A DNA stretch of 64,000 nt from an uncultured Pseudomonadota bacterium (lineage in GTDB: Bacteria; Pseudomonadota; Gammaproteobacteria; Steroidobacterales; Steroidobacteraceae). This document shows, in pieces, positions 1 to 64,000 of the stretch. Where the stretch lies: the NCBI GenBank assembly GCA_903884235.1, contig CAISEB010000020.1, positions 62,001-126,000 on the forward strand, in the 5' to 3' direction. The notes under the pieces were generated by a model. It searched no databases. It was given only the letters and a program-made list of their open reading frames with translations, and was not told the DNA's origin. The position numbers and the translations under genes are program-made. The stretch's first letter is position 1; every line of letters starts with the position of its first letter.

Positions 1-1
1 G

Positions 2-58
2 GCCTGCGCGGACGCCTGCGCTGCCTGTGCCCAGGAGTGCGCGAAGATCGCCGCCTGA
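2..58 (+). CDS. C-terminal end of a four-helix-bundle copper-storage-type protein (partial)
   Basis: Only the last 18 residues are in the window, ending in a TGA at 56-58; the 5' part lies outside. The tail is packed with cysteines in the pattern ACADACAACAQECAKIAA, three- and two-residue spaced as along one face of a helix. That pattern is typical of the last helix of Csp-type (DUF326) copper storage proteins, which bind many Cu(I) ions inside a four-helix bundle. The family call rests on this short tail alone. A copper role fits the CusCBA efflux operon at 20.5-26.6 kb but the two are not adjacent. It is followed at once by a strong hairpin, so it ends its transcription unit. Confidence 0.6.
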   Translation, partial: ACADACAACAQECAKIAA

Positions 59-65
59 GCCCCCA

Positions 66-95
66 CACCCCGCCGCGGCGTACCGCGGCGGGGTG
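66..95 (+). terminator. strong GC hairpin behind the copper-storage-type gene
   Basis: A perfect 13-bp stem (arms 66-78 and 83-95) closes a CGTA tetraloop eight bases after the stop codon. There is no clear T-run, so it is a terminator-like hairpin rather than a textbook intrinsic terminator. Confidence 0.65.
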
Positions 96-194
96 GATCC
101 CGGGCCGTTCCGGCCACCCCGGGACATGACGGTTCTGCCGTAATTTCCCTGATGGAAACCCCCAACCCCTGCACTGCGTACCCCATTGCGGCGG

Positions 195-530
195 ATGGCC
201 ATCTTCCGTAGAACGGTTGCACGGGTCGATCTGCGCCAAATTCTGGACGATCGGCCGGCCTCGAACGACAGCGAGCCTGCGACCATGTATCAAGACACCC
301 AGTTTCCGGTGCTCAACCGATTCATCACATCCGGCGGCACGATCGACGTGGGCCGCATCGAGAGCATCGACTGCGCCGCGGTCGCCTCGGACTCCCAGAA
401 GTTCTGGGTGGCGCTGACGCGCCGGCACGATGAGCCGCTGAGCGCGCTGCTGCAGCGACTGAACGACACGCTCGAGTACTGCCTCGAACGCAACGAGCAG
501 GTCGACGAACTCGGGACCTCCGCCCACTAG
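195..530 (+). CDS. small hypothetical protein
   Basis: An open frame of 111 residues from ATG 195; a TTG at 186 and an internal ATG at 285 are alternative starts. No start has a convincing ribosome binding site; the 285 start (MYQDTQFPVLNRF) would give an 81-residue protein and begins where the sequence starts to look like a folded domain. I do not recognise the family. There is no signal peptide or membrane segment; the C-terminal half is predicted helical (LSALLQRLNDTLEYCLERN). It stands alone between a hairpin and the TonB receptor gene. Confidence 0.5.
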   Translation: MAIFRRTVARVDLRQILDDRPASNDSEPATMYQDTQFPVLNRFITSGGTIDVGRIESIDCAAVASDSQKFWVALTRRHDEPLSALLQRLNDTLEYCLERNEQVDELGTSAH

Positions 531-571
531 TCCGCGCCGCCTCTCGCGATCCGTCACATCGATCCTGGACA

Positions 572-590
572 GCGCCGCCGCACGCGGCGC
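572..590 (+). terminator. candidate hairpin between the small gene and the TonB receptor
   Basis: A 7-bp GC stem (GCGCCGC / GCGGCGC) with a 5-base loop lies 41 bases after the stop of the small gene. No T-run follows. It could end that transcript or fold in the leader of the receptor mRNA. Confidence 0.3.
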
Positions 591-643
591 CCCGGGGTGC
601 GTCCCGTGGTAACCTGCCGGGCCACGCCCGCGCCGGATCCACG

Positions 644-2737
644 ATGACAACGCTGTACGGTCCCGTACTCCTCTTCGTGCTCGCACAACCCGCGATCGCG
701 GGTCCCGCGGCCGCGTTCGATGAGGTCGTGGTGCTCGCGACGCGCCATGCCGCGACCTCGCTCGAGGTGCCGGCCTCGGTGGATCGGGTCGAGGGGTCGG
801 CGCTGCGCGAGGGGCTCGGCGTCAACCTGTCCGAGAGCCTGGGTCCCGTGCCCGGGATCTCGGTGCAGAACCGCCAGAACTTCGCCCAGGACCTGCAGCT
901 GTCGATCCGCGGCTTCGGTGCACGCGCGAGCTTCGGCGCGCGCGGCCTCCGCCTCTATGCCGACGGCATCCCGGCGACGATGCCGGACGGCCAGGGCCAG
1001 TATTCTCATTTCGACCTGACCGGCGCCGACCACATCGAGGTGCTGCGCGGCCCGTTCTCGGCGCTCTACGGCAACGCCTCGGGCGGCGTGATCGCGATCT
1101 ACACCGCCGATGCCCCGGCCGGTGGCCTCGTGGAGGGCACGGCCGAGGCCGGCAGCTTCTCGACGCAGCGCTACGCCCTGCGCGGCGGTGGCGAGTCCGG
1201 TGGCGCCCACTACATCCTCGACGCCGCCCACTTCAGCACCGACGGCTATCGCGACCACAGCCACGCCGAGCGCAACTCGGCGAACGCGAAGCTCAAGCTC
1301 GACCTCGGTGCGCGGACACGCCTGACGTTCGTCGCGAACGCGGTGGGCACGCCGCCGGTCGACGACCCGCTCGGCCTCACGGCCGCGCAGCTCGCCGCCA
1401 ACCCGACCCAGGCCGGCGCCAACGCGCTCACCTACAACACGCGCAAGAGCCTCGCCCAGGAGCAGGCCGGCGCCACGCTCGAGAGCCAGCTGACGGACGC
1501 GGACCGCATCACGGCGCTGGCCTACGCCGGGCATCGCCACACGACGCAGTTCCAGGCGATCCTGCAGAGCGTGGAGCTGGCCAGCCCAACCCACCCGGGC
1601 GGCGTGATCGACCTCGGGCGCGACTACCGGGGCGGCGAGCTCAGGCTCGCCGACAGCCGGACGCCGGGCGGGACCCCCCTCGAGGTCACGGCCGGGGTCA
1701 GCTACGACGTCCTCGAGGAGGCGCGGCGCGGGTACTTCAACTTCGACGGCACCGACCTCGGCGTCGAAGGCGCGCTGCGCGGCGACGAGGGCAACCGGGT
1801 CCGCAGCCTGGACGAGTACCTGCAGGCGGAGTGGCTGCCGGCCGAGCGCTGGCGGATCGTCGCCGGGCTGCGCCACTCGGATGTCCACATCGTCTCGCAC
1901 AACCACCTGCTGGCGACGCCGCCGACCTCCATCGACTACGCCGCGACCAACCCCGTGGCCGGGATCACGCTGCGGGCGACGCCGGAGCTGTCGGTCTATG
2001 CCTCCTATGGCCGGGGCTTCGAGACGCCGACGCTCAACGACCTCGCGTACCGCTCCACCAACGGCAGCCTGCCGGGCCTCAACACGGCCCTCGTCCCGGC
2101 GCGCAGCGACAACTACGAGCTCGGTGCGAAGCTCGTGCGCGGCGCGACGCGCGCCACGCTCGCCGCCTTCTACATCCGCACCGAGAACGAGCTCGCGGTG
2201 AAGGCGAACTCCGGTGGCCGGTCGGTGCTGGAGAACATCGGTCCCACCAACCGGCGGGGCGTGGAGCTCGGCATCGGCAGGACGCTCGGCCATGGCCTCG
2301 CCGGCGCCCTCGCGTACACGTACCTGGACGCCAAGACCCTCGCGCCCTACGTCGCCTGCGCCGTGACGCCCTGCACCCCGGTGACGGTGGCCGCCGGCAG
2401 TAGGCTGCCGGCCGTGCCGCGCAACGCGCTCTACGCCTCGCTGACCTGGAAGTCGTCGGACGAGCATGCCTCGCTGACCGCCGAGACCGTCGGGCGTAGC
2501 GGCATCTACGCGGACGACCGCAACCTCGCCACCGCCGCGGGCTACTGGAGCAGCAACCTGCGCGCGACCCTCGTGCAGCAGGGATCCCGCTGGAAGCTGA
2601 CCGAGACGCTGCGGCTCGACAACGTGTTCGACCGTCGCTACGTCGGCACCGTGATCGTCAACGAGACCAACAGCCGGTTCTTCGAACCCTCGCCGGGCCG
2701 CACCGCCTACCTGATCGTCAGCGCGGCATACCGCTAG
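644..2737 (+). CDS. TonB-dependent outer-membrane receptor
   Basis: A 697-residue receptor with a signal peptide (residues 1 to about 20), a TonB-box-like segment (DEVVVLATR, near residue 26), a plug domain with the usual IRGFGARASFGARGLRLYADGIP signature near residues 88-110 and the LRGPFSALYGNASGGVI motif near 131-147, and a C-terminal 22-strand barrel. It should take up a large substrate such as a metal chelate across the outer membrane using TonB energy; the ligand cannot be read from the sequence. It lies 17 bases upstream of the acetylpolyamine amidohydrolase gene and is probably co-transcribed with it. No riboswitch is visible in the 113-base leader. The family is certain, the substrate is open. 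Confidence 0.9.
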   Translation: MTTLYGPVLLFVLAQPAIAGPAAAFDEVVVLATRHAATSLEVPASVDRVEGSALREGLGVNLSESLGPVPGISVQNRQNFAQDLQLSIRGFGARASFGARGLRLYADGIPATMPDGQGQYSHFDLTGADHIEVLRGPFSALYGNASGGVIAIYTADAPAGGLVEGTAEAGSFSTQRYALRGGGESGGAHYILDAAHFSTDGYRDHSHAERNSANAKLKLDLGARTRLTFVANAVGTPPVDDPLGLTAAQLAANPTQAGANALTYNTRKSLAQEQAGATLESQLTDADRITALAYAGHRHTTQFQAILQSVELASPTHPGGVIDLGRDYRGGELRLADSRTPGGTPLEVTAGVSYDVLEEARRGYFNFDGTDLGVEGALRGDEGNRVRSLDEYLQAEWLPAERWRIVAGLRHSDVHIVSHNHLLATPPTSIDYAATNPVAGITLRATPELSVYASYGRGFETPTLNDLAYRSTNGSLPGLNTALVPARSDNYELGAKLVRGATRATLAAFYIRTENELAVKANSGGRSVLENIGPTNRRGVELGIGRTLGHGLAGALAYTYLDAKTLAPYVACAVTPCTPVTVAAGSRLPAVPRNALYASLTWKSSDEHASLTAETVGRSGIYADDRNLATAAGYWSSNLRATLVQQGSRWKLTETLRLDNVFDRRYVGTVIVNETNSRFFEPSPGRTAYLIVSAAYR

Positions 2738-2754
2738 CCACCGGAGTCACGATC

Positions 2755-3783
2755 GTGATCACCGTCTATTCCGACGACCACAAGCTGCGCAACGTGCGCA
2801 CCGAACTGCACGGCGGGCTGCTGGTCCCGCCGCACGAGTGCCCCGAGCGGGCCGGCTACGTGCTCGATCGGGTGCGTGCAACGCACCTTGGCGACGTCGT
2901 GCCGCCGGTCCAGCATGGTCTCGATCCGGTGCTCCGCGTGCATGATCCGTTGTTCGTGGAGTTCCTCGGTCGCGCCTGGCGCGACTGGGAGGCCACGGGC
3001 AGCAAGGGCGAGGCGATCCCGGACTGCTGGCCGGCACGGCGCATGACGCAGCGACGGCCGACGTCGATCGTGGGCCAGCTCGGCTACTACGCGATGGCCG
3101 GCGAGACCTCGATCGGTTCGGGAACCTGGGAGGCGGCCCGCGCCGCGGCGGACGTGGCGCTGACCGCGGCGACGCGCATCGTCGGGGGCGATCGTGGCGC
3201 ATTCGCGCTGTGCCGACCGCCGGGCCACCATGCGGCGAGCGACCTGTACGGTGGCTACTGCTTCCTCAACAACGCCGCGATCGCGGCCCAGTCGCTGCGC
3301 GACCGGGGCGCCGGGCGCGTCGCGATCCTGGATGTCGACTTCCATCACGGCAACGGCACGCAGGACATCTTCTACGAGCGCGACGACGTGCTGTTCGTGT
3401 CGCTGCACGGCGATCCCCTCGAGGCATTCCCCTACTTCTCGGGCCATGCGGACGAGACGGGCGCCGGTGCTGGCCAGGGCTGCAACCTGAACCTGCCGCT
3501 GCCTCGTGGAGCAACGTTCGAGGCGTGGTCGGCGGCACTCGCGACGGGAAACGACCGCATCAGCCGCTTCCGCCCCGATGCGCTCGTGGTCTCGCTCGGC
3601 GTCGACACGTACGAGGGCGACCCGATCAGCTTCTTCAAGCTGCGCTCGGATGACTTTCGCAGCTACGGGCGCGCAATCGCCTCGCTCGGCACGCCCACGC
3701 TCTTCGTGCTCGAAGGCGGCTACGCGGTCGCGGACATCGGCGTGAACGTCGTCAACGTGCTCGCTGGCTTCGAAGGCGGCTGA
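2755..3783 (+). CDS. acetylpolyamine amidohydrolase (histone deacetylase family)
   Basis: A 342-residue zinc deacetylase that should remove acetyl groups from acetylated polyamines such as acetylputrescine or acetylcadaverine. The GTG start at 2755, preceded by GGAG, gives an N-terminus (VYSDDHKLRN..TELHGG) that lines up with bacterial APAH enzymes of about 341 residues. The active site is complete: tandem histidines H158-H159 in RPPGHHA, zinc ligands D195 and H197 in DVDFHHGNGT, D284 in SLGVDTYEGDP, and the catalytic tyrosine Y323 in LEGGYA. These fall at the numbers known for the Mycoplana enzyme. The EGDPISFFKL stretch also favours the polyamine branch over AcuC. Its neighbour is a TonB receptor, and a PuuB-like oxidase lies at 38.4 kb. 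Confidence 0.9.
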   Translation: MITVYSDDHKLRNVRTELHGGLLVPPHECPERAGYVLDRVRATHLGDVVPPVQHGLDPVLRVHDPLFVEFLGRAWRDWEATGSKGEAIPDCWPARRMTQRRPTSIVGQLGYYAMAGETSIGSGTWEAARAAADVALTAATRIVGGDRGAFALCRPPGHHAASDLYGGYCFLNNAAIAAQSLRDRGAGRVAILDVDFHHGNGTQDIFYERDDVLFVSLHGDPLEAFPYFSGHADETGAGAGQGCNLNLPLPRGATFEAWSAALATGNDRISRFRPDALVVSLGVDTYEGDPISFFKLRSDDFRSYGRAIASLGTPTLFVLEGGYAVADIGVNVVNVLAGFEGG

Positions 3784-3792
3784 GCAGGACCC

Positions 3793-5307
3793 TCAACCGG
3801 TCCAGGTCGCGGCGAACCTCGCCCGGATCGCGTCGATCTCGGCGGCCACCCCAGCATCCAGCGCCGGCACCTGGTGCCGGCCAAGGAGCTCGCGCAGCTC
3901 CGCGTCGATCCGGCCGACCAGGTCGACGTCGGGTCGGCCGTCGCCGCTGAGCGGCAGGTTCGGCCCGAGGTAGCGGCTCGCCCACAGCTGTTCACGACAG
4001 TGGCTCACCGTATGCCGGTGGGCGAGGTAGTTGCCGCGCGGCCCGACTTCCTTCGCGAGCTCGAGCGCGAGGGTGTCCGCGTCTATCCGCACGCCCTCCC
4101 ACAGCGTGCGCAGGAGCCCGGCGACGTCGTCGCACAGCATCAGCGCATGCATCGAGAACGTCAGCCCCTGGTCGAGCGATCCGAGGTAGTCGAGCGTCGC
4201 CGGTCGGCTGTAGAACGCCTGCATCAGGCTCGTGGTGATCTCGGCGACCGCGTCCTGGTTGAAGCGCCGGGCATTGGAGTAGCCGACGGCGCCGGTGAAC
4301 GACGGCAGTCCCAGTCGGCGCCGGACCTGGCACATGACCATGTCCGCGAGCGAGGTCTGCGCGAAATTGCCGATGCCGCCCGTCGAGGGCTCCATGAAGC
4401 ACACGTCCGAGCTGCCGACGCAGAACGCGCCGGGCGTCACCAACTGCGCGAGCACCATGGCGGCGAAATCGGTCGCCAGGCTGTTCACCATGCACCCGGC
4501 TGTCGTGATCGGCGTCGAGGCGCCACCGATCGGCAGCGTGCCCACGCTGATCGGCACGCCGGCGCGCGCGGCATCGATGATCTGGTCCGAGTGCGCGGCG
4601 TGGTAGTTGAGCGGCAGCGGCGTGACGATCTGCAGGAAATAGGGCTTCTCGCGCAGTGCGTCTGCACCGCCCCGGATCGCCGACGCGATCTCGATCACGA
4701 CGCGAAGAGAAGCCGGGTGCTCGCAAAGGAACTCGAGTGGCTTGGTGGTGTTGGCGCACATGATCGCGAACTCGCCGATCTCGCCATGGATGTCGGAGTG
4801 CTCGACGTCCTTGCACGCGACGCACATCGCGTCGATGTTCGGGAGCGCGTCGGCGAGCCGCGTGATGGTCGCGAGGTCCGTGGAGTTGCTGTCGCGCGGC
4901 TCCCCGGTTTCGAGATCGTAGACCCGGATGCACGTCATGCCCGGGATGAACCAGGTGTGGTGGCAGTCGATCTGGATGTGGCGCGTTCCGGTTCGGTCCC
5001 AAAGCTTCACTGACTTCGCGGTCGAGGCGAGCACGCTGCGGACGAGGTCACGATCCATGCGCACGACGCCATCCTCGGTCGCCGCGCAGCCACCGGCCCG
5101 CAGGATCGAGAGCGCCTCGGAGCCGACCTCGAACGCGACGCCGGATTCCGCGAGCAGCTCGAGCGCCGCGTCGATCAGCAGGTCCGCGGTGCCGTCGGCA
5201 AGCGGATCGTAGGGCCTGAGCGTCGCATCGTGCGGCCCCATGTAGGTCGATGCGGGCTCCGCGGCGGCGCGGCGCGGGCGACGGGTGGGCGATTCCTTGC
5301 GCGACAT
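3793..5307 (-). CDS. trimethylamine methyltransferase (MttB) family protein
   Basis: A 504-residue member of the MttB superfamily, which includes corrinoid-dependent methyltransferases acting on trimethylamine, glycine betaine, proline betaine and carnitine. Recognisable parts are the CMVNSLATDFAAMVLAQLV segment, the GCxxG-like glycine-rich barrel strands and the C-terminal GPRGNYLAHRHTVSHCREQLW block. There is no in-frame TAG, so it is not the pyrrolysine form; it belongs with the MtgB-like group of unknown or betaine-type substrates. I chose ATG 5307 because GGGAG lies just upstream; an ATG at 5349 has no ribosome site and sits almost on the promoter dyad. It is divergent from a TMADH-type dehydrogenase. 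No corrinoid protein or reactivase gene is in the window, so the methyl acceptor is unclear. Confidence 0.85.
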   Translation of the reverse strand: MSRKESPTRRPRRAAAEPASTYMGPHDATLRPYDPLADGTADLLIDAALELLAESGVAFEVGSEALSILRAGGCAATEDGVVRMDRDLVRSVLASTAKSVKLWDRTGTRHIQIDCHHTWFIPGMTCIRVYDLETGEPRDSNSTDLATITRLADALPNIDAMCVACKDVEHSDIHGEIGEFAIMCANTTKPLEFLCEHPASLRVVIEIASAIRGGADALREKPYFLQIVTPLPLNYHAAHSDQIIDAARAGVPISVGTLPIGGASTPITTAGCMVNSLATDFAAMVLAQLVTPGAFCVGSSDVCFMEPSTGGIGNFAQTSLADMVMCQVRRRLGLPSFTGAVGYSNARRFNQDAVAEITTSLMQAFYSRPATLDYLGSLDQGLTFSMHALMLCDDVAGLLRTLWEGVRIDADTLALELAKEVGPRGNYLAHRHTVSHCREQLWASRYLGPNLPLSGDGRPDVDLVGRIDAELRELLGRHQVPALDAGVAAEIDAIRARFAATWTG

Positions 5308-5350
5308 GAGGGCTCCCAGCGCCGATGGACCGGCGATCGCTTCGTTCATT

Positions 5351-5365
5351 TACAATGGGATTGTA
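5351..5365. promoter_or_regulatory. dyad in the MttB / TMADH divergent promoter
   Basis: TACAATGGGATTGTA is a perfect 6-3-6 inverted repeat. Each arm reads TACAAT on its own strand, a good -10 hexamer, so the dyad may place back-to-back -10 elements for both genes or be an operator overlapping them. Neither side has a clear -35 box, which would fit an activator-dependent promoter. Confidence 0.5.
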
Positions 5366-5409
5366 CCCGCTCAGTCGGCACGGAAGACACTCGACCGGAA
5401 GGACGACGC

Positions 5410-7437
5410 ATGACGATGGATTCGCGCTATTCGATCCTGTTCGAACCGCTGAAGCTGGGTCCGGTAACCGCTCCGAACCGCTTCTACCAGGTGCCGCATT
5501 GCACGGGCATGGGCCACGCGCTCCCACAGACGCTTGCTGCGATGCGAGGCATGAAGGCACAGGGCGGATGGGGTGTGGTCTGTACCGAATACTGTTCCAT
5601 CCATCCGACCTCAGACGACCAGCCGCATCCCTTCGCGGCGATCTGGGATGACGGCGATCGGCGCAACCTCGCGCTGATGGCCGATGCCGTACATGTCGGC
5701 GGCGCACTCGCCGGCGTGGAACTGTGGCATGGCGGCAGTTACGTCGCGAACCTTGCCTCGCGGGAGTCGCCCATCGGCGTCCGCTCGATGCCGGGCCGCA
5801 CCGAGCCGATCCAGTCACGACGCATGGACCGCCGCGACATCCGCGCGTTCCGTCGCTGGCACCGCGACGCGGCGCTGCGCGCCCGCGATGCGGGCTTCGA
5901 CATCGTGTACGTCTACCCGACGCACGGCTACCTGCTCACCGAATTCATGTCGCGAACCCTCAATGACCGGTCCGACGAATACGGCGGGTCGCTCGACAAC
6001 CGGCTGCGCCTCGCGCGCGAGTTGCTCGAGGAGACGCGCGATGCCGTCGGCGATCGCTGTGCGGTGGCGGTCCGCTTCTCGGCGGATGGCCTTGGGGAGG
6101 AGCATTTCAGCGTGGACGAATCACGCGAGGCGATGGAGCGGCTCGGTCCCCTTGCGGACGTGTGGGACATCGTCGTCGGGGACTATTACGGCGAGGAGAT
6201 GGCAACCTCCCGCTTCGTGCAGGAAGCCTCGCTCGAGGCCAAGGTCGCCGACGCGAAGCGCCTCACGGGCCGCCCGGTCGTCAGCGTAGGGCGCTTCACG
6301 TCACCGGACACGATGGTGCGGCAGCTGCGCAGCGGCCGGCTCGACTTCGTCGGCGCAGCCCGCCCCTCGATCGCCGACCCGTTCCTGCCCACCAAGATCC
6401 GCGAAGGCCGCCTCGAGGATATCCGCGAGTGCATCGGCTGCAACATCTGCTACGCCCACAACTACCGGGGCGCGGCGCTGCGCTGCACGCAGAACCCGAC
6501 GATGGGCGAGGAATGGCGCAGCGGGTGGCACCCGGAATCCGTGCCCGCGGGGCCGGGCGGAAGCGTCCTCGTCGTCGGCGCAGGCCCTGCGGGCCTCGAG
6601 GCCGCACTCACGCTGGGGCGGCGGGGCTACGACGTCGCGCTCGTCGATGCCGAGCAGGAGCCCGGCGGACGCGTGTCGCGCGAAAGCCGGCTGCCTGGGC
6701 TCGCCGAGTGGGCGCGCGTACGGGACTATCGCGTGGGACAGATCAAGCGCCTGCCGGGTGTCTCGCTGTACCTGGGTCAGTCGCTGTCGGCGCAGGACGT
6801 GCGCGACTTCGGTGCGGATCATGTGCTGATCGCGACCGGGGCGCACTGGCGGCGCGACGGGCGCGGCCGCAGCCACGCCGGCGGGATCGCGGAGCTCGCC
6901 GATGCCGCCGTGTATACGCCGGACGACCTGATGCGCGGGACGATCCCGGAAGGCGCCGTCGTGGTCTACGACGACGACAACTACTACATGGGCGCGGTGC
7001 TGGCGCTGCAGCTGGCACGTACGGGGCGAACCGTGACGTATGTGACGAGCGAGGGACGCGTCGCGGCGTGGAGCCTGTACACCGGGGAGCAGGAGGCGAC
7101 GCAGTCGCAGTTGCTCGCGAATGGCGTACGGGTCGTCGTCAATTCGCTGGTCGCCGCGTTCGACGGGACACGACTCGATCTGGCGTGCGCATACTCCGGG
7201 GCGTCGTCGCACCTCGGCTGCGATGCACTCGTGCTGGTCACCTCGCGCGAGCCCGACGAGTCCCTCTACCGCACACTCGTCGGCGAGGATCCTGCCGACG
7301 ATGCGATGCACATCCAGGCGATCGGCGACTGCGCACAGCCGGCGCTGATCGCACACGCGGTGTACTCGGGCCACAAGGCGGCACGTGAGCTCGGCAATGC
7401 GGCCCGTGCGACGCCGCGCGACCGGCTGGTCGTGTAG
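5410..7437 (+). CDS. trimethylamine dehydrogenase-type iron-sulfur flavoprotein
   Basis: A 675-residue enzyme with an old-yellow-enzyme barrel (residues 1 to about 370), a 4Fe-4S site (C341, C344, C347, C359 in CIGCNIC..LRC) and a C-terminal nucleotide-binding region (VLVVGAGPAGLEAAL). It closely follows trimethylamine, dimethylamine and histamine dehydrogenases: RFYQVPHC carries C31, the equivalent of the cysteine that covalently holds FMN in TMADH, and the TEYCS, VYVYPTHGY and DVWDIVVGD active-site segments are kept. It should oxidatively remove an alkyl group or amine, passing electrons to an electron-transfer flavoprotein. The ATG at 5410 has GGAAGGA upstream and matches the TMADH N-terminus. 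It is divergent from an MttB-family gene 102 bases away. The exact amine is not determined. Confidence 0.88.
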   Translation: MTMDSRYSILFEPLKLGPVTAPNRFYQVPHCTGMGHALPQTLAAMRGMKAQGGWGVVCTEYCSIHPTSDDQPHPFAAIWDDGDRRNLALMADAVHVGGALAGVELWHGGSYVANLASRESPIGVRSMPGRTEPIQSRRMDRRDIRAFRRWHRDAALRARDAGFDIVYVYPTHGYLLTEFMSRTLNDRSDEYGGSLDNRLRLARELLEETRDAVGDRCAVAVRFSADGLGEEHFSVDESREAMERLGPLADVWDIVVGDYYGEEMATSRFVQEASLEAKVADAKRLTGRPVVSVGRFTSPDTMVRQLRSGRLDFVGAARPSIADPFLPTKIREGRLEDIRECIGCNICYAHNYRGAALRCTQNPTMGEEWRSGWHPESVPAGPGGSVLVVGAGPAGLEAALTLGRRGYDVALVDAEQEPGGRVSRESRLPGLAEWARVRDYRVGQIKRLPGVSLYLGQSLSAQDVRDFGADHVLIATGAHWRRDGRGRSHAGGIAELADAAVYTPDDLMRGTIPEGAVVVYDDDNYYMGAVLALQLARTGRTVTYVTSEGRVAAWSLYTGEQEATQSQLLANGVRVVVNSLVAAFDGTRLDLACAYSGASSHLGCDALVLVTSREPDESLYRTLVGEDPADDAMHIQAIGDCAQPALIAHAVYSGHKAARELGNAARATPRDRLVV

Positions 7438-7595
7438 GCGGGACCCGGCCGCGACACGTGGGCGGATGGGACTGCGCCGACGGCGGGCCTGAAGGTGCCA
7501 ACCGCCCTCGTGCGGATCGCAAGCGTGCCGATGTCGCGTTCCGGTCCCGTGACCCCGCGTTCGCTGCCAGCAGCGGGATGCCCTGCGTCTAGGAC

Positions 7596-8294
7596 TCAGG
7601 CGCGGGGCTGTGCCATCCGTCGCGCGACGGGCGGGTGGCGTCCGACGAGGATCCAGTCCATCGGGACGTCGAACGCCTGCGGGAAGATCGTCGGCAGGGC
7701 CAGTTCCGGATATCCGATGCCCACCGCGATCGCGCGCGACGAAAGGGACGCGAGCGTGCGGTCGAAGAATCCACCGCCGTAGCCGAGGCGGTAGCAGCCC
7801 GGGTCGTAGCCGACAAGCGGCGCGATGGCGAGCGTCGGTGTCACCAGACGACGCTCGGCAGGCTGCGGGATCCGCCAGACGCCGTGTTCCATCCGGCAAT
7901 CGGGGGCCCAGCACCGGAACTCCAGCGGCGTCGCCGGGGCCACGACGACCGGCAGCGCGAACCGGACCCCCGCATGGTGCATCCTGCCCATCCATGCGCG
8001 CAGGTCCGGCTCGCCACGGATCGGCCAGTAGGCCGAGACCACCGGATTTGGAAGCGGCGCGATCAACGCCTCGAGCTGCCGCGCGATGGCCTCGGTCACG
8101 GCCGCACGTGCGTCCTGCGGCAGGGACATGCGCAGGGAGATCAGGCGCTCGCGCTCAGCCTTGCGCCAGCGCGCGACATCGCGTTGCTGGACCTCGTCGG
8201 GCAGGGGTCGTCCGCTCGCGTCCACGTCACTCGCCATGCACGGTGGCGACGCGGGGGACGCGTCGGGCGGGGAATCAGCCGGACGTCGGGTCAT
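7596..8294 (-). CDS. fau: 5-formyltetrahydrofolate cyclo-ligase
   Basis: Converts 5-formyl-THF to 5,10-methenyl-THF with ATP, returning folate to the one-carbon pool. The C-terminal motif LVGYDPGCYRLGYGGGFFDRTLA, including the glycine-rich nucleotide loop, is diagnostic, and the N-terminal basic RWRKAERERLISLR helix fits the family. With ATG 8294 the protein has 232 residues; ATG 8237 would give 213, closer to the usual 190-200, and neither has a strong ribosome site. The neighbours on either side point away from it, so it is a single-gene unit. Confidence 0.88.
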   Translation of the reverse strand: MTRRPADSPPDASPASPPCMASDVDASGRPLPDEVQQRDVARWRKAERERLISLRMSLPQDARAAVTEAIARQLEALIAPLPNPVVSAYWPIRGEPDLRAWMGRMHHAGVRFALPVVVAPATPLEFRCWAPDCRMEHGVWRIPQPAERRLVTPTLAIAPLVGYDPGCYRLGYGGGFFDRTLASLSSRAIAVGIGYPELALPTIFPQAFDVPMDWILVGRHPPVARRMAQPRA

Positions 8295-8392
8295 GGCCTG
8301 CACCGCCAGGTCGGGGATGCCAGCATAGCCCAGCAGGCCGCGACCGGCGACCACGCGCAATCGGCTATGCTGCAGCGCCGCGACGGACCTCG

Positions 8393-9703
8393 ATGCCAAC
8401 CCCCTTCCCCACCCGCAAGCCCGTGAAGGCCCCTGGCTTCACCGAGTTCGTCGCCATGATGGCGGCGGCGATGTCGCTGCACGCGATGGCGATCGACACG
8501 ATGCTCCCGGCGCTGCCGCTGATCGGCCACGACTTCGGCGTCTCCGACGAGAATCGCCTGCAGTGGGTGATCACGCTGTTCGTCATGGGCACTGGCGCGG
8601 GCCAGCTCGCATACGGACCACTTGCCGATCGCTTCGGTCGCCGCCCGGTGCTGCTCGGGGGGCTCGCCGTGTACGTGATGATGACGCTCGTCGCCGGACT
8701 CGCCGGGAACCTGAGATTGCTGCTGGTGGCGAGGGTGGCGCAGGGCATCGTCGTGTCGGCGGGCAGCGTCGTGTCCCGGTCCATCGTGCGGGATCGCTAC
8801 TCCGGCCCGACGATGGCGCGGGTGATGTCGACGATCTTCATCGTCTTCCTGCTGGTGCCGATACTCGCGCCGAGCGTCGGACAGCTGCTGCTCTCGATCG
8901 CGAGCTGGCGCGGCATCTTCGTGTTCCTGGCGCTGTACTCGAGCGCCGTGGCCTGCTGGATCGCGCTGCGCCTGCCGGAAACCCTGCCGCCGGAACGACG
9001 CCGCCCACTGAGCGCGGGCCATCTCGGCGAGGCGCTGCTGTTCGTGCTCGGGGAGCCGACCTCGATCCTCTACACCCTGGCAATGACCGCGATGTTCGGC
9101 TCGCTGCTCGCGTTCGTGAGCACGCTGCCACAGATCTTCGTCGGTGCATTCCACGCGCCGCAGCTGATGGCGGTGACGTTCGCCACGTGCGCGGGGACGA
9201 TGGCGGTGGCATCGTTCGCCAACTCCCGGCTCGTCGAGCGGCTTGGCATGCACCTGATATCGCACGCCGCACTGCTGGGCTTCATCGTCGTGGCCGCCGT
9301 GCATACCGCCATCGCATGGTCCGGGCACGAGACACTGCCCACGTTCACGGTGCTGCAGGCGCTCGCACTGGCCTGCTTCGGCCTCGCGACGTCGAATTTC
9401 GGCGCGATCGCGATGCAGCCGATGGGATCCATGGCCGGCAGCGCAGCCTCGCTGCAGGGCGTCATTTCGACGGTTGGGGGAGCAGCCCTCGCCTCGCTGA
9501 TCGGCCACCAGTGGTCCGGGTCGGTGCTGTTCCTGCCCGCCGGCGCGCTCTGCTGCGGATTGGTCACGCTCTGCTGCGTCCTCGGCGCCGAACGCATGCA
9601 GCTGTTCCGGAGCCGCCATCCCGTGCAATCCCAGGCGGCCGCCGACGGCCGTGCGGATTATCATCCGCAGCCTACCGTCACGAGCGACAGGAGCGACCCT
9701 TGA
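8393..9703 (+). CDS. Bcr/CflA-type MFS drug exporter
   Basis: A 436-residue major facilitator protein with about 12 membrane segments. The first helix (SLHAMAIDTMLPALPLIG) and the loop motif GPLADRFGRRPVLLGG (residues about 78-95) are typical of the Bcr/CflA drug:proton antiporter group, as is RSIVRDRYSG later on. It likely exports a small toxic compound across the inner membrane. Its stop overlaps the TTG start of the next gene by four bases, so the two are translated together. The substrate cannot be told from sequence. Confidence 0.82.
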   Translation: MPTPFPTRKPVKAPGFTEFVAMMAAAMSLHAMAIDTMLPALPLIGHDFGVSDENRLQWVITLFVMGTGAGQLAYGPLADRFGRRPVLLGGLAVYVMMTLVAGLAGNLRLLLVARVAQGIVVSAGSVVSRSIVRDRYSGPTMARVMSTIFIVFLLVPILAPSVGQLLLSIASWRGIFVFLALYSSAVACWIALRLPETLPPERRRPLSAGHLGEALLFVLGEPTSILYTLAMTAMFGSLLAFVSTLPQIFVGAFHAPQLMAVTFATCAGTMAVASFANSRLVERLGMHLISHAALLGFIVVAAVHTAIAWSGHETLPTFTVLQALALACFGLATSNFGAIAMQPMGSMAGSAASLQGVISTVGGAALASLIGHQWSGSVLFLPAGALCCGLVTLCCVLGAERMQLFRSRHPVQSQAAADGRADYHPQPTVTSDRSDP

Positions 9704-10680
9704 GAGTCTGCATCGTCGGTGCCGGCGCGATCGGCGGCTTCCTCGGCACGCGCCTCGCGGCGGCCGGTCGTGCCTCCGTGTCGGCGCTCGCACGCGGTGC
9801 CACGCTCGATGCGCTGCAGACGCATGGCTGGCGCCTGTTCCAGGACGACGCGCTGCTGCAGGTGCCGGCGCACGCTGCCTCCGATCCGGCATCCCTTGGC
9901 GTCCAGGATCTCGTCGTGATCGCGGTGAAGGGCCAGTCACTCCCGGCGCTTGCGCCGAGCCTCGCGCCGCTGGTCGGGCCGGCGACGCTGGTGCTGCCGG
10001 CGATGAACGGAGTGCCGTGGTGGTTCGGTGCCGTGACGCCGCAGCTCGCAGCCGCACCGCTCGAGATGGTGGATCCGGGCGGCGCCGTCACCCAGGCACT
10101 GCCGGTTCAGCAGGTGATCGGCTGCGTCGTGCATGCAAGCACCTCGACCACGGCGCCTGCGTTCGTCGCGCACACCATGGGGCGCGGCCTGATCATCGGC
10201 GAGCCGGCCGGCGGCGACAGCGATCGAGTTCGCGTGGTCGCGGAGCTGCTCACGCACGCCGGCTTCAGCGTCACGTGCTCGGAGCGGATCCGCCATGACG
10301 TCTGGTACAAGCTGTGGGGCAACATGACCGCGAATCCGGTCTCGGCGCTCACCGGCGCCACGATGGATCGCGTGCTCGACGACGACCTGGTCCGCGCGTT
10401 CAACAGCGGCGCGATGCGCGAGGCCGCTTCCATCGGCGAGCGGATCGGATGCGTGATCGAGCAGACACCAGACGATCGCCACGCAATCTCGCGTCGGCTC
10501 GGCGCATTCCGCACGTCGATGCTGCAGGATGTGGATGCAGGGCGCCCGCTCGAGCTCGACGCCCTGGTCGGGGTGGTCCGGGAGATTGGCCAGCGCGTCG
10601 GCGTCGCGACGCCGTCCATCGATGCGCTGTACGGGTTGGCGCGCCTGTTCGGTCGCGTCCACGGCCTCTACCCGCCTTGA
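9700..10680 (+). CDS. 2-dehydropantoate 2-reductase family protein (PanE-like)
   Basis: A 326-residue NADPH-dependent ketopantoate-reductase-fold protein. The N-terminus MRVCIVGAGAIGGFLG is the Rossmann nucleotide loop; AVKGQ near residue 72 and VWYKLWGNMTANPVSALTG near residues 203-221 hold the catalytic-lysine region of the family. The start is a TTG at 9700, chosen because AGGAG lies seven bases upstream and the dinucleotide-binding fold begins right there; the stop of the MFS gene overlaps it. Being coupled to an exporter and not to panB or panC, it may reduce another 2-oxo acid rather than make pantothenate. Confidence 0.85.
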   Translation: MRVCIVGAGAIGGFLGTRLAAAGRASVSALARGATLDALQTHGWRLFQDDALLQVPAHAASDPASLGVQDLVVIAVKGQSLPALAPSLAPLVGPATLVLPAMNGVPWWFGAVTPQLAAAPLEMVDPGGAVTQALPVQQVIGCVVHASTSTTAPAFVAHTMGRGLIIGEPAGGDSDRVRVVAELLTHAGFSVTCSERIRHDVWYKLWGNMTANPVSALTGATMDRVLDDDLVRAFNSGAMREAASIGERIGCVIEQTPDDRHAISRRLGAFRTSMLQDVDAGRPLELDALVGVVREIGQRVGVATPSIDALYGLARLFGRVHGLYPP

Positions 10681-10695
10681 CCGGGCCGGGGAGGA

Positions 10696-10722
10696 AGCGG
10701 GGCCCGCCATGCGGGCCCCGCT
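10696..10722. terminator. bidirectional terminator between convergent genes
   Basis: A perfect 12-bp GC stem (AGCGGGGCCCGC and its complement) with a 3-base loop lies between the ends of the PanE-like gene and the YceI gene, placed to serve both. Confidence 0.7.
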
Positions 10723-10728
10723 GCTACA

Positions 10729-11310
10729 TCAGTCGGCGCGAACGCCCTCGACCTGGATCAGGAGCTTCACCGCCTGCTTGAACCCATAGGCCTCGCCGTA
10801 GCTGACGCCGAAGTCCGCGCGGTTGATCTCGGCGGATGCATCCGCGCCGCAGACTTCCTTCTTGCTCATCGGGTTGATCTTGCAGAGGAAGGAGTTCACC
10901 TTCAGCGTGACGGGCTTGGTGACGCCGTGCAGCGTCAGCGTCCCGTCGACCTCGGTCGGCGCGCCCGACTTGTCGAATTTGGCGAGCTTGCCCTCGAACG
11001 TGGCCGTCGGGAACTTCGAGGCGTCGAAGATATCCGCCGAGCGGGCGTGCTCATCCATCTTGTCGAAACCGTAGTCGATCGAGCCGATCTCGACGGTCAC
11101 GGACACGGTGCCGGCCTGCGCCTCTTTGTCGTACACGACCTTGCCGGTCGACTTGCGGAACTTGCCACGCCACACCGATAGCCCGCCCATGTGATCGGCC
11201 TCGAAGCTCGGGTAGGTGTGCGTCGGGTCGAGCACGTAGGTCACGGGAGCGGCCATCGTCGGGGTCGTCATCAGGATCGCGGCGGCGAGCGCCACCAGTT
11301 GCTTCGTCAT
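10729..11310 (-). CDS. YceI-family periplasmic lipid-binding protein
   Basis: A 193-residue secreted protein: signal peptide residues 1-20 (TMA-AP cleavage), then the YceI lipocalin-like beta-barrel with the opening YVLDPTHTYPSFEADHMG and the later TFEGKLAKF and GTLTLHGVTKPVTLKV segments. YceI proteins bind polyisoprenoids such as ubiquinone in the periplasm. Two cysteines (LCKINPMSKKEVCG) suggest a disulfide. The ATG 11310 start has GGAGG seven bases upstream. It faces the PanE-like gene across a shared hairpin. Confidence 0.9.
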   Translation of the reverse strand: MTKQLVALAAAILMTTPTMAAPVTYVLDPTHTYPSFEADHMGGLSVWRGKFRKSTGKVVYDKEAQAGTVSVTVEIGSIDYGFDKMDEHARSADIFDASKFPTATFEGKLAKFDKSGAPTEVDGTLTLHGVTKPVTLKVNSFLCKINPMSKKEVCGADASAEINRADFGVSYGEAYGFKQAVKLLIQVEGVRAD

Positions 11311-11337
11311 TATTGCCTCCTGGGCATCCTTACCTAT

Positions 11338-11356
11338 CCCGCCGCTGCGCGGCGGG
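11338..11356 (-). terminator. hairpin behind the glyoxalase-fold gene
   Basis: CCCGCCGC and GCGGCGGG form an 8-bp stem with a 3-base loop between the stop of the VOC gene (11419) and the YceI start. It would separate the two minus-strand units. Confidence 0.45.
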
Positions 11357-11418
11357 CACTGTGTTCCTTTCGACGCCGCCAAGGGCGCAGGGTTCCCTGC
11401 ACCCACGGTGACGCGCGA

Positions 11419-11793
11419 TCAGCCAATGTGGTAGATCGCGAGCTTGTTGCCGTCGAGATCGCGAAAATACCCGGCATAGAAGCTGTCGCCGCGCAGGCCG
11501 ACGGCGCCTTCGTCCTTGCCACCCCGCGCGAGGGCGCGGGCGTGCACCGCCTCGACCTCGGCGCGCGAGCGTGCGAGCAGCGAGATCATCGTGCCGTTAC
11601 CGGCGGTGGCGGGCTTGCCGTCGTGCGGCTTGATGACCAGCAGCAGTGGCGAGCCCGGGACCGTATCCCAGGCGACGAAGCGGTCGGTCTGCCAGTCGGC
11701 ATTGCGCTTGGCGCCGAGTGCCGCCAGCACGTCGTCGTAGAAGCCGCCGGCGCGGTCGATGTCGTTGGTCCCGAGCGTCACGTATCCGATCAT
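11419..11793 (-). CDS. VOC-family (glyoxalase-fold) protein
   Basis: A 124-residue protein starting MIGYVTLGTNDIDRAGGFYDDVLAALGA, the classic first beta-alpha-beta unit of the vicinal-oxygen-chelate fold, and ending YFRDLDGNKLAIYHIG. Such small members usually bind a divalent metal as dimers and act as lyases, dioxygenases or resistance proteins; the reaction here is not known. The ATG 11793 has GAGGAA upstream. It lies alone on the minus strand, 62 bases downstream of the phosphoesterase gene and possibly co-transcribed with it. Confidence 0.8.
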   Translation of the reverse strand: MIGYVTLGTNDIDRAGGFYDDVLAALGAKRNADWQTDRFVAWDTVPGSPLLLVIKPHDGKPATAGNGTMISLLARSRAEVEAVHARALARGGKDEGAVGLRGDSFYAGYFRDLDGNKLAIYHIG

Positions 11794-11855
11794 GTCTGTT
11801 CCTCGCCTGACTTGGTGCCGTAGATTCAGTGGGTTGCGCGACAACCGCGCCCGGT

Positions 11856-13013
11856 TCAGTGTTCCTGCTCGCCCGCGAGGCACGAGGGCGCCGCGGGCGA
11901 ACGACCGATCTCCTCCAGCCGCGGATTCTCCTCGAAGCAGAAGGCCGCATCGCCCGGACCGTAGTCGGGGGGCAGCGCCGCGTCGATGTCTGCCCTCGTC
12001 AGTTCGTGGTAGGTGAACGCAATGTCGCCGTCCGCACCGACACGGCCGCTCAGGTAGCCGTACACATGCGAGCGCGCGCCGGGACCTGGCGCAACCTCCG
12101 CGGGAAGCGGGTAGCGGACCGCGCCGGCCGTGCCTACGATCCAGCCGGGCAGCACCACCCCGCCGTGGCGGGGATCCTGCCAGTACTTCGTCGCGTAGAG
12201 GTTCTCGAGGTAATAGTGCGAATGGCTCGCGAGCACGTACACGTGCTTGCCGCGCTTGTGCGCCTCGACGAGCTTGCGGTAGACCTTCTCGCCGCTGAGG
12301 ATGCCATCGTTCGACGAACACATGCTGTGGTGGTCGGCGAGGCTGTGCGGCAGCGCCTCGTGCATGCCGACGACGACGGTGCGGACGGTGCGGTCGGAGA
12401 TGGCTGCCGCGACGACCGCGTCGAACCAGGCGAGCTGCGCATCGTCGAAGCGATCCCCGACCGCGTTGTCGAGGTTGATGAAGTCGATGCCGTCGACGAT
12501 CCAGTGATAGTACGTCCGTGCCGTCCCGACCATCCCGGGCGGCAGGCGCTTCTCGTCGCGTACTCGCTGCGCCTTCAGTTCGGGGCGGTCGAGCATCGCC
12601 TCGAACTCGCGCTCGAACTCGCCGCGCGTCTTCGGCTGGATGGTCTCGTGATTGCCGATGCCGACGAAGAAGGGCGTGTCGCCGAAGGCCTTCACCTGGT
12701 GCGCCTTGAAGTCCGGCCAGGCGTCGCGGATGTAGTCGTCGAAGCTCGGGCGGGCCTCCGTGAAGCGGCGCTCGCGGACGTAGTCCTCGTCGATGCCCCG
12801 GATCCGGCGCAGGTCGCCGAGATGCCAGTAGAAATCAGCCCCTTCCCCATGCACGGCGCTGGCGATCGCGGGCATCACTAGATTCCCGCAGTTGCGCGAA
12901 TCACCGGAGACGGCGAACGTCCACGGCCGGTGCGGTCCGGCGTCGGCCGGAGCGGCTATCGTGGCGAGCGCTGCGACGAGCGCGAACAGCGGTCTGGTGG
13001 CAATCCTGGACAT
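11856..13013 (-). CDS. secreted calcineurin-like metallophosphoesterase
   Basis: A 385-residue protein with a signal peptide (residues 1-25, ending PADAG) and the metal-binding motifs of the calcineurin-like fold in order: SGDSRNCGN (near residue 35), WHLGDL (near 62), GIGNHET (near 117), VVGMHEALPHS (near 222) and ASHSHYY (near 262). In the first motif S-G-D replaces the commoner D-x-H, so one metal ligand may differ. It should hydrolyse phosphate esters in the periplasm. The substrate is unknown. It stands divergent from the PsiE-like gene, which could point to phosphate metabolism, but I see no Pho box. Confidence 0.75.
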   Translation of the reverse strand: MSRIATRPLFALVAALATIAAPADAGPHRPWTFAVSGDSRNCGNLVMPAIASAVHGEGADFYWHLGDLRRIRGIDEDYVRERRFTEARPSFDDYIRDAWPDFKAHQVKAFGDTPFFVGIGNHETIQPKTRGEFEREFEAMLDRPELKAQRVRDEKRLPPGMVGTARTYYHWIVDGIDFINLDNAVGDRFDDAQLAWFDAVVAAAISDRTVRTVVVGMHEALPHSLADHHSMCSSNDGILSGEKVYRKLVEAHKRGKHVYVLASHSHYYLENLYATKYWQDPRHGGVVLPGWIVGTAGAVRYPLPAEVAPGPGARSHVYGYLSGRVGADGDIAFTYHELTRADIDAALPPDYGPGDAAFCFEENPRLEEIGRSPAAPSCLAGEQEH

Positions 13014-13213
13014 CGGTGTAGGGGCCGGACGGGGCGGGCTGGCGCCGGGCCGATAGTGTGCTTGATCGGGCGCGGCGGTGCGAGTCTCCGCGACCCCGGC
13101 CACCGTACCGCCCGGCACCCGCCCATCTCGCACCACGCTGCCGCCCTCCACTGGACGGCGGCGAATTTGTCTGCCTAACTGGCGCTCCGACCATCGCCAG
13201 ACATGGGGGTCCG

Positions 13214-13624
13214 ATGCGGCTGCTGCACCTGTTCGAAACCGTGATCAATACATCGCTGCTCGTGATGATGGCGATCATCGTCGCGCTGACGACGATCGAT
13301 CTCGGCTGGTCCATCATCCAGGACGTCATGACCGCACCCGTCCTGCGACTCGACGTCTCCCAGCTGGTCGACCTGTTCAGCATGTTCCTGCTGGTGCTGA
13401 TCGGCGTCGAACTGCTGGAGACGGTGAAGGCCTACATGATCGACAAGTCCGTCCACGTCGAGGTCATCGTGTCCGTCGGGCTCGTGGCCATCACCCGCAA
13501 GGTCGTCCTGCTCGAGCCGAAAACCCTCGACGGCCTGTCCCTGATCGGCATCGCGGCCATCATTGCCGCGCTCGCCGGTGCCTATTGGGCGCTGCGCCGT
13601 TCGGCGACGCCGCGCCAAGCCTGA
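13214..13624 (+). CDS. PsiE-like inner-membrane protein
   Basis: A 136-residue protein with four hydrophobic segments (about residues 14-32, 54-72, 85-100 and 110-128) resembling the phosphate-starvation-inducible PsiE family. The segment LFSMFLLVLIGVELLETVKAY is the best family marker. Its biochemical role is not known for the family. ATG 13214 is preceded by GGGGG. The next gene begins 34 bases downstream on the same strand. Confidence 0.7.
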   Translation: MRLLHLFETVINTSLLVMMAIIVALTTIDLGWSIIQDVMTAPVLRLDVSQLVDLFSMFLLVLIGVELLETVKAYMIDKSVHVEVIVSVGLVAITRKVVLLEPKTLDGLSLIGIAAIIAALAGAYWALRRSATPRQA

Positions 13625-13658
13625 ACCGCGCCCGCCCGCAACGTCCGGAGACGCCTCG

Positions 13659-14975
13659 ATGAGACTGCACCGCTTTCCAACTCTCGTGTTTGGCTGCCTC
13701 GTGCTGGCCACGGCCCTCGCCGCGGAGCCTCCGAGCCGCACGGCGATCGACGCACCGGAGCTCGCCCGGCTCGGCCCGGCACCCGTCGGCGTGCGCACGC
13801 TGACGCTCGTCAATCGTGACCAGCCCGATCCGCTCGCCTTCGACGCGAAGTCCGGCAAGGCGCCGCTGCGCGACCGGACGTTGGTCGTGGACCTCTGGTA
13901 TCCGGCACGCGATGCCGGCGGCGCTCCGGAAACGTACTCGGCCGACCTGCCGTCGGAAGGGTCGGCGCCGCCCGCGAAATTCACGATTCCGGGCATCGCG
14001 GTCCGCGACGCGCGCGCCGCCGCCGGCCGCCATCCGCTGGTCGTCGTGTCGCACGGGTATTCGAATGCGACGGTCGCGTTGAGCTGGCTGACGGAGAACC
14101 TCGCCTCGAAAGGCTATGTCGTCGCCGCGATCCGCCATGAGGATCCGACCATCGGCGATCGCACGCAGTTCGCCGGACCGCTGCTGCGGCGTCCGATCGA
14201 CATCGCGTTCGTCGCCTCGAGCCTGCAGGCCTCGCTCGGCGCTGAGGGACTCGTCGATCCGTCGCGCACCGCGCTCGTCGGCTACTCGATGGGCGGCTAC
14301 GGCGTGCTGACCGCAGGCGGCGGCATCCTCGATCCGGACGGCCCGGCCGTCCGGCAGCTCGTGCCCGGCGGGCTGATGGCACCGTTCGCCCGTGGCGGGG
14401 CGCGCCAGGACGAGATCGTCGTCAAGGGCCTGCGCGCCATCGTCGCGCTCGCACCGGCCGGCGGCGGCGCCCTCAGCGCGTGGGGCCGGGATGGCCTCGC
14501 GGGTATCCATGCCCCGCTGCTGCTGATCGCCGGCGACCACGACCACACCGTCGACTACACCACCGGCGCACGCGCGTTCCTCGATGCGACGACCTCGGTA
14601 CGCCGCTACCTGTTGACGTATCGCGGCGGCGGCCACGCGATCGGGCTCAACTCAGCGCCAGACTCGATGCGATCGAACCTGTGGGACTTCAGCTGGTTCG
14701 AGGATCCGGTCTGGCGCAAGGACCGGATCATCGCCATCAACCTGCACATGATCACGGCATTCCTGGACCGCTACGTGCGCGACGACGAGAGTCGTGCCGC
14801 CTACCTCGACGTGGCCGTGTCCGATTCCAACGCAGGCGCCTGGCCGGCCGAGGATGCCGGCCGCTTCGACACGATCAGCCCGGGCACCGGGTCGATCACG
14901 GTGTGGAAGGGCTTCCAGCGCAACTTCTCGACCAATCTCGAGCTGCTGCGCAAGGACCCGGAGCCGGCTCGCTGA
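13659..14975 (+). CDS. secreted alpha/beta hydrolase (dienelactone / PAF-acetylhydrolase-like)
   Basis: A 438-residue exported hydrolase: signal peptide residues 1-21, oxyanion-hole strand HPLVVVSHGYSN (near residue 128), nucleophile S210 in VGYSMGGYG, acid residue in IAGDHDHTVDY (near 289) and catalytic histidine in RGGGHAIG (near 326). The arrangement matches the platelet-activating-factor acetylhydrolase and dienelactone-hydrolase group, acting on esters or lactones in the periplasm. It ends at a strong hairpin shared with the convergent GST gene. The natural substrate is unknown. Confidence 0.8.
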   Translation: MRLHRFPTLVFGCLVLATALAAEPPSRTAIDAPELARLGPAPVGVRTLTLVNRDQPDPLAFDAKSGKAPLRDRTLVVDLWYPARDAGGAPETYSADLPSEGSAPPAKFTIPGIAVRDARAAAGRHPLVVVSHGYSNATVALSWLTENLASKGYVVAAIRHEDPTIGDRTQFAGPLLRRPIDIAFVASSLQASLGAEGLVDPSRTALVGYSMGGYGVLTAGGGILDPDGPAVRQLVPGGLMAPFARGGARQDEIVVKGLRAIVALAPAGGGALSAWGRDGLAGIHAPLLLIAGDHDHTVDYTTGARAFLDATTSVRRYLLTYRGGGHAIGLNSAPDSMRSNLWDFSWFEDPVWRKDRIIAINLHMITAFLDRYVRDDESRAAYLDVAVSDSNAGAWPAEDAGRFDTISPGTGSITVWKGFQRNFSTNLELLRKDPEPAR

Positions 14976-14981
14976 GAGGTG

Positions 14982-15003
14982 GCCGGCGCCCTCAGGCGCC
15001 GGC
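14982..15003. terminator. bidirectional hairpin overlapping the GST gene end
   Basis: GCCGGCGCC and GGCGCCGGC form a perfect 9-bp stem around a CTCA loop, six bases after the hydrolase stop. Its right arm lies inside the last codons of the convergent GST gene. Confidence 0.6.
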
Positions 15004-15603
15004 GCGCGCGACGGCCCGCTGGTACGCCGGCCGGGCCTCGATGCGCTCGACGTAGCGCGTGAGGTTCGGATATCGGTCCCGTCCCTCGAAGCGGACGACG
15101 AGCTGGGCGACGAACGACAGCTGGATGTCGGCACCCGTGGGTCCGTCGCCGACGAACCAGTCGCGGCCTTCGAGCTCGCGGTCGAGCCAGCCCATGTGGT
15201 TCTCAATTTCGCTCTGGATGCGCGGATGCAGCGGTGCACCCGCCTCTCCGAGGCGCCCGACGTAGAGCTTGAGCAGCAGCGGCAACATCGCCGAGCCTTC
15301 GGCGTACTGCAGGAACTGTACGTAGCGGTCGTACTCGGGCGAGTCGACCGGGGGTGCGAAGCGCCCGGCTCCATAGTGGCGCAGCAGATAGTCGACGATC
15401 GCGCCGGACTCGATCATCACCCGCTCGCCATCGCGCAACACCGGCGCCTTGCCGAGCGGATGGATCGCCTTGAGCTCCGGCGGCGCGAGGTTCGTGACCG
15501 GATCTCGCTGGTACTGGACGACCTCGTACGGCAGGCCGAGTTCCTCGAGGAGCCAGGTGATTCGCCGGGAGCGCGAGGCATTCAGATGATGAACTTCGAT
15601 CAT
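14992..15603 (-). CDS. glutathione S-transferase family protein
   Basis: A 203-residue cytosolic GST: thioredoxin-fold N-terminal domain with the ASRSRRITWLLEELGLPYEVV helix and the cis-proline/glutathione-binding segment GKAPVLRDGERVMIESGAIVDYLL (residues about 51-74), then the all-helical C-terminal domain with TGADIQLSF. Such proteins conjugate or reduce small electrophiles using glutathione. Its ATG overlaps the stop of the upstream membrane-protein gene as ATGA, so they form one unit. The substrate is not predictable. Confidence 0.87.
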   Translation of the reverse strand: MIEVHHLNASRSRRITWLLEELGLPYEVVQYQRDPVTNLAPPELKAIHPLGKAPVLRDGERVMIESGAIVDYLLRHYGAGRFAPPVDSPEYDRYVQFLQYAEGSAMLPLLLKLYVGRLGEAGAPLHPRIQSEIENHMGWLDRELEGRDWFVGDGPTGADIQLSFVAQLVVRFEGRDRYPNLTRYVERIEARPAYQRAVARAGA

Positions 15604-15866
15604 GGGGAGCTCCGTTGGAGGGCCCGGCGCGAGCGCGCGAGCGCGTAGCCGGCGATTCCGAGCCAGACGACATTGAGGAAGGCCGATGGAAATGCGCCGT
15701 TCCAGACGCCATTGGCGGTCATGCCAACGGCTCCGAACAGGTTCATCCACTGGTAGGTCGCGGACTCCGCGGTGATCCGGCGCATCGTCATGAGGCCGTA
15801 CGAGCCGAGAATCAGCAGTGCGCCGATCCAGCCGATGATCTCCACGACCCACTTCGCCATCGGCAT
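15600..15866 (-). CDS. small multi-pass membrane protein (CBU_0592-like)
   Basis: An 88-residue protein with three hydrophobic helices (about residues 8-28, 38-56, 60-76) of the kind IIGWIGALLILGSYGLM..YQWMNLFGAVGM..AFLNVVWLGIAGY. This pattern matches small uncharacterised transporter-like or permease-like proteins (CBU_0592 type). ATG 15866 or ATG 15860 may be the start. It is translationally coupled to the GST gene. Function unknown. Confidence 0.65.
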   Translation of the reverse strand: MPMAKWVVEIIGWIGALLILGSYGLMTMRRITAESATYQWMNLFGAVGMTANGVWNGAFPSAFLNVVWLGIAGYALARSRRALQRSSP

Positions 15867-16010
15867 CCCCCAGACACATCCACGCAGAATCCGCCCGACT
15901 CTAGAGACTCTCGAACCGTCCCACAATGAGGCCGGGGCCGGGCCGTCACGCGGCAGCCCCATGTGTCGGGTAGGATTGGCGCCCGGAGCAACTCTGCAGC
16001 ACACGCGTCT

Positions 16011-17393
16011 ATGTCGATCAGCAACGCACGCACCGTCGCCATCGTAGGTGCCGGCTATTCGGGCACGCTCCTGGCGATCAACCTGCTTCGCGCCGCCGCG
16101 CGCCCGACGCGCGTCGTGCTCGTGGAACGCAGCGGCAGCATCGCCCGTGGCGCCGCCTACGCCCGTCGCGACTTCCCCTACATCCTGAACGTGCCCGCGT
16201 CGCACATGTCGGCCACGGGATCGGACCCGGACGAGTTCCTGCACTACGTGCAGCGCTTCCTGCCGACGACTCGCGGCGAGGACTTCATTTCGCGGGAGAT
16301 GTACGGCAACTACCTCGAACAGCTGCTCGAGGCGGCCGTCGGCGCGGCGCGGCCCGGCGTGTCGTTCGAGCACCGAACCGGATCGGTGCTGGATGTCCGC
16401 GAGCCCAAGCGGCCGGAGCTGCTCTTCGCCGATGGCACGAGACTCGCGGCCGACGAAGTCGTGCTGGCCCTCGGCAACCCACCCGCGGCAGACCCATGTC
16501 CGGCTCCGGGGATGATGGGCATCCCGGGCGTGCGTCCGGATCCCTGGACTCGCATCGAGGGCAGCGATCCCGCGCGTCCGCTGCTGGTCATCGGCAGCGG
16601 GCTGACGATGGCCGACGTCGTCTGCGACACGGTGGCGCGCTCGCCGGGACGCCCGATCCACGTGCTCTCGCGCCACGGCCTGATTCCACCCGACCAGACG
16701 AACTTCCAGCGCGCGCCCGCCCACCTTGCGACCCATCCGCTGGAGCCGACGCCGTCGCTGCGGCGACTCGTCGCGTCGGCGCGGGGCCTGGTGCGGGAGA
16801 TCGAGGTGCGCGGCGGGGACTGGCGCACGGCCATCGCGACGATCCGCAGCGCCGCACCCCGCCTGTGGCGCGCCCTGCCGCCGGCCGAACGGCGGCGATT
16901 CCTGCGGCACGTCCGCAGCCACTGGGATTCCCTGCGCCATCGGCTGCCGGGCTCCGTCCGTGCCCGAGTCGTGGCGCTGCACGCGCGAGGCCAGCTGAAG
17001 CTGCACGCGGGTCGGCTGGTCTCGGTGACGCGGGAAGGCGACGAACTGGTCGCACGATGGCAGCCGCGCGGCCAGACGCTGGTGCGCGAGCTGCGGGCCG
17101 GCGAGGTCGCCAATTGCACGGGCCCCGACTACGACATCCGCCGCTCGACGGAGCCGCTGTGGCAGGCACTGGTCGCGCGCGGCGATGCCGTCGGCGACGA
17201 GCTCGGCCTTGGGGTCCGAACGGCGACCCACGGCGCGCTGCTCGATCACCACGGCCACGCGCACCACCACCTCTACTACGTCGGTCCGATGCTCCGCGCC
17301 GACCACTGGGAGGCGACGGCGGCCGCCGAACTCCGCGACCGGATCGAGGCGCTGGCGCGCTTCCTGATAGTCCAGGACCGGGCGCCCCGATGA
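16011..17393 (+). CDS. FAD/NAD(P)-binding protein (PF13454-type)
   Basis: A 460-residue flavoprotein. The N-terminus TVAIVGAGYSGTLLAINLL is the FAD-binding Rossmann loop; ARRDFPYILNVPASHMSA (residues about 55-72) and ALGNPP near 157, followed by the second nucleotide loop LLVIGSGLTMADV near 191-203, are hallmarks of the uncharacterised FAD-NAD(P)-binding family related to HpyO and to lysine/ornithine monooxygenases. A histidine-rich LLDHHGHAHHHLYYVGPM stretch lies near the C-terminus. The reaction is unknown; an oxidase or monooxygenase role is likely. It precedes the homocysteine methyltransferase gene by 109 bases, so the two may or may not be linked. Confidence 0.78.
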   Translation: MSISNARTVAIVGAGYSGTLLAINLLRAAARPTRVVLVERSGSIARGAAYARRDFPYILNVPASHMSATGSDPDEFLHYVQRFLPTTRGEDFISREMYGNYLEQLLEAAVGAARPGVSFEHRTGSVLDVREPKRPELLFADGTRLAADEVVLALGNPPAADPCPAPGMMGIPGVRPDPWTRIEGSDPARPLLVIGSGLTMADVVCDTVARSPGRPIHVLSRHGLIPPDQTNFQRAPAHLATHPLEPTPSLRRLVASARGLVREIEVRGGDWRTAIATIRSAAPRLWRALPPAERRRFLRHVRSHWDSLRHRLPGSVRARVVALHARGQLKLHAGRLVSVTREGDELVARWQPRGQTLVRELRAGEVANCTGPDYDIRRSTEPLWQALVARGDAVGDELGLGVRTATHGALLDHHGHAHHHLYYVGPMLRADHWEATAAAELRDRIEALARFLIVQDRAPR

Positions 17394-17502
17394 GCGCGCC
17401 GACCCGCAGTCGCAGTGCAGCAACTGCAGGGTCATTCGCGTTACGATCCGGGTTCCGGCGCGGCGCAGCGCGCCCTCGCCCGCCGTCCACGCAACCGAGG
17501 TC

Positions 17503-18573
17503 ATGATGTCCGATCGCCTGGCACGACTGCTCTCCTCACGCCCCTGGCTGCTCGCCGATGGCGCGACCGGCAGCAACCTGTTCGGGATGGGGCTCGTCTC
17601 GGGCGAGGCACCGGAGCTGTGGAACGTCGCGCACCCCGACCGAATCACGCTCCTGCACCGAGGGTTCGTCGAGGCCGGATCGGACATCATCCTCACCAAC
17701 AGCTTCGGCGGCACGCGCTACCGCTTGAAGCTGCATGCGGCCGAAGGCCGCGTGCGCGAACTCAACGTCGCCGCGGCTCGGATCGCGAGGGCCGTGGCGG
17801 ACGAAAGTGGCCGGGACGTGGTCGTGGCCGGCAGCATCGGGCCGACCGGCGAGATCCTCGAGCCGATCGGCCCGCTGTCGGCGGATGCAGCGCGCGAGGC
17901 CTTCGCCGAGCAGGCCGTCGCACTCGCCGAGGGCGGAGTCGACGTGCTGTGGATCGAGACGATGTCCTCGCGCGAGGAGATCGACGCGGCGATCGAGGGC
18001 GCGCGCAGCGCCGGCCTGCCGATCGTCACGACGCTCAGCTTCGACACCAACGGGCGCACGATGATGTCGCTGACCCCGGGAGAGCTCGCCGGCATCCATC
18101 GCCAGCACGGGCTTGCCGCCTGTGGCAGCAACTGTGGCGTCGGGCCCTCGGAGCTGCTCGCCTCGATCGTCAACCTCGCGACGGCGTCGGATCCGTCGGC
18201 GGTGCTCGTCGCCAAGGGCAACTGTGGCATTCCCCAGTACGTCGATGGCGCGATCCGCTACAACGGCACGCCGGAACTGATGTCGACGTATGCGTGCATG
18301 GCGCTCGACGCCGGCGCACGCATCATCGGCGGATGCTGCGGGACGACGCCAGAGCACGTGAAGGCGATGCGCGAGGCGCTCGAGCGCCACGTGCCCGGCG
18401 CCCGGCCGGATACCGCGACGATCGAATCCCTTCTCGGCACCATCTCCACCGGGGCCCGGGCACAGCTGCAGGGCCTCATGGACCGGGCATCCGGCGCGGC
18501 GCCCGGATCGACCGGCCGGCGCGGCACGGGCCGCCGCGGTGCCGCGCGCAGCGAAGGCGCCACCGAGACCTGA
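17503..18573 (+). CDS. homocysteine S-methyltransferase family protein (betaine-homocysteine type)
   Basis: A 356-residue zinc methyltransferase that should move a methyl group to homocysteine, giving methionine. The barrel opens with LLADGATGSNLFGMG, as in BHMT and the MetH homocysteine domain, and the zinc thiolates are present: C207/C211 in ACGSNCG and the pair C278-C279 in IGGCCGTTPEHV. The ELWNVAHPDRI segment resembles bacterial betaine (BMT/BhmT) enzymes. Glycine betaine, dimethylsulfoniopropionate or S-methylmethionine are possible donors; betaine fits the choline and betaine genes elsewhere in the window. The C-terminal 40 residues are low-complexity (GSTGRRGTGRRGAAR) and probably disordered. 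Confidence 0.82.
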   Translation: MMSDRLARLLSSRPWLLADGATGSNLFGMGLVSGEAPELWNVAHPDRITLLHRGFVEAGSDIILTNSFGGTRYRLKLHAAEGRVRELNVAAARIARAVADESGRDVVVAGSIGPTGEILEPIGPLSADAAREAFAEQAVALAEGGVDVLWIETMSSREEIDAAIEGARSAGLPIVTTLSFDTNGRTMMSLTPGELAGIHRQHGLAACGSNCGVGPSELLASIVNLATASDPSAVLVAKGNCGIPQYVDGAIRYNGTPELMSTYACMALDAGARIIGGCCGTTPEHVKAMREALERHVPGARPDTATIESLLGTISTGARAQLQGLMDRASGAAPGSTGRRGTGRRGAARSEGATET

Positions 18574-18614
18574 GTCCCGGCCTCGCCGATGCCGCAAGTG
18601 CAGGTCGGCGAAAG

Positions 18615-18630
18615 TGTGACGTACGTCACA
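18615..18630. promoter_or_regulatory. perfect CRP-type palindrome
   Basis: TGTGACGTACGTCACA is a 16-bp perfect palindrome matching the CRP/Vfr consensus TGTGA-N6-TCACA. It lies 42 bases after the methyltransferase stop and 147 bases before the next start codon, so it likely controls the gene at 18777. A near copy is at 58167. Confidence 0.6.
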
Positions 18631-18776
18631 GCGTGCAGCTGTATCCAGCAGAAGTAGGGTTTCTCCGCATTCGCGGTCAACCATAATCCGGTCGCGGCAT
18701 CGCCTCGTTCGGACGGGCCCGCGCCTGCGATGAACGCGTCGGATGCCACGGACCGGCAGAGACCTACTAGGCAGCC

Positions 18777-20402
18777 ATGTCGAACACGATCGACTTCTCG
18801 CGCCACGTGCGCGGGCCGCGGCCCGCGCTGCAGAGCATTGCCGGCACCGCCTCGCGTCGCGGCCTCGCGCCGCTGGCGCCGCTCGCCGTCAAGCTCGCGA
18901 CGCCTGCCGGCGCGATCGGCGTCGGCACGATGCGCGCGGTGATCGCCGCGTCGGACGCGCTGCGCAACCACCTGGCAGAGGCCACCGCCCCGGTGACGCC
19001 GGCCGAGCTGCAGCGCCCGCGCGGCACGCTCGCCGAACTCCTGCATCGCTACCAGGTCGCGTCGCGGCAATGCGTCCGGGAATGGCTCCAGGACCCACGC
19101 GACACGGTATGGCTGGTCGAGTCCGCGTCGGGGCGGATCCTCGACACGACCGCGGAACCCGTCGCCGATGGCGGCGGCCTCGCCGAGGCGATGCACGCCA
19201 CGCTTGCCGACGTGCAGCCGCTGCATGGCCTTCGCGAACGACACACGAGGCCCGGCGTCGGCATCCCGGTCGTCGTCGCGCACAGGGAACTCCAGGATCC
19301 GCGGCGCACAGCCTCCATCGTGGCGCTGTCGGCACTCGCCCGCACAGCGGTCGTCCTCGTCGAGCGGGGTTTCGATGCGCGGGTGCGCTCGGTGCGGGTA
19401 CGCCTGTTCGACCCGGACCGCGTCGACACGGTACGCGTGCGCGGCGCGGACCTGCCACTCGCCGCGGACTGGACCGCCGCGGTCGCCTGCCTGCTCGGTC
19501 GCGAGCGCCGCACGCCTCTGCAGTCGTCTCCGGACGCGCCCGCCTCCGCTCGGGCCAGCTGCGCGGGCTTCACCCCGCTGACGCCCGCAGGGACCGGACG
19601 CGCGCCGGTGATCCTGATCGAGGGCGCCGGACTGTCTCCGCTGATGATGGCGCAGGTGGCGAACCAGATCGCCGGCGACGCGGTGCTGCGCGGGCGCTAC
19701 ACCGTGTGGATGTATCGATACCCGATGACCGCGCCGCTGTTCCAGACGGCGAGCCGGCTGCGCACGGACCTGGAGCGATTCTGCCGGCGCCTCGATGGCG
19801 CGACCGGCCGCGCGCATTCCACCGCGATCGTCGTCGCCCAGGGTCCGAGCGCCGTCCTCGCGCGCGCACTGCTCGTCGACTCCGGCGAGGCGCTGTGGAA
19901 TGCCGTATTCCGCAGCGAGCCGTGTGCCGTGCCACTCGCGCCACGCGACCGTGCGCTGCTCAATTCGATGCTGCGCTGGACGCGCTCCGCGCGCGTCTCG
20001 CGTGTCGTGGCCGTGAACCTGCCCGACAATCCAGCCGCGCTCGCCGCGGGCGTCGGCGAACGCGCGGTGCAGGCATCGCTGCAGCAGCCGAGGCGCGTGC
20101 GCGCCATGCTGGCGAGGCTGCACGCCGCGACGGCGAGCCACCTGCACGCGCCGGCCGGCCCCTCCCGCCATGGGGAGCCGCTGCAGGGCGCGGTCTTCTG
20201 CGCAGCGGTCGCCGCGGAACGGGCGTTGCTCGGGCTGCTGCAGACGCCGGCGGCACCCTCCGGGGCTGTCCTGTACGACACCACGGTCGGCCTGTCGCCG
20301 GCTGACCACCTGGCCGCCCTCGACGGCGCGCCCCTCGGCCCGCAGGCGCTACGCCAGCTGCTGGCCTGGCTGAGACAGCCGTCACAACCCGCAAACGACT
20401 GA
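18777..20402 (+). CDS. degenerate alpha/beta-hydrolase-fold protein (probable pseudoenzyme)
   Basis: A 541-residue cytosolic protein. Residues about 277-435 follow a family of large bacterial lipase-like hydrolases that carry a conserved block around RYxFWFFRYPTG and DSG..FWN; here VWMYRYPMTAP and DSGEALWNAVF are clear. However the catalytic positions are lost: the oxyanion HG is E282-G283, and the nucleophile elbow GHSQGG reads A354-Q-G-P-S-A359, putting glycine where serine belongs. The usual TPHRG stretch is NLPDNP. It therefore probably binds rather than hydrolyses. The N-terminal 270 residues (leading helices, then a domain starting YQVASRQCVREWL) also resemble that family. It is preceded by the CRP-type palindrome. 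No partner gene is evident. Confidence 0.6.
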   Translation: MSNTIDFSRHVRGPRPALQSIAGTASRRGLAPLAPLAVKLATPAGAIGVGTMRAVIAASDALRNHLAEATAPVTPAELQRPRGTLAELLHRYQVASRQCVREWLQDPRDTVWLVESASGRILDTTAEPVADGGGLAEAMHATLADVQPLHGLRERHTRPGVGIPVVVAHRELQDPRRTASIVALSALARTAVVLVERGFDARVRSVRVRLFDPDRVDTVRVRGADLPLAADWTAAVACLLGRERRTPLQSSPDAPASARASCAGFTPLTPAGTGRAPVILIEGAGLSPLMMAQVANQIAGDAVLRGRYTVWMYRYPMTAPLFQTASRLRTDLERFCRRLDGATGRAHSTAIVVAQGPSAVLARALLVDSGEALWNAVFRSEPCAVPLAPRDRALLNSMLRWTRSARVSRVVAVNLPDNPAALAAGVGERAVQASLQQPRRVRAMLARLHAATASHLHAPAGPSRHGEPLQGAVFCAAVAAERALLGLLQTPAAPSGAVLYDTTVGLSPADHLAALDGAPLGPQALRQLLAWLRQPSQPAND

Positions 20403-20472
20403 TGCGAAACGGGTTCTGCTAGGCACACTCCGCGGTGCAGCGAAGCGCCGGGAGGGCTATGCTCTTCAGGTG

Positions 20473-20811
20473 ATGCGTACCCATGGAGTCATCCGGCTGG
20501 TGCTGGCGCTGCTGCTGTTGACGCAGCTGGCGAGCGCGTTCGCGCTCGTTCCGGCGTCCCACCGCACCAGCGCGCAAGCCAGCGCCGCGCATTGCGCATC
20601 CCATGTCAGCCAGGCCGCCCCGACAGAGGGATCGTCCTCCACGGGCAACTGCTGCGAGCAGCCGGCCGGCTGCCACTGCCCGCAGGCGCCGACGATACAG
20701 TACCTCGGGGCGCTCGTCAGCGTCGCGTACGTCGACGTGGCGCCACCGGTCCGGCTGCGTGCTCCGCCGCTGCTGCTGCGGACCGAGGAACTCTTCCGTC
20801 CACCGATCTAG
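20473..20811 (+). CDS. copL: CopL-like small secreted metal-binding protein
   Basis: A 112-residue protein with a signal peptide (residues 1 to about 25), then a Cys/His-rich centre (AHCASHVSQ, NCCEQPAGCHCPQ) and a proline-rich end closing EELFRPPI. The layout matches the CopL family found just upstream of copper-resistance genes in Xanthomonas and relatives, where it is needed for copper-induced expression. Its place immediately before the outer-membrane factor, adaptor and pump genes supports this. ATG 20473 is used; a GTG at 20470 is possible. The symbol rests on size, composition and position. Confidence 0.6.
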   Translation: MRTHGVIRLVLALLLLTQLASAFALVPASHRTSAQASAAHCASHVSQAAPTEGSSSTGNCCEQPAGCHCPQAPTIQYLGALVSVAYVDVAPPVRLRAPPLLLRTEELFRPPI

Positions 20812-20900
20812 GTCGTCTGCGACCTGAACGTCTCCGTGCCGGCATTGCCGGTACGGTCCCATTCGCATTCCCGCAGGTCACACGACCCGGCGGAGGATCC

Positions 20901-22214
20901 ATGGACATCGCCATTCCCCGGACGGTCCGGCGCATCGCGCCGCGACTGACCCTCGCCTGCCTCGTCACGGCGATTGCGGCTGCATCCGTCGCGCACGCCG
21001 CCACGGTGCCGACGCCGCTCGAGGCGCTGGTCACCGAGGCACTGCAGCACAACCCGGACATCCGTGCCGCGCGGCTGGAGCACGAGGCGGCACTCGCGCG
21101 GCGCGCACCGGCGCGGGCCCTCGAGGACCCGATGCTGGAGTTCGGCGTCGTCAATGCATCGCTGCCGCTCAGCCTGCGGCGCGACGACATGACGATGCAG
21201 ATGCTCGGGCTGTCGCAGAAGCTGCCGTTCCCGGGCAAGCGTCGACTGCGCGAGGCCGTGGCCGGCACGGACGCCGAGGCGATCGGGCATGCGGTGGAAG
21301 AGACGACCAATCGCGTCGTCCGCGACCTGCGCATCGCCTACGCGAACCTGGCCCTGGCCGACCGGGCGATCGTGCTCACCGGCCGGACCCAGGATGCGCT
21401 GCGCGCGCTCGCCTCCATCTCCGCATCGCGCTATGCGGTCGGCCGGGGCTCGGAGTCGGACGTGCTGCGGGCCGGCGCACGCAGTGCGCAGGTCCAGCAG
21501 GACCTGCTGCGGCTGCATGCCGATCGCCAGGTGGCCGAGAGCGAGATCCGCCGTCTCGTCGGCCGTGCCGGGACCGATGGCATGATCGTGCCGGTGACGG
21601 CCACGTCGTTCGCCGAGAAGGAGCCCCCCGCGGGCGACGGCGCCGGGCGGCCGCAACTCGCGGCGCTGCGAGCCATGGAGGCGCGCGGCGAACTCGAACT
21701 CGCGCTCGCCGAGCGCGACTACTTCCCGGACATCGAGCTGCGGCTCGGCTACGGACATCGCGAGCGTTCGCTCGAGGGCATGCCGCGCGACGACATGGTC
21801 ACGATGACCTTCGCGGTCAACCTGCCGCTCTGGCGCAAGGATCGACTCGCACCCCGGGTCGCCGAGGCGCGGGCGCTGCGCGCACGGGCGGCGGCGATGA
21901 GCGAAAGCCAGCGCCTCGAGACCCGTGCCGGGATCGAACAGCAGGTCGCACGCGCCGCGGAGGCTCGCGAGACGCTCGCGCTCTACCGCTCGACGCTCCT
22001 GCCGCAGTCGCACGCCGCGACCGAGGCGGCCCGCGTCGCCTGGGAGGCCGGCAGCGGCGACTTCGGAACCGTGCTCGATGCGGCGATGCGCGAGTACGAC
22101 GCAAGCCTCGCGGAACTGACCGCACTCGCCGCCCAGCACCACGCCAGTGCCGAGATCGCATTCCTGAACGGAGTCGCGCCGCAACCGGGCGCCGCGACGG
22201 GAGCCCTGCCATGA
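20901..22214 (+). CDS. cusC: TolC-family outer-membrane factor of copper/silver efflux
   Basis: A 437-residue outer-membrane efflux channel. It has a signal peptide (cleaved near residue 34), the two long helical-hairpin repeats of TolC proteins (EALQHNPDIRAARLEHEAALARRAPARALEDPML and the second copy from about residue 250), and the FAVNLPLWRKDRL turn typical of CusC/CzcC. It should form the trimeric exit duct for the CusBA pump. GGAGG lies six bases upstream of ATG 20901, and its stop overlaps the adaptor start as ATGA. Confidence 0.85.
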   Translation: MDIAIPRTVRRIAPRLTLACLVTAIAAASVAHAATVPTPLEALVTEALQHNPDIRAARLEHEAALARRAPARALEDPMLEFGVVNASLPLSLRRDDMTMQMLGLSQKLPFPGKRRLREAVAGTDAEAIGHAVEETTNRVVRDLRIAYANLALADRAIVLTGRTQDALRALASISASRYAVGRGSESDVLRAGARSAQVQQDLLRLHADRQVAESEIRRLVGRAGTDGMIVPVTATSFAEKEPPAGDGAGRPQLAALRAMEARGELELALAERDYFPDIELRLGYGHRERSLEGMPRDDMVTMTFAVNLPLWRKDRLAPRVAEARALRARAAAMSESQRLETRAGIEQQVARAAEARETLALYRSTLLPQSHAATEAARVAWEAGSGDFGTVLDAAMREYDASLAELTALAAQHHASAEIAFLNGVAPQPGAATGALP

Positions 22215-23467
22215 CCTGCCAGTCCACCACACGCCACCTCGCCACCCTGCTGCTGCTCGGTGCCGGGCTCGCCGGCTGCGGGCCCCACGGCCCGGAACGC
22301 GCCGCAACCACGTCCTCCGGGGCGACGGCTCCTGCGCGCACGGTGCTCTACTACCGCAACCCCATGGGGCTCGCGGACACCTCGCCCATCCCCAAGAAGG
22401 ATGCGATGGGCATGGACTACGTCCCGGTCTATGCGGACGAAGCGCAGACGGCAGGTCAGGTGCGGATCTCCGCGGATCGGCTTCAGAAGCTCTCGGTGCG
22501 CACCGCGCCCGCCGCACTCCGGTCGCTCGATCGCGCACTGCACCTGAGCGGCACGCTGCAGGCCGACGAAAGCCGGCAATGGGCAGTGAGCCCGCGATTC
22601 GAGGGTTGGATCGAGAAGCTGCAGGTCGCGACGACCGGTGCGACCGTGCACCGCGGCGACGTGCTCGCCACGGTGTATGCGCCAGATGTCATCGCTGCCC
22701 ACGACGAGATCCGCATCGCCGAGTCGAACCGAGATGCAGTCGCCGCCGCCGACGTCGACACTCGCGCCAGGGCAGAGTCGCTCGTCGCCGGCAGCCGTGC
22801 GCGCCTGCGAAACTGGGGCGTCGGCGATGGTGATCTCGTCACGGCGTCCGGCGGCCGGACGCTGCTCGTCCTGCGGGCCGAGCACGACGGCGTCGTCATC
22901 GAGAAAGCGGCCCGCACCGGCATGCGGTTCATGCCCGGGGAAGCGCTTTACCAGCTCGCGGACCTCGGTCACGTGTGGCTCGTCGCGAACGTCTTCGAGC
23001 AGGACCTCGCGCTGGTGCGCCCGGGCATCGCGGCGACCGCCGCCGTGGGCGCGTATCCCGGACGGAGCTTCGGTGGCCGGATCGCGTTTGTCTCGCCCGT
23101 GCTGCAGCCCGAGACGCGCACCGTGCAGGTGCGCATCGAACTGGCGAACGCGGACGGGGCGCTGAAGCCGGCGATGTACGCGAGCGTCGACATCGCCGCG
23201 GGGCACACGGCACCGACCCTCGCCGTGCCGGACGCCGCGGTGATCGACAGCGGCACGCGCCGCCTCGTCCTCGTCGACCGCGGGGGCGGTTCCTTCGAAC
23301 CCAGGACCGTGCGCACCGGGATCCGCGGCAGCGGCTACACGGAAATCCTCGAGGGCCTGCGCGACGGCGACCCGGTCGTCGTCGATGGCAATTTCCTGAT
23401 CGACTCCGAGAGCAACCTGAAGGCCGTCGTCGACGCGATGGCCGTCCAGCAGGAGCGGCGGCCGTGA
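22211..23467 (+). CDS. cusB: periplasmic adaptor of copper/silver RND efflux
   Basis: A 418-residue membrane-fusion lipoprotein: lipobox LLGAGLAGC with C23, then a heavy-metal-binding domain (residues about 46-74, YYRNPMGLADTSPIPKKDAMGMDY, rich in methionine), the barrel-sandwich and helical-hairpin regions (APDVIAAHDEIRIAESN), and C-terminal beta-barrel and membrane-proximal domains (ILEGLRDGDPVVVDGNFLIDSESNL). It should link the inner-membrane pump to the outer-membrane channel and pass Cu(I) or Ag(I). No separate CusF gene follows; the fused metal domain may take over that role. It overlaps both neighbours by four bases. Confidence 0.9.
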   Translation: MTCQSTTRHLATLLLLGAGLAGCGPHGPERAATTSSGATAPARTVLYYRNPMGLADTSPIPKKDAMGMDYVPVYADEAQTAGQVRISADRLQKLSVRTAPAALRSLDRALHLSGTLQADESRQWAVSPRFEGWIEKLQVATTGATVHRGDVLATVYAPDVIAAHDEIRIAESNRDAVAAADVDTRARAESLVAGSRARLRNWGVGDGDLVTASGGRTLLVLRAEHDGVVIEKAARTGMRFMPGEALYQLADLGHVWLVANVFEQDLALVRPGIAATAAVGAYPGRSFGGRIAFVSPVLQPETRTVQVRIELANADGALKPAMYASVDIAAGHTAPTLAVPDAAVIDSGTRRLVLVDRGGGSFEPRTVRTGIRGSGYTEILEGLRDGDPVVVDGNFLIDSESNLKAVVDAMAVQQERRP

Positions 23468-26400
23468 TCGCGAGGATCATCGGCTGGTCCGCGCGGCACG
23501 TCGCGGCGGTCCTGTTCGCGACGGTCGTCGTGGTTGCGGCGGGCTGCTATGCGCTGCTGCGCACGCCACTCGACGCGCTGCCGGACCTCTCCGACGTGCA
23601 GGTGATCGTGTACACCGAATACGCGGGCCAGGGGCCGCAGGTCGTCGAGGACCAGGTCACCTATCCTTTGACGACGGCGATGCTGAGCGTGCCCCGCGCG
23701 CGGGTCGTGCGTGGCTTCTCGAACTTCGGCGTGTCGTTCGTCTACGTGATCTTCGAGGACGGCACGGACCTGTACTGGGCCCGCTCCCGGGTGCTCGAAT
23801 ACCTCAACTCCGCGGCCAGCCGCCTCCCCGCGGGCGTCACGCCGACGCTCGGCCCGGACGCGACCTCGGTCGGCTGGGTCTACGAGTACGTGCTGCAGTC
23901 CCGGGACCGCTCGCTCGGGGAGCTGCGTGCCATCCAGGACTGGTTCGTGCGCTACCAGCTGGCCAAGACGCCGGGCGTCGCCGAGGTCGCGAGTGTCGGC
24001 GGGTTCGTGCGCACCTACCAGGTGACGGTCGATCCGCGGCGCCTGCAGGCCTACGGGATATCGCTCGGAGAGGTCACCTCCGCGATCCGCATGAGCAACC
24101 ACGACGTCGGCGGTCGCTCGGTCGAACTCGCGGGCCGCGAATACATGATTCGTGGCCGCGGCTACCTTCGGGGGCTCGGGGACCTCGAGAACATCGTGCT
24201 GCGCAGCGTCGGCGGCACGCCCGTGCGGGTCGCGGACATCGCCCGTGTCGAACTGGTGCCGGACGAACGCCGCGGCATCGCCGAACTCGACGGCAACGGC
24301 GAGGTCGTGGCCGGCGTCGTGCTCGCGCGTGACCGTGAGAATGCCCTCGACGTGATCGGCAGGCTGAAGGCGTCCGTGCGCAGCATCGAGGCGGGGCTCC
24401 CCAAGGGCGTCTCCCTCATCCCCGTCTACGATCGCTCGCAGCTGATCCACCGCGCGATCGACACGCTGCGCTCGACGCTGCTCGAGGAGAGCCTAATCGT
24501 CGCGCTCGTGTGCCTGGCGTTCCTGCTGCACGCCCGGAGCGCGCTCGTGGCGATCCTGATGCTGCCGGTCGGGGTGCTGATCGCGTTCATCGCGATGCGC
24601 CTGCTGGGACTCAATTCGAACCTCATGAGCCTGGGCGGCATCGCGATTGCCATCGGTGCGATGGTCGATGCCGCCATCGTGATGATCGAGAACGCCCATC
24701 GCCACGTCGAACGGATGCCGCCCGGCGAGTCCCGCGTCGCCGCCATCGTCGCAGCCTGCCGCGAAGTCGGGCCGGCGCTCTTCTACAGCCTGCTGATCAT
24801 CACGGTGTCGTTCCTGCCGGTGTTCACGCTCGAGGCGCAGGAGGGCCGGATGTTCCGGCCGCTCGCGTTCACCAAGACGTTCTCGATGGCAGGCGCGGCA
24901 GTGCTGTCGATCACGCTCGTGCCGGCCCTGATGGTGCTGTTCATCCGCGGCCGGATCCCGGCCGAGCGTGCCAACCCATTGGTTCGGCTTCTGATCGCCT
25001 GCTACCGTCCGCTGCTCGCCACGGTGCTCGCGCACAAGCGCCTGACCGTCGTCGTCGCGGCCACGTTGCTCGCCGCCACCACGCTGCCGGCCCTGCGCCT
25101 CGGTGTCGAGTTCATGCCGACGCTGAACGAGGGCACGCTGCTGTTCATGCCATCGAGCCTGCCGGGCATGTCGGTGACCGAAGCCGCGCGCGCCCTGCAG
25201 GTGCAGGATCGCATCCTGCGGAGCTTCCCGGAGGTCGACTCGGTGTTCGGCAAGGCGGGGCGGGCGACAAGCGCGACGGATCCTGCACCGCTCGAAATGT
25301 CGGAGACGATCGTCAACCTGAAGCCGGAGAGCGAATGGCGTCCCGGCATGACGAGCGACCGGCTGGTGGCCGAGATGGACCGCGCTGTGCAGATGCCCGG
25401 GATCAGCAACGCCTGGACGATGCCGATCAAGGCGCGAATCGACATGCTCTCGACTGGCATCCGCACGCCTATCGGCATCAAGGTCTTCGGCAATGACCTG
25501 GCGGAGATGGAGCGACTCGCGAAGGAGATCGAGCACGTGGTCCGCACGGTGCCCGGGACGACGAGTGCATTCGCCGAGCGACTCACCGGCGGTTACTACC
25601 TCGACATCGTCCCGGACCAGGTGGCGCTCTCGCGCTACGGGCTCACGATCAACGACGTCCACGAAGTCGTCAGCGCCGCGCTCGGCGGCGAGCGACTGAC
25701 GACCACGGTCGAGGGACGCGAGCGCTTCGACGTCAGCGTCCGGTATCCCCGCGAGCTTCGCGACGACCCGGACGCGATCGGTCGGAACACGATGATCCCG
25801 GTGCGCGATGGCGGCATGGTGCCGCTCGGGCAGCTCGCGAAGATCGAGATCGTGCAGGGTCCTCCCGGCATCCGGACCGAAAATGCGCTGCTGTCGGCCT
25901 ATATTTTCGTCGACATCCGGGATCGGGACATCGGTGGCTACGTCGCGGAAGCCGAGCGCGCGGTCGCGACGAGGGTGCACTTCCCACCGGGCTATTACGT
26001 GACCTGGAGCGGCCAGTTCGAGTACCTGCAGCACGCGATCGCCAAGCTCAAGGTCGTCGTGCCGGTGACCTTGCTGCTGATCTTCGTGCTGCTTTACCTG
26101 AACTTCAGGCGGATCGGCGACACGCTGATCGTGATGCTCTCGGTTCCGTTCGCGCTCGTCGGCGGCGTCTGGCTCATGTACCTGCTCGGATACAACATGA
26201 GCGTCGCCGCGGCGGTCGGGTTCATCGCCCTGTCCGGCGTCGCGGCCGAAACCGCGGTGGTGATGCTGATGTACCTCGAGCACGCCTGGCAGGAGGTCTC
26301 GACGCGCTGCGCGGGCGCCGGCCGCAGGCCGGGGCCGGCGGACCTCTATGAGGCGGTCGTCACCGGCGCCGTGCTTCGGGTACGTCCGAAGATGATGACG

Positions 26401-26589
26401 GTGCTCGCGATTCTCGCGGGCCTGCTACCGATCATGTGGGGCCACGGCACGGGTGCGGAGGTCATGCGTCGCATCGCCGCGCCGATGGTCGGCGGCATGG
26501 TATCGGCCGCCGTGCTGACACTCCTCGTGATTCCTGCGATCTACGCGCTCGTGCACGAGCGCGAGGCCGCAGGCGGCGCCTCGGCCTAG
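23464..26589 (+). CDS. cusA: CusA-type heavy-metal RND pump
   Basis: A 1041-residue inner-membrane proton-driven pump with 12 membrane helices and two large periplasmic loops. The start is a GTG overlapping the cusB stop (GTGA). The relay motif AIGAMVDAAIVMIENAHRH in helix 4 marks the HME-RND group. Three methionines of the metal site are present at M562 (LLFMPSS), M612 (APLEMSET) and M661 (RIDMLSTG); their spacings of 50 and 49 are exactly those of M573, M623 and M672 in E. coli CusA, so the cargo should be Cu(I)/Ag(I) rather than zinc or cobalt. Its stop codon overlaps the stop of the convergent HD-domain gene. Confidence 0.94.
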   Translation: MIARIIGWSARHVAAVLFATVVVVAAGCYALLRTPLDALPDLSDVQVIVYTEYAGQGPQVVEDQVTYPLTTAMLSVPRARVVRGFSNFGVSFVYVIFEDGTDLYWARSRVLEYLNSAASRLPAGVTPTLGPDATSVGWVYEYVLQSRDRSLGELRAIQDWFVRYQLAKTPGVAEVASVGGFVRTYQVTVDPRRLQAYGISLGEVTSAIRMSNHDVGGRSVELAGREYMIRGRGYLRGLGDLENIVLRSVGGTPVRVADIARVELVPDERRGIAELDGNGEVVAGVVLARDRENALDVIGRLKASVRSIEAGLPKGVSLIPVYDRSQLIHRAIDTLRSTLLEESLIVALVCLAFLLHARSALVAILMLPVGVLIAFIAMRLLGLNSNLMSLGGIAIAIGAMVDAAIVMIENAHRHVERMPPGESRVAAIVAACREVGPALFYSLLIITVSFLPVFTLEAQEGRMFRPLAFTKTFSMAGAAVLSITLVPALMVLFIRGRIPAERANPLVRLLIACYRPLLATVLAHKRLTVVVAATLLAATTLPALRLGVEFMPTLNEGTLLFMPSSLPGMSVTEAARALQVQDRILRSFPEVDSVFGKAGRATSATDPAPLEMSETIVNLKPESEWRPGMTSDRLVAEMDRAVQMPGISNAWTMPIKARIDMLSTGIRTPIGIKVFGNDLAEMERLAKEIEHVVRTVPGTTSAFAERLTGGYYLDIVPDQVALSRYGLTINDVHEVVSAALGGERLTTTVEGRERFDVSVRYPRELRDDPDAIGRNTMIPVRDGGMVPLGQLAKIEIVQGPPGIRTENALLSAYIFVDIRDRDIGGYVAEAERAVATRVHFPPGYYVTWSGQFEYLQHAIAKLKVVVPVTLLLIFVLLYLNFRRIGDTLIVMLSVPFALVGGVWLMYLLGYNMSVAAAVGFIALSGVAAETAVVMLMYLEHAWQEVSTRCAGAGRRPGPADLYEAVVTGAVLRVRPKMMTVLAILAGLLPIMWGHGTGAEVMRRIAAPMVGGMVSAAVLTLLVIPAIYALVHEREAAGGASA

Positions 26590-27131
26590 CTGCGCATCAG
26601 GCTCGCGACCAGCGTCCGGTAGGTGTCGAATCCCGGTGCCGAGAATCCACCGAGCTTGCCCTGGTCATCCCAGTGGCGCAGGCGCACGGCCTCGCGGTGG
26701 AACGGCCGGGCCTCGAACGCGGCGACCTCGGCCGCATCCATCGGCCCGCCCTGCAGGCCGAGCGTGATGATCGAGGCGGGGCTCAGACGGTTCCGGTAGC
26801 CGTCGTCGACCGCGCAGAGGTAGCGCTTCGCGGCCACGTGCAGCGCGATGGGTTCGGTGACCTCGGGACCGAAGTGCTGCGCGAGCCAGGCGGCGCCGAC
26901 GTCCTCGTGGTGGGCATCCGTGTGCCAGTCGGCGATGTCGTCCGGCACTTCGACGACGAGATGGCCGATATCGTGAAGCAGGGCCGCGACGACCTGTGCC
27001 GGCGCGGCACCTTCCTCGGTCGCGAACCACGCGGCCTGCAGGCCGTGCTCCAGCATCGAGACCTGCTCGCCGAAATAGGATCCGAGGCCGCGGTCGGCAT
27101 AGAGCGCCGCCAGCTCGTCGACCAGGTTCAT
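26586..27131 (-). CDS. HD-domain mixed-valent diiron oxygenase (TmpB / PhnZ type)
   Basis: A 181-residue HD-domain protein. PhnZ and TmpB cleave the C-P bond of 1-hydroxy-aminoalkylphosphonates using O2 and a di-iron centre, releasing phosphate and glycine or glycine betaine. Family marks here: Y19-F-G-E22 with H29 in YFGEQVSMLEH, H53-D54 in LLHDIGH, H75 in HHED, H98 with K102 in LHVAAKRYLCA, and D155/D156 in HWDDQGK. These give all six iron ligands at spacings very close to PhnZ. The start ATG overlaps the stop of the oxygenase gene as ATGA, fixing its length and its coupling to that gene. Glycine betaine release (TmpB) is suggested by the surrounding betaine genes, but sequence alone does not settle PhnZ against TmpB. 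Confidence 0.85.
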   Translation of the reverse strand: MNLVDELAALYADRGLGSYFGEQVSMLEHGLQAAWFATEEGAAPAQVVAALLHDIGHLVVEVPDDIADWHTDAHHEDVGAAWLAQHFGPEVTEPIALHVAAKRYLCAVDDGYRNRLSPASIITLGLQGGPMDAAEVAAFEARPFHREAVRLRHWDDQGKLGGFSAPGFDTYRTLVASLMRS

Positions 27132-28261
27132 GCGAGCCTCCTGCGCAGCAGCGCCGCTTCGCTCAGGACGCTGTCCCGCGTCAGGTAGCACCCCTGAAGG
27201 TGCCGGGGATGGCGGGCCGACGAGAACGCCGTGCGTCCGTGCAGCGTGCGCTGGTTGTCGAACACCATCAGGTCACCGTCGCCGAGCCTGAGGCTCACCT
27301 GGAAGCGCGGATCCCGCAGCAGCCCCACGAAGCGGCGGTAGGCCGCGTAGAACGCGTCGCTGTCGTCGGCGGCGAGGTGCAGCGGCGCGATCGAGCGATT
27401 GTTGTAGTGGACGGCGATCACCCGGCCTCGCACATCCAGGCGGATCAGCGGCTTCTCGGAATAGAGCTCGGCACCGGCTGAGCGATACAGGAACGGGACC
27501 GGCGTCGTCGAGAGCACCCGGAACGACTCGGGATCGATCTGGCGCAGGTGCTCCGCAATGGCGAAGCCGTCGCCGAGGAGGCTGTCACCCCCATCGGGCG
27601 AGGAGACGAGGACATGCAGCGCCTGGAATCCCGGGACCGGATCCCTGTAGGGGTTGTCCGTGTGCAGGCCGAGCCCGAAATCGGAATAGGCGAGGTTCTC
27701 GGGGCGCACGACGGATCGCACGTCGAACAGCAGGCCGTAGTTCGTCTCGGCGACCCGGCCGGCGTGGCGCATCGCGTCGAGGATCGCCCCGTCCGCGGTC
27801 GGGACGCCGGATAGGAACGCGATGCCGTCGACGGCGAGACGGGTCAGCCAGTCGAGCCGCGCGGAGTCGTCCCGCGCGAGGGACTCGAACGCGCACCAGG
27901 CGAAATCGGTCGCGCCGTCCATCCCGGCACCCTCCAGCCAGAGCCGGGGCTGCAGTTCAGGCCGGTCGGCCAGCGGATCCCGGCACTGCCTGCCGACCCA
28001 GCCGAGGTCATAGGCAGTGGTCTTACCGTCCGTCCACGCGACGAGGAGCGACTGGCCGTCGATCCTCGCCGATTCGATCGTCGGGTCGGACGGCAGGTCC
28101 GTGATGTCGACCAGCCGCTGGCCGCTGTGGGCATCGCGATCTTCCGGCCGGTTGTCGCGCAGCCACATCGCCGTGAACTCGCCGTCCAGCCCATCGGCAA
28201 GGCGCACGCGCAGGCGCCTTGCCGTTGCGGAAACCTGAATAGATCCTTGTTGGTCAGCCAT
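27128..28261 (-). CDS. 2-oxoglutarate/Fe(II) oxygenase (TmpA / PhnY* / gamma-butyrobetaine hydroxylase type)
   Basis: A 377-residue oxygenase with an N-terminal DUF971-like domain (residues 1 to about 90) and a TauD/BBOX catalytic domain. Iron ligands are H200 and D202 in GLHTDNPYRDP and H341 in RTLHGRTAF. Relatives hydroxylate gamma-butyrobetaine, 2-aminoethylphosphonate (PhnY*) or its trimethyl form (TmpA). The coupled HD oxygenase downstream points to the phosphonate reaction. An oddity: the zinc cysteines normally found after WLRDN in this family (CPCxxC) are absent, the segment reading WLRDNRPEDRDAHSGQR. ATG 28261 overlaps the TGA of the transporter gene by one base (TGATG). Confidence 0.85.
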   Translation of the reverse strand: MADQQGSIQVSATARRLRVRLADGLDGEFTAMWLRDNRPEDRDAHSGQRLVDITDLPSDPTIESARIDGQSLLVAWTDGKTTAYDLGWVGRQCRDPLADRPELQPRLWLEGAGMDGATDFAWCAFESLARDDSARLDWLTRLAVDGIAFLSGVPTADGAILDAMRHAGRVAETNYGLLFDVRSVVRPENLAYSDFGLGLHTDNPYRDPVPGFQALHVLVSSPDGGDSLLGDGFAIAEHLRQIDPESFRVLSTTPVPFLYRSAGAELYSEKPLIRLDVRGRVIAVHYNNRSIAPLHLAADDSDAFYAAYRRFVGLLRDPRFQVSLRLGDGDLMVFDNQRTLHGRTAFSSARHPRHLQGCYLTRDSVLSEAALLRRRLA

Positions 28262-29592
28262 CAATCTGCTCCCGCGGCCACCATGACCACCTTCCTCTGC
28301 TGACGGTACAACGCCGCCGCCGCCACCGCGGAGGCCGCTGCGACGCTCGCAAGCGCCATGAACACGCCCCGCCATCCGAACGCCACCGAGATGCGACCCA
28401 CGGTATCCCCCGCGAGTGCGCCGCCAAGGTATCCCACGCCATCGATGATGCCGGACGATACCGCACCGGCACGACGACCGCCGAAGTCGAGCGCGAAAGC
28501 ACCGCCGAGGTACGAGTAGGGCCCGAGCAGGAAGAACGCGACGATGCCGATGAGCGAGACGACCACCGTGGGCGACACCGCCTCGACCCGCAGCAGCATC
28601 ATGCAGATCAGCGCGCCAGCAGTGGCCGTCAGTCCGCCGAGCAGGAGGACGGGCCGGCCATTCGGGCCCATCCGGTCGCTCAGCCAGCCCGAGGCGATCA
28701 CCGAGATCCCGCCCAGCAGCGGGAACACGGCGCTCAGGCTCCCGGCGCGTCCGGCCTCGAAGCCGACTGCATCGCGCAGGTAGATCGGCGTCCAGGTATC
28801 GAACGTGTTGCGCACGACCGTGCAGCCGAATGACAGCACGCACACGAGCACGAATGCACGGCTCCGCAGCAGTGGCATGACGAGCGACGCGACGGTCAGG
28901 CGCTCGCCTTCGTGCCCGGAATGCAGGTTGAGCGGATTGGTCGTCGCCGGGCGGTGACCGAGCTCGGTGCGGGATTCGCGCAGCAGGAACAGGTTCGCCA
29001 CGAAGAGCACGCCAGCGACGATCGCGGCGAGGTGAAAGATCGATCGCCAGTCATGGCCGGCACTGATCAGCGCGCCCATCCAGTAGCGTGCCGCCGCATC
29101 CCCGGCGAGGTAGCTGACGCTGAGAATGCCGATGATCGCGCCGTGGGACGAGAAGTCGAACCACTTGGAGCAGATCTTGAGCAGCCCCGCCCAGCCGATG
29201 GACTGCGTCAGCCGGTTGCCGACCCATGCGATCGTGAACAGCGGCAGCCCGCCGCCCGCGACAAAGAGCAGGGTGAAGGCCGCCGCCCCGCCGAGCCCGA
29301 CCAGGAAGCTGCGCCGGCCGCCCCAGAAGTCGCCCAGTCCGCCGAGGAACATCTTGCCGAGGGCATAGGCGAGCACGCCCGTTGCCGTCAGCGTGCCGAG
29401 GCTCGTGATGGCCTCGTCATGGGTCATGCCGCCGCGGCGCAAGTCGTCGACGATCAGTGGCATGCCCACCGAAAGGTCGACCCGGCAGAAGTAGTAGGCG
29501 CAGTAGCCGAGGAACAGCAGCACGACGACGAGCACCTGTCTCAGCAGGAGGTGCCGTGCGATCACCCGCGGGTCCTCCGCGCCGTCCGTCAT
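28261..29592 (-). CDS. OPA-family MFS transporter (organophosphate/phosphonate uptake)
   Basis: A 443-residue carrier with 12 membrane helices of the organophosphate:phosphate antiporter (GlpT/UhpT) type. The first helix region GYCAYYFCRVDLSVGMPLIV, the loop ALGKMFLGGLGDFWGGRR and WVGNRLTQSIGWAGLLKICSKWF fit GlpT-like proteins. It should bring an anionic organophosphorus compound across the inner membrane. It heads the three-gene unit with the two phosphonate oxygenases and overlaps the next start, so its likely cargo is the phosphonate they degrade. I use ATG 29592, which has GGGAG upstream; GTG 29601 is an alternative. Confidence 0.8.
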   Translation of the reverse strand: MTDGAEDPRVIARHLLLRQVLVVVLLFLGYCAYYFCRVDLSVGMPLIVDDLRRGGMTHDEAITSLGTLTATGVLAYALGKMFLGGLGDFWGGRRSFLVGLGGAAAFTLLFVAGGGLPLFTIAWVGNRLTQSIGWAGLLKICSKWFDFSSHGAIIGILSVSYLAGDAAARYWMGALISAGHDWRSIFHLAAIVAGVLFVANLFLLRESRTELGHRPATTNPLNLHSGHEGERLTVASLVMPLLRSRAFVLVCVLSFGCTVVRNTFDTWTPIYLRDAVGFEAGRAGSLSAVFPLLGGISVIASGWLSDRMGPNGRPVLLLGGLTATAGALICMMLLRVEAVSPTVVVSLIGIVAFFLLGPYSYLGGAFALDFGGRRAGAVSSGIIDGVGYLGGALAGDTVGRISVAFGWRGVFMALASVAAASAVAAAALYRQQRKVVMVAAGAD

Positions 29593-29720
29593 CCGCACCA
29601 CTCCCGCGGCCGCTTGCCGGTAGCGGAGCCTAGCATGCGTCGATGCGGTGAAGCCGCAGTCGGGTCGCGCGGGGCCGGTGGTAGGCTATGCAGGCCGCAG
29701 CCGACGGAGACGCCAAGCCG

Positions 29721-30500
29721 ATGCCAAACCGACCCACCGTCCTCGTGACCGGCGCATCGCGAGGCATCGGCGCCGGCATCGCGCGCGTGCTCGCCACGCG
29801 CGGGGCGCGCATCGCGGCGCATTTCCACCGCAATCGCGACGCGATCGATGCCGTCGTCGGCTCGCTTCCAGGCGCGGGGCACCGGGCGTTCGCGGCCGAC
29901 ATTGGCGACGCGGATGCCGCGGCGCGGCTGTGGCACGACGTGTCGGAGGCCTTTGGCGTCGTCGATGCACTCGTCAACAACGCAGGCATCTATCTTTTCC
30001 ATCCGCCGCTCGCTTCGGCTGAATCGGAATGGCGCGCCGCATGGCAGGAAACGCTCGCCACCAATCTCATCGGGCCGGCGACGCTGTCGCTGCTGGCCGC
30101 GCAGACGATGGCCGCGCGACCCGGACCCGTGGATGGCACGTTCGGGCGGGGGCGAATCGTCAACATCTCCTCGCGCGGGGCATTTCGTGGGGAGCCCGAC
30201 GCGCCGGCGTATGCCGCCAGCAAGGCGGGCCTGAACGCGCTCGGGCAATCCCTGGCACGCGCGCTCGCGCCACAGCAGATCTACGTCTATACGCTCGCGC
30301 CGGGATGGGTCGAGACCGACATGGCGACCGAGCACCTCGCCGGCCCCGACGGGGATTCGATCCGCGCGCAACATCCGCTTGGGCGTGTCACGCAGGCCGA
30401 AGAACTCGCCAATGCCGTGGCCTACTGCGTGCTGGAGGCGCCACCGGCCATGACCGGGGGCATCATCGACGTCAATGGCGCCAGCTACCTTCGCAGCTGA
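29721..30500 (+). CDS. short-chain dehydrogenase/reductase
   Basis: A 259-residue classical SDR: TVLVTGASRGIGAGIA cofactor loop (residues about 6-21), NNAGIY (near 87), catalytic serine in NISSRG (near 147) and Y-x-x-x-K in YAASKAGLN (near 165). The C-terminus GGIIDVNGASYLRS is typical of FabG-like enzymes. It oxidises or reduces a hydroxyl or carbonyl group with NAD(P)(H). ATG 29721 has GGAGA upstream. The next gene starts 23 bases later and the aminotransferase 11 bases after that, so the three probably form an operon, divergent from the phosphonate cassette. Confidence 0.85.
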   Translation: MPNRPTVLVTGASRGIGAGIARVLATRGARIAAHFHRNRDAIDAVVGSLPGAGHRAFAADIGDADAAARLWHDVSEAFGVVDALVNNAGIYLFHPPLASAESEWRAAWQETLATNLIGPATLSLLAAQTMAARPGPVDGTFGRGRIVNISSRGAFRGEPDAPAYAASKAGLNALGQSLARALAPQQIYVYTLAPGWVETDMATEHLAGPDGDSIRAQHPLGRVTQAEELANAVAYCVLEAPPAMTGGIIDVNGASYLRS

Positions 30501-30523
30501 ACGCCACGGTCCGGAGACCATCC

Positions 30524-30964
30524 GTGAAGTACGCGCCATCCATCATCGCCTGCTGCCTCGCTTGCGCGTCCTGCGCCTCCGCAGCAATTCCCCTGAGCGG
30601 CGTGATCGACCGCGCGGTGCGTGATGGCGTCGACGCGACACGGCCGGGCCCGCTGTCCAAGGCGCTCGGTGTCAGCCGCAGGGAGGGGCCCATGCCGGCC
30701 CGGCAGCTGCTGCTCCGCTCCGGCCACACGGCGCACGCGTTCAACGTCGACCCGAAGCACCGGCACGAGATCGTCTTGTTCGTCGTCGACGAACAGGTCA
30801 AGCGCACGACCGGCTTCCTGATGACGCCCGCCGGCCGGCTCCGCAAGGTCGTCACCTATGGCGAAGGCGAGACGCCAGTGACGGCCCCGCGGGCGCACGC
30901 CGACGTGGAATTCTCGACGGAGCGCAACACCCGGACGCAGGGTCCCGATCCGATTTCGCACTGA
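30524..30964 (+). CDS. secreted hypothetical protein
   Basis: A 146-residue protein starting at GTG 30524 (GGAG eight bases upstream) with a signal peptide of residues 1-21 (ACCLACASCASAA). The mature part has an amphipathic pattern around RQLLLRSGHTAHAFNVDPKHRHEIVLFVVDEQVKRTTGFLM and a polar tail without cysteines. I do not recognise the family. It sits between an SDR and a PLP enzyme, with short gaps on both sides. Confidence 0.6.
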   Translation: MKYAPSIIACCLACASCASAAIPLSGVIDRAVRDGVDATRPGPLSKALGVSRREGPMPARQLLLRSGHTAHAFNVDPKHRHEIVLFVVDEQVKRTTGFLMTPAGRLRKVVTYGEGETPVTAPRAHADVEFSTERNTRTQGPDPISH

Positions 30965-30975
30965 GTACCGAACCC

Positions 30976-32154
30976 ATGGCCGAAACGCTCGACATCGATC
31001 GCCTGCGCCGCGATACGCCGGCATCGCGCGACCTGATCCACTTCAACAATGCCGGGGCGTCGCTGATCCCGAATCCGGTGTCCGACGCGGTGTTCCAGCA
31101 CCTCGACCTCGAGCGGCGCATTGGCGGCTACGAGGCCGAGGCCGCGGCCCAGGCCGACATCGAGGACTTCTACGACGCATTTGCAGCACTCCTGCACTGC
31201 GGCCGGGACGAGGTCGCGTATGCCGAGAGCGCGACACGTGCCTGGGACATGGCCGTGTATTCCCTGCCGCTGCGGGCGGGTGACCGGATCCTGACCCACG
31301 AGTCCGAATACGCCTCGAACTGGATCGCCCTGACACAACTCTCGCAGCGGCTGGGCGTCGTCATCGACGCGGTACCGTCGGACGCTAGCGGCCAGGTCGA
31401 CATCGATGCGATGCGCCGGATGATCACGCCGGAGACGCGCGTGATCGCGCTCACCCACGTGCCCACCCACAACGGGCTGGTGAATCCCGCCGCCGAGGTT
31501 GGCGCACTCGCGCGCGAATACGGCCTGATCTTCGTCCTCGATGCGTGCCAGTCCGCAGGCCAGCTGCCACTCGACGTCCGCACGCTCGGCTGCCACGTGC
31601 TTTCGGGCACGGGCCGCAAGTTCCTGCGCGGGCCGCGCGGGACCGGATTCCTGTACGTGGAACGGGGCCTGCTTGCGATGCTGGAACCGGCCTTCGTGGA
31701 CATGCGCGCAGCGACTGCGCGGCCACCGGGCGGCTACGACCTCAGGCCGGACGCGCGGCGATTCGAGTCGTGGGAGAGCAGCATCGCGGGGCGCGTCGGC
31801 CTGCGCGCGGCGGTGCGATACCTGCTCGAACTGGGAGTCGATGCGGTCTCGGCCCGGGTGCTGATGCTCGCCTCGTCGCTGCGCAACACGCTCGCGTCGC
31901 TGCCGGGCATCGCCGTCCACGATCGAGGCGCCCTGAAGAGCGGCATCGTCACGTTCACCGTCGACGGTGAATCGGGCGAGGCAACCGCGAAGCGGCTGCG
32001 CGAACGACGCGCGAACGTGTCGGTCGCGGCGCCCGTGGGTGCTCCGCTAGACCCGCAGATCCGCGTGCTGGGCAGTGCGGTGCGCGCGTCCGTGCACTGT
32101 TACAACACCGACGAGGAGATCGCGCGCTTCGCCGCGCTGGTCACCGACCATTGA
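30976..32154 (+). CDS. class V aminotransferase-fold PLP enzyme
   Basis: A 392-residue PLP enzyme of the cysteine-desulfurase/isopenicillin-epimerase branch: HFNNAGASLIPNPV N-terminus, VLDACQSAGQLPLDV with the cofactor aspartate, and the Schiff-base lysine K215 in SGTGRKFLRGPRGTGFLYV. The active-site cysteine loop of true desulfurases is not evident, so lyase or aminotransferase chemistry on an unknown amino acid is more likely. It is not PhnW, the aminoethylphosphonate transaminase, whose N-terminal signature is missing. Probably in an operon with the preceding SDR and secreted protein. Confidence 0.75.
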   Translation: MAETLDIDRLRRDTPASRDLIHFNNAGASLIPNPVSDAVFQHLDLERRIGGYEAEAAAQADIEDFYDAFAALLHCGRDEVAYAESATRAWDMAVYSLPLRAGDRILTHESEYASNWIALTQLSQRLGVVIDAVPSDASGQVDIDAMRRMITPETRVIALTHVPTHNGLVNPAAEVGALAREYGLIFVLDACQSAGQLPLDVRTLGCHVLSGTGRKFLRGPRGTGFLYVERGLLAMLEPAFVDMRAATARPPGGYDLRPDARRFESWESSIAGRVGLRAAVRYLLELGVDAVSARVLMLASSLRNTLASLPGIAVHDRGALKSGIVTFTVDGESGEATAKRLRERRANVSVAAPVGAPLDPQIRVLGSAVRASVHCYNTDEEIARFAALVTDH

Positions 32155-32163
32155 GCTGCCAAC

Positions 32164-34257
32164 TCAGCCGGCGATCCGGCTGACCGACACCGGCAATCCG
32201 TTGACCGCGGCGTTGCCGCTCACCCCATCCAGGAATTCGGGATCCGTCAGGTCGTTGTAGCTCGGGCCCTCGACCTTCGATGCACGCGCCTGGCGGGTGC
32301 CGGGGCGTCCGTGGCCAAACCCGTGCGGCAGGCAGATCACGCCGACACGGACCGCGTCGGACGCGCGCACCTCGACGTCGACCTGCCCGACCCGCGAACG
32401 GATCCGAACCCGCTCGCCGTCGGACAGCCCGCGCGAAGCGAGGTCGTCGGGATGCATCTCGAGATGGTGGCGCGGCTTCCCCTTCACGAGCCGGGGCGCG
32501 TTGTGCATCCAGGAATTGTTGCTGCGCACGTGCCTGCGACCGATCAGCAGCAGTTCGCCGACCTCCGGCGTACGTGGTGCGCTTTCGCGTGCAGAGGCGA
32601 GCGCCTCGACGAGGAAGCCGGGCGCACATGCAATCCGTCCGTCATCCGTCTGCAGTCGTCGCAGCAGCGACGGCTCGAGCGGACCGAGGTCGAGGCCATG
32701 TGGGGCCGCCTCGAGCGCGTCGATCGTGATCTGGTCCGGGCCGTGCGCGAGACGCGCCGCGATCAGGGCCCGTGGCTCCGGCATCGGCTCATGCGTCTCG
32801 CCATTCGCCGCTGCGTGCGCCGCGGCGATCCCCTCGAGGATCTGCCAGTCGGCGCGCTCGTGCTGCGCCTGCGCACGCAACGGGACGTTCAGCCTTGCGA
32901 CCCTGCGGATCGCGAAGGCACTGAATACGACGTCGTAGTGGTACTGCGTGAGTGGCGAGGCTGGCGGCAGGATCAGGTTCGCGTGGCGCGTCGTCTCGTT
33001 CAGGTAGATGTCGATCGCGACGAAGTAGTCCAGTCGCGGCAGCAACTCGTCGAGCTGCGGACCACCCGGCGTCGACAGCACCGGATTGCCGGCACAGGTG
33101 ACCAGCGCACGCACCTGGCCGGGTCCGGGCGTCGCCATCTCTTCCGCGAGCGCCGACGCGGGCAGTTCGCCTGCGAACTCCGGCAGGCCGCGCACGCGGC
33201 TCGCGAATCGGCCACGCCGGCCGCGCGAAGACCCCGGCCCCGTCACGGGCATCACCGGCTCGCAGGGGAGCATGCCACCTTCGGTATCGAGGTTGCCCGT
33301 GTACAGGTGGATCAGCTGCAGAAGCCACTGGCACAGCGTGCCGTGCTCCTGCGTGGAGACGCCCATGCGGCCGTAGACGCAGGCGCGCCGTGCGCGATAG
33401 AGCTCGCCGGCGAGCCGACGGACGACGTCCGCCGGGACACCGGAACGACGGGCGGCGTCGGCAACATCGACGCTGCCCGTTGCCGCCATCGCCACGTCGA
33501 AGTCGCCCAGGCGCCCGTCGTAGGCCTGGCATCGCGGCGGGCCCGCCTCCCGCAGTGCGGCGAGTAACCCGAGCAGGAACCACAGGTCCGTGCCCGGCAG
33601 GATCGCGACATGTTCGGACGCGAGCGCCGCGGTCTCGGTACGGCGTGGATCGACGACCACGACTCGCCCCCGCGCGGCAAGCGCCTCGAGGCGCCGCGCG
33701 ATCCCGGGCGCCGTCATCAGGCTGCCGTTCGACGCGACGGGATTCGCGCCGATGATGAGCATCCAGTCGGTACGGTCCACGTCCGGCAGCGGAATCAGCA
33801 TCTGGTGCCCGTACATCGCCCAGGCCACGACCTGGTGCGGCCACTGGTCGACGGACGACGCGGAGTAGATGTTCCGGGTGCGCAGCCGCCGCAACAGCGA
33901 CGGCAGGTACGCCGCATGGCCGAAATGATGCACGTTGGGGTTGCCGAGATAGGCGGCCACGGCATCCGCGCCGTGCTGGCGCTGGACGGCAGCGAGCTGC
34001 GTCCCCGCCTCGGCCAGCGCCTCGTCCCACGGCACTTCCTCCCAGTCGCCGCCACGACGCCGCAGCGGCATGCGCAGGCGGTCCGGGTCGTCTTCAAGAT
34101 CGAGGATGGCGTTGCCCTTGGGACACACGTGGCCGCGACTGAACGGGTCGTCCCGGTCACCCCGGATCGCACGAACGCGCCCGTCCTCCACGGTGAAGTC
34201 GAGGCCGCAGATGGCCTCGCAGAGAGGGCAGGCGCGAAACCGGTGCTCAGTGGCCAT
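32164..34257 (-). CDS. molybdopterin-dependent oxidoreductase, large subunit
   Basis: A 697-residue molybdo- or tungsto-enzyme of the DMSO-reductase family. C10, C13, C17 and C45 (CPLCEAIC..HVCPKG) bind an N-terminal 4Fe-4S cluster; the four cofactor domains follow, closing with a dinucleotide-binding domain (HPDDLASRGLSDGERVRIRS). There is no Tat signal, so it is probably cytosolic. At the metal-ligand position of formate dehydrogenase the sequence reads SSVDQWP (residues 134-140), with no Cys or Sec. ATG 34257 has GGAAGG upstream. It is the last gene of the TTQ amine dehydrogenase operon, 36 bases after the second cytochrome gene, an unusual partner. The substrate is unknown. Confidence 0.8.
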   Translation of the reverse strand: MATEHRFRACPLCEAICGLDFTVEDGRVRAIRGDRDDPFSRGHVCPKGNAILDLEDDPDRLRMPLRRRGGDWEEVPWDEALAEAGTQLAAVQRQHGADAVAAYLGNPNVHHFGHAAYLPSLLRRLRTRNIYSASSVDQWPHQVVAWAMYGHQMLIPLPDVDRTDWMLIIGANPVASNGSLMTAPGIARRLEALAARGRVVVVDPRRTETAALASEHVAILPGTDLWFLLGLLAALREAGPPRCQAYDGRLGDFDVAMAATGSVDVADAARRSGVPADVVRRLAGELYRARRACVYGRMGVSTQEHGTLCQWLLQLIHLYTGNLDTEGGMLPCEPVMPVTGPGSSRGRRGRFASRVRGLPEFAGELPASALAEEMATPGPGQVRALVTCAGNPVLSTPGGPQLDELLPRLDYFVAIDIYLNETTRHANLILPPASPLTQYHYDVVFSAFAIRRVARLNVPLRAQAQHERADWQILEGIAAAHAAANGETHEPMPEPRALIAARLAHGPDQITIDALEAAPHGLDLGPLEPSLLRRLQTDDGRIACAPGFLVEALASARESAPRTPEVGELLLIGRRHVRSNNSWMHNAPRLVKGKPRHHLEMHPDDLASRGLSDGERVRIRSRVGQVDVEVRASDAVRVGVICLPHGFGHGRPGTRQARASKVEGPSYNDLTDPEFLDGVSGNAAVNGLPVSVSRIAG

Positions 34258-34293
34258 CAGGACCTTCCGGTGCGGCACCCTGCGGCGCCTGGA

Positions 34294-34752
34294 TCAGTAG
34301 TCGACGGCGATCTCGGCGTCGCCGACGCCGGCCTGTGCGAGCAGCGCGTGGCGCACGCGCTCGACCTCGAGCATCGGCTGACGGCGCGCGGCGGCGATGT
34401 CGGCTGCCGTGTAGGGCGCGATTCCGGCCCGTTCGGCGGGTGCGGTGAATTTCTCGAGGCACAGGTTCATCACGGCAGCCGCAGCCGCGTCGGAGAGCTG
34501 TGAATTCGCGACTCCGGGAACCCTGATCAGGAATTCACGGCCGCCGTCGACGTGCAGGTAGCGCCCGATCTTGCCGGCCAACGCGGGAACCTTGTGCGGG
34601 ACGCCGCGACCCGCGTCGCCGTGGCAGCCACCGCAGAAGAGGACGTAGTTCTGTGCGACGTTGGTCGCCGATTCTGGTCGTTCCAGCGCATGGCCCGCCA
34701 CGGGCAGCAGCGTCGTCGAGAGCAGCACGGCGATGGCGTGCCGCACGTCCAT
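34294..34752 (-). CDS. periplasmic c-type cytochrome
   Basis: A 152-residue secreted monohaem cytochrome: signal peptide residues 1-22, haem site C40-G-G-C43-H44 in LFCGGCHGDAGRG. The C-terminal part (PYTAADIAAARRQPMLEVERVRHALL) is an extension beyond the haem domain. Its start overlaps the stop of the other cytochrome gene as TGATG. It probably carries electrons from the amine dehydrogenase or from the molybdoenzyme. Confidence 0.8.
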   Translation of the reverse strand: MDVRHAIAVLLSTTLLPVAGHALERPESATNVAQNYVLFCGGCHGDAGRGVPHKVPALAGKIGRYLHVDGGREFLIRVPGVANSQLSDAAAAAVMNLCLEKFTAPAERAGIAPYTAADIAAARRQPMLEVERVRHALLAQAGVGDAEIAVDY

Positions 34753-35237
34753 CACTGCGGGAGCGCTTCGATGGCGACGTTGCGGTGGGCCCGCACGGCC
34801 GCACCATCCATCGCATTCCCCCGTTCCGCCGCGATCGTGGCGGCATCCATGGGTTTCGCGTCCGCTGGCGCGTGGCCGAGGTCGAAGATCACGTGATTGA
34901 GGACGGCCGCGAGCACGGCATCTTCGAGCTGGGCGAATTCCGGCATCTTGAAGTTGTAGTGCCGCTCGTCGACGACGATGTCGCCATACATGCCATACAG
35001 CACCGTCATCGCGAGCTGTCGGCGGCCTTCGGCGGTCGAGGCAAATCGCGGAGGATAGACGATGACCGGCGGCGCGAGGCCAGGCGTGCCGGCACCGGTC
35101 GGACGATGGCAGACCGCACAGCTCGCCTTGAAGGTCGCCGCGCCGTCCGGGTAGCGCGGCTCGTCATCGGCAAACGCCACAGTGGAGCATGCGAGCGACG
35201 CCAACAGGAGCAGCCCGAGCGGGCCCGACCGCCGCAT
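34752..35237 (-). CDS. periplasmic c-type cytochrome
   Basis: A 161-residue secreted monohaem cytochrome: signal peptide residues 1-23, haem site C40-A-V-C43-H44 (SCAVCHRPTGAG), and a likely methionine ligand in NFKMPEF near residue 103. Its start overlaps the stop of the dehydrogenase small subunit (TGATG). In known methylamine and aromatic-amine dehydrogenase systems electrons leave TTQ to amicyanin, azurin or a cytochrome c; no blue-copper gene is present here, so this protein is the natural first acceptor candidate. Confidence 0.82.
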   Translation of the reverse strand: MRRSGPLGLLLLASLACSTVAFADDEPRYPDGAATFKASCAVCHRPTGAGTPGLAPPVIVYPPRFASTAEGRRQLAMTVLYGMYGDIVVDERHYNFKMPEFAQLEDAVLAAVLNHVIFDLGHAPADAKPMDAATIAAERGNAMDGAAVRAHRNVAIEALPQ

Positions 35238-35788
35238 CACTTCCCCGCGACGCCCATGATGACCGACACCGAACAGTGGTAGTTCGGGTTGTCGTTGGCC
35301 ATGCACCAGTTCACGTCGTTGTTGAGGGACAGCCGGTACATCGGCTTCTCGCCCTCGTTGCGCACGCACGTGCACTGCCCGCAGCTCGTCTTACCGCAGC
35401 AGTCGTTGTACGAGACGATGTAGTCGCGGCCATCGACCGGGTTGTGGCACGTGCCAATCCACGTGATCGGCGAAGGCGTCGTGCCCGGCGGGCACGTCGA
35501 GGACGTGCCGCCACAGCACGAGCACAGGAAGCCGTCGATCGCGCAGTACTTCCAGTAGTCGCAGGAGTTGGGATCGGACGCCGACGCCTTTGGCGACATC
35601 GGCTTGCCGGTGCCAGGAGCCGCGGGCTCCCCGGCCTCGGCACGCGAGCCACGGCTGATCGGCAGCAGGGGCATCAGCGCCGAGCCGGTCAGCACCATGC
35701 CGAACGCACCGAGGAATCCGCGCCGCGAGGTGCGGCGCGCCAGTCCGCGCGAGGCGCGCTCGACCAGGCGGTCGAAGCGCTGCTGCAT
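35237..35788 (-). CDS. mauA: TTQ amine dehydrogenase small (light) subunit
   Basis: A 183-residue precursor with a Tat-like signal (RRTSRRGFLGAFG) and a cysteine-rich mature domain of methylamine or aromatic-amine dehydrogenases. The two tryptophans that become tryptophan tryptophylquinone are W110 and W161, 51 apart as are W57 and W108 of the Paracoccus enzyme; the biogenesis and catalytic aspartates fall at D85 (CAIDGFL) and D129 (YNDCCG) with the same offset of 53. The cysteine pattern CDYWKYC, CSCC, NDCCG, CGQCTC matches six disulfides. It oxidises a primary amine to the aldehyde plus ammonia. Methylamine and aromatic amines cannot be told apart from this subunit, so the symbol marks the family. 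Confidence 0.94.
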   Translation of the reverse strand: MQQRFDRLVERASRGLARRTSRRGFLGAFGMVLTGSALMPLLPISRGSRAEAGEPAAPGTGKPMSPKASASDPNSCDYWKYCAIDGFLCSCCGGTSSTCPPGTTPSPITWIGTCHNPVDGRDYIVSYNDCCGKTSCGQCTCVRNEGEKPMYRLSLNNDVNWCMANDNPNYHCSVSVIMGVAGK

Positions 35789-35790
35789 CG

Positions 35791-36978
35791 TTACGGGTTC
35801 AACAGTTGCCACAGTGTCTGCCCCAACTTGTCTTCGGCATGGAGAAGCTTGCCGGTCGTCGCGTCGAGGACCAGCAGCGAGGATTTCTCGGTCGCGACGA
35901 ACAGCAGCGGATGCTCGTCCTGCGTCGCGATCATGCAGAACGCGCCGCCGTACTTCTTCTCGTCGATCGACCACCGCGCCAGTCGCTTGTGCGTGATCGT
36001 GTCCGTCACCCAGACCTGGCTGCCGCCGAGCTTGTGGGTACCTTCGCCGCCGGCGTGCATCGCCACGTACAGGCGATGGCTCGATGGGTGGTACGCCACC
36101 ATCTGCTGTCCGCCCGGCCGCCAGTGGCCGCGTTCCTTGGCGGAGACCGTCGGCCAGACCGCCGGGAAGCGCGGATCAGCAGCGGACAGGTCGATCTCGT
36201 AGACATCGCCCATGAACGAGACGTGGTACGCCCCGGTCGGCGTCGCCACGCTCTGGACGAAGATCGGATCCTTGTCGACGTCGAAGAACGGCTTCGAAAC
36301 GCTGCGCGACGTTTCCTTGCCGGCGTCGTCATGGACGATCGTCAGCAGGCGTCCGTTCTCGCACAGCATCGAGACGCGGTGCCGCGTGCCGTCGATGGAC
36401 GGGATCGCCAGCACGCAGGCATCGGTATCGATCTCGCCGAGGATCTTCCTCGCGGCGACGTCGACGATCGAGATCGACGCGGCTGGCGTCAGGTTCGTCA
36501 CGTACAGGAACCGGCCATCTGGGCTGTAGGACAGGTTGAACGGCCCCATCGCGCCAGACTGGGCCTTCTTCGAGGTCAGCACGATCTCGCCTTGCAGCGA
36601 CAGCTTCGTGTTGTCCTCGAACTCGAGCACGTCGGTGCGCGTGCCGTGGCCGCCGCGCGACCAGTAGGTCGTCGCGATGGCCGTGGTCTTGTGGTCCGGG
36701 GACACCGCGACGTTCCCGTAGTACCCGGCTTCGAACTGGCCGAGCGCTCGGCCATGGTCGCCGTCGTACACCCAGACGCGCGCGTCGGTCTCGTTGTTGA
36801 AGGAATCGTCGAACGCGTACAACCAGTGGGGCGACCACGCCGGCATCGCCTCGACTTTGAGGTGCTCCGCGGCGAGCGGCGGCGGGGCCGGCTCAGGCGC
36901 CGTTGTTGCGGCGAGCGCGGAGTTGCCCGCGAACGCGATCAGCAGCACGCCAAGCAAGCTCGGCCCTGACAACCTCAT
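35791..36978 (-). CDS. mauB: TTQ amine dehydrogenase large (heavy) subunit
   Basis: A 395-residue secreted beta-propeller subunit: signal peptide residues 1 to about 23, then repeated blades such as GNVAVSPDHKTTAIATTYWSRGGHGTRTDVLEF, PDGRFLYVTNLTPAASISIVDV and HRLYVAMHAGGEGTHKLGGSQVWVTD, as in MauB and AauB. It shapes the substrate channel to TTQ on the small subunit in an alpha2-beta2 enzyme. It leads the operon and is followed by the small subunit after two bases. ATG 36978 has GAGGGGG upstream; longer frames start inside the divergent promoter region and are unlikely. Confidence 0.92.
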   Translation of the reverse strand: MRLSGPSLLGVLLIAFAGNSALAATTAPEPAPPPLAAEHLKVEAMPAWSPHWLYAFDDSFNNETDARVWVYDGDHGRALGQFEAGYYGNVAVSPDHKTTAIATTYWSRGGHGTRTDVLEFEDNTKLSLQGEIVLTSKKAQSGAMGPFNLSYSPDGRFLYVTNLTPAASISIVDVAARKILGEIDTDACVLAIPSIDGTRHRVSMLCENGRLLTIVHDDAGKETSRSVSKPFFDVDKDPIFVQSVATPTGAYHVSFMGDVYEIDLSAADPRFPAVWPTVSAKERGHWRPGGQQMVAYHPSSHRLYVAMHAGGEGTHKLGGSQVWVTDTITHKRLARWSIDEKKYGGAFCMIATQDEHPLLFVATEKSSLLVLDATTGKLLHAEDKLGQTLWQLLNP

Positions 36979-37094
36979 TGGAATCGCCCCCTCGACATGA
37001 ATCGGCATGGACAGTGTGCCACACGGGGCCCATTTTCGGGATGGCCCCCAAGTCGATGGACCGCGGACGACCGGCACGCGATACTCCGGCCGGC

Positions 37095-38369
37095 ATGAAT
37101 ACCCTCAATCCGCCGATTTCCGCCGCGCGCGGCCTGTTCCACGGCTGGAAAGTCCTGGCCGCCCTGTTCATCTCCGGGTTCTTCGTCTACGGCGGCGGGC
37201 TCTACTGCTTCACGCTGTTCGTGACCCCGCTGACCCGGGAATTTGGCTGGACCCGCGAGCAGACGGGCGGGATCGTCTCGTTCTTCTGGCTCACGGCGCC
37301 GCTGCTGATCGTCGGCGGGTTCGCGACGAAGCGCTTCGGTGTCACCCGATTGCTGCTTTGCGGCATCGTGATCGAGGCGCTGTGCGTGCTGATGCTGTCG
37401 ACCGTGTCGACGCTGTGGCAGATATACCTGCTCCGCGCCGCGATGGGATTCGGCAAGGTGATGTGGGCCGTGTCGATCCCGATCGTGATTTCGCACTGGT
37501 TCAAGCGTCGATTCGCATTCGCACTGGGCGTGGCCTGGGCGGGGTGGCACGTCGGCGGGATGGTGTTGGCGCCGATCTGCTCGTGGATCATCGAGGTGGC
37601 CGGGTGGCGGACGGCCTGCGTTGCCCTCGGCGTCGCGCTGCTCACGGTCGCGCTGCTGCCGGTGGCATGGGCGCAGCGGATCCGGTCACCCGCGGCGATC
37701 GGGCTTGGCCTCGACGGAGACTCTCTGGGCGAATCGGCCCCGGCCCCAGATTCGCAGGTCGCGACGCCGGTCACGACGCAGAACGACACTCTCGGCACCC
37801 TGCTCCGGTCGCCGACCTACTGGCTGGTTGCGATCGCGACGTTCTGCTTCTACTCCACGTATGGTGGCCTGCTCGCGCACGCCGCGGCGATCGTCGAGGG
37901 CGCCGGCTACACCGCCGGCATCGCCGCGATCGTGCTCGGCTCGACCGCCGGCTTCGCGGCATTCGGTGGGCTCGTCACTGGATGGATCCTCGACCGGTCG
38001 CCGCTGATGCGCGTCGCGGTGCTGGTCAACGGAACGCTGCTCGCCGGCGCCATCGGCCTGATGGCCGTGAACCTGTCGCCGTCGCTGCCGATGCTCGTCG
38101 TCTACGCGTCGTGCTTCGGCTTCACGATCGGCGGTTCGGACATCTTCTTCGTCGCGCTGCTGCGCAAGCGGTTCCCGCACGTCAGCGTCGATTTCGTCTA
38201 CAGCTCCTGGTACTGCATGGAGCTCGGCACGCTGCTCGTCGCGCCCATCCTCGCCGGCTGGGTCTACGACCGCACCGGCGACTATCGCCAGACACTCCTG
38301 CTACTGGTGGGCAGCGCGGTCGTCGCGATGGTGCTGACCGTCATCGCGGCGCGTGCACGCAAGGCCTGA
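37095..38369 (+). CDS. MFS transporter (monocarboxylate / oxalate-formate type)
   Basis: A 424-residue carrier with 12 membrane helices. The N-terminus FHGWKVLAALFISGFFVYGGGLYCFTLFVTPLTREFGW is typical of MCT-like and OxlT-like members, which move small organic acids with protons. It lies divergent from the amine dehydrogenase operon (116 bases apart) and 10 bases upstream of the FAD oxidase gene, so it may import a related amine or acid. The substrate is not known. Confidence 0.82.
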   Translation: MNTLNPPISAARGLFHGWKVLAALFISGFFVYGGGLYCFTLFVTPLTREFGWTREQTGGIVSFFWLTAPLLIVGGFATKRFGVTRLLLCGIVIEALCVLMLSTVSTLWQIYLLRAAMGFGKVMWAVSIPIVISHWFKRRFAFALGVAWAGWHVGGMVLAPICSWIIEVAGWRTACVALGVALLTVALLPVAWAQRIRSPAAIGLGLDGDSLGESAPAPDSQVATPVTTQNDTLGTLLRSPTYWLVAIATFCFYSTYGGLLAHAAAIVEGAGYTAGIAAIVLGSTAGFAAFGGLVTGWILDRSPLMRVAVLVNGTLLAGAIGLMAVNLSPSLPMLVVYASCFGFTIGGSDIFFVALLRKRFPHVSVDFVYSSWYCMELGTLLVAPILAGWVYDRTGDYRQTLLLLVGSAVVAMVLTVIAARARKA

Positions 38370-38379
38370 GGCGTCGACG

Positions 38380-39672
38380 ATGGCCGGCCCGCTTCGACTC
38401 GACCGATCGTTGGACCTGTACCCGACGACGGCGACTCCCACAGTGCCGACGCCGGCGTTCTCGGGAGAGCGCCGCGTTGCCGTCGCGGTCATCGGCGGCG
38501 GCTACACGGGACTGTCCACGGCGCTGCACGTCGCCGAACGCGGAGCCGAGGTTGCGCTGGTGGAGGCCGGCGAGCCTGGCTGGGGCGCCGCCGGTCGCAA
38601 CGGCGGCCAGGTCAACCCCGGACTCAAGCATGAGCCCGACGAGGTCGAGCGGACCCTCGGCCCGGTCCACGGACCGCGCCTTGTGCAGCTCGCCGGGGGC
38701 GCACCGGACTACCTCTTCTCGCTCGTCGAACGCCACGGGATCGATTGCGAGGCGGACCGCACCGCGACGCTGCGCGCTGCGTACCGGCACACCGATGTCG
38801 CCGCGCTCGAGACGCACGTAGAGCAGTGGCGTGCGCGCGGAGTCGCATTGGAGCTCCTGGACGCGGCACGCGCCTCGGCGGTAACCGGCACCGCGCGCTA
38901 CGTCGCCGCCAGCCGCGATCCCCGCGGCGGGTCCGTAAATCCCCTGTCCCTCGCGCGCGGGCTCGCCCGCGCGGCACTCGCGAAAGGCGCTGCCATCCAC
39001 GGTGACTCACGCGCCACGCGCATCGAGCGGGAGGGTCGCGGCTGGCGCATCACGACGCCGGGCGGCACGCTGCGCTCGAACGTACTGGTACTTGCGACCG
39101 ACGGCTACAGCGACAGGCTTTGGCCCGGACTCGCCCAGAGCTTCGTGCCGGTGTATAGCTCCATCATCGCGACGGAGCCACTGCCCGACGCGCTGGCACG
39201 CACGATCCTGCCCGCGGGCGAGGTGGTCTACGAGAGCGGCAACGTGACGGTCTACTATCGGCGCGACCGCGCCAACCGCCTGCTGATCGGCGGTCGTGGG
39301 CGCCAGCAGGATGCCCGCAGCCCGGAGGAATTCGCGCATCTGGTTAAGTACGCGCGGCGCCTCTGGCCGGCGCTCGGGGAGACCCGCTGGACCCATTGGT
39401 GGAATGGCCAGTTCGCGCTGACCCCGGACTTCTATCCACGCCTGCATTCGCCTGCGCCGAACCTGCTGATCGCACTCGGGTACAGCGGCCGCGGCGTCGC
39501 GCTGGCGACCGCGATGGGCAAGGAACTCGCCGCGGCCGCCACCGGCATGCCGCTCGCGGAGCTCGCACTGCCGGTCTCGCCGGTCAAACCGATCCCGATG
39601 CACCGATTCTGGAGAGTGGGCGTCGCGGCGCGGATCGCGCTCGGCCGCCTGCAGGACCGACTCGGCCGCTGA
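38380..39672 (+). CDS. FAD-dependent amine/amino-acid oxidase (PuuB / DAO family)
   Basis: A 430-residue flavin oxidase: VAVIGGGYTGLSTALHVAERG FAD loop (residues about 28-48), GWGAAGRNGGQVNPG (near 70, the motif shared with gamma-glutamylputrescine oxidase and sarcosine oxidase-like enzymes) and a C-terminal FAD contact in LIALGYSGRGVALATAMG. It should oxidise a C-N bond of an amine or N-alkyl amino acid, giving an aldehyde or imine plus H2O2 or passing electrons on. It follows the MFS gene by 10 bases, so the pair likely works together. A polyamine or N-methyl substrate is an inference. Confidence 0.8.
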   Translation: MAGPLRLDRSLDLYPTTATPTVPTPAFSGERRVAVAVIGGGYTGLSTALHVAERGAEVALVEAGEPGWGAAGRNGGQVNPGLKHEPDEVERTLGPVHGPRLVQLAGGAPDYLFSLVERHGIDCEADRTATLRAAYRHTDVAALETHVEQWRARGVALELLDAARASAVTGTARYVAASRDPRGGSVNPLSLARGLARAALAKGAAIHGDSRATRIEREGRGWRITTPGGTLRSNVLVLATDGYSDRLWPGLAQSFVPVYSSIIATEPLPDALARTILPAGEVVYESGNVTVYYRRDRANRLLIGGRGRQQDARSPEEFAHLVKYARRLWPALGETRWTHWWNGQFALTPDFYPRLHSPAPNLLIALGYSGRGVALATAMGKELAAAATGMPLAELALPVSPVKPIPMHRFWRVGVAARIALGRLQDRLGR

Positions 39673-39678
39673 GGCCCG

Positions 39679-40107
39679 TCAGCCGCGGCTCGCGCGCCCG
39701 CGGGAGCCTTCGTACGCGACCCAGCCGATGATGATCCCGATGCCTATGCCAAACAGCACGCGCGCCGCGGAGTTGACCGCCGTGCCGCTCGCGAGCGCAC
39801 CACCGAGACCGTCGCGCGTAATGTCGCTGAGGCGGGCGAGCACGATGCCACCGACGCCGAACGCGACGAGCTCGACCCACTGTGGCGTCCGCCGGCGACC
39901 GCCGGAGGGTTCGTTGCCAGAGGTCCAGCCGCTACCGAACAGCACGCCTCCGAGGACGCCCATCAGCCAGCGCGGCGCCGCGAGCTGCTCGGCGATGCCC
40001 GGCAGCGCGCCCGCCGTCATCCCCACGAGCCCCAGCCCCGTCATCACGAGGCCGAGCGCGGCGATCTTCGGCAGCGATTTGTCGGGTAGTACGGGCACGG
40101 TGCGCAT
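39679..40107 (-). CDS. membrane protein of unknown function
   Basis: A 142-residue protein with three or four hydrophobic segments (about residues 14-36, 45-60, 78-92, 113-130) and a glycine-rich composition. No family is recognised. It is convergent with the FAD oxidase gene, six bases from its stop, and 66 bases downstream of the acyl-CoA dehydrogenase gene's start-side neighbour region on the same strand. Confidence 0.5.
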   Translation of the reverse strand: MRTVPVLPDKSLPKIAALGLVMTGLGLVGMTAGALPGIAEQLAAPRWLMGVLGGVLFGSGWTSGNEPSGGRRRTPQWVELVAFGVGGIVLARLSDITRDGLGGALASGTAVNSAARVLFGIGIGIIIGWVAYEGSRGRASRG

Positions 40108-40173
40108 CTGTGGCTTGAACGGAGGCTTACGGTACGCCCTCCTCCGGGCCCACTCAAGCCGGCGCCGCTCGGA

Positions 40174-41922
40174 CTAGAACGTCTCCGGATCGGCCGCTGC
40201 GGCGACGTCGCTGCACGAGGCGACGAACGCGAGCCAGACCGCGATCTTCGGCAGCTCGCACTCGAAGAAGTAACGGCACGCCCGCAGCTTGCCGGCACAG
40301 AACGGATCGGCTGGATCGCGTACCGCGACCAGCGCCTGGTCGAGCCACAGCCATGCGACGACCAAATGGCCGAACGCCCGCAGGAACGGAGTCGCATTGT
40401 CGAACGCACACGCGCCGGGCGTGCGCTCGAGCACCGCGATCGTCGCGAGCGTCTGCGCCCATGCGGCATCGAGCGCGACGGCATGGGCCGCGAGGGCCGG
40501 GACTGCGGCCGCCCGATCGCGCACGGATGCGATGCGCGCGCCGGCGATGGCGAGCCCGGAACCCTGGTCACGCAGCACCTTGCGGCCGAGAAGGTCGAGC
40601 GCCTGGATACCGGTCGTCCCTTCGTGGATGGGATTGAGGCGATTGTCGCGGTAGAGCTGCTCGACGTCGAAGTCGCGCGTGTAGCCGTAGCCGCCATGCA
40701 CCTGGATGGCCGTGTCGCTCGCCGCAAGCCCGAACTCCGAAGGCCAGGTCTTCGCAACCGGCGTGAGCAGCGCGAGCAGCGAGCGCGATTCCGCGCTTTC
40801 CTCGTCGACCAGCCGGGCGCAGTAGAGGCAGAGCGCGACCGCACCCTCCGCGTAAGCCTTCTGCTCGAGCAGCATCCTTCGCACGTCCGGATGCTTGACG
40901 AGCAGCACAGGCGCGCCGCCGCGAACCCCGGGCAGCCTGCCTTGCCGGCGCTCGCGCGCGTAGCGGACCGAAAGCCGGAAGCCCCGGTAGGCAAGCATCG
41001 CGGCACCGAGTCCGACGCCGATGCGCGCCTCGTTCATCATCTGGAACATCTGCGGCAGGCCCTGGCCGAGCTCGCCGACGCGCCAGCCGATGGCACCACC
41101 ACGCTCGCCGAAATTGAGCAGGCAGTTCGCCGTGCCGCGATAGCCCATCTTGTGGTTGAGGCCGGCAACGGCGACATCGTTGCGTCGCCCGTCCGGAAGG
41201 ACCTTCGGGACGATGAACAGCGAGATGCCCTTGCTGCCCTCGGGCAATGCCCCGTCGACACCGGGCACCTTGGCGAGCACGAGGTGGACGATGTTCTCCG
41301 TGATGTCGTGGTCGCCGCCCGAGATCCACATCTTGTTGCCGACCAGCCGGTACCGGGCACCGAGATCGTCCTCGCCCTCGGGCTCGGCGCGCGTGCGGAT
41401 GTCGCCGAGGCTGGAACCAGCCTGCGGCTCGGACAGGCACATCGTGCCGAGCCAACGCCCTTCGATCTGCGGACGCGCATAGGCATCGACCTGCGCGGCG
41501 CTACCGAATGTCGCGATCAGGCGCGCGTTGGCGATCGTCAGCATCGCGTAGCCCGCGGTCGCGATGTTGGCGGCCGCGAACTGGGCGAACAGCGCCGACT
41601 GGACAAGGTAGGGCAGCGCCATGCCACCCAGTTCAGGCGGGAAGCCCGCCGAGAAAAGGCCCACCTCCGCGTACCGACGCAATGCTTCGCGTACGGCCGG
41701 CAGGACATGCACGCCCGCCTCGTCGAGGGTGGGCTCGTGACGATCCGCCTCGCGGTAGTGCGGCAGGAACCAGTCGCGCGCGCCCTGTTCGGCGAGTTCG
41801 AGGACGGAATCGACCGACTCCCGGGAGAGCGCCTCACCGCCGCGGGGCGGCAGGGACGCTGCGTCCAGCCAGTCGTGGACGAGGAAGGCCATGTCACGCG
41901 TCGTCAGGAGTCCGTCGTCCAT
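40174..41922 (-). CDS. acyl-CoA dehydrogenase, long DmdC-like form
   Basis: A 582-residue FAD acyl-CoA dehydrogenase with the extra C-terminal domain seen in the DmdC-like group. Marks are MCLSEPQAGSSLGDIRTRA (residues about 150-168), VGNKMWISGGDHD, and the catalytic glutamate in NPIHEGTTGIQALDLLGRK near residue 445. DmdC itself oxidises 3-methylmercaptopropionyl-CoA in DMSP breakdown; others in the group take medium or long acyl chains, so the substrate is open. ATG 41922 begins the conserved N-terminus; further upstream is the divergent promoter region. It stands as a single gene. Confidence 0.83.
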   Translation of the reverse strand: MDDGLLTTRDMAFLVHDWLDAASLPPRGGEALSRESVDSVLELAEQGARDWFLPHYREADRHEPTLDEAGVHVLPAVREALRRYAEVGLFSAGFPPELGGMALPYLVQSALFAQFAAANIATAGYAMLTIANARLIATFGSAAQVDAYARPQIEGRWLGTMCLSEPQAGSSLGDIRTRAEPEGEDDLGARYRLVGNKMWISGGDHDITENIVHLVLAKVPGVDGALPEGSKGISLFIVPKVLPDGRRNDVAVAGLNHKMGYRGTANCLLNFGERGGAIGWRVGELGQGLPQMFQMMNEARIGVGLGAAMLAYRGFRLSVRYARERRQGRLPGVRGGAPVLLVKHPDVRRMLLEQKAYAEGAVALCLYCARLVDEESAESRSLLALLTPVAKTWPSEFGLAASDTAIQVHGGYGYTRDFDVEQLYRDNRLNPIHEGTTGIQALDLLGRKVLRDQGSGLAIAGARIASVRDRAAAVPALAAHAVALDAAWAQTLATIAVLERTPGACAFDNATPFLRAFGHLVVAWLWLDQALVAVRDPADPFCAGKLRACRYFFECELPKIAVWLAFVASCSDVAAAADPETF

Positions 41923-42074
41923 CGCTGCTCCGTCGGTTCGGTCGCCACGCCGGCGTGGCCGTGTCGCTCGTATCGCACGCAGGGCCCATACGGTCAATGG
42001 CAAAGCCGCGGGTTGTCGCGGGACGTCCATCGCGGGATCATCGGCTCCCGCACCGCTGAGTCGTCGGAGCCCCC

Positions 42075-44768
42075 ATGCCGCGAATTACCCGCCCCACCCC
42101 GCGCAGTTCGCTGCTGCCTGCGGTCTGCCTCATGGCGGCGTTGGCGATTGCGTCGCGCGGCAATGCGGCTGAGCCACTCCGGGCGACGCTCAGCTGGCGC
42201 GGGGCAACGACATCGGTCGAGGTGACTTCGGTCGATCGTGACCTGCGGCGCTATGCATTTCATCACCGCGACGCGAATGCGAAGCGCCAGCAGCGCGTCG
42301 TCGCGGAGACATCAGCCGGGTCCCGGCTGCGAACGGGCAGCGCGCTGTTCGATGGCCTGTACGCACTCGCGCTCGAGGAGGCGAGGCAGGACAGCGTCGA
42401 CGAGATCCGCGACGGGCAGTTCAACGACGGAAAACCCATCCCATGCCGCTGCTTCGAGACTGGCCTCAAGTGGCCCTACGTGTGGACGCGCGACATCTCC
42501 TATTCCGTCGACCTGTCCCTCGCGGCGCTGGACCCCGAACGTTCGCAGGCGTCGCTGATGTTCAAGACGTCGCGAGTGCGCCCGGAACTCGTGGCGGCGG
42601 GAGTCGCGGACGTGCGCGTCGTCGCCCAGGACACCGGCAGCGGTGGGAGCTGGCCGGTGAGCACCGATCGCGTCGTCTGGATCCATGCGGCGACGGACGT
42701 CGTCGATGCGCTCGGCCCTGCCGGCCAGTCGCTGCGCGCGGACGTGCTGCAGATCGCGAGAGACACTCTCGCGCAGGACCGACGCCATGCGTACGACGCG
42801 CGCGCCGGGCTCTACCGTGGCGAGACCTCATTCCTCGACTGGCGCGAACAGACCTATCCCGCGTGGACGAAGGACGACACTCGCTTCATCGCGGAGGGCT
42901 TCGCGCTGTCGACGAACGTGCTCCACTACGCCGCGCTGCGCGACACGGCTCGGCTCCTGCGCCCGACGGATCCCACTGGCGCGATCCGTTTCGACGCCGA
43001 GGCGGATGCGCTCAAGGCCGCGATCAACGCACGGTTCTGGGTGCCGACGTCCCACCTCTACGCGAGCTACCTGTCGCGTGACCTCGCGCCGGCGAACGCA
43101 TATGACCTGCTCGGCATCGCCCTCGCGATCGAGCATGGCGTCGCGGACCCGCAACGCGCACGCGAGATGCTCGCGGCCTACCCCGTGACGCATGCGGGAC
43201 CGCCTGTGATCTGGCCCGAGCAGCCGAGTGTCGCCATCTACCACAACCGCGCAATCTGGCAGTTCGTGACGGCGTACGCCTTGCGGGCCGCGATCGTGGC
43301 GGGGGATCCCGCGCACGCGACCGCGTACGCGGAATCGATCGTGCGCGGCGTCGCGTTGTCGCTGTCCAACTATGAGAACCAGGAGTTCCTGACACAGAGC
43401 ACCGTGTTTTCGGACGGGCCGCTGAGTGGGCCGGTCATCAATTCGCCCCGGCAACTCTGGTCGGTCGCCGGCTACGCCGGCATGGTCATCCACGACCTGT
43501 TCGGCATCCAGGTAGGCGATGGAGGCACCGTCACCGTCGCACCGGCTCTGCCGGGCGCGTTCGCGCATCGCATCGCGAGCGGGCACCGCCCGTTGGTCCT
43601 GAAGCACGTCGCCATCGCGGGAAGGACGCTGGATCTGACGCTCGACCTTCCGGCATCGTGGCGGGACGATGACGTCCTGGAGGTCGCAATGCTCGAGATC
43701 GACGGGCTGCCGACACGGGCGGGCGAGCCTGTGGCCCTCGGCGCGCATCGCATCCTCGCGCACCTTCAGGCAACGCATACGACACCAGTGCCGGTCTACG
43801 TCGTGGACGCCAAAGATCCGTTGCACCTGACGGAGACCGAGCACCGAACGCTGTTTGCACCACCTGTGCCTGTTCTTCGCAAGGAGGAACTCGATGCGGA
43901 CAAGGCTGTGACGGGCGTTCGACTGCGCGTCGACCTCCCGAACCCGTGGCAGCTCTATCGGGACGGCGTCCTGACGAACGACGTCGCAGCAGGTGAGGGG
44001 CGTTATACCGAACGCGATCCCGATCGGATCCACTGCTTCGCCGCGACAGTGTCCTGGCCGGACGACGGACATCGATCGCTGCCGTCCCGCGAGCATTGCA
44101 TTCCGCGAGACCCGCCCGAGTTCGTGACCGGCCATGATCAGTGCTTCTCGGCGACCGATCCGAAGCGCACATTTGAGGTCCACGTGCCTACACTCGCCGG
44201 GCTTCCGGCGAGGGACACGGTCGGGTGCTCCCACACCCAGGAGCGGACCTACGAGGCGAGTATGGGGTTGCGCGGCGCTGGCGACACCGCACAGGCGATC
44301 CTGTCCGACGGCAAGACCTCCTTCATGGACTGGGGTTCCGTGGGCGACCGGTTGGAATTTTCCGACACTCCGACCACTGACGGACCGCAGCGACTGACAC
44401 TGACCTATTCGAACGGGTACGGTCCCGTGAACACGGGCGTCACGGCCGCGGTCAAGGAAGTCACGGTCAGCTGTCCGTCGATGATCGAGCCGCAGCGCGG
44501 CACGCTCGTCATGCCCCACCTTGCGAACTCTTCCGTGATCGACCTCTCGACCGCATTCCATTACCAGGCGAAGCGCGGCGAGGCGTGCCACGTCGTGGTA
44601 ACCGACGGATTCAACATGTCCTACCTGTCCCACTTCGCCCTGTACACCGCCGCACGCGGCGGCAAATCCGGCGCTTGGAACCGAGCATCGATCTACCGCG
44701 CGACCGTGACGCCACTCGCCGACCGCTTTGCGGCGACCGATCAAGCCCCGGCACCGCCGGCGCGATAG
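42075..44768 (+). CDS. large secreted six-hairpin glycosidase-like protein
   Basis: An 897-residue exported protein with a signal peptide (residues 1-31). Residues about 90-500 look like an (alpha/alpha)6 barrel of the six-hairpin glycosidase superfamily: CFETGLKWPYVWTRDISYSVDLSLAALDP, WIHAATDVVDALG, GETSFLDWREQTYPAW, EGFALSTNVLHYAALRDTA, IWPEQPSVAIYHNRAIWQFV and NSPRQLWSVAGYAGMVIHDLFGIQ. The W-T-R-D-I-S and TSFLDWRE carboxylates are candidate catalytic acids. The C-terminal 300 residues (from about 590) are beta-rich, with cysteines, and may bind carbohydrate. It probably hydrolyses a sugar polymer or glycoside outside the cytoplasm. A hydrolase gene follows after 30 bases. I cannot assign a GH family number. 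Confidence 0.65.
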   Translation: MPRITRPTPRSSLLPAVCLMAALAIASRGNAAEPLRATLSWRGATTSVEVTSVDRDLRRYAFHHRDANAKRQQRVVAETSAGSRLRTGSALFDGLYALALEEARQDSVDEIRDGQFNDGKPIPCRCFETGLKWPYVWTRDISYSVDLSLAALDPERSQASLMFKTSRVRPELVAAGVADVRVVAQDTGSGGSWPVSTDRVVWIHAATDVVDALGPAGQSLRADVLQIARDTLAQDRRHAYDARAGLYRGETSFLDWREQTYPAWTKDDTRFIAEGFALSTNVLHYAALRDTARLLRPTDPTGAIRFDAEADALKAAINARFWVPTSHLYASYLSRDLAPANAYDLLGIALAIEHGVADPQRAREMLAAYPVTHAGPPVIWPEQPSVAIYHNRAIWQFVTAYALRAAIVAGDPAHATAYAESIVRGVALSLSNYENQEFLTQSTVFSDGPLSGPVINSPRQLWSVAGYAGMVIHDLFGIQVGDGGTVTVAPALPGAFAHRIASGHRPLVLKHVAIAGRTLDLTLDLPASWRDDDVLEVAMLEIDGLPTRAGEPVALGAHRILAHLQATHTTPVPVYVVDAKDPLHLTETEHRTLFAPPVPVLRKEELDADKAVTGVRLRVDLPNPWQLYRDGVLTNDVAAGEGRYTERDPDRIHCFAATVSWPDDGHRSLPSREHCIPRDPPEFVTGHDQCFSATDPKRTFEVHVPTLAGLPARDTVGCSHTQERTYEASMGLRGAGDTAQAILSDGKTSFMDWGSVGDRLEFSDTPTTDGPQRLTLTYSNGYGPVNTGVTAAVKEVTVSCPSMIEPQRGTLVMPHLANSSVIDLSTAFHYQAKRGEACHVVVTDGFNMSYLSHFALYTAARGGKSGAWNRASIYRATVTPLADRFAATDQAPAPPAR

Positions 44769-44798
44769 ACTCTCTCGACCCGAATCGCAGGATCCACC

Positions 44799-45734
44799 AT
44801 GCCGTACCTTCCTCGAATCTTCGGACGCGCCCTGATCGCGGCGCTCCTCGCCCTCCCCGTCGCATCTTCCTGGGCCGCGACGGCGACGGCGCCGCCGCTC
44901 GGCGTCGACCTCGACCAGTTCGACAGGTCGAAGCAGGTCATGCAGCTCCCGAACGGGATCTCGCTCGGCTACGTCGAGATCGGACCTCGCACCGGTCGCC
45001 CCGTCGTGCTGATCCACGGCTACACCGACAATGCACGCGACTGGGTGCCGATGCTGCCGTACCTGGACAAGTCGACGCGGCTGATCCTCGTCGACATCCG
45101 CGGCCACGGCCTGTCGAGCAAGCCGGAGTGCTGCTACACGCGCGTCGACTTCGCCTATGACATCAAGCTGCTGCTCGATGCCCTCAAGGTGGCGGAAGCC
45201 GACATCGTCGGGCATTCGCTCGGCAGCATCATCGCCCAGACCTTCGCTGAGTACTGGCCGGAGCGTACGCATCGGCTGGTGCTGATCGCATCGACGGGCG
45301 GGTCCCATCCTTCGTGCGCGGCAGGCGAGGCGAAGCCGATGGATTTTCGCAGCGAGATCGTGAAGCTCAAGGATCCCATCGATCCCGACTCGCCGTGGAT
45401 GGTCGAGTGGTGGGCATCGCCGACGCCTGTGGACGAGGATTTCATCCGCCGCCAGCGGAAGGACTCGGCACAGATCCCCGTGAAGGTCTGGTTGGCGGTG
45501 CTCGAGCAGGGCCTTTCCGGCAATGACCTGCAGTCCACGCTGCCGTGGATCAAGGCGCCGACCCTGCTCGTCTGGGGCGAGAAGGATCCGATCATGGTCG
45601 ACAAGGACCGCTGCGCACTGATCAAGGGCATGCCGGCCGCGCAGGTCAAGATCTTCCCCGGGCTCGGACACAATCCGTTCTGGGAACAGCCGGCGCAGGT
45701 CGTCCAGGCCCTCGAGGCATTCCTGCGGCAATAG
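44799..45734 (+). CDS. secreted alpha/beta hydrolase
   Basis: A 311-residue exported hydrolase: signal peptide residues 1-26, oxyanion strand PVVLIHGYTDNARDW (near 68), nucleophile S140 in VGHSLGSIIAQ, acid residue in VWGEKDPIMVD (near 264) and catalytic histidine in FPGLGHNPFWEQP (near 288). This is a complete catalytic triad of the esterase/lactonase/haloperoxidase-like group. It lies 30 bases after the glycosidase-like gene and is likely co-transcribed, perhaps removing ester groups from the same material. It ends before a good terminator. Confidence 0.83.
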   Translation: MPYLPRIFGRALIAALLALPVASSWAATATAPPLGVDLDQFDRSKQVMQLPNGISLGYVEIGPRTGRPVVLIHGYTDNARDWVPMLPYLDKSTRLILVDIRGHGLSSKPECCYTRVDFAYDIKLLLDALKVAEADIVGHSLGSIIAQTFAEYWPERTHRLVLIASTGGSHPSCAAGEAKPMDFRSEIVKLKDPIDPDSPWMVEWWASPTPVDEDFIRRQRKDSAQIPVKVWLAVLEQGLSGNDLQSTLPWIKAPTLLVWGEKDPIMVDKDRCALIKGMPAAQVKIFPGLGHNPFWEQPAQVVQALEAFLRQ

Positions 45735-45745
45735 ACCTGGTCCGA

Positions 45746-45768
45746 GCGGGCGCCGACGAGGCGCCCGC
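45746..45768 (+). terminator. terminator hairpin behind the secreted hydrolase
   Basis: GCGGGCGCC and GGCGCCCGC make a perfect 9-bp stem with a 5-base loop, starting 12 bases after the hydrolase stop. Confidence 0.65.
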
Positions 45769-45859
45769 CCGCTGCGACGAGCCGCGAGTCGGCGGTCGCT
45801 CGGCCCGCGTCTTACTTCCCGTGCACGCGCCGTGCACGTCCAAGGGAAGGAGCGGAGCC

Positions 45860-46210
45860 ATGAAGCAAGCCATCACTCTGGCCGTCGCGTCGATCGCGTT
45901 GTCGGCCGCGTTGACCGCGGGAGCAGCCAACATCGGCACGGACGAGCAGCCGGTCATCAAGACCGAGCACGTCCATGCGGCCGACCTCGATCTCGCGCGC
46001 AGCGCCGACGTGGCGACGCTGTACGGGCGCCTCAAGCGGGCGGCGGTGCGGGTCTGCGTGGTCCCGACCGGTTCGCGTTTCGAATTGGTCGACGAGGCGT
46101 GCCGTCGGCGGGCTCTCGCGGACGCGGTCGCGCAGGTCGGCAGCGCCGAACTCACCACGTTGCACGAACATCGCGGCGCCGTGCGCCAGCTGGCGGCGAA
46201 TGCCCGCTGA
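45860..46210 (+). CDS. UrcA-family secreted small protein
   Basis: A 116-residue protein with a signal peptide (residues 1-23). The mature part has the UrcA pattern: a VHAADLDLARSADVATLYGRLKRAAVRVC helix-rich stretch, two cysteines (VRVCVVP and EACRRRAL) and a C-terminal helix. UrcA proteins are common in alpha- and gammaproteobacteria and have no known function. GGAG lies upstream of ATG 45860. It is convergent with the repressor gene, one base apart. Confidence 0.75.
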   Translation: MKQAITLAVASIALSAALTAGAANIGTDEQPVIKTEHVHAADLDLARSADVATLYGRLKRAAVRVCVVPTGSRFELVDEACRRRALADAVAQVGSAELTTLHEHRGAVRQLAANAR

Positions 46211-46211
46211 A

Positions 46212-46874
46212 TCAGCCCGCGTCCGCGTCCCCGGTGAGCCGGGACGCGTGGCGCGGGTATAGCGCCGCGAGCTGCCGCAGCGCGAGCGTCTCGAGGTCCG
46301 TGCGTCGCAGACCGTCGGTCCCCGTGAGCAGCTCGAGCCAGAGCCCGTGGCAGGTCGAGGCGACGAGCTTGGCGGCGCTCGCCGCGGACAGGCCTGGCCC
46401 GCCATCCGCGAGCCCGTCGCACAGGCTCTCGAGCATGCGGTCGTGCGTCCGGTCGTGGCCCGCGCACACCTCGCGGTACTGCGGTCGCGCCTTCACCTCG
46501 CCCCAGAACGCGAACCACACCGCGATCTTCTTGCGCTGGCAAATCGACGGCGCGAAGTAGCATTCGACGAAGCGACGCAGGCGCAGGGCGCCATCGTCGC
46601 CAGCCGCCGCGACACCGACGCGCCAGGCCGCCTCGAACTCCTCGGCGAGCGAGCGCAGCACGGCCGTGAACAGCATTTCCTTGCTGTCGAAGTACTGGTT
46701 GATCGACCCGACCGCCATGCCGGCACGCGCAGCGACATCCTGCACGGTGGTCTCGCGCAGCCCGAGCGTGCTGATGCACTCGAGCGCCGCGTCGGTGAGC
46801 TGCGCCGCGCGCTGCGCCCGCCGGACGGCGCGGCCGTCTGGCCGCTCGATTTTCCGAATCGATGGGTTGTGCAC
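46212..46874 (-). CDS. TetR-family repressor, BetI-like
   Basis: A 220-residue regulator: N-terminal helix-turn-helix (DAALECISTLGLRETTVQDVAARAGMAVGSINQYFDSKEML, residues about 28-69) and a C-terminal ligand domain of the BetI type, with IAVWFAFWGEVKARPQYREVCAGHDRTHDRML matching the BetI WLAFW region. BetI senses choline and represses choline-to-betaine genes. It is divergent from an MttB-family gene, with a 24-bp palindrome between them, so it most likely controls that gene and itself in response to a quaternary amine. The start is GTG 46874. It is the only clear transcription factor in the window. Confidence 0.82.
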   Translation of the reverse strand: MHNPSIRKIERPDGRAVRRAQRAAQLTDAALECISTLGLRETTVQDVAARAGMAVGSINQYFDSKEMLFTAVLRSLAEEFEAAWRVGVAAAGDDGALRLRRFVECYFAPSICQRKKIAVWFAFWGEVKARPQYREVCAGHDRTHDRMLESLCDGLADGGPGLSAASAAKLVASTCHGLWLELLTGTDGLRRTDLETLALRQLAALYPRHASRLTGDADAG

Positions 46875-46935
46875 GCGGTCACCCCGGACGTACGATTTTG
46901 TTAACTTACTGTTTAAATGGATCTTTGTCCACTTA

Positions 46936-46959
46936 TTATGAATGAACGTTCATTCATAA
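46936..46959. promoter_or_regulatory. 24-bp perfect palindromic operator
   Basis: A perfect 24-bp palindrome centred at 46947/46948 with core ATGAATGAACGTTCATTCAT lies between the BetI-like repressor and the MttB gene, in a stretch far richer in A and T than the rest of the window. TATTAT at 46934-46939 could be a -10 element it would cover. It is the natural binding site for the adjacent repressor. Confidence 0.75.
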
Positions 46960-47027
46960 ATGACTTGACGAGACGCTTCCGCGCGACGAAGCTTCGGGTT
47001 CCTCAACGGCCCCTCGACGAGATACCC

Positions 47028-48608
47028 ATGACACACCGCGACCCGATGCCCGGCCGGCCTGGCCGCACCCGTGGATCCCGCGTCGCGGAACGCCGTTCGA
47101 TCCGACGCTCGAGCGCCGTGAGTCCGGGACTGGCCGGCGGCACGTACCAGCCACTCTCGCCGTCCGACGTGCAGCGGATCGCGGACGCCGCGCTCGATGT
47201 GCTGGCGCGCATCGGGTTCAGCGCGATCACCGACGAGATCCGCGACTACGCCCTCGCCGGCGGTGCCCATTTCAACGAGCACGGCCGCCTCTGCTTCCCG
47301 CGCCCGATGGTCGAGGACCTGATCGCGGGCGCGGCGCGCGAGATCGTCTACCACGGCCGGGATCCGGCCCGGACCGTGCGCTCCGGGGGCAACCGGGTGT
47401 TCTTCGCGACCTCCGGCGAAGCCGTGCGCTACGTGGACCCCGAGACCGGCGCCTACAGGCCCTCGACACTCCTCGACCTGTACGACTTCTGGCGCATGGG
47501 CGACTTCCTCGAGCACATCGACTTCTGCGGCCAGCAGGTCGTCGCCACCGACGTCTGCGAGGACGCGCGCCTGCACTCGATCAACATCGCCTACGCCGGC
47601 GCCGCGGCCACGACGAAGCCGTTCAGCATCTCCCTCGCCGAGGCATCGACCGTCGCCGACGTCGAGTCCGTGTGGGACACGATCCTCGGACGGAGCGGCG
47701 CATTTCGCGAGCGGCCGTTCGCGGCGATCGGCGTGTGCCCGGTCGTCTCGCCGCTGCGCTTCGGGCCCGACACCTCCGGGGTCCTCTGCGAGGCCGCGCG
47801 CCGTGGCCTGCCGGTCTCGGCCTGCACCGCGCCGCAGGCCGGTGCGACCGCGCCCGCGGCGCTCGCCGGCGCGCTCGTGCAATGCACCGCCGAGGCGCTC
47901 GCGATCGTCGTCCTCGTCAACCTGATCAATCCGGGCGGTCCGGTGGACTTCGGTCCCTGGACGTTCGTCGCCGACCTGCGCACGGGGGCCTTCACGGGGG
48001 GCGGTGGCGAGGAAGCGGTGCTGCAGGCGGCGACCGCGCAGATCGCGAGGCACTTCGGGCTGCCGGGCATTTCAGCAGCCGGCATGACCGACGCGAAGCG
48101 CCCGGACTACCAGGCCGGCTACGAGAAGGGCATGACGATCGCGATGAGTGCCCTCGCCGGCGTCAACATGATCTGCGAGTCGGCCGGCATGATGGGCAGC
48201 CTGATGGGCTGCTCGCTCGAGTCGATGCTGATGGACAACGACCTGATCGGTGCGATCCAGCGCTCCATGCGCGGCATCGAGGTCAGCGACGAATCGCTGT
48301 CGCTGGACGTCATCGAGCGGACGGTGCTCGGGCCCGCCCACTACCTCGGTGCGCCGCAGACGCTGTCGCTGATGGAGTCGGAATACCTCTACCCGAAGGT
48401 GGGCGACCGCACCTCGCTGTCCGAGTGGGAGTACCGGGGCTCGCCCGACCTGATGAAGATCGCGCGCGAGCGCGTCCGGGAGATCATGTCCAGCCACTAT
48501 CCCGACACGCTCGGCGACGGCGTCGATGCCCGGGTGCGGCGCACTTTCGACATCCGGCTGCCCGAGGAGATGATGCGTGCCGGCAATTCACGGTGGACGC
48601 GCGCCTGA
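47028..48608 (+). CDS. trimethylamine methyltransferase (MttB) family protein, second copy
   Basis: A 526-residue MttB-superfamily protein, distinct from the one at 3.8-5.3 kb. Family marks are YQPLSPSDVQRIADAALDVLARIGF near the start, LVNLINPGGPVDFGPWTFVADLRTG, GISAAGMTDAKRPDYQAGYEKGMT and the CESAGMMGSLMGCSLESMLMDNDLIGAIQRSMRGIEV block. No in-frame amber codon is present. ATG 47028 is used; frames reaching further upstream run through the operator and are unlikely. Control by a BetI-like repressor suggests a quaternary amine substrate. No corrinoid protein gene is linked. Confidence 0.85.
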   Translation: MTHRDPMPGRPGRTRGSRVAERRSIRRSSAVSPGLAGGTYQPLSPSDVQRIADAALDVLARIGFSAITDEIRDYALAGGAHFNEHGRLCFPRPMVEDLIAGAAREIVYHGRDPARTVRSGGNRVFFATSGEAVRYVDPETGAYRPSTLLDLYDFWRMGDFLEHIDFCGQQVVATDVCEDARLHSINIAYAGAAATTKPFSISLAEASTVADVESVWDTILGRSGAFRERPFAAIGVCPVVSPLRFGPDTSGVLCEAARRGLPVSACTAPQAGATAPAALAGALVQCTAEALAIVVLVNLINPGGPVDFGPWTFVADLRTGAFTGGGGEEAVLQAATAQIARHFGLPGISAAGMTDAKRPDYQAGYEKGMTIAMSALAGVNMICESAGMMGSLMGCSLESMLMDNDLIGAIQRSMRGIEVSDESLSLDVIERTVLGPAHYLGAPQTLSLMESEYLYPKVGDRTSLSEWEYRGSPDLMKIARERVREIMSSHYPDTLGDGVDARVRRTFDIRLPEEMMRAGNSRWTRA

Positions 48609-48669
48609 ACGACGGGGTTGGCACGCGCGGTCGGCACGCCGACAATGCGGGACCAGCCAGGGGAGCCCG

Positions 48670-49401
48670 ATGACCCGCCGCCAGCCCTACTTCACGCCCG
48701 CGACGTTCCGCTTCCTCCGCTCACTCGGCCGCCACAACGAGCGGGAGTGGTTCCACGCCCACAAGGATGAGTACGAGACGGTCGTGCGGGAACCCGCGAT
48801 CCGCCTGATCACCGACCTCGCCGATCCGTTGCGAGCGATCAGCCCGATGCTGGTGGCGAACCCCCGCGGCGTCGGCGGCTCGCTGTTCCGCATCAATCGC
48901 GACACGCGCTTCTCGGGCGACAAGAGCCCGTACAAGACGCACGTCGGCATGAGCTTCTACCACGCGGCGACGAAGGCGATGTCACGGGGACCGGGTGGCA
49001 CCGCGGCAATGGGCCGCCTGGACGCGCCGGGGCTCTACCTGCACGTCGCGCCCACGGGGTCCTTCACGGGGGGCGGCATCTGGCACCCGCAGCCCCCGAC
49101 CCTGAAGCGGCTGAGGGACTTCATCACCGACAATCCCCGCAGCTGGAAGGCGGCGACACGCAGCCCGAAGTTCCTGAAGGTGTTCCACCTCGCGGGCGAG
49201 TCGCTCGTCCGTCCGCCACGCGGCTACGACCCGGCACACGAGCTGATCGCGGACATCCGCCGCAAGGATTTCATCGCCAGTTCAGCGGTCCCGGATGCGG
49301 AACTCTTCGACCCGGCGCTCGTGCGCAAGCTGGTCGCCCGCTACAAGCTGATGCGCCCGATGCTCGACTGGCTCTGCGCGGCGCTCGACCTGGAACTCTG
49401 A
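48670..49401 (+). CDS. DUF2461-family protein
   Basis: A 243-residue protein of the widespread DUF2461 (TIGR02453) family: YFTPATFRFLRSLGRHNEREWFHAHKDEYE at the start, FRINRDTRFSGDKSPYKTHVGMSFYH (residues about 76-101) and the GIWHPQPPTLKRLRDFI segment. The role of the family is unknown. GGGGAG precedes ATG 48670. It lies 61 bases after the MttB gene and is convergent with the next gene. Confidence 0.88.
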   Translation: MTRRQPYFTPATFRFLRSLGRHNEREWFHAHKDEYETVVREPAIRLITDLADPLRAISPMLVANPRGVGGSLFRINRDTRFSGDKSPYKTHVGMSFYHAATKAMSRGPGGTAAMGRLDAPGLYLHVAPTGSFTGGGIWHPQPPTLKRLRDFITDNPRSWKAATRSPKFLKVFHLAGESLVRPPRGYDPAHELIADIRRKDFIASSAVPDAELFDPALVRKLVARYKLMRPMLDWLCAALDLEL

Positions 49402-49410
49402 GCGCCGGGA

Positions 49411-49665
49411 TCAGCCGGTGGCCGGCGTCGCGCCACCGATGACCTTCATGACGAACACCGCGCGATCCGGCCCCTCGAACGTGCCGCGCATCTCCGAGCG
49501 GATCGCGTCGAGCACGACGTCGAACTCGCCGCGCACCTGCGTGCTCAGCGAGTTGTACTCGAACGTAAGGCCCGGGTGACGCGACAGGCGCGCGATGAAG
49601 TCCTTGATCGGCGGGATGTACTCCCCGTTCAGGGGATAGAGACTCATGTCGACCGCGATCTGCAT
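49411..49665 (-). CDS. YkoF/MTH1187-type thiamine-binding-fold protein
   Basis: An 84-residue protein starting MQIAVDMSLYPLNGEYIPPIKDFIARLSRHPGL and continuing STQVRGEFDVVLDAI..FVMKVIGG, the ferredoxin-like repeat of the YkoF-related family. Relatives bind thiamine or pyrimidine precursors. No thiamine genes are nearby, so the ligand is uncertain. Confidence 0.75.
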   Translation of the reverse strand: MQIAVDMSLYPLNGEYIPPIKDFIARLSRHPGLTFEYNSLSTQVRGEFDVVLDAIRSEMRGTFEGPDRAVFVMKVIGGATPATG

Positions 49666-49697
49666 GGTACGAACCTCGTCGCGCGGGAGCAGCGACC

Positions 49698-51392
49698 CTA
49701 GTGGAGGACGCGGCCAACGCCCACGCCGCGCGGATCCGGGACCGCCTCGGAGTGTTCTGGCCCGACCAGGATCGCCTGGATGTCACCGTCCCAACCCTGC
49801 TGCTCGAAGACGTAGCCCCGCGCCTTCAGCGCCGTGATGGTCGGCTCGTCGAGCTGGCGCCACGGTTCCTCGTAGATGAGCTGGGACGGCAGCAGCTGGT
49901 GGTGGAACCGGACCGCCGACACCGCGTCCGTGAGCGACATCCGGAAGTCGTGCCAGTTGCACAGCACCTGGAACACGGTCGTGATGATCCGCGAGCCACC
50001 GGGCGAGCCGATCACCAGCACGACCTTGCCATCCCGTTCCAGGAGCGTCGGGGTCATCGACGACAGCGGTCGCTTGCCCGGTGCGATCGCGTTGGCGTCG
50101 CCCCCGACCACGCCGTACATGTTCGGGGTCCCGGGCTTCACCGAGAAGTCATCCATCTCGTTGTTGAGCAGGAATCCCGCGCCGCGCACGACCTGCCCGT
50201 CCCCGAAGCTGTCGTTCAGGGTGTAGGTGTTCGAGATCGCATTCCCGTCCCGGTCGACGATCGAGAAGTGGGTCGTCTGGTGGTGTTCCCCCAGGCCCGG
50301 CATGACCGCCGGCGTGGGTGACGGTGCATCGGTGCTGATGCCGCGGGCCCGTTCGGCGAGGTAGTCGTCGGCGACGAGGCGCTCGACGGGCACCTTCCAG
50401 TGGTCAGGGTCGCCGAGGTACTCGGCGCGGTCCGCGAACGCGCGCTTCTCGAGCTCGGCGATCAGGTGCACGTACTGCGGCGAGTTGAGCGTGACGCCCT
50501 CGAACCGCGCCGCGGCATCCTCGCGCATCTTGAGCAGCTGGATCAGCGCGATGCCGCCGGAGCTTGGCGGCGGCGCGGTGACCACGTCGTAGCCCGCCCA
50601 CTTGGCGACCAGCGGCTCGCGCCAGACGGCCTTGTACGCCGCGAGGTCGCGCGCGTCGACCAGGCCATGCGAACGGGTCATCTCGCGGACCAGCAGCTGC
50701 GCGGTCTTGCCGTGGTAGAAGTCGGTCGGGCCACTCTTCGCGATGCGCGCGAGCGTCGCGGCGAGTTCGGGCTGGCGCAGGTGCTCGCCCGGCTTCAGGT
50801 CGAAGTAGTCGGTGAAGTTGGTGCGCCCGTTCAGGTCGCGGCGCATGGCCGCGGCACGCGAGGCCTCGACTTCGCTGACGACGAAGCCGTCGCGCGCGAG
50901 CTTGACGGCGGGCGCCACGTCGCGCGCCCAGGGCAGCTTGCCGAAGCGCTTGTGCAGCTCCCACAGGCCCATCACGGTGCCCGGCACGCCGGCCGCGAGC
51001 GCACCGACCGTGCTCGAGTCCTTGATGACCTCGCCGTGCGCATCGAGGTACATACCGGCCGACGCGCGGCGAGGTGCCCGCTCACGGTAGTCTAGGAAGT
51101 AGTTCTTGCCACCGAAGCGGATGGTGGCGAGGCCGCCGCCACCGAGGTTGCCCGCCTCCGGGAACGTGACCGCGAGCGCGAACGCGACGGCGACGGTCGC
51201 GTCGGCCGCGTTGCCACCCGCGTCGAGGATCTCGCCGGCGACGTCCGCCCCGTAGCGATCGGGCGCTGCGACCGCCGCCTGCGTCGCCTGCGCAGTCCCC
51301 GTCGGCGCAAGGCCCGCGGCGGCGACGAGGATAAGGGCGCAAAACACCGTCCGCGCACCGTGCACGATGGCATCCAGGTTTGTTTTCATCAT
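49698..51392 (-). CDS. ggt: gamma-glutamyltransferase
   Basis: A 564-residue periplasmic Ntn hydrolase that cleaves gamma-glutamyl amides such as glutathione or transfers the glutamyl group. Signal peptide residues 1 to about 34; GNAADATVAVAFALAVTFPEAGNLGGGG and DYRERAPR (the substrate arginine) in the large chain; self-cleavage nucleophile T373 in QTTHFSIVDRDGN; and GKRPLSSMTPTLL with GSPGGSRI in the small chain. All key parts are present. It follows the upstream SDR gene by one base, so it ends a three-gene unit. Confidence 0.93.
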   Translation of the reverse strand: MMKTNLDAIVHGARTVFCALILVAAAGLAPTGTAQATQAAVAAPDRYGADVAGEILDAGGNAADATVAVAFALAVTFPEAGNLGGGGLATIRFGGKNYFLDYRERAPRRASAGMYLDAHGEVIKDSSTVGALAAGVPGTVMGLWELHKRFGKLPWARDVAPAVKLARDGFVVSEVEASRAAAMRRDLNGRTNFTDYFDLKPGEHLRQPELAATLARIAKSGPTDFYHGKTAQLLVREMTRSHGLVDARDLAAYKAVWREPLVAKWAGYDVVTAPPPSSGGIALIQLLKMREDAAARFEGVTLNSPQYVHLIAELEKRAFADRAEYLGDPDHWKVPVERLVADDYLAERARGISTDAPSPTPAVMPGLGEHHQTTHFSIVDRDGNAISNTYTLNDSFGDGQVVRGAGFLLNNEMDDFSVKPGTPNMYGVVGGDANAIAPGKRPLSSMTPTLLERDGKVVLVIGSPGGSRIITTVFQVLCNWHDFRMSLTDAVSAVRFHHQLLPSQLIYEEPWRQLDEPTITALKARGYVFEQQGWDGDIQAILVGPEHSEAVPDPRGVGVGRVLH

Positions 51393-51393
51393 G

Positions 51394-52161
51394 TCATTTG
51401 CCTGCGGAATAGCCGAAGTCGATCGAAATTGTCGCGCCGGTGATCGGCGCGGCCTCGGGTCGCGCCAGGTACTCGATCAGCGACGCCACTTCAGCCGGCG
51501 TCACGAACCGGGCCCGCCCGGGGCCCTGAGGGTAACCCGCGAGCAGCCGCGCGTAATAGGCCTCGGGATCACCGCCGCCATACTGCTCCGCCTGGAAGCG
51601 GAGCATCGGGCTCGCGACGTCGCCCGGGCACACCGCATTGACGCGGATGCCCTCGGGCGCGAGCTCGAGCGCGAGCGCCTTGCTGAACAGCGACACGGCA
51701 CCCTTGGATGCGCAGTAGAGCGCGGCCCCGGTATTGCCCTGCACGCCGGCGTCGCTGGAGAGGTTCACGATCAGTCCGCGCGTCTCGCGCAGGTGGGGGA
51801 TCGCCGCGGACGACATGAAGTAGAGCGCCTTCACGTTGACGTCGAATACCACGTCGAAGTCCGCCTCGGTCGTCTCCGCGGTCGGCCCCTCGCGCCAGAC
51901 ACCGGCGACGTTGACCAGCGCATCGAGGCGCCCCGCGCCCGCGACCGCCCAGGCGACGACGTCGCGGCATGCCGCCGGGCTCCTCAGGTCCGCCGCGTGC
52001 CATTCGGTGCCCGAGAGTCCCGTGGCGACCGTTTCGAGGGCGCGGTCCTCGAGATCCGTCAGGCGCACGGTCCAGCCCGCGGCGTGGAAGCGCGCGGCGA
52101 CCGCGGCGCCGATCCCGCCCGCCCCGCCCGTGACGAGCACGACCCGACCGGCGTCTCTCAT
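51394..52161 (-). CDS. short-chain dehydrogenase/reductase
   Basis: A 255-residue classical SDR with cofactor loop VVLVTGGAGGIGAAVA, catalytic serine in NLSSDAG and YCASKGAVS, and the C-terminal tail TGATISIDFGYSAGK. In the loop an aspartate at the end of strand 2 (LTDLED) suggests NAD preference. Its start overlaps the stop of a second SDR gene (ATGA), and the gamma-glutamyltransferase follows after one base. Substrate unknown. Confidence 0.87.
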   Translation of the reverse strand: MRDAGRVVLVTGGAGGIGAAVAARFHAAGWTVRLTDLEDRALETVATGLSGTEWHAADLRSPAACRDVVAWAVAGAGRLDALVNVAGVWREGPTAETTEADFDVVFDVNVKALYFMSSAAIPHLRETRGLIVNLSSDAGVQGNTGAALYCASKGAVSLFSKALALELAPEGIRVNAVCPGDVASPMLRFQAEQYGGGDPEAYYARLLAGYPQGPGRARFVTPAEVASLIEYLARPEAAPITGATISIDFGYSAGK

Positions 52162-52913
52162 GCCCGGTTCTCCTGCATGCTGTTGCCGCCGTCGACGACC
52201 AGCAGCTGGCCGGTGACGTACGACGACTCCTCGGTGCACAGGAAGGCGATCGCCGCGGCAACCTCGTCGGCACGACCCGAGCGCCCGAGCGGCGTCGCGA
52301 GTCCGGCAGCACGCTCGGCCTCGGTCTGCGAACCCGTCGCGATCCAGCCCGGTGCCACCGCATTGACCGTGATCCCCTGCCGCGCGACCTCGAGGCAGAG
52401 CGAGCGGGTCATGCCCAGCATCGCTGCCTTCGCCGCGGCATAGGCGCTGTCGCCGGCAACACCGGCGACCGCACCGGTCGTCGAGGAGACATTGACGATC
52501 CGTCCATAGCCCGCCGCAGCCATGCCCGCCAGGCAGGCGCGGCTGACGAGGAACGCCGTCGTCAGGTTGCGCGCGAGGACGCGGTTCCAAAGCTCGAGGG
52601 ACATCGCGCCGAGCGATACTTGCTCGTCGATGACGCCGGAGACCGCCATGCCCGCGTTGTTGACGAGCACGTCGACGCGGCCCAGGGCCGCGACGAGCGC
52701 GGCAACCGCGTCCGGATCGGTCAGGTCACAGATCGCGCCGGTCGCATCGGCACCACGGCCTCGCAGCTCCTCGGCGCGCTCGTGGATGCGCGCACTGGTG
52801 GCGACCAGTGCGACCCTGAACCCCGCCGCAGCCAGCCGGGCGGCGGTCGTGTAGCCGATGCCGCTGGGACTGCCGGCTCCTGTGACGAGGGCGAGACGGG
52901 CGGGAACGGGCAT
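52158..52913 (-). CDS. short-chain dehydrogenase/reductase
   Basis: A 251-residue classical SDR: LALVTGAGSPSGIGYTTA cofactor loop (with one extra residue), NNAGMAVSG, NVSSTTG, catalytic YAAAKAAML and the ending TGQLLVVDGGNSMQEN. It heads the SDR-SDR-gamma-glutamyltransferase unit. The promoter must lie in the 123 bases shared with the divergent choline sulfatase gene. Two different SDRs in one unit suggest consecutive steps on one alcohol or carbonyl compound. Confidence 0.87.
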   Translation of the reverse strand: MPVPARLALVTGAGSPSGIGYTTAARLAAAGFRVALVATSARIHERAEELRGRGADATGAICDLTDPDAVAALVAALGRVDVLVNNAGMAVSGVIDEQVSLGAMSLELWNRVLARNLTTAFLVSRACLAGMAAAGYGRIVNVSSTTGAVAGVAGDSAYAAAKAAMLGMTRSLCLEVARQGITVNAVAPGWIATGSQTEAERAAGLATPLGRSGRADEVAAAIAFLCTEESSYVTGQLLVVDGGNSMQENRA

Positions 52914-53036
52914 GGATGGCTCCGACGTGGGACGGCCGATTATAAGGTCGCAGGCGCCGGGCCCGGGGTCCCGTCGCCGGATTTCGTGCGAACATGGCCA
53001 CCCCTCACCGATCCCCGTTCCGGAGCGTGCCGTTCC

Positions 53037-54551
53037 ATGGCGTCCCGACCGAACATCCTGATCCTGCAGGCCGACCAGCTCACCGCCGGCGCATTGCGCT
53101 GCTATGGCGGCAGGGTCGCCCGCACGCCGAACATCGATGCCCTCGCCGCGGGCGGCGTGGTGTTCGATTCGTTCTACACGAACAGTCCGCTGTGCGCGCC
53201 CTCGCGGTTCTCGATGATGTCCGGGCAACTGCCCTCGCGGATTGGCGCCTACGACAACGCTGCGGATTTCGCGGCGGACGTGCCGACCTTCGCGCACTAC
53301 CTGCGCGCCTGCGGTTACCAGACCGCGCTGAGCGGCAAGATGCATTTCTGCGGGCCTGACCAGCTGCACGGATTCGAGGAGCGCCTGACGACCGACATCT
53401 ATCCGGCCGACTACGGCTGGACTCCGGACTGGACACGCTTCGAGGATCGTCCGGGCTGGTACCACACGATGGACTCGGTCACGCAGGCGGGTCCCTGCAC
53501 CCGGACGAACCAGGTCGACTTCGACGACGAGGTCGTCTTCGCCGCCCGCCAGAAGCTGTTCGACATCGCGCGCGGCAAGGACAAGCGCCCGTTCTGCCTC
53601 GTCGTGTCGATGACCCACCCGCACGATCCGTACACGACCCCGCAGGAATACTGGGATCGCTACGAGGATTCGGAGATCGACATGCCGCGCGTGTCGATGC
53701 CGGTCGACGAGCTCGATCCCCATTCGACGCGCGTGCGCCACGTCATCGGTCTCGGACTGCAGACGCCTACGGAGCGCCAGGTCCGCGACGCGCGACGCGC
53801 CTACTACGGCTCGATCGCCTACGTCGACGACCAGGTCGGCAAGCTCGTCCAGACGCTGAAGGACGCGCGCCTCGACGAGGACACGATCGTGATCGTCACG
53901 TCCGACCACGGCGACATGCTCGGCGAGCGCGGCATGTGGTTCAAGATGACGTTCTTCGAGGGCGGATGCCGCATTCCACTGATCGTCCACGCCCCGGGAC
54001 GCTTCGCGCCGCGCCGCGTGCGTGAATGCGCCTCGCTCGTCGACCTGCTGCCGACGCTGGCCGAGCTCGGGCACGGGAGCGCGCCAGAACTCTCCGCGGC
54101 GATCGACGGCCGCAGCCTCGTTCCGGCCCTCCAGGGCGCCGCCGGGCCCGGCGAGGTCTTCGGCGAGTACCTCGGCGAGAGCGCGATCGCACCGATCGTG
54201 ATGATCCGTCGCGGCTCGCTCAAGTTCGTGCACTGCCCGGCAGATCCCGACCAGCTTTACGACCTGGCCTCGGATCCGGACGAGCGCACCAACCTCGCCG
54301 CCCGGGCCACGCACGCGGCGACCGTCGCCGAGCTGCGCGCCGAAGTGGCGCGACGCTGGTCGCTGCCGGCGATCCACGCCGCGGTGCTCGCGAGCCAGCG
54401 GCGCCGTCATTTCGTCTACGGCGCGCTGCGCCAGGGGCGTTACCAGCCGTGGGATCACCAGCCCGTGCGCGACGCCACGCGCGCCTACATCCGCAACGAC
54501 CAGGAACTCAATGATCTCGAGGCGATGGCGCGCTTCCCGCGCGTGTCCTGA
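53037..54551 (+). CDS. betC: choline sulfatase
   Basis: A 504-residue cytosolic sulfatase that releases choline and sulfate from choline-O-sulfate. The residue turned into formylglycine is C53 in PLCAPSRFSMMSGQLPSR, and the BetC-specific stretches YQTALSGKMHFCGPDQLHGFEERLTTDIYPADYGWTPD, SMTHPHDPY and TSDHGDMLGERGMWFKM are conserved along its length. The C-terminal YQPWDHQPVRDATRAYIRN is the BetC tail. There is no signal peptide, as expected. The choline-type transporter gene begins inside its last codons, linking hydrolysis and uptake. Confidence 0.92.
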   Translation: MASRPNILILQADQLTAGALRCYGGRVARTPNIDALAAGGVVFDSFYTNSPLCAPSRFSMMSGQLPSRIGAYDNAADFAADVPTFAHYLRACGYQTALSGKMHFCGPDQLHGFEERLTTDIYPADYGWTPDWTRFEDRPGWYHTMDSVTQAGPCTRTNQVDFDDEVVFAARQKLFDIARGKDKRPFCLVVSMTHPHDPYTTPQEYWDRYEDSEIDMPRVSMPVDELDPHSTRVRHVIGLGLQTPTERQVRDARRAYYGSIAYVDDQVGKLVQTLKDARLDEDTIVIVTSDHGDMLGERGMWFKMTFFEGGCRIPLIVHAPGRFAPRRVRECASLVDLLPTLAELGHGSAPELSAAIDGRSLVPALQGAAGPGEVFGEYLGESAIAPIVMIRRGSLKFVHCPADPDQLYDLASDPDERTNLAARATHAATVAELRAEVARRWSLPAIHAAVLASQRRRHFVYGALRQGRYQPWDHQPVRDATRAYIRNDQELNDLEAMARFPRVS

Positions 54552-56376
54552 GACCAGCCGCCTAGCGAGCCTCGCGGCCGCCGTGATCGTCACGGCGCTC
54601 TGCGCGCTCGCGAGCTCGCCCGCCGTCGCTCGCGACGCCCGCGACGCCCCATCCTGCCGCGACGTGCGGCTCTCCGACGTCGGCTGGACGGACGTCACCG
54701 CCACGACCGCGCTGCTCTATGAAGTGCTCGGCGACCTCGGCTACCGGCCGAAGACCACCCTCCTGTCCGTCCCGGTGACGTTCGCGGCCATGAAGGCCGG
54801 TGACATCGACGTGTTCCTCGGCAACTGGATGCCGGCCCAGATCCGCACGCGCCAGCCGTACATCGACGACAGATCGATCGAAGTCGTAGGCCCGAACCTC
54901 GTCGGCGCGAAATACACGCTCGCGGTCCCCGCCTACGCGTACGAGGCCGGGTTGCGGGACTTCAAGGACATCCCACGTTTCGCGGGACCCCTCGGCAGTC
55001 GCGTCTACGGGATCGAGGCGGGCAACGACGGCAATCGCCATATCCTCGCGATGATCCAGCGCAACGAGTCGGGCCTCGGGGACTTCCACGTCGTCGAATC
55101 GAGCGAGCAGGGCATGCTCGCCGAGGTGTCGCGGGCCATCGGAGCCAGGCAGCCGATCGTGTTCCTGGCGTGGGACCCGCACCCCATGAACATGCTGTTC
55201 GACCTGCGCTACCTGACGGGCGGCGACAAGGAATTCGGCCCGAACTTCGGCGGCGCGACCGTCTACACGCTCGCGCGCGGCGGCTACCTCGCCGCGTGCC
55301 CGAACCTCGCCCACCTGCTACGCAACGTCGTGTTCACCCCACGCGGCGAGAGCGAGATGATGATGCTGATCCAGCAGGAGCACCTCGCTCCGGACGCCGC
55401 CGCCCGGCGCTGGCTCTCCCGGCACCCGCAGGAGCACGCCGCGTGGCTCGCCGGAGTCACGAATGCGGATGGACGGCCCGTGGGCACGCGCGGCGCGGGC
55501 CGCACCGCGCTGGCCGCGGCGACGCGCGTCGAACAATGGCTCGCGGATTACAAGCTGCCGGTCGGTTCCCGGATCGCGACCGGCATCGACTGGATCAAGC
55601 TGCATGGCGCGATCGTCTTCGGCGCGATCGCGTGGGTCACCAGCACGCTCGTGGGTGCGGTCGGCAGCGCCCTGCATGCACTGCCATCGCCGCTGCTGAT
55701 CCTCGGCGTCGCCGCGCTCGCCTGGCTGCTGCAACGTTCCCTGGCGCTCGCGGCGTTCGTCACGGCGGCGCTGCTGTTCATCATGAACCAGGGCTACTGG
55801 CAGCCCACGCTCGATACGCTCGCGCTCGTGCTCGTGTCGGCGGCGATCGCGACGCTGGTCGGCGTGCCGATCGGCATCGCGACGGCGCACCGCCCGCGAC
55901 TGAACGCCATGCTGCGACCCGCGCTCGATCTCATGCAGACGCTGCCGACGTTCGTCTACCTGATCCCGACGCTCGTGCTGTTCGGGCTCGGCGTCGTTCC
56001 GGCGGTGATCTCGACGGTGATCTTCGCGCTCCCGGCGACGATCCGCCTGACCCACCTCGGCATCAGCGGCGTGCCGCAGTCGATGCTGGAGGCGGGTGCG
56101 GCGTTTGGCGCCACCCGATGGCAGCTGCTCACCAAGGTCGAGCTGCCGAGTGCCGCGCCGCTTATCCTCGCCGGCATCACGCAGTGCATCATGCTCAGCC
56201 TGTCGATGGTGGTGATCGCCGCACTCGTCGGCGCCGGGGGGCTCGGCGTCCCGGTGGTCCGGGCCCTGAACACCGTGCAGGTCGGCACGGGCTTCGAGGC
56301 GGGGCTTGCGATCGTTCTGCTGGCGATCATCCTCGACCGCATCGCCAGAATCCGCGATTCCGGCGGAGCGCACTAG
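54511..56376 (+). CDS. fused choline-binding protein and permease (ChoX-ChoW)
   Basis: A 621-residue fusion: signal-like N-terminus (1-40), a choline-binding ChoX-type domain (about 48-330), a linker, and a ChoW/ProW permease with about seven helices (370-615) including the EAGAAFGATRWQLLTKVELP coupling loop. The aromatic cage of ChoX is present at W59, W106, Y135 and W221; the spacings 47, 29 and 86 equal those of W43, W90, Y119 and W205 of the Sinorhizobium protein. It should capture choline in the periplasm and pass it inward with an ATPase partner. No ATPase (ChoV) gene is in the window. The ATG at 54511 overlaps betC by 41 bases; GTG 54583 is an alternative. Confidence 0.88.
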   Translation: MISRRWRASRACPETSRLASLAAAVIVTALCALASSPAVARDARDAPSCRDVRLSDVGWTDVTATTALLYEVLGDLGYRPKTTLLSVPVTFAAMKAGDIDVFLGNWMPAQIRTRQPYIDDRSIEVVGPNLVGAKYTLAVPAYAYEAGLRDFKDIPRFAGPLGSRVYGIEAGNDGNRHILAMIQRNESGLGDFHVVESSEQGMLAEVSRAIGARQPIVFLAWDPHPMNMLFDLRYLTGGDKEFGPNFGGATVYTLARGGYLAACPNLAHLLRNVVFTPRGESEMMMLIQQEHLAPDAAARRWLSRHPQEHAAWLAGVTNADGRPVGTRGAGRTALAAATRVEQWLADYKLPVGSRIATGIDWIKLHGAIVFGAIAWVTSTLVGAVGSALHALPSPLLILGVAALAWLLQRSLALAAFVTAALLFIMNQGYWQPTLDTLALVLVSAAIATLVGVPIGIATAHRPRLNAMLRPALDLMQTLPTFVYLIPTLVLFGLGVVPAVISTVIFALPATIRLTHLGISGVPQSMLEAGAAFGATRWQLLTKVELPSAAPLILAGITQCIMLSLSMVVIAALVGAGGLGVPVVRALNTVQVGTGFEAGLAIVLLAIILDRIARIRDSGGAH

Positions 56377-56523
56377 CGCCCGGCGCTATCCGACTGCGTG
56401 GAATACTCACCACACTAACCCGCGCTTGCGCGGCAAATTTCGCATCCTACGTTCGGGGCGGAACCGAGTGTGTTCCCGGGACTGCGGCCATACGATGGCA
56501 CTCAGGATCACCGGACACATGCC

Positions 56524-56934
56524 ATGGACGCACCAACTCTTTCGCTGTCGAGCTGCCTCTCCGAGATCGTCTCGGAACGGATCCCGTGGGCCGGTGACCC
56601 CGGCGCGGACTTCAACACAGGCCTCTACGCGGTCCTGGACCACGCCGACGACCATGCTTCGGCGGTCATGTATTACCGGCCGCAGTCCCACCAGTTCCTG
56701 ATGTACGTGTACGTGCCCTCGCACGACGAGGGGACCGCGGCACACGTCGCGGACGCCGTCACGCACTACCTGCGTCGGCCCGCGGCGCTGTCAGGCGCGG
56801 AGCAAGGCGACGGGATGCTCCCGGGCGAGCAGCTGCACGAACTGGACCGGGCGGAGGCGCAGATCCGGCTCGCGTCGCTGCAACGGGTCCTCGCCCAGCC
56901 CGCCGAGGACCAGGCGGCATACCGCGTCTACTGA
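56524..56934 (+). CDS. hypothetical protein
   Basis: A 136-residue soluble protein with no signal peptide or membrane helix. It opens with a serine-rich MDAPTLSLSSCLSEIVSERIPW and has a compact alternating segment (YYRPQSHQFLMYVYVPSHDEG) and a helical end. Family not recognised. It is 147 bases downstream of the permease gene and ends in a hairpin shared with the convergent SPOR-like gene. Confidence 0.5.
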   Translation: MDAPTLSLSSCLSEIVSERIPWAGDPGADFNTGLYAVLDHADDHASAVMYYRPQSHQFLMYVYVPSHDEGTAAHVADAVTHYLRRPAALSGAEQGDGMLPGEQLHELDRAEAQIRLASLQRVLAQPAEDQAAYRVY

Positions 56935-56940
56935 ACCCGC

Positions 56941-56966
56941 CCGCTCGCGAATCAGTTCGCGAGCGG
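56941..56966. terminator. bidirectional terminator overlapping a gene end
   Basis: A perfect 11-bp stem (CCGCTCGCGAA and complement) with a TCAG loop follows the plus-strand gene by seven bases and contains the last codons of the convergent minus-strand gene. Confidence 0.65.
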
Positions 56967-57884
56967 CACGTGGGAGGCGGGATCGAACGGCACTGTCAGC
57001 GCCGTCCGCGGCCACATCGGCAGCGCCGAACTCGAGCGGGTTCGCGCGGCACGCACCGCCTGCAGGCGGATTCGTCCCTCGGTCGCCCGTGCGATCTCCC
57101 GGTCGCTGACCGGCACGATCGTCACGCTGTGGAACTCCGAGCGGACGTACTGCGCGACGAGTCGCGCCGACAGCACGTCGTCGTAGAACCCGAGCCGGAC
57201 GCCATAGAGCCTCCGGCCGCCCGGTTCGGTCTCGATCGCATACAGCAGGTATCCCTGGTAGATCGCCAGATCCGGCAGGCTCGCGAGGTCGATCGGCTCG
57301 CGGCCGAACGCGAGCTGCACTGCGTAGCGCTGGTGCGCGGGCCGCGTCGAGGCAACGTCGACCGGCTCGATCGCCGTGGGCACCGGAGCCGGCGCGGACA
57401 GGTGGGCCGGGCGCGGCACGGGTTGGGGCCGGGGCGCAATGTCCTGCAGGACGGGCAGCACGGTGCGCGGCACTGCCTTCGGGGTGACGGGCAGCACGGT
57501 GACCGAGGCCATCATCACCGGTGGTGGCTCGGGGTCCGCGACGACCTCCGCGGGAGGCTGCACGATCGTGAAGCGCGTCATCGCCGTATTGTCGAGCGAG
57601 CCCAGCGGTGCGTCGGGCACCGCGGCGATCATCGCGCGCGGCCAGCTCGGCCGCACCAGCGCGAGCGCGCGTTCGGCCTCGGCATTCGTCTGGAAGTAAC
57701 CGAGATGCAGGCGGAAGCGCTCGCGTCCTTCCTCGCGGCGTCGCGACTTGAACAGCGCGAATCCCCGCAGGCGGTCGTCGGTGAGCACCGGCATCGGGAT
57801 CGGTGCATTGGAGGAGCACAGCGTGATCGCGAGCAGCGGCTCGCTGTCGCGCGCGGGCTCCGAGCGTGGATGTCTGGAATTCAT
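56952..57884 (-). CDS. protein with two SPOR-like domains
   Basis: A 310-residue protein. Residues about 45-85 (FRLHLGYFQTNAEAERALALVRPSWPRAMI) and 190-255 (YAVQLAFGREPIDLASLPDL..LYGVRLGFYDDVLSARLVAQYVRSEF) look like two SPOR-type repeats that bind denuded glycan strands of peptidoglycan, joined by a long proline-rich linker (APRPQPVPRPAHLSAPAPVP). There is no clear signal peptide or membrane anchor from ATG 57884, which is odd for a SPOR protein; a different start or a non-classical route is possible. A CRP-like site lies about 280 bases upstream. Confidence 0.6.
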   Translation of the reverse strand: MNSRHPRSEPARDSEPLLAITLCSSNAPIPMPVLTDDRLRGFALFKSRRREEGRERFRLHLGYFQTNAEAERALALVRPSWPRAMIAAVPDAPLGSLDNTAMTRFTIVQPPAEVVADPEPPPVMMASVTVLPVTPKAVPRTVLPVLQDIAPRPQPVPRPAHLSAPAPVPTAIEPVDVASTRPAHQRYAVQLAFGREPIDLASLPDLAIYQGYLLYAIETEPGGRRLYGVRLGFYDDVLSARLVAQYVRSEFHSVTIVPVSDREIARATEGRIRLQAVRAARTRSSSALPMWPRTALTVPFDPASHVPLAN

Positions 57885-58200
57885 CTGCAGTCCCCCGGAT
57901 CGATCTCGCCCCATGGCACAGGTCGTCGCGGTGCTGCCGTTCGCTCGCGTCCGGTCCCCCCCGGGTCCGGCATCGGCGTCCCGGCCGCGCGGTGGCGATC
58001 CGGGTGGGGCAACCCCGCTATCGTTGGACTCGCGTCCCGACGACCGGTGGCTTTGCGTCCCCGCCTCTCGACGGGTTTGCCTTTATCACGGGGCCAAATA
58101 TGCGCCGCGAACGCGAATGCGGCAATCGTCGTCCTGTCTGCAGGAGGCGCCAACCCGCCCAGAACGCGTGACGTCCGTCACAGTTTCGCGCAGTGCCGGT
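57885..58200. other. intergenic region without a gene
   Basis: These 316 bases lie between the SPOR-like gene start and the mauD stop, both on the minus strand. No open frame here looks coding. It holds a CRP-like dyad at 58167-58182 and presumably the promoter of the SPOR-like gene. Confidence 0.6.
58167..58182. promoter_or_regulatory. CRP-like dyad
   Basis: CGTGACGTCCGTCACA differs by two bases from the perfect palindrome at 18615 and matches TGTGA-N6-TCACA in nine of ten consensus positions. It lies downstream of mauD and far upstream of the SPOR-like start. Confidence 0.45.
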
Positions 58201-58800
58201 TCAGGACGGGGAGCGCGCCTCGAGGTAGTCCTGCAGGGACGCCACGCCAAGGCGCTTCGCCTCGAACAGGCTCTCGAGATGTTCGCGGGAATTGATGATG
58301 CCGCGCGCGCGCAGCACGCCGTCGGCATCGATGAGGACGGCGTACGGCAGGCGGCTGACCTGGTAGCTGATCCCGAGCGGCGCCGAGACGACGTACGGGA
58401 AGACGTCGAGGCCGTGCTCGGCGACGAATTCGCGCTGCTCGCCGAGATCGCCATCACTCGCCAGCACGACGTCGAGCCATGCCTGCTCGGACTTGCGGCT
58501 CGACTTCAAGACTGGCAGCAGCGCCTTGCACACGGGGCAGGTCGGCGACACGAACATCACGAGCTGGGTGCGCCCGTCGGTGCGCGTGCCACCGATCGGC
58601 ACGGCGTGGCCCGCCAGGTCGACGACCGGAATCGACGGCGCCAGCTCGCCGACGCGCAGGCCCTTCGCGAGCATCAGAGCGCCGACCGGCGAGATCCGCT
58701 CGTGCAGCACGCCGAGCTGGCGCACGAGGGCGAGCACGACGAAGCACAGCACGACGACGACGACCCAGAGCACGATATTCGACAGCACGAGCGGACTCAT
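58201..58800 (-). CDS. mauD: MauD, thioredoxin-like disulfide protein for TTQ subunit maturation
   Basis: A 199-residue membrane-anchored thioredoxin-fold protein: N-terminal anchor (residues 6-27), the MauD linker LVRQLGVLHERISPVGALML, and the redox motif C88-P-V-C91 in FVSPTCPVCKALLP. MauD with MauE is needed to form the disulfides of the amine dehydrogenase small subunit. It starts inside the mauE stop (ATGA). The dehydrogenase structural genes are 22 kb away, and the immediate upstream genes are catabolic. Confidence 0.9.
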   Translation of the reverse strand: MSPLVLSNIVLWVVVVVLCFVVLALVRQLGVLHERISPVGALMLAKGLRVGELAPSIPVVDLAGHAVPIGGTRTDGRTQLVMFVSPTCPVCKALLPVLKSSRKSEQAWLDVVLASDGDLGEQREFVAEHGLDVFPYVVSAPLGISYQVSRLPYAVLIDADGVLRARGIINSREHLESLFEAKRLGVASLQDYLEARSPS

Positions 58801-59336
58801 AGACCTCTCCGGAGCGCCGCCGTCCGCGGCATTATCTGGCCGACCAGCCGGTCGACCGTCGCATACACGAGCACGAGCGCCACGAGCCCGGCCAGGATCG
58901 TCACCGCGTCGATTCCACCGATGGGCCGGGGACTCCATGGCTGCGCGACCGCGGCGAGCACGATCGCGAGCAGGGCATTGCGCCAGACCATCCACGCGGC
59001 GATGGGGCGGCGGTCCAGAGGCCCGGTACAGCCGCAATCGAGGTCGCGTCGACCGCGCCGCAGGTTCACGGCGATGGCGAACGCGTACGCGAGCAGCAGG
59101 CCGACTCCCAGCAGCGCGGCGGCAGGGCGCGCGGCCGGCACCAGCAGCAGCATCGCGACGGCACTCTCGGCGAGCGGCACGAGATAGCCACCGGCGGCGC
59201 CGAGCGACCTCGGCAGCAGGCGATAGGCGGCGAGCGTCGCCGCGAATCGCGGCAGCTCGCGCCACTTGTGCCACGCGGCATGCGCGAACAGCAGCGCGAA
59301 TGCGCTCGCGAGCAGGATCCCGAGGGCGGGATCCAT
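58797..59336 (-). CDS. mauE: MauE-like membrane protein for TTQ subunit maturation
   Basis: A 179-residue membrane protein with four or five helices and the MauE/DoxX-type motif NLRRGRRDLDCGC near residue 95, whose cysteines probably exchange disulfides with MauD. ATG 59336 gives the usual length; the frame stays open further upstream but into the region behind the thiolase gene. It is coupled to mauD and begins 34 bases after the thiolase stop, so it belongs to the same transcript. Confidence 0.87.
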   Translation of the reverse strand: MDPALGILLASAFALLFAHAAWHKWRELPRFAATLAAYRLLPRSLGAAGGYLVPLAESAVAMLLLVPAARPAAALLGVGLLLAYAFAIAVNLRRGRRDLDCGCTGPLDRRPIAAWMVWRNALLAIVLAAVAQPWSPRPIGGIDAVTILAGLVALVLVYATVDRLVGQIMPRTAALRRGL

Positions 59337-59370
59337 CACGTCGACCGACCGGAGCACTGCAGGACCGCGA

Positions 59371-60572
<1,202 letters not shown>

Positions 60573-60576
<4 letters not shown>

Positions 60577-60989
60577 GGCTTGTCCGCGGCGGCACTGGGT
60601 TCGCGCAGCCGGCGCGAGCGGCAGCGGAGCATGGCGACCGTCTGGCCGTCCTGGTTGGTGATGGTGACATCGTATACGCCGCCACGACCCTCCTGCCAGC
60701 GCTCGATCGCAACTGCGGCGAGGTCGTCCCCGACGCGGGCAGGCGCCAGGAACTCGATCGAGGACCCGGCGGCGACGGCGGGCGGCGCGCCGAAGTTGCA
60801 GGCGTAGCCGCAGGCGCTGTCGCCCAGCGTGAAAACGACCCCACCGTGGCAGATGCCGTGCGTGTTCACCATGTCCGGTCGCACGCGCATGTGCGCGATG
60901 CAGCGTCCGCGACCGAGCTCCTCGATGCGGATGCCGAGCGCCGCGGACGCCGGATCGTGCGAGCGAGGCGCGGCGGGATCGATGGTCAC
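60573..60989 (-). CDS. paaI: PaaI-type hotdog thioesterase
   Basis: A 138-residue hot-dog thioesterase with the PaaI signature VNTHGICHGGVVFTLGDSACGYACN (residues about 41-65), holding the helix-dipole HGG and the catalytic aspartate. PaaI frees CoA from stalled phenylacetate-pathway intermediates. The start is GTG 60989, set by GGAGG seven bases upstream. It is coupled to the thiolase gene. Confidence 0.87.
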
Positions 60990-61075
60990 GGGAAATCCTC
61001 CGGCGGCGGGACGGGGCGCCCGCCGGGCCGCCATGATCCACGTCGGGTCGTCCGGATGCCACCCCCCGGTGCGAG

Positions 61076-62251
61076 TCAGTCCTGGGTTCCTTCGAGGCGT
61101 GCCACGAAGGTCGCGAGGAACAGGTTCGCGCGCTCGCCGTCCATGACCCGGTGGTCGATCGTCAGCGAGACGTAGCAGCGCGGCCGGATCGCGATGGCGT
61201 CCTCGCCGTCGCGTTCGAGGACGACCACGCGCTTCTCGAGCTTGCCGATCCCGAGGATCGCGGACTGCGGCTGGTTGATGATGATCGGCGTCGCGACGAG
61301 GCTGCCGCTGACGCCGTGATTGGAGAGCGTGAACGTGCCGCCCTGCACGTCCGCCGGGACGAGGCGGCCCGCGCGGGCACGCGCCGTCAGGTCTCCCAGC
61401 CCTCGTGCGCAGGCCTCCAGCGACAGCGATCCCACGTCGCGCAGCACCGGCACGACGAGGCCCCGCTCCCCGAGGCCGATCGCGACACCGAGGTCGAGGC
61501 GCGCGTAGAGCTCAGTCGCGTCCCGGGTCCAGCGGGCGTTGGCCTCCGGTACCGCACGGATCGCGGCGACGCACGCGCGCGCGAAGTACGCGGTCAGCGT
61601 CAGCGGGATGCCGCGCTGTTCGAAGGCGGCGCGGTGGCGCGCGCGATGTGCGATCACGGCACCGAGGTCCGCCTCGAACACGGTCGTCACGTGCGGCGCC
61701 GTGTGCAGCAGGCTCTCGACCATGCGCTCGGCGATCCGGCGTCGTGTCGGCGTGTGCGGCACGAGGCGCGTCGCGGTCACGGGCGCCGGGTGAGCGCCTG
61801 GCGCCTGGCGTACGCGCCCCAGCACGTCGTTGGCGGTGATCCGGCCACCGAGACCCGTGCCGGTGAATGACGCGGAGTCCAGGTGGTGTTCGGCCAGGAG
61901 GCGCCGGACGGCGGGGCTCAGCCCCGGTGTCCGCGCTGCGGGCGGCGAATCCGCAAACACGGCAGCGGGCGTCGCCGCGGCGCGAGCCGGGACCGCCGCG
62001 GTGGCCCCGGCCGTGGTGTCGATGCGGCAGAGCAGGTCGCTCGGCGCCACAGCCTCGTCGGCGCGGCGGGCGATCTCGGTGTGGATGCCCGCCGCGGGCG
62101 AAGCGACCTCGACCGTGACCTTGTCCGTCTCCAGTTCGAGCAGGGGCTCGTCGACCGTCACCGGATCGCCCACGCGCTTCAGCCAGCGCAGCACCTGCGA
62201 ACGCATGCCGTCGGAATGAGCGTCCGGTGCACGGACTTCGGTGACGGCCAT
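61076..62251 (-). CDS. 2-oxoacid dehydrogenase E2 (lipoamide acyltransferase, branched-chain type)
   Basis: A 391-residue E2 core: one lipoyl domain (residues 1-78, lipoyl lysine K44 in LETDKVTVE), a subunit-binding domain (about 112-148, SPAVRRLLAEHHLDSASFTGTGLGGRITANDVL) and the acyltransferase domain with the catalytic DHRVMDG near residue 372. It transfers the acyl group to CoA in branched-chain 2-oxoacid or similar dehydrogenases. It lies two bases after the E1 gene. No E3 gene is in the window. Confidence 0.9.
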   Translation of the reverse strand: MAVTEVRAPDAHSDGMRSQVLRWLKRVGDPVTVDEPLLELETDKVTVEVASPAAGIHTEIARRADEAVAPSDLLCRIDTTAGATAAVPARAAATPAAVFADSPPAARTPGLSPAVRRLLAEHHLDSASFTGTGLGGRITANDVLGRVRQAPGAHPAPVTATRLVPHTPTRRRIAERMVESLLHTAPHVTTVFEADLGAVIAHRARHRAAFEQRGIPLTLTAYFARACVAAIRAVPEANARWTRDATELYARLDLGVAIGLGERGLVVPVLRDVGSLSLEACARGLGDLTARARAGRLVPADVQGGTFTLSNHGVSGSLVATPIIINQPQSAILGIGKLEKRVVVLERDGEDAIAIRPRCYVSLTIDHRVMDGERANLFLATFVARLEGTQD

Positions 62252-62253
62252 GG

Positions 62254-64000
62254 CTATGCCCTCGCCAGAGCGCCGAGCGCGAGCGCGATGCCCTCGACGC
62301 CGGGGAGGACCGCGTCGAGCAGCACCGCGCTGTGCGGACTCGGCACGTCCGGCATCGCGAGCCGCTCGACAGGCGCATCGAGGTCGTAGAACGCCTCCCG
62401 CGACAGCACCGCGGCGATTTCGGCGCCAAAGCCCGCGGTCACGTTGTCCTCGTGGACGATCAGGCAGCGCCGGGTACGTCGCACGGAGGCGAGCACGGCT
62501 TCCCGGTCCCACGGCGCGAGCGTGCGCAGGTCGATCACGTCGGCATCGATGCCGGCCTGGTCCGTCGCGAGCAGGCACCGCTCTACCATCGCGCCCCAGC
62601 TGACGACGGTGGCTGCATCGCCCGTCCGCAGCGTGCGCGCCCGGCCGAACGGGATGACGTAGTCATCGCCCGGGTAGGGCCGCCGAGCCCACGCGGCGTC
62701 CAGCATCGCGCGATGCTCGAAGAAGATCACCGGGTCGTTGCCGCGCAGCGCGCTGCGCAGCAGCCCCACGGCGTCCTCGGCATTGGATGGCATGGCGACC
62801 CGCCAGCCGATGGCGTGCACGAACTGCACCTCGTTCGACTGCGAATGCCAGGGATCACCGCACTTGAAGTAGCCGCCGGGCATGCGCACGACCATCGGCG
62901 CGGCATAGCGGTTCGCAGTGCGCCAGCGCATCGTGCCGCAGTCGTTGAGCTGCTCCGTGGCGGGATCCGCGTACTTGCGGAACTGGATCTCGGGGACCGG
63001 CAGCAGACCGGCGAGCGCCATGCCCGTCGCGCGACCGATGATCCCCTCCTCGGAAAGACTGGTGTCGAAGACGCGCTCGACCCCGAAGCGCTCCTGCAGC
63101 CCCAGCGTCGCGGCATGCACGCCGCCCTTGCGGCCGACGTCCTCGCCGAACACGAGCATCCGTGGATTGATCGCCAGCTCCGACGCGAGCGTGCGGCGGA
63201 TCGCACTGACCATGTTGATGCGCGAACCGTCCGGCGCCGGCACCGCCGTGCCTGCCGGCGCCTCGATCCCCTCGGCGCGCAGGCCTCCCTGGCGCTGCAG
63301 CAGCGCATCGCCGACGGTGTCGGACTCGGCGTAGACGTGGCGCGTGGCCTCGGCGGCGACCGGCAGCGGCCGGGCCTCCACGCGCTGCAGCGCACACTCG
63401 ACCTCGGCGCGTGCACCGGCCTCGAGCTCGTGCCAGTCCTGCTCGCTGAATTCGGCCGGCACCAGCTGCTCGTGCAATGCCCGCAGCGGATCACGTGCGC
63501 GCGCGTGGGCAAGTTCCTCGGCCGACCGGTAGGCCTGCGTGTCCTGCCCCGAGTGTCCGGCGAGCCGCGGCACGGCCAGGCGCAGGAGCACCGGCGTGCG
63601 CTGGGTGCGCACGCGGCTCACGGCCGCATGGATCAGGCGCGCGGCCTCCTTCGGATCAGCACTATCGCCATCGAGCACCGTGAGGCCGCGGAACGAACGC
63701 AGGTTCGCGGCGATGTCGCCACCAGGCGTCTGCGTCGTCGCCGGCACCGAGATGCCGTAGCCATTGTCCTCGACATAGAAGAGCAGCGGCAGCTGCTGCG
63801 TGGTCGCAACGTTGAGCGCGGCCCAGAAGCCATTGGTCGCGGTCGAGGCCTCGCCGCCGTGGACGACGGCGATGCTCGTCGATGCAGCCTCGTCGCCGAG
63901 CTCGGTCGCGCGATAGACCAGTGCCTGCGCCCAGCCAACCGCTGGCGTGTACTGCGCACCGACGCCGCCACAGGCGGGCAGCACGCATGCGCCACCGCGT
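62254..64000 (-). CDS. 2-oxoacid dehydrogenase E1, alpha and beta fused (partial)
   Basis: At least 580 residues of a thiamine-diphosphate E1; the gene begins beyond the right edge. The alpha part is in progress (VVHGGEASTATNGFWAALNVATTQQLPLLFYVEDNGYGISVP, thiamine-binding region), and the beta part begins at about 63210 (NMVSAIRRTLASELAINPRMLVFGEDVGRKGGV). The order alpha-beta in one chain matches the fused branched-chain type. It decarboxylates a 2-oxoacid and loads the acyl group on the E2 lipoyl domain. Confidence 0.88.
   Translation of the reverse strand, partial: RGGACVLPACGGVGAQYTPAVGWAQALVYRATELGDEAASTSIAVVHGGEASTATNGFWAALNVATTQQLPLLFYVEDNGYGISVPATTQTPGGDIAANLRSFRGLTVLDGDSADPKEAARLIHAAVSRVRTQRTPVLLRLAVPRLAGHSGQDTQAYRSAEELAHARARDPLRALHEQLVPAEFSEQDWHELEAGARAEVECALQRVEARPLPVAAEATRHVYAESDTVGDALLQRQGGLRAEGIEAPAGTAVPAPDGSRINMVSAIRRTLASELAINPRMLVFGEDVGRKGGVHAATLGLQERFGVERVFDTSLSEEGIIGRATGMALAGLLPVPEIQFRKYADPATEQLNDCGTMRWRTANRYAAPMVVRMPGGYFKCGDPWHSQSNEVQFVHAIGWRVAMPSNAEDAVGLLRSALRGNDPVIFFEHRAMLDAAWARRPYPGDDYVIPFGRARTLRTGDAATVVSWGAMVERCLLATDQAGIDADVIDLRTLAPWDREAVLASVRRTRRCLIVHEDNVTAGFGAEIAAVLSREAFYDLDAPVERLAMPDVPSPHSAVLLDAVLPGVEGIALALGALARA

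Follow-up and report, generated by a model that had tools for sequence, protein, structure and literature searches.

The DNA analysed here, a stretch of 64,000 nucleotides (the window), contains a real three-gene cassette on the minus strand, lying among choline and betaine genes. The first gene (28261..29592, 443 aa) encodes an MFS carrier of the OPA family that by its context is a putative AepP-like aminophosphonate permease, the second (27128..28261, 377 aa) a TmpA-like 2-oxoglutarate/Fe oxygenase of the TauD/GBBH type (GBBH, gamma-butyrobetaine hydroxylase), and the third (26586..27131, 181 aa) a TmpB/PhnZ-like HD-domain diiron C-P oxygenase. The original observation that TGATG and ATGA overlaps join the three genes was borne out by the coordinates: at the TGATG the carrier TGA occupies 28263-28261 and the hydroxylase ATG 28261-28259, and the ATGA at 27131-27128 holds the hydroxylase TGA together with the ATG of the HD gene (27131). 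The carrier had been called fused into the unit, but its gene merely overlaps the next one. Its ORF starts with the ATG at 29592, with an alternative in-frame GTG at 29601. At the other end, the HD gene stops at 26586 and overlaps by 4 bases the stop of a convergent RND gene ending at 26589. A scan of the cassette for promoters and terminators found none, and such a scan is uninformative at the GC of this DNA.

The HD enzyme carries H29, H53-D54, H75, H98, D155 and Y19xxE22, which align with the ligands and Y24/E27 of PhnZ; we take PhnZ H34, H58-D59, H80, H104 and D161 to be the counterparts of the ligands. All six iron ligands and the YxGE element noted for the third gene are thus in place, and the enzyme has the PhnZ/TmpB-kind motif H..HD..H..H..D plus YxxE of HD-domain C-P oxygenases (PMC8177086). 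It scored 207.8 bits against TIGR03276 (Phn-HD), just under the cut-off of 214.6, and 189.5 bits against NF049941 (TmpB equivalog), under the cut-off of 300 that our yardstick, L033, exceeded with 342 bits. Its identity is 43% to TmpB and 40% to PhnZ, and in the tree it forms a clade of its own outside the TmpB clade, with PhnZ in another clade. A methylphosphonate route was rejected, as the HD enzyme reached 170 against NF052439 (cut-off 300) and the hydroxylase model of that route matches PhyH-family proteins. That all TauD-linked HD enzymes share one origin was rejected (AU p 0.002) with a set that included L046, which is placed elsewhere in the tree. With L046 left out and the nested L042, L103 and L118 added, the test did not reject a clade uniting the HD enzymes of the triads with those of the TmpB side (p 0.48). 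Because the outcome depends on the set, we claim neither a single nor a separate origin. Since L040 and L041 duplicate the contigs of L159 and L155, neither appears in the HD or TauD tree; the second piece of the L178 HD gene, at a contig end, was also left out.

The HxD..H triad noted for the second gene is present as H200/D202/H341, and the 2-oxoglutarate arginine is R353. The phosphonate ligands of TmpA are N187, N287 and R288 (PMC9296572), and in the alignment all three are kept in the hydroxylase, as N189, N288 and R289. The hydroxylase scored 365 bits against NF049936 (TmpA equivalog), under the curated cut-off of 400 that L033 passed with 589 bits. Its identity to TmpA is 39%. In the tree, built from a TauD alignment without L035 (stop codon), it belongs to a clade of its own with 32 rows (clade A, SH-aLRT 100); TmpA of Leisingera caerulea lies in a separate clade of 16, and clade B, which is uncharacterised, is closer to the hydroxylase in the tree than TmpA is (SH-aLRT 89). 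Its AlphaFold2 model (pLDDT 90) matched TmpA (6npb) best among PDB structures.

It is very improbable that this protein serves carnitine metabolism as a gamma-butyrobetaine hydroxylase and neighbours the HD gene by accident. The GBBH-like N domain and 318 bits against TIGR02409 point that way, but this score is under both the cut-off of 414.75 and the TmpA score, the position of R289 is Ala in human GBBH, to which identity is 28%, and a clade-A hydroxylase lies within 1.5 kb of 56 of the 74 HD matches in the family. The hydroxylase also stands apart in the tree from the human GBBH, a single, long-branched reference in a tree that included no bacterial GBBH. We therefore rejected a true GBBH on scores, R289 and coupling to the HD gene, and the grouping with true GBBH that had been named as contrary evidence was not seen in scores, fold match or the tree with its one GBBH reference. 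The earlier label "TmpA/PhnY*-type" mixes two hydroxylase families and held only for TmpA: the HD genes of the PhnZ clade in L038 and L039 sit beside PhyH-family genes, and a PhnY*-type hydroxylase was rejected here since the partner is of the TauD/GBBH type. Since all three proteins score below curated cut-offs and the two enzymes fall in separate clades, the sequences suggest a TmpAB-like system and not a proven TmpAB.

The carrier scored 153, under a curated cut-off of 407.75. GlpT R45, K80, R269 and Y393 are kept as R37, K80, R261 and Y388, and GlpT H165 is Y161; R37 and R261 are invariant across 10 aligned carriers. In 217 genomes of the family the carrier has 70 matches (the gene fragments G618:C497 and G622:C289 lie outside the fetched set), and 55 of them adjoin a hydroxylase or HD gene, linking the carrier to phosphonate catabolism. 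The remaining 15 are paralogues beside neither enzyme; among 13 examined, 12 are near phnW and 10 near phnW, phnA and phnY together, all three of which score above their cut-offs in L221. According to PMC8316502 and PMC9311074, AepP of Pseudomonas putida BIRD-1 is a GlpT-related, OPA-family permease for 2-aminoethylphosphonate (AEP), serving its use as a nitrogen and carbon source. With AepP published and 12 of 13 examined paralogues near phnW, the description of the carrier as an unusual phosphonate importer does not stand. More widely, the carrier search in 229 genomes of the class gave 4 matches besides the own genome (27-29% identity), and PhnX occurs in 8 of 274 class genomes, where the stretches around phnX contained no match to the carrier.

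Several genes in the window could connect the cassette to betaine. A betaine-homocysteine S-methyltransferase (BHMT; 17503..18573, plus strand; NF005718, 478 bits, cut-off 338) is located 8 kb from the HD gene, beyond TolC/CusB/CusA-type genes. In 4 genomes of the same genus, no more than 250 bases separate BHMT from the HD gene, and at 8 of the 13 other same-genus carrier loci the distance is at most 11 kb. Also on the plus strand are a choline-sulfatase (52620..54551; TIGR03417, 811 bits, cut-off 433), a choline ABC transporter ORF encoding both binding protein and permease (54511..56376; TIGR03414 and TIGR03416 above cut-off) and an MttB-type methyltransferase (46917..48608; 344 bits, under the cut-off of 525), whose PDB matches include the glycine betaine methyltransferase 9yce. 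The divergent SDR (29688..30500, plus strand), which also neighbours the carrier at 8 of the 13 other loci from this genus, has no place assigned in the pathway. By a hand count over related genomes, a BHMT, OYE or MttB match accompanies 11 of 31 examined clade-A loci and 1 of 18 from clades B and C (Fisher p 0.036), a weak enrichment of betaine-type genes in which OYE is not a proven betaine gene; the other 20 clade-A loci had no such match in the first stretch, and a wider stretch added BHMT at two. In favour of the reading set out below, PhnJ is absent from the genome, which is 95% complete, PhnX was not found in it at E 1e-40, and Pho-box-like sites in the window numbered 3 where 2.5 would be expected, with no site close to the cassette. 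The Pho-box scan relied on a consensus of the E. coli type, and any regulation of the cassette is putative.

The same chemistry could act on another substrate, AEP or its mono- or dimethyl forms, giving glycine, sarcosine or dimethylglycine, in which case the betaine genes would represent a general quaternary-amine island. We consider this unlikely, if far from negligible: neither enzyme groups in the TmpA or TmpB clade, the carrier paralogues accompany the AEP route phnWAY, and the aromatic positions of the hydroxylase (Y175, F179, Y192, Y359) do not tell the clades apart. Clade B conserves these positions too, and clade C nearly does, so that the methylation state of the substrate cannot be read from them. 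However, PhnZ is the partner of the AEP hydroxylase PhnY*, and the two PhnZ-clade loci examined adjoin PhyH-family rather than TauD-type genes; PMC10574752 describes TmpA as highly specific; and BHMT is near the cassette.

The cassette recurs across the family. The carrier adjoins both enzymes in 44 of its 70 matches and the HD enzyme alone in 8, and 44 adjacent triads in 217 genomes indicate a linkage beyond chance. The HD enzyme is also present in 56 of the 58 genomes with a clade-A hydroxylase (clades A and B were assigned from identity in this set, with 11 clade-B rows confirmed in the tree). Given these families, active-site residues and triads, the predicted phosphonate import with two-step oxidative C-P cleavage is supported, and betaine as its likely organic product is favoured by the choline-sulfatase, choline ABC and BHMT genes above cut-offs, the MttB-type genes below cut-off and the same-genus BHMT loci.

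On the observed gene order, families, active-site residues, conservation and context, the cassette is probably an aminophosphonate uptake-and-cleavage operon that most likely acts on 2-(trimethylammonio)ethylphosphonate, yielding glycine betaine and phosphate. The carrier would take up the phosphonate, probably giving phosphate in return, the TmpA-like enzyme would hydroxylate the carbon adjacent to phosphorus, and the HD diiron enzyme would cleave the C-P bond to give phosphate and the carboxylate. The products of the nearby BHMT and MttB-type genes could use the glycine betaine, and the freed phosphate would pay for the next imported molecule. With phosphate spent on import in this way, the cell would profit more from betaine (carbon, nitrogen and methyl groups) than from phosphorus.

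The hydroxylase is not always part of the cassette. The carrier and HD genes occur without a clade-A hydroxylase in 8 family genomes, and without a TauD gene in the Planctomycetota locus L058 and on a Hymenobacter plasmid, the one record from a plasmid search. In L213-L215, three of the 8, the pair is flanked by the OYE and M14-peptidase genes that also flank complete triads in L025, L027 and L163. These loci would suit a true unit of carrier and HD enzyme acting on already alpha-hydroxylated phosphonates, with the TmpA-like gene widening the range to the unhydroxylated form. We regard this as improbable, because 7 of the 8 have, at another locus, a clade-B TauD that could hydroxylate in trans, compared with 16 of the 58 clade-A genomes (Fisher p 0.002, uncorrected for relatedness). 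A broader and tentative reading, less likely than not, is that carrier and HD oxygenase form a portable core for phosphonate use, a phosphonate:phosphate exchanger in which phosphate freed by C-P cleavage would drive further uptake, with betaine or another carboxylate rather than phosphorus as profit. Its first-step oxidase would vary, being TmpA-like here, an HpnW-type FAD oxidase in L055 (where carrier and HD enzyme accompany a TIGR03364 oxidase above its cut-off) and missing from the hydroxylase-free loci, whose strains might be fed by natural alpha-hydroxylated phosphonates or by a clade-B oxygenase in trans.

If the preferred assignment to a trimethylated aminophosphonate is true, phosphonate turnover is tied to betaine metabolism in a lineage other than that in which TmpA/TmpB were discovered, a second group of catabolic enzymes works alongside OPA (AepP-like) carriers, and phosphonate uptake paid for by phosphate export has a ready genetic test. 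Since the cassette occurs at one locus in both forms, with the hydroxylase and lacking it, the order of, and need for, the two oxidation steps can be tested directly.

Each part of the cassette has a known relative, and the combination and the optional hydroxylase look new. As in L. caerulea TmpA/TmpB, a GBBH-type 2-oxoglutarate/Fe hydroxylase and an HD diiron C-P oxygenase are encoded together, with identical iron ligands, the YxxE loop and the TmpA phosphonate ligands, whereas identities of 39% and 43%, separate clades and scores below the equivalog cut-offs set the cassette enzymes apart. A review presents tmpAB as a two-gene operon; here an OPA carrier lies within the operon. The HD enzyme has all ligands and YxxE in common with PhnZ of the PhnY*/PhnZ (AEP) and GmPhnY*/GmPhnZ1 (methylphosphonate) systems, but its neighbour is of the TauD/GBBH type and not of the PhyH family found in the PhnZ clade; the PhyH-family neighbour in L038 scored 215 bits against the methylphosphonate hydroxylase model (cut-off 500). 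HpnW-PhnHD phosphonatase clusters (PMC11203657) contain a TIGR03276-type HD enzyme as well, with an FAD oxidase in place of the TmpA-like hydroxylase. Compared by description and context, AepP is likewise a GlpT-related carrier tied to phosphonate catabolism; the GlpT arginines are kept here and the paralogues of the cassette carrier sit in phnWAY clusters, as the papers report for AepP, whereas the cassette carrier itself is partnered with oxidative cleavage enzymes.

The three genes lie on the minus strand and overlap as the original prediction had drawn them: the OPA carrier (29592-28261), a TauD/GBBH-type oxygenase (28261-27128) and an HD-domain protein (27131-26586), coupled in the window's sequence by TGATG and then ATGA. 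A divergent SDR gene starts at 29688, and downstream a convergent RND pump gene ends at 26589.

The hydroxylase has TauD and GBBH N-terminal domains (Pfam), and its two top NCBIfam matches are TmpA (365 bits, below the cut-off of 400) and gamma-butyrobetaine dioxygenase (318 bits, below the cut-off of 414.75). It is 39% identical to TmpA and 28% to human GBBH, and its AlphaFold2 model (pLDDT 90) best matches TmpA in the PDB (6npb, TM 0.86), followed by human GBBH (TM 0.70-0.78). The aromatic positions that hold the trimethylammonium group in GBBH are kept both in this enzyme and in clade B, a second TauD-type oxygenase clade of the Steroidobacteraceae, and therefore cannot fix the substrate. 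The sharing of aromatic residues with GBBH is stated in PMC9296572, which also names N187, N287 and R288 as phosphonate ligands of TmpA and two asparagines in the corresponding role in human GBBH. With an offset of 6 that we set between chain and paper numbering of TmpA, the alignment puts N189, N288 and R289 of the window's hydroxylase at these places, and human GBBH has Ala at the place of the Arg. Among 85 tabulated TauD proteins, the first Asn and the Arg are kept in 32/32 rows of the window's clade (clade A), the middle Asn being Ser in some (e.g., loci L028 and L029), and the full set is absent from the family's other TauD clades and from the outlier L187. At these three places clade C, together with the neighbouring L186 and L189, has Asp or Ala, Asn, and one of Tyr, His and Trp, in that order; the clade-C protein L184 exceeds the trimethyllysine-dioxygenase cut-off.

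In the alignment, the HD enzyme has all six iron ligands and the YxxE motif, which the original prediction had also read from the sequence. It is 43% identical to TmpB and 40% to PhnZ, and it scores below cut-off with TIGR03276 (207.8 bits; 214.6), the TmpB model (189.5; 300) and the PhnZ1 model (170; 300). Its assignment to a TmpB/PhnZ type, like that of the hydroxylase to a TmpA type, was refined by the trees, which give each enzyme a clade of its own: the hydroxylase falls inside the 32-row clade (SH-aLRT 100), distinct from a 16-row TmpA clade, and in a 120-row tree the 31 HD enzymes linked to clade A group together as a single clade (SH-aLRT 99), with a TmpB clade and PhnZ outside it. In 12 of 133 HD rows, Ser, Ala, Thr or His replaces the YxxE Glu that faces the amino group of the substrate (L057, L063, L065, L068, L084, L085, L087, L091, L098, L100, L108 and L115); these enzymes may act on phosphonates without an amine.

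The carrier is an OPA-family member: its top NCBIfam match is TIGR00881 (153 bits, below cut-off), and its PDB matches are SLC37A4 and GlpT. In the alignment it keeps GlpT R45, K80, R269 and Y393. The 217 family genomes gave 70 carrier matches in 57 genomes; 44 adjoin both the hydroxylase and the HD gene, 8 the HD gene only, 3 the hydroxylase only and 15 neither. We inspected the surroundings of 13 of these 15: phnW was nearby in 12, together with phnA and phnY in 10 of them, and at L221 PhnW, PhnA and PhnY each score above cut-off. The thirteenth, L238, lies near a contig end with a glutamine-synthetase-type gene, which also occurs at 8 of the 12 phnW-linked loci. When eight of these carriers without adjoining cassette enzymes were put in a tree rooted on distant GlpT, they formed one clade (100/100) nested within the carriers of the cassette (support 94/97 and 93/93, slightly short of the mark for a starred node). 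Nothing else speaks as strongly for the substrate class as these phnW-linked paralogues and their nesting.

The main surprise came from outside the window, where the carrier and HD gene occur as a pair with no adjoining clade-A hydroxylase, in eight family genomes (L208-L215), in the Planctomycetota locus L058 and on a Hymenobacter plasmid. Once added, the eight HD enzymes from the family pairs group among those linked to clade A. Three pairs (L213-L215) are flanked by the same genes as the full triads of L025, L027 and L163, the M14-type neighbour being 73-78% identical between the two sets; the hydroxylase was therefore gained or lost at one place. Seven of the eight family genomes have a clade-B protein elsewhere, and the HD gene is present in 23/28 clade-B genomes versus 48/189 others (Fisher p 1e-8, relatedness ignored). 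At L177 and L178, clade B lies directly upstream of the carrier, hydroxylase and HD gene. Clade-B oxygenases (L177:6291-7322, L178:2914-3945 and L050:13152-14213, with further rows L170-L176, L179 and L180) have Asp/Ser/Pro/Arg at the places of TmpA N187/N286/N287/R288, and that of L177 scores 319 bits with the TmpA model versus 229 with GBBH. The Hymenobacter plasmid (L207, NZ_CP043649) has PhoX alkaline phosphatase, Na/Pi symporter, OPA carrier, HD oxygenase, SusC and SusD genes within 13 kb.

Within the family, 58 of 217 genomes have a clade-A hydroxylase, 71 the HD enzyme and 56 both. In the class at large, 9 of 369 genomes, the window's own included, match TIGR03276 at E 1e-20, and none of the 369 scores above its cut-off. 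TmpA-TmpB-type pairs without an OPA carrier are widespread; a relative of the carrier was found in 4 of the 80 named loci kept from at least 218 confirmed HD loci, and two of these four, L040 and L041, are, judged by length, duplicates of the contigs of L159 and L155. A swap of carriers seems to have occurred in three genomes of one genus (L160, L166 and L167): the gene upstream of the hydroxylase is instead of a sodium:dicarboxylate symporter type (typed by Pfam in L160, the counterparts being 86% identical), and a distant OPA-type MFS gene lies downstream of the TmpA-TmpB-like genes.

Choline-sulfatase, BHMT and a choline ABC binding protein plus permease (one ORF) score above cut-off in the window, two MttB-type proteins and a BetI-like regulator score below it, and a flavoenzyme is close to histamine and trimethylamine dehydrogenases. 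BHMT was found near the cassette in 8 of 13 other same-genus carriers and was not seen within the stretches inspected for the remaining 5. It lies at most 250 bases from the HD gene in L023, L024, L151 and L157. The distance is about 2 and 4.6 kb in L022 and L153; in L150/L240, L152/L241 and also the window, TolC/CusB/CusA-type genes intervene and it grows to 8 to 11 kb. In the window (18777-26589) and in L150/L240, BHMT is separated from the cassette by these efflux genes plus a 541-aa ORF without annotation; these genes are absent from L023, L024, L151 and L157, where BHMT adjoins the HD gene. At other loci of the family, the cassette has OYE-type genes (L025, L027, L030 and L163) or MttB-type genes (L030 and L164) nearby. 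On the cassette's other side are an EgtE/SufS-like PLP enzyme gene (30976-32154; EgtE 170 bits, cut-off 400), present near the cassette in 5/13 other same-genus carriers, and genes for a molybdopterin oxidoreductase, two cytochromes c and the light and heavy chains of a TTQ amine dehydrogenase (32164-37077). The closest match of the TTQ light chain is aromatic amine dehydrogenase, and the light chain gene recurs in 6/13.

By analogy with the published behavior of TmpA/TmpB and AepP, the carrier would take up a phosphonate, the hydroxylase would hydroxylate the carbon next to phosphorus, and the HD enzyme would oxidatively cleave the C-P bond to phosphate and a carboxylate, which for a trimethylammonio substrate would be glycine betaine. 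This product could be demethylated by BHMT or MttB-type enzymes, and the carrier could export the freed phosphate in return. Both the substrate and the phosphonate:phosphate exchange are what we infer. Oxidative cleavage of an aminophosphonate-type compound by the cassette is very probable, and we lean towards the full sequence of uptake, hydroxylation, C-P cleavage, betaine formation from a trimethylammonio substrate and phosphate exchange. Among the papers listed by searches of open-licence PubMed Central, no title or abstract describes an OPA carrier with TmpAB-like genes. The original prediction had called a GlpT-type carrier an unusual phosphonate importer, a view overtaken by published precedent: Murphy et al. 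(PMC8316502) describe AepP as a permease for 2AEP that is related to GlpT and encoded alongside phnWAY or phnWX, and PMC9311074 shows it to be the carrier for 2AEP as a nitrogen and carbon source, so that GlpT-type phosphonate import was already known.
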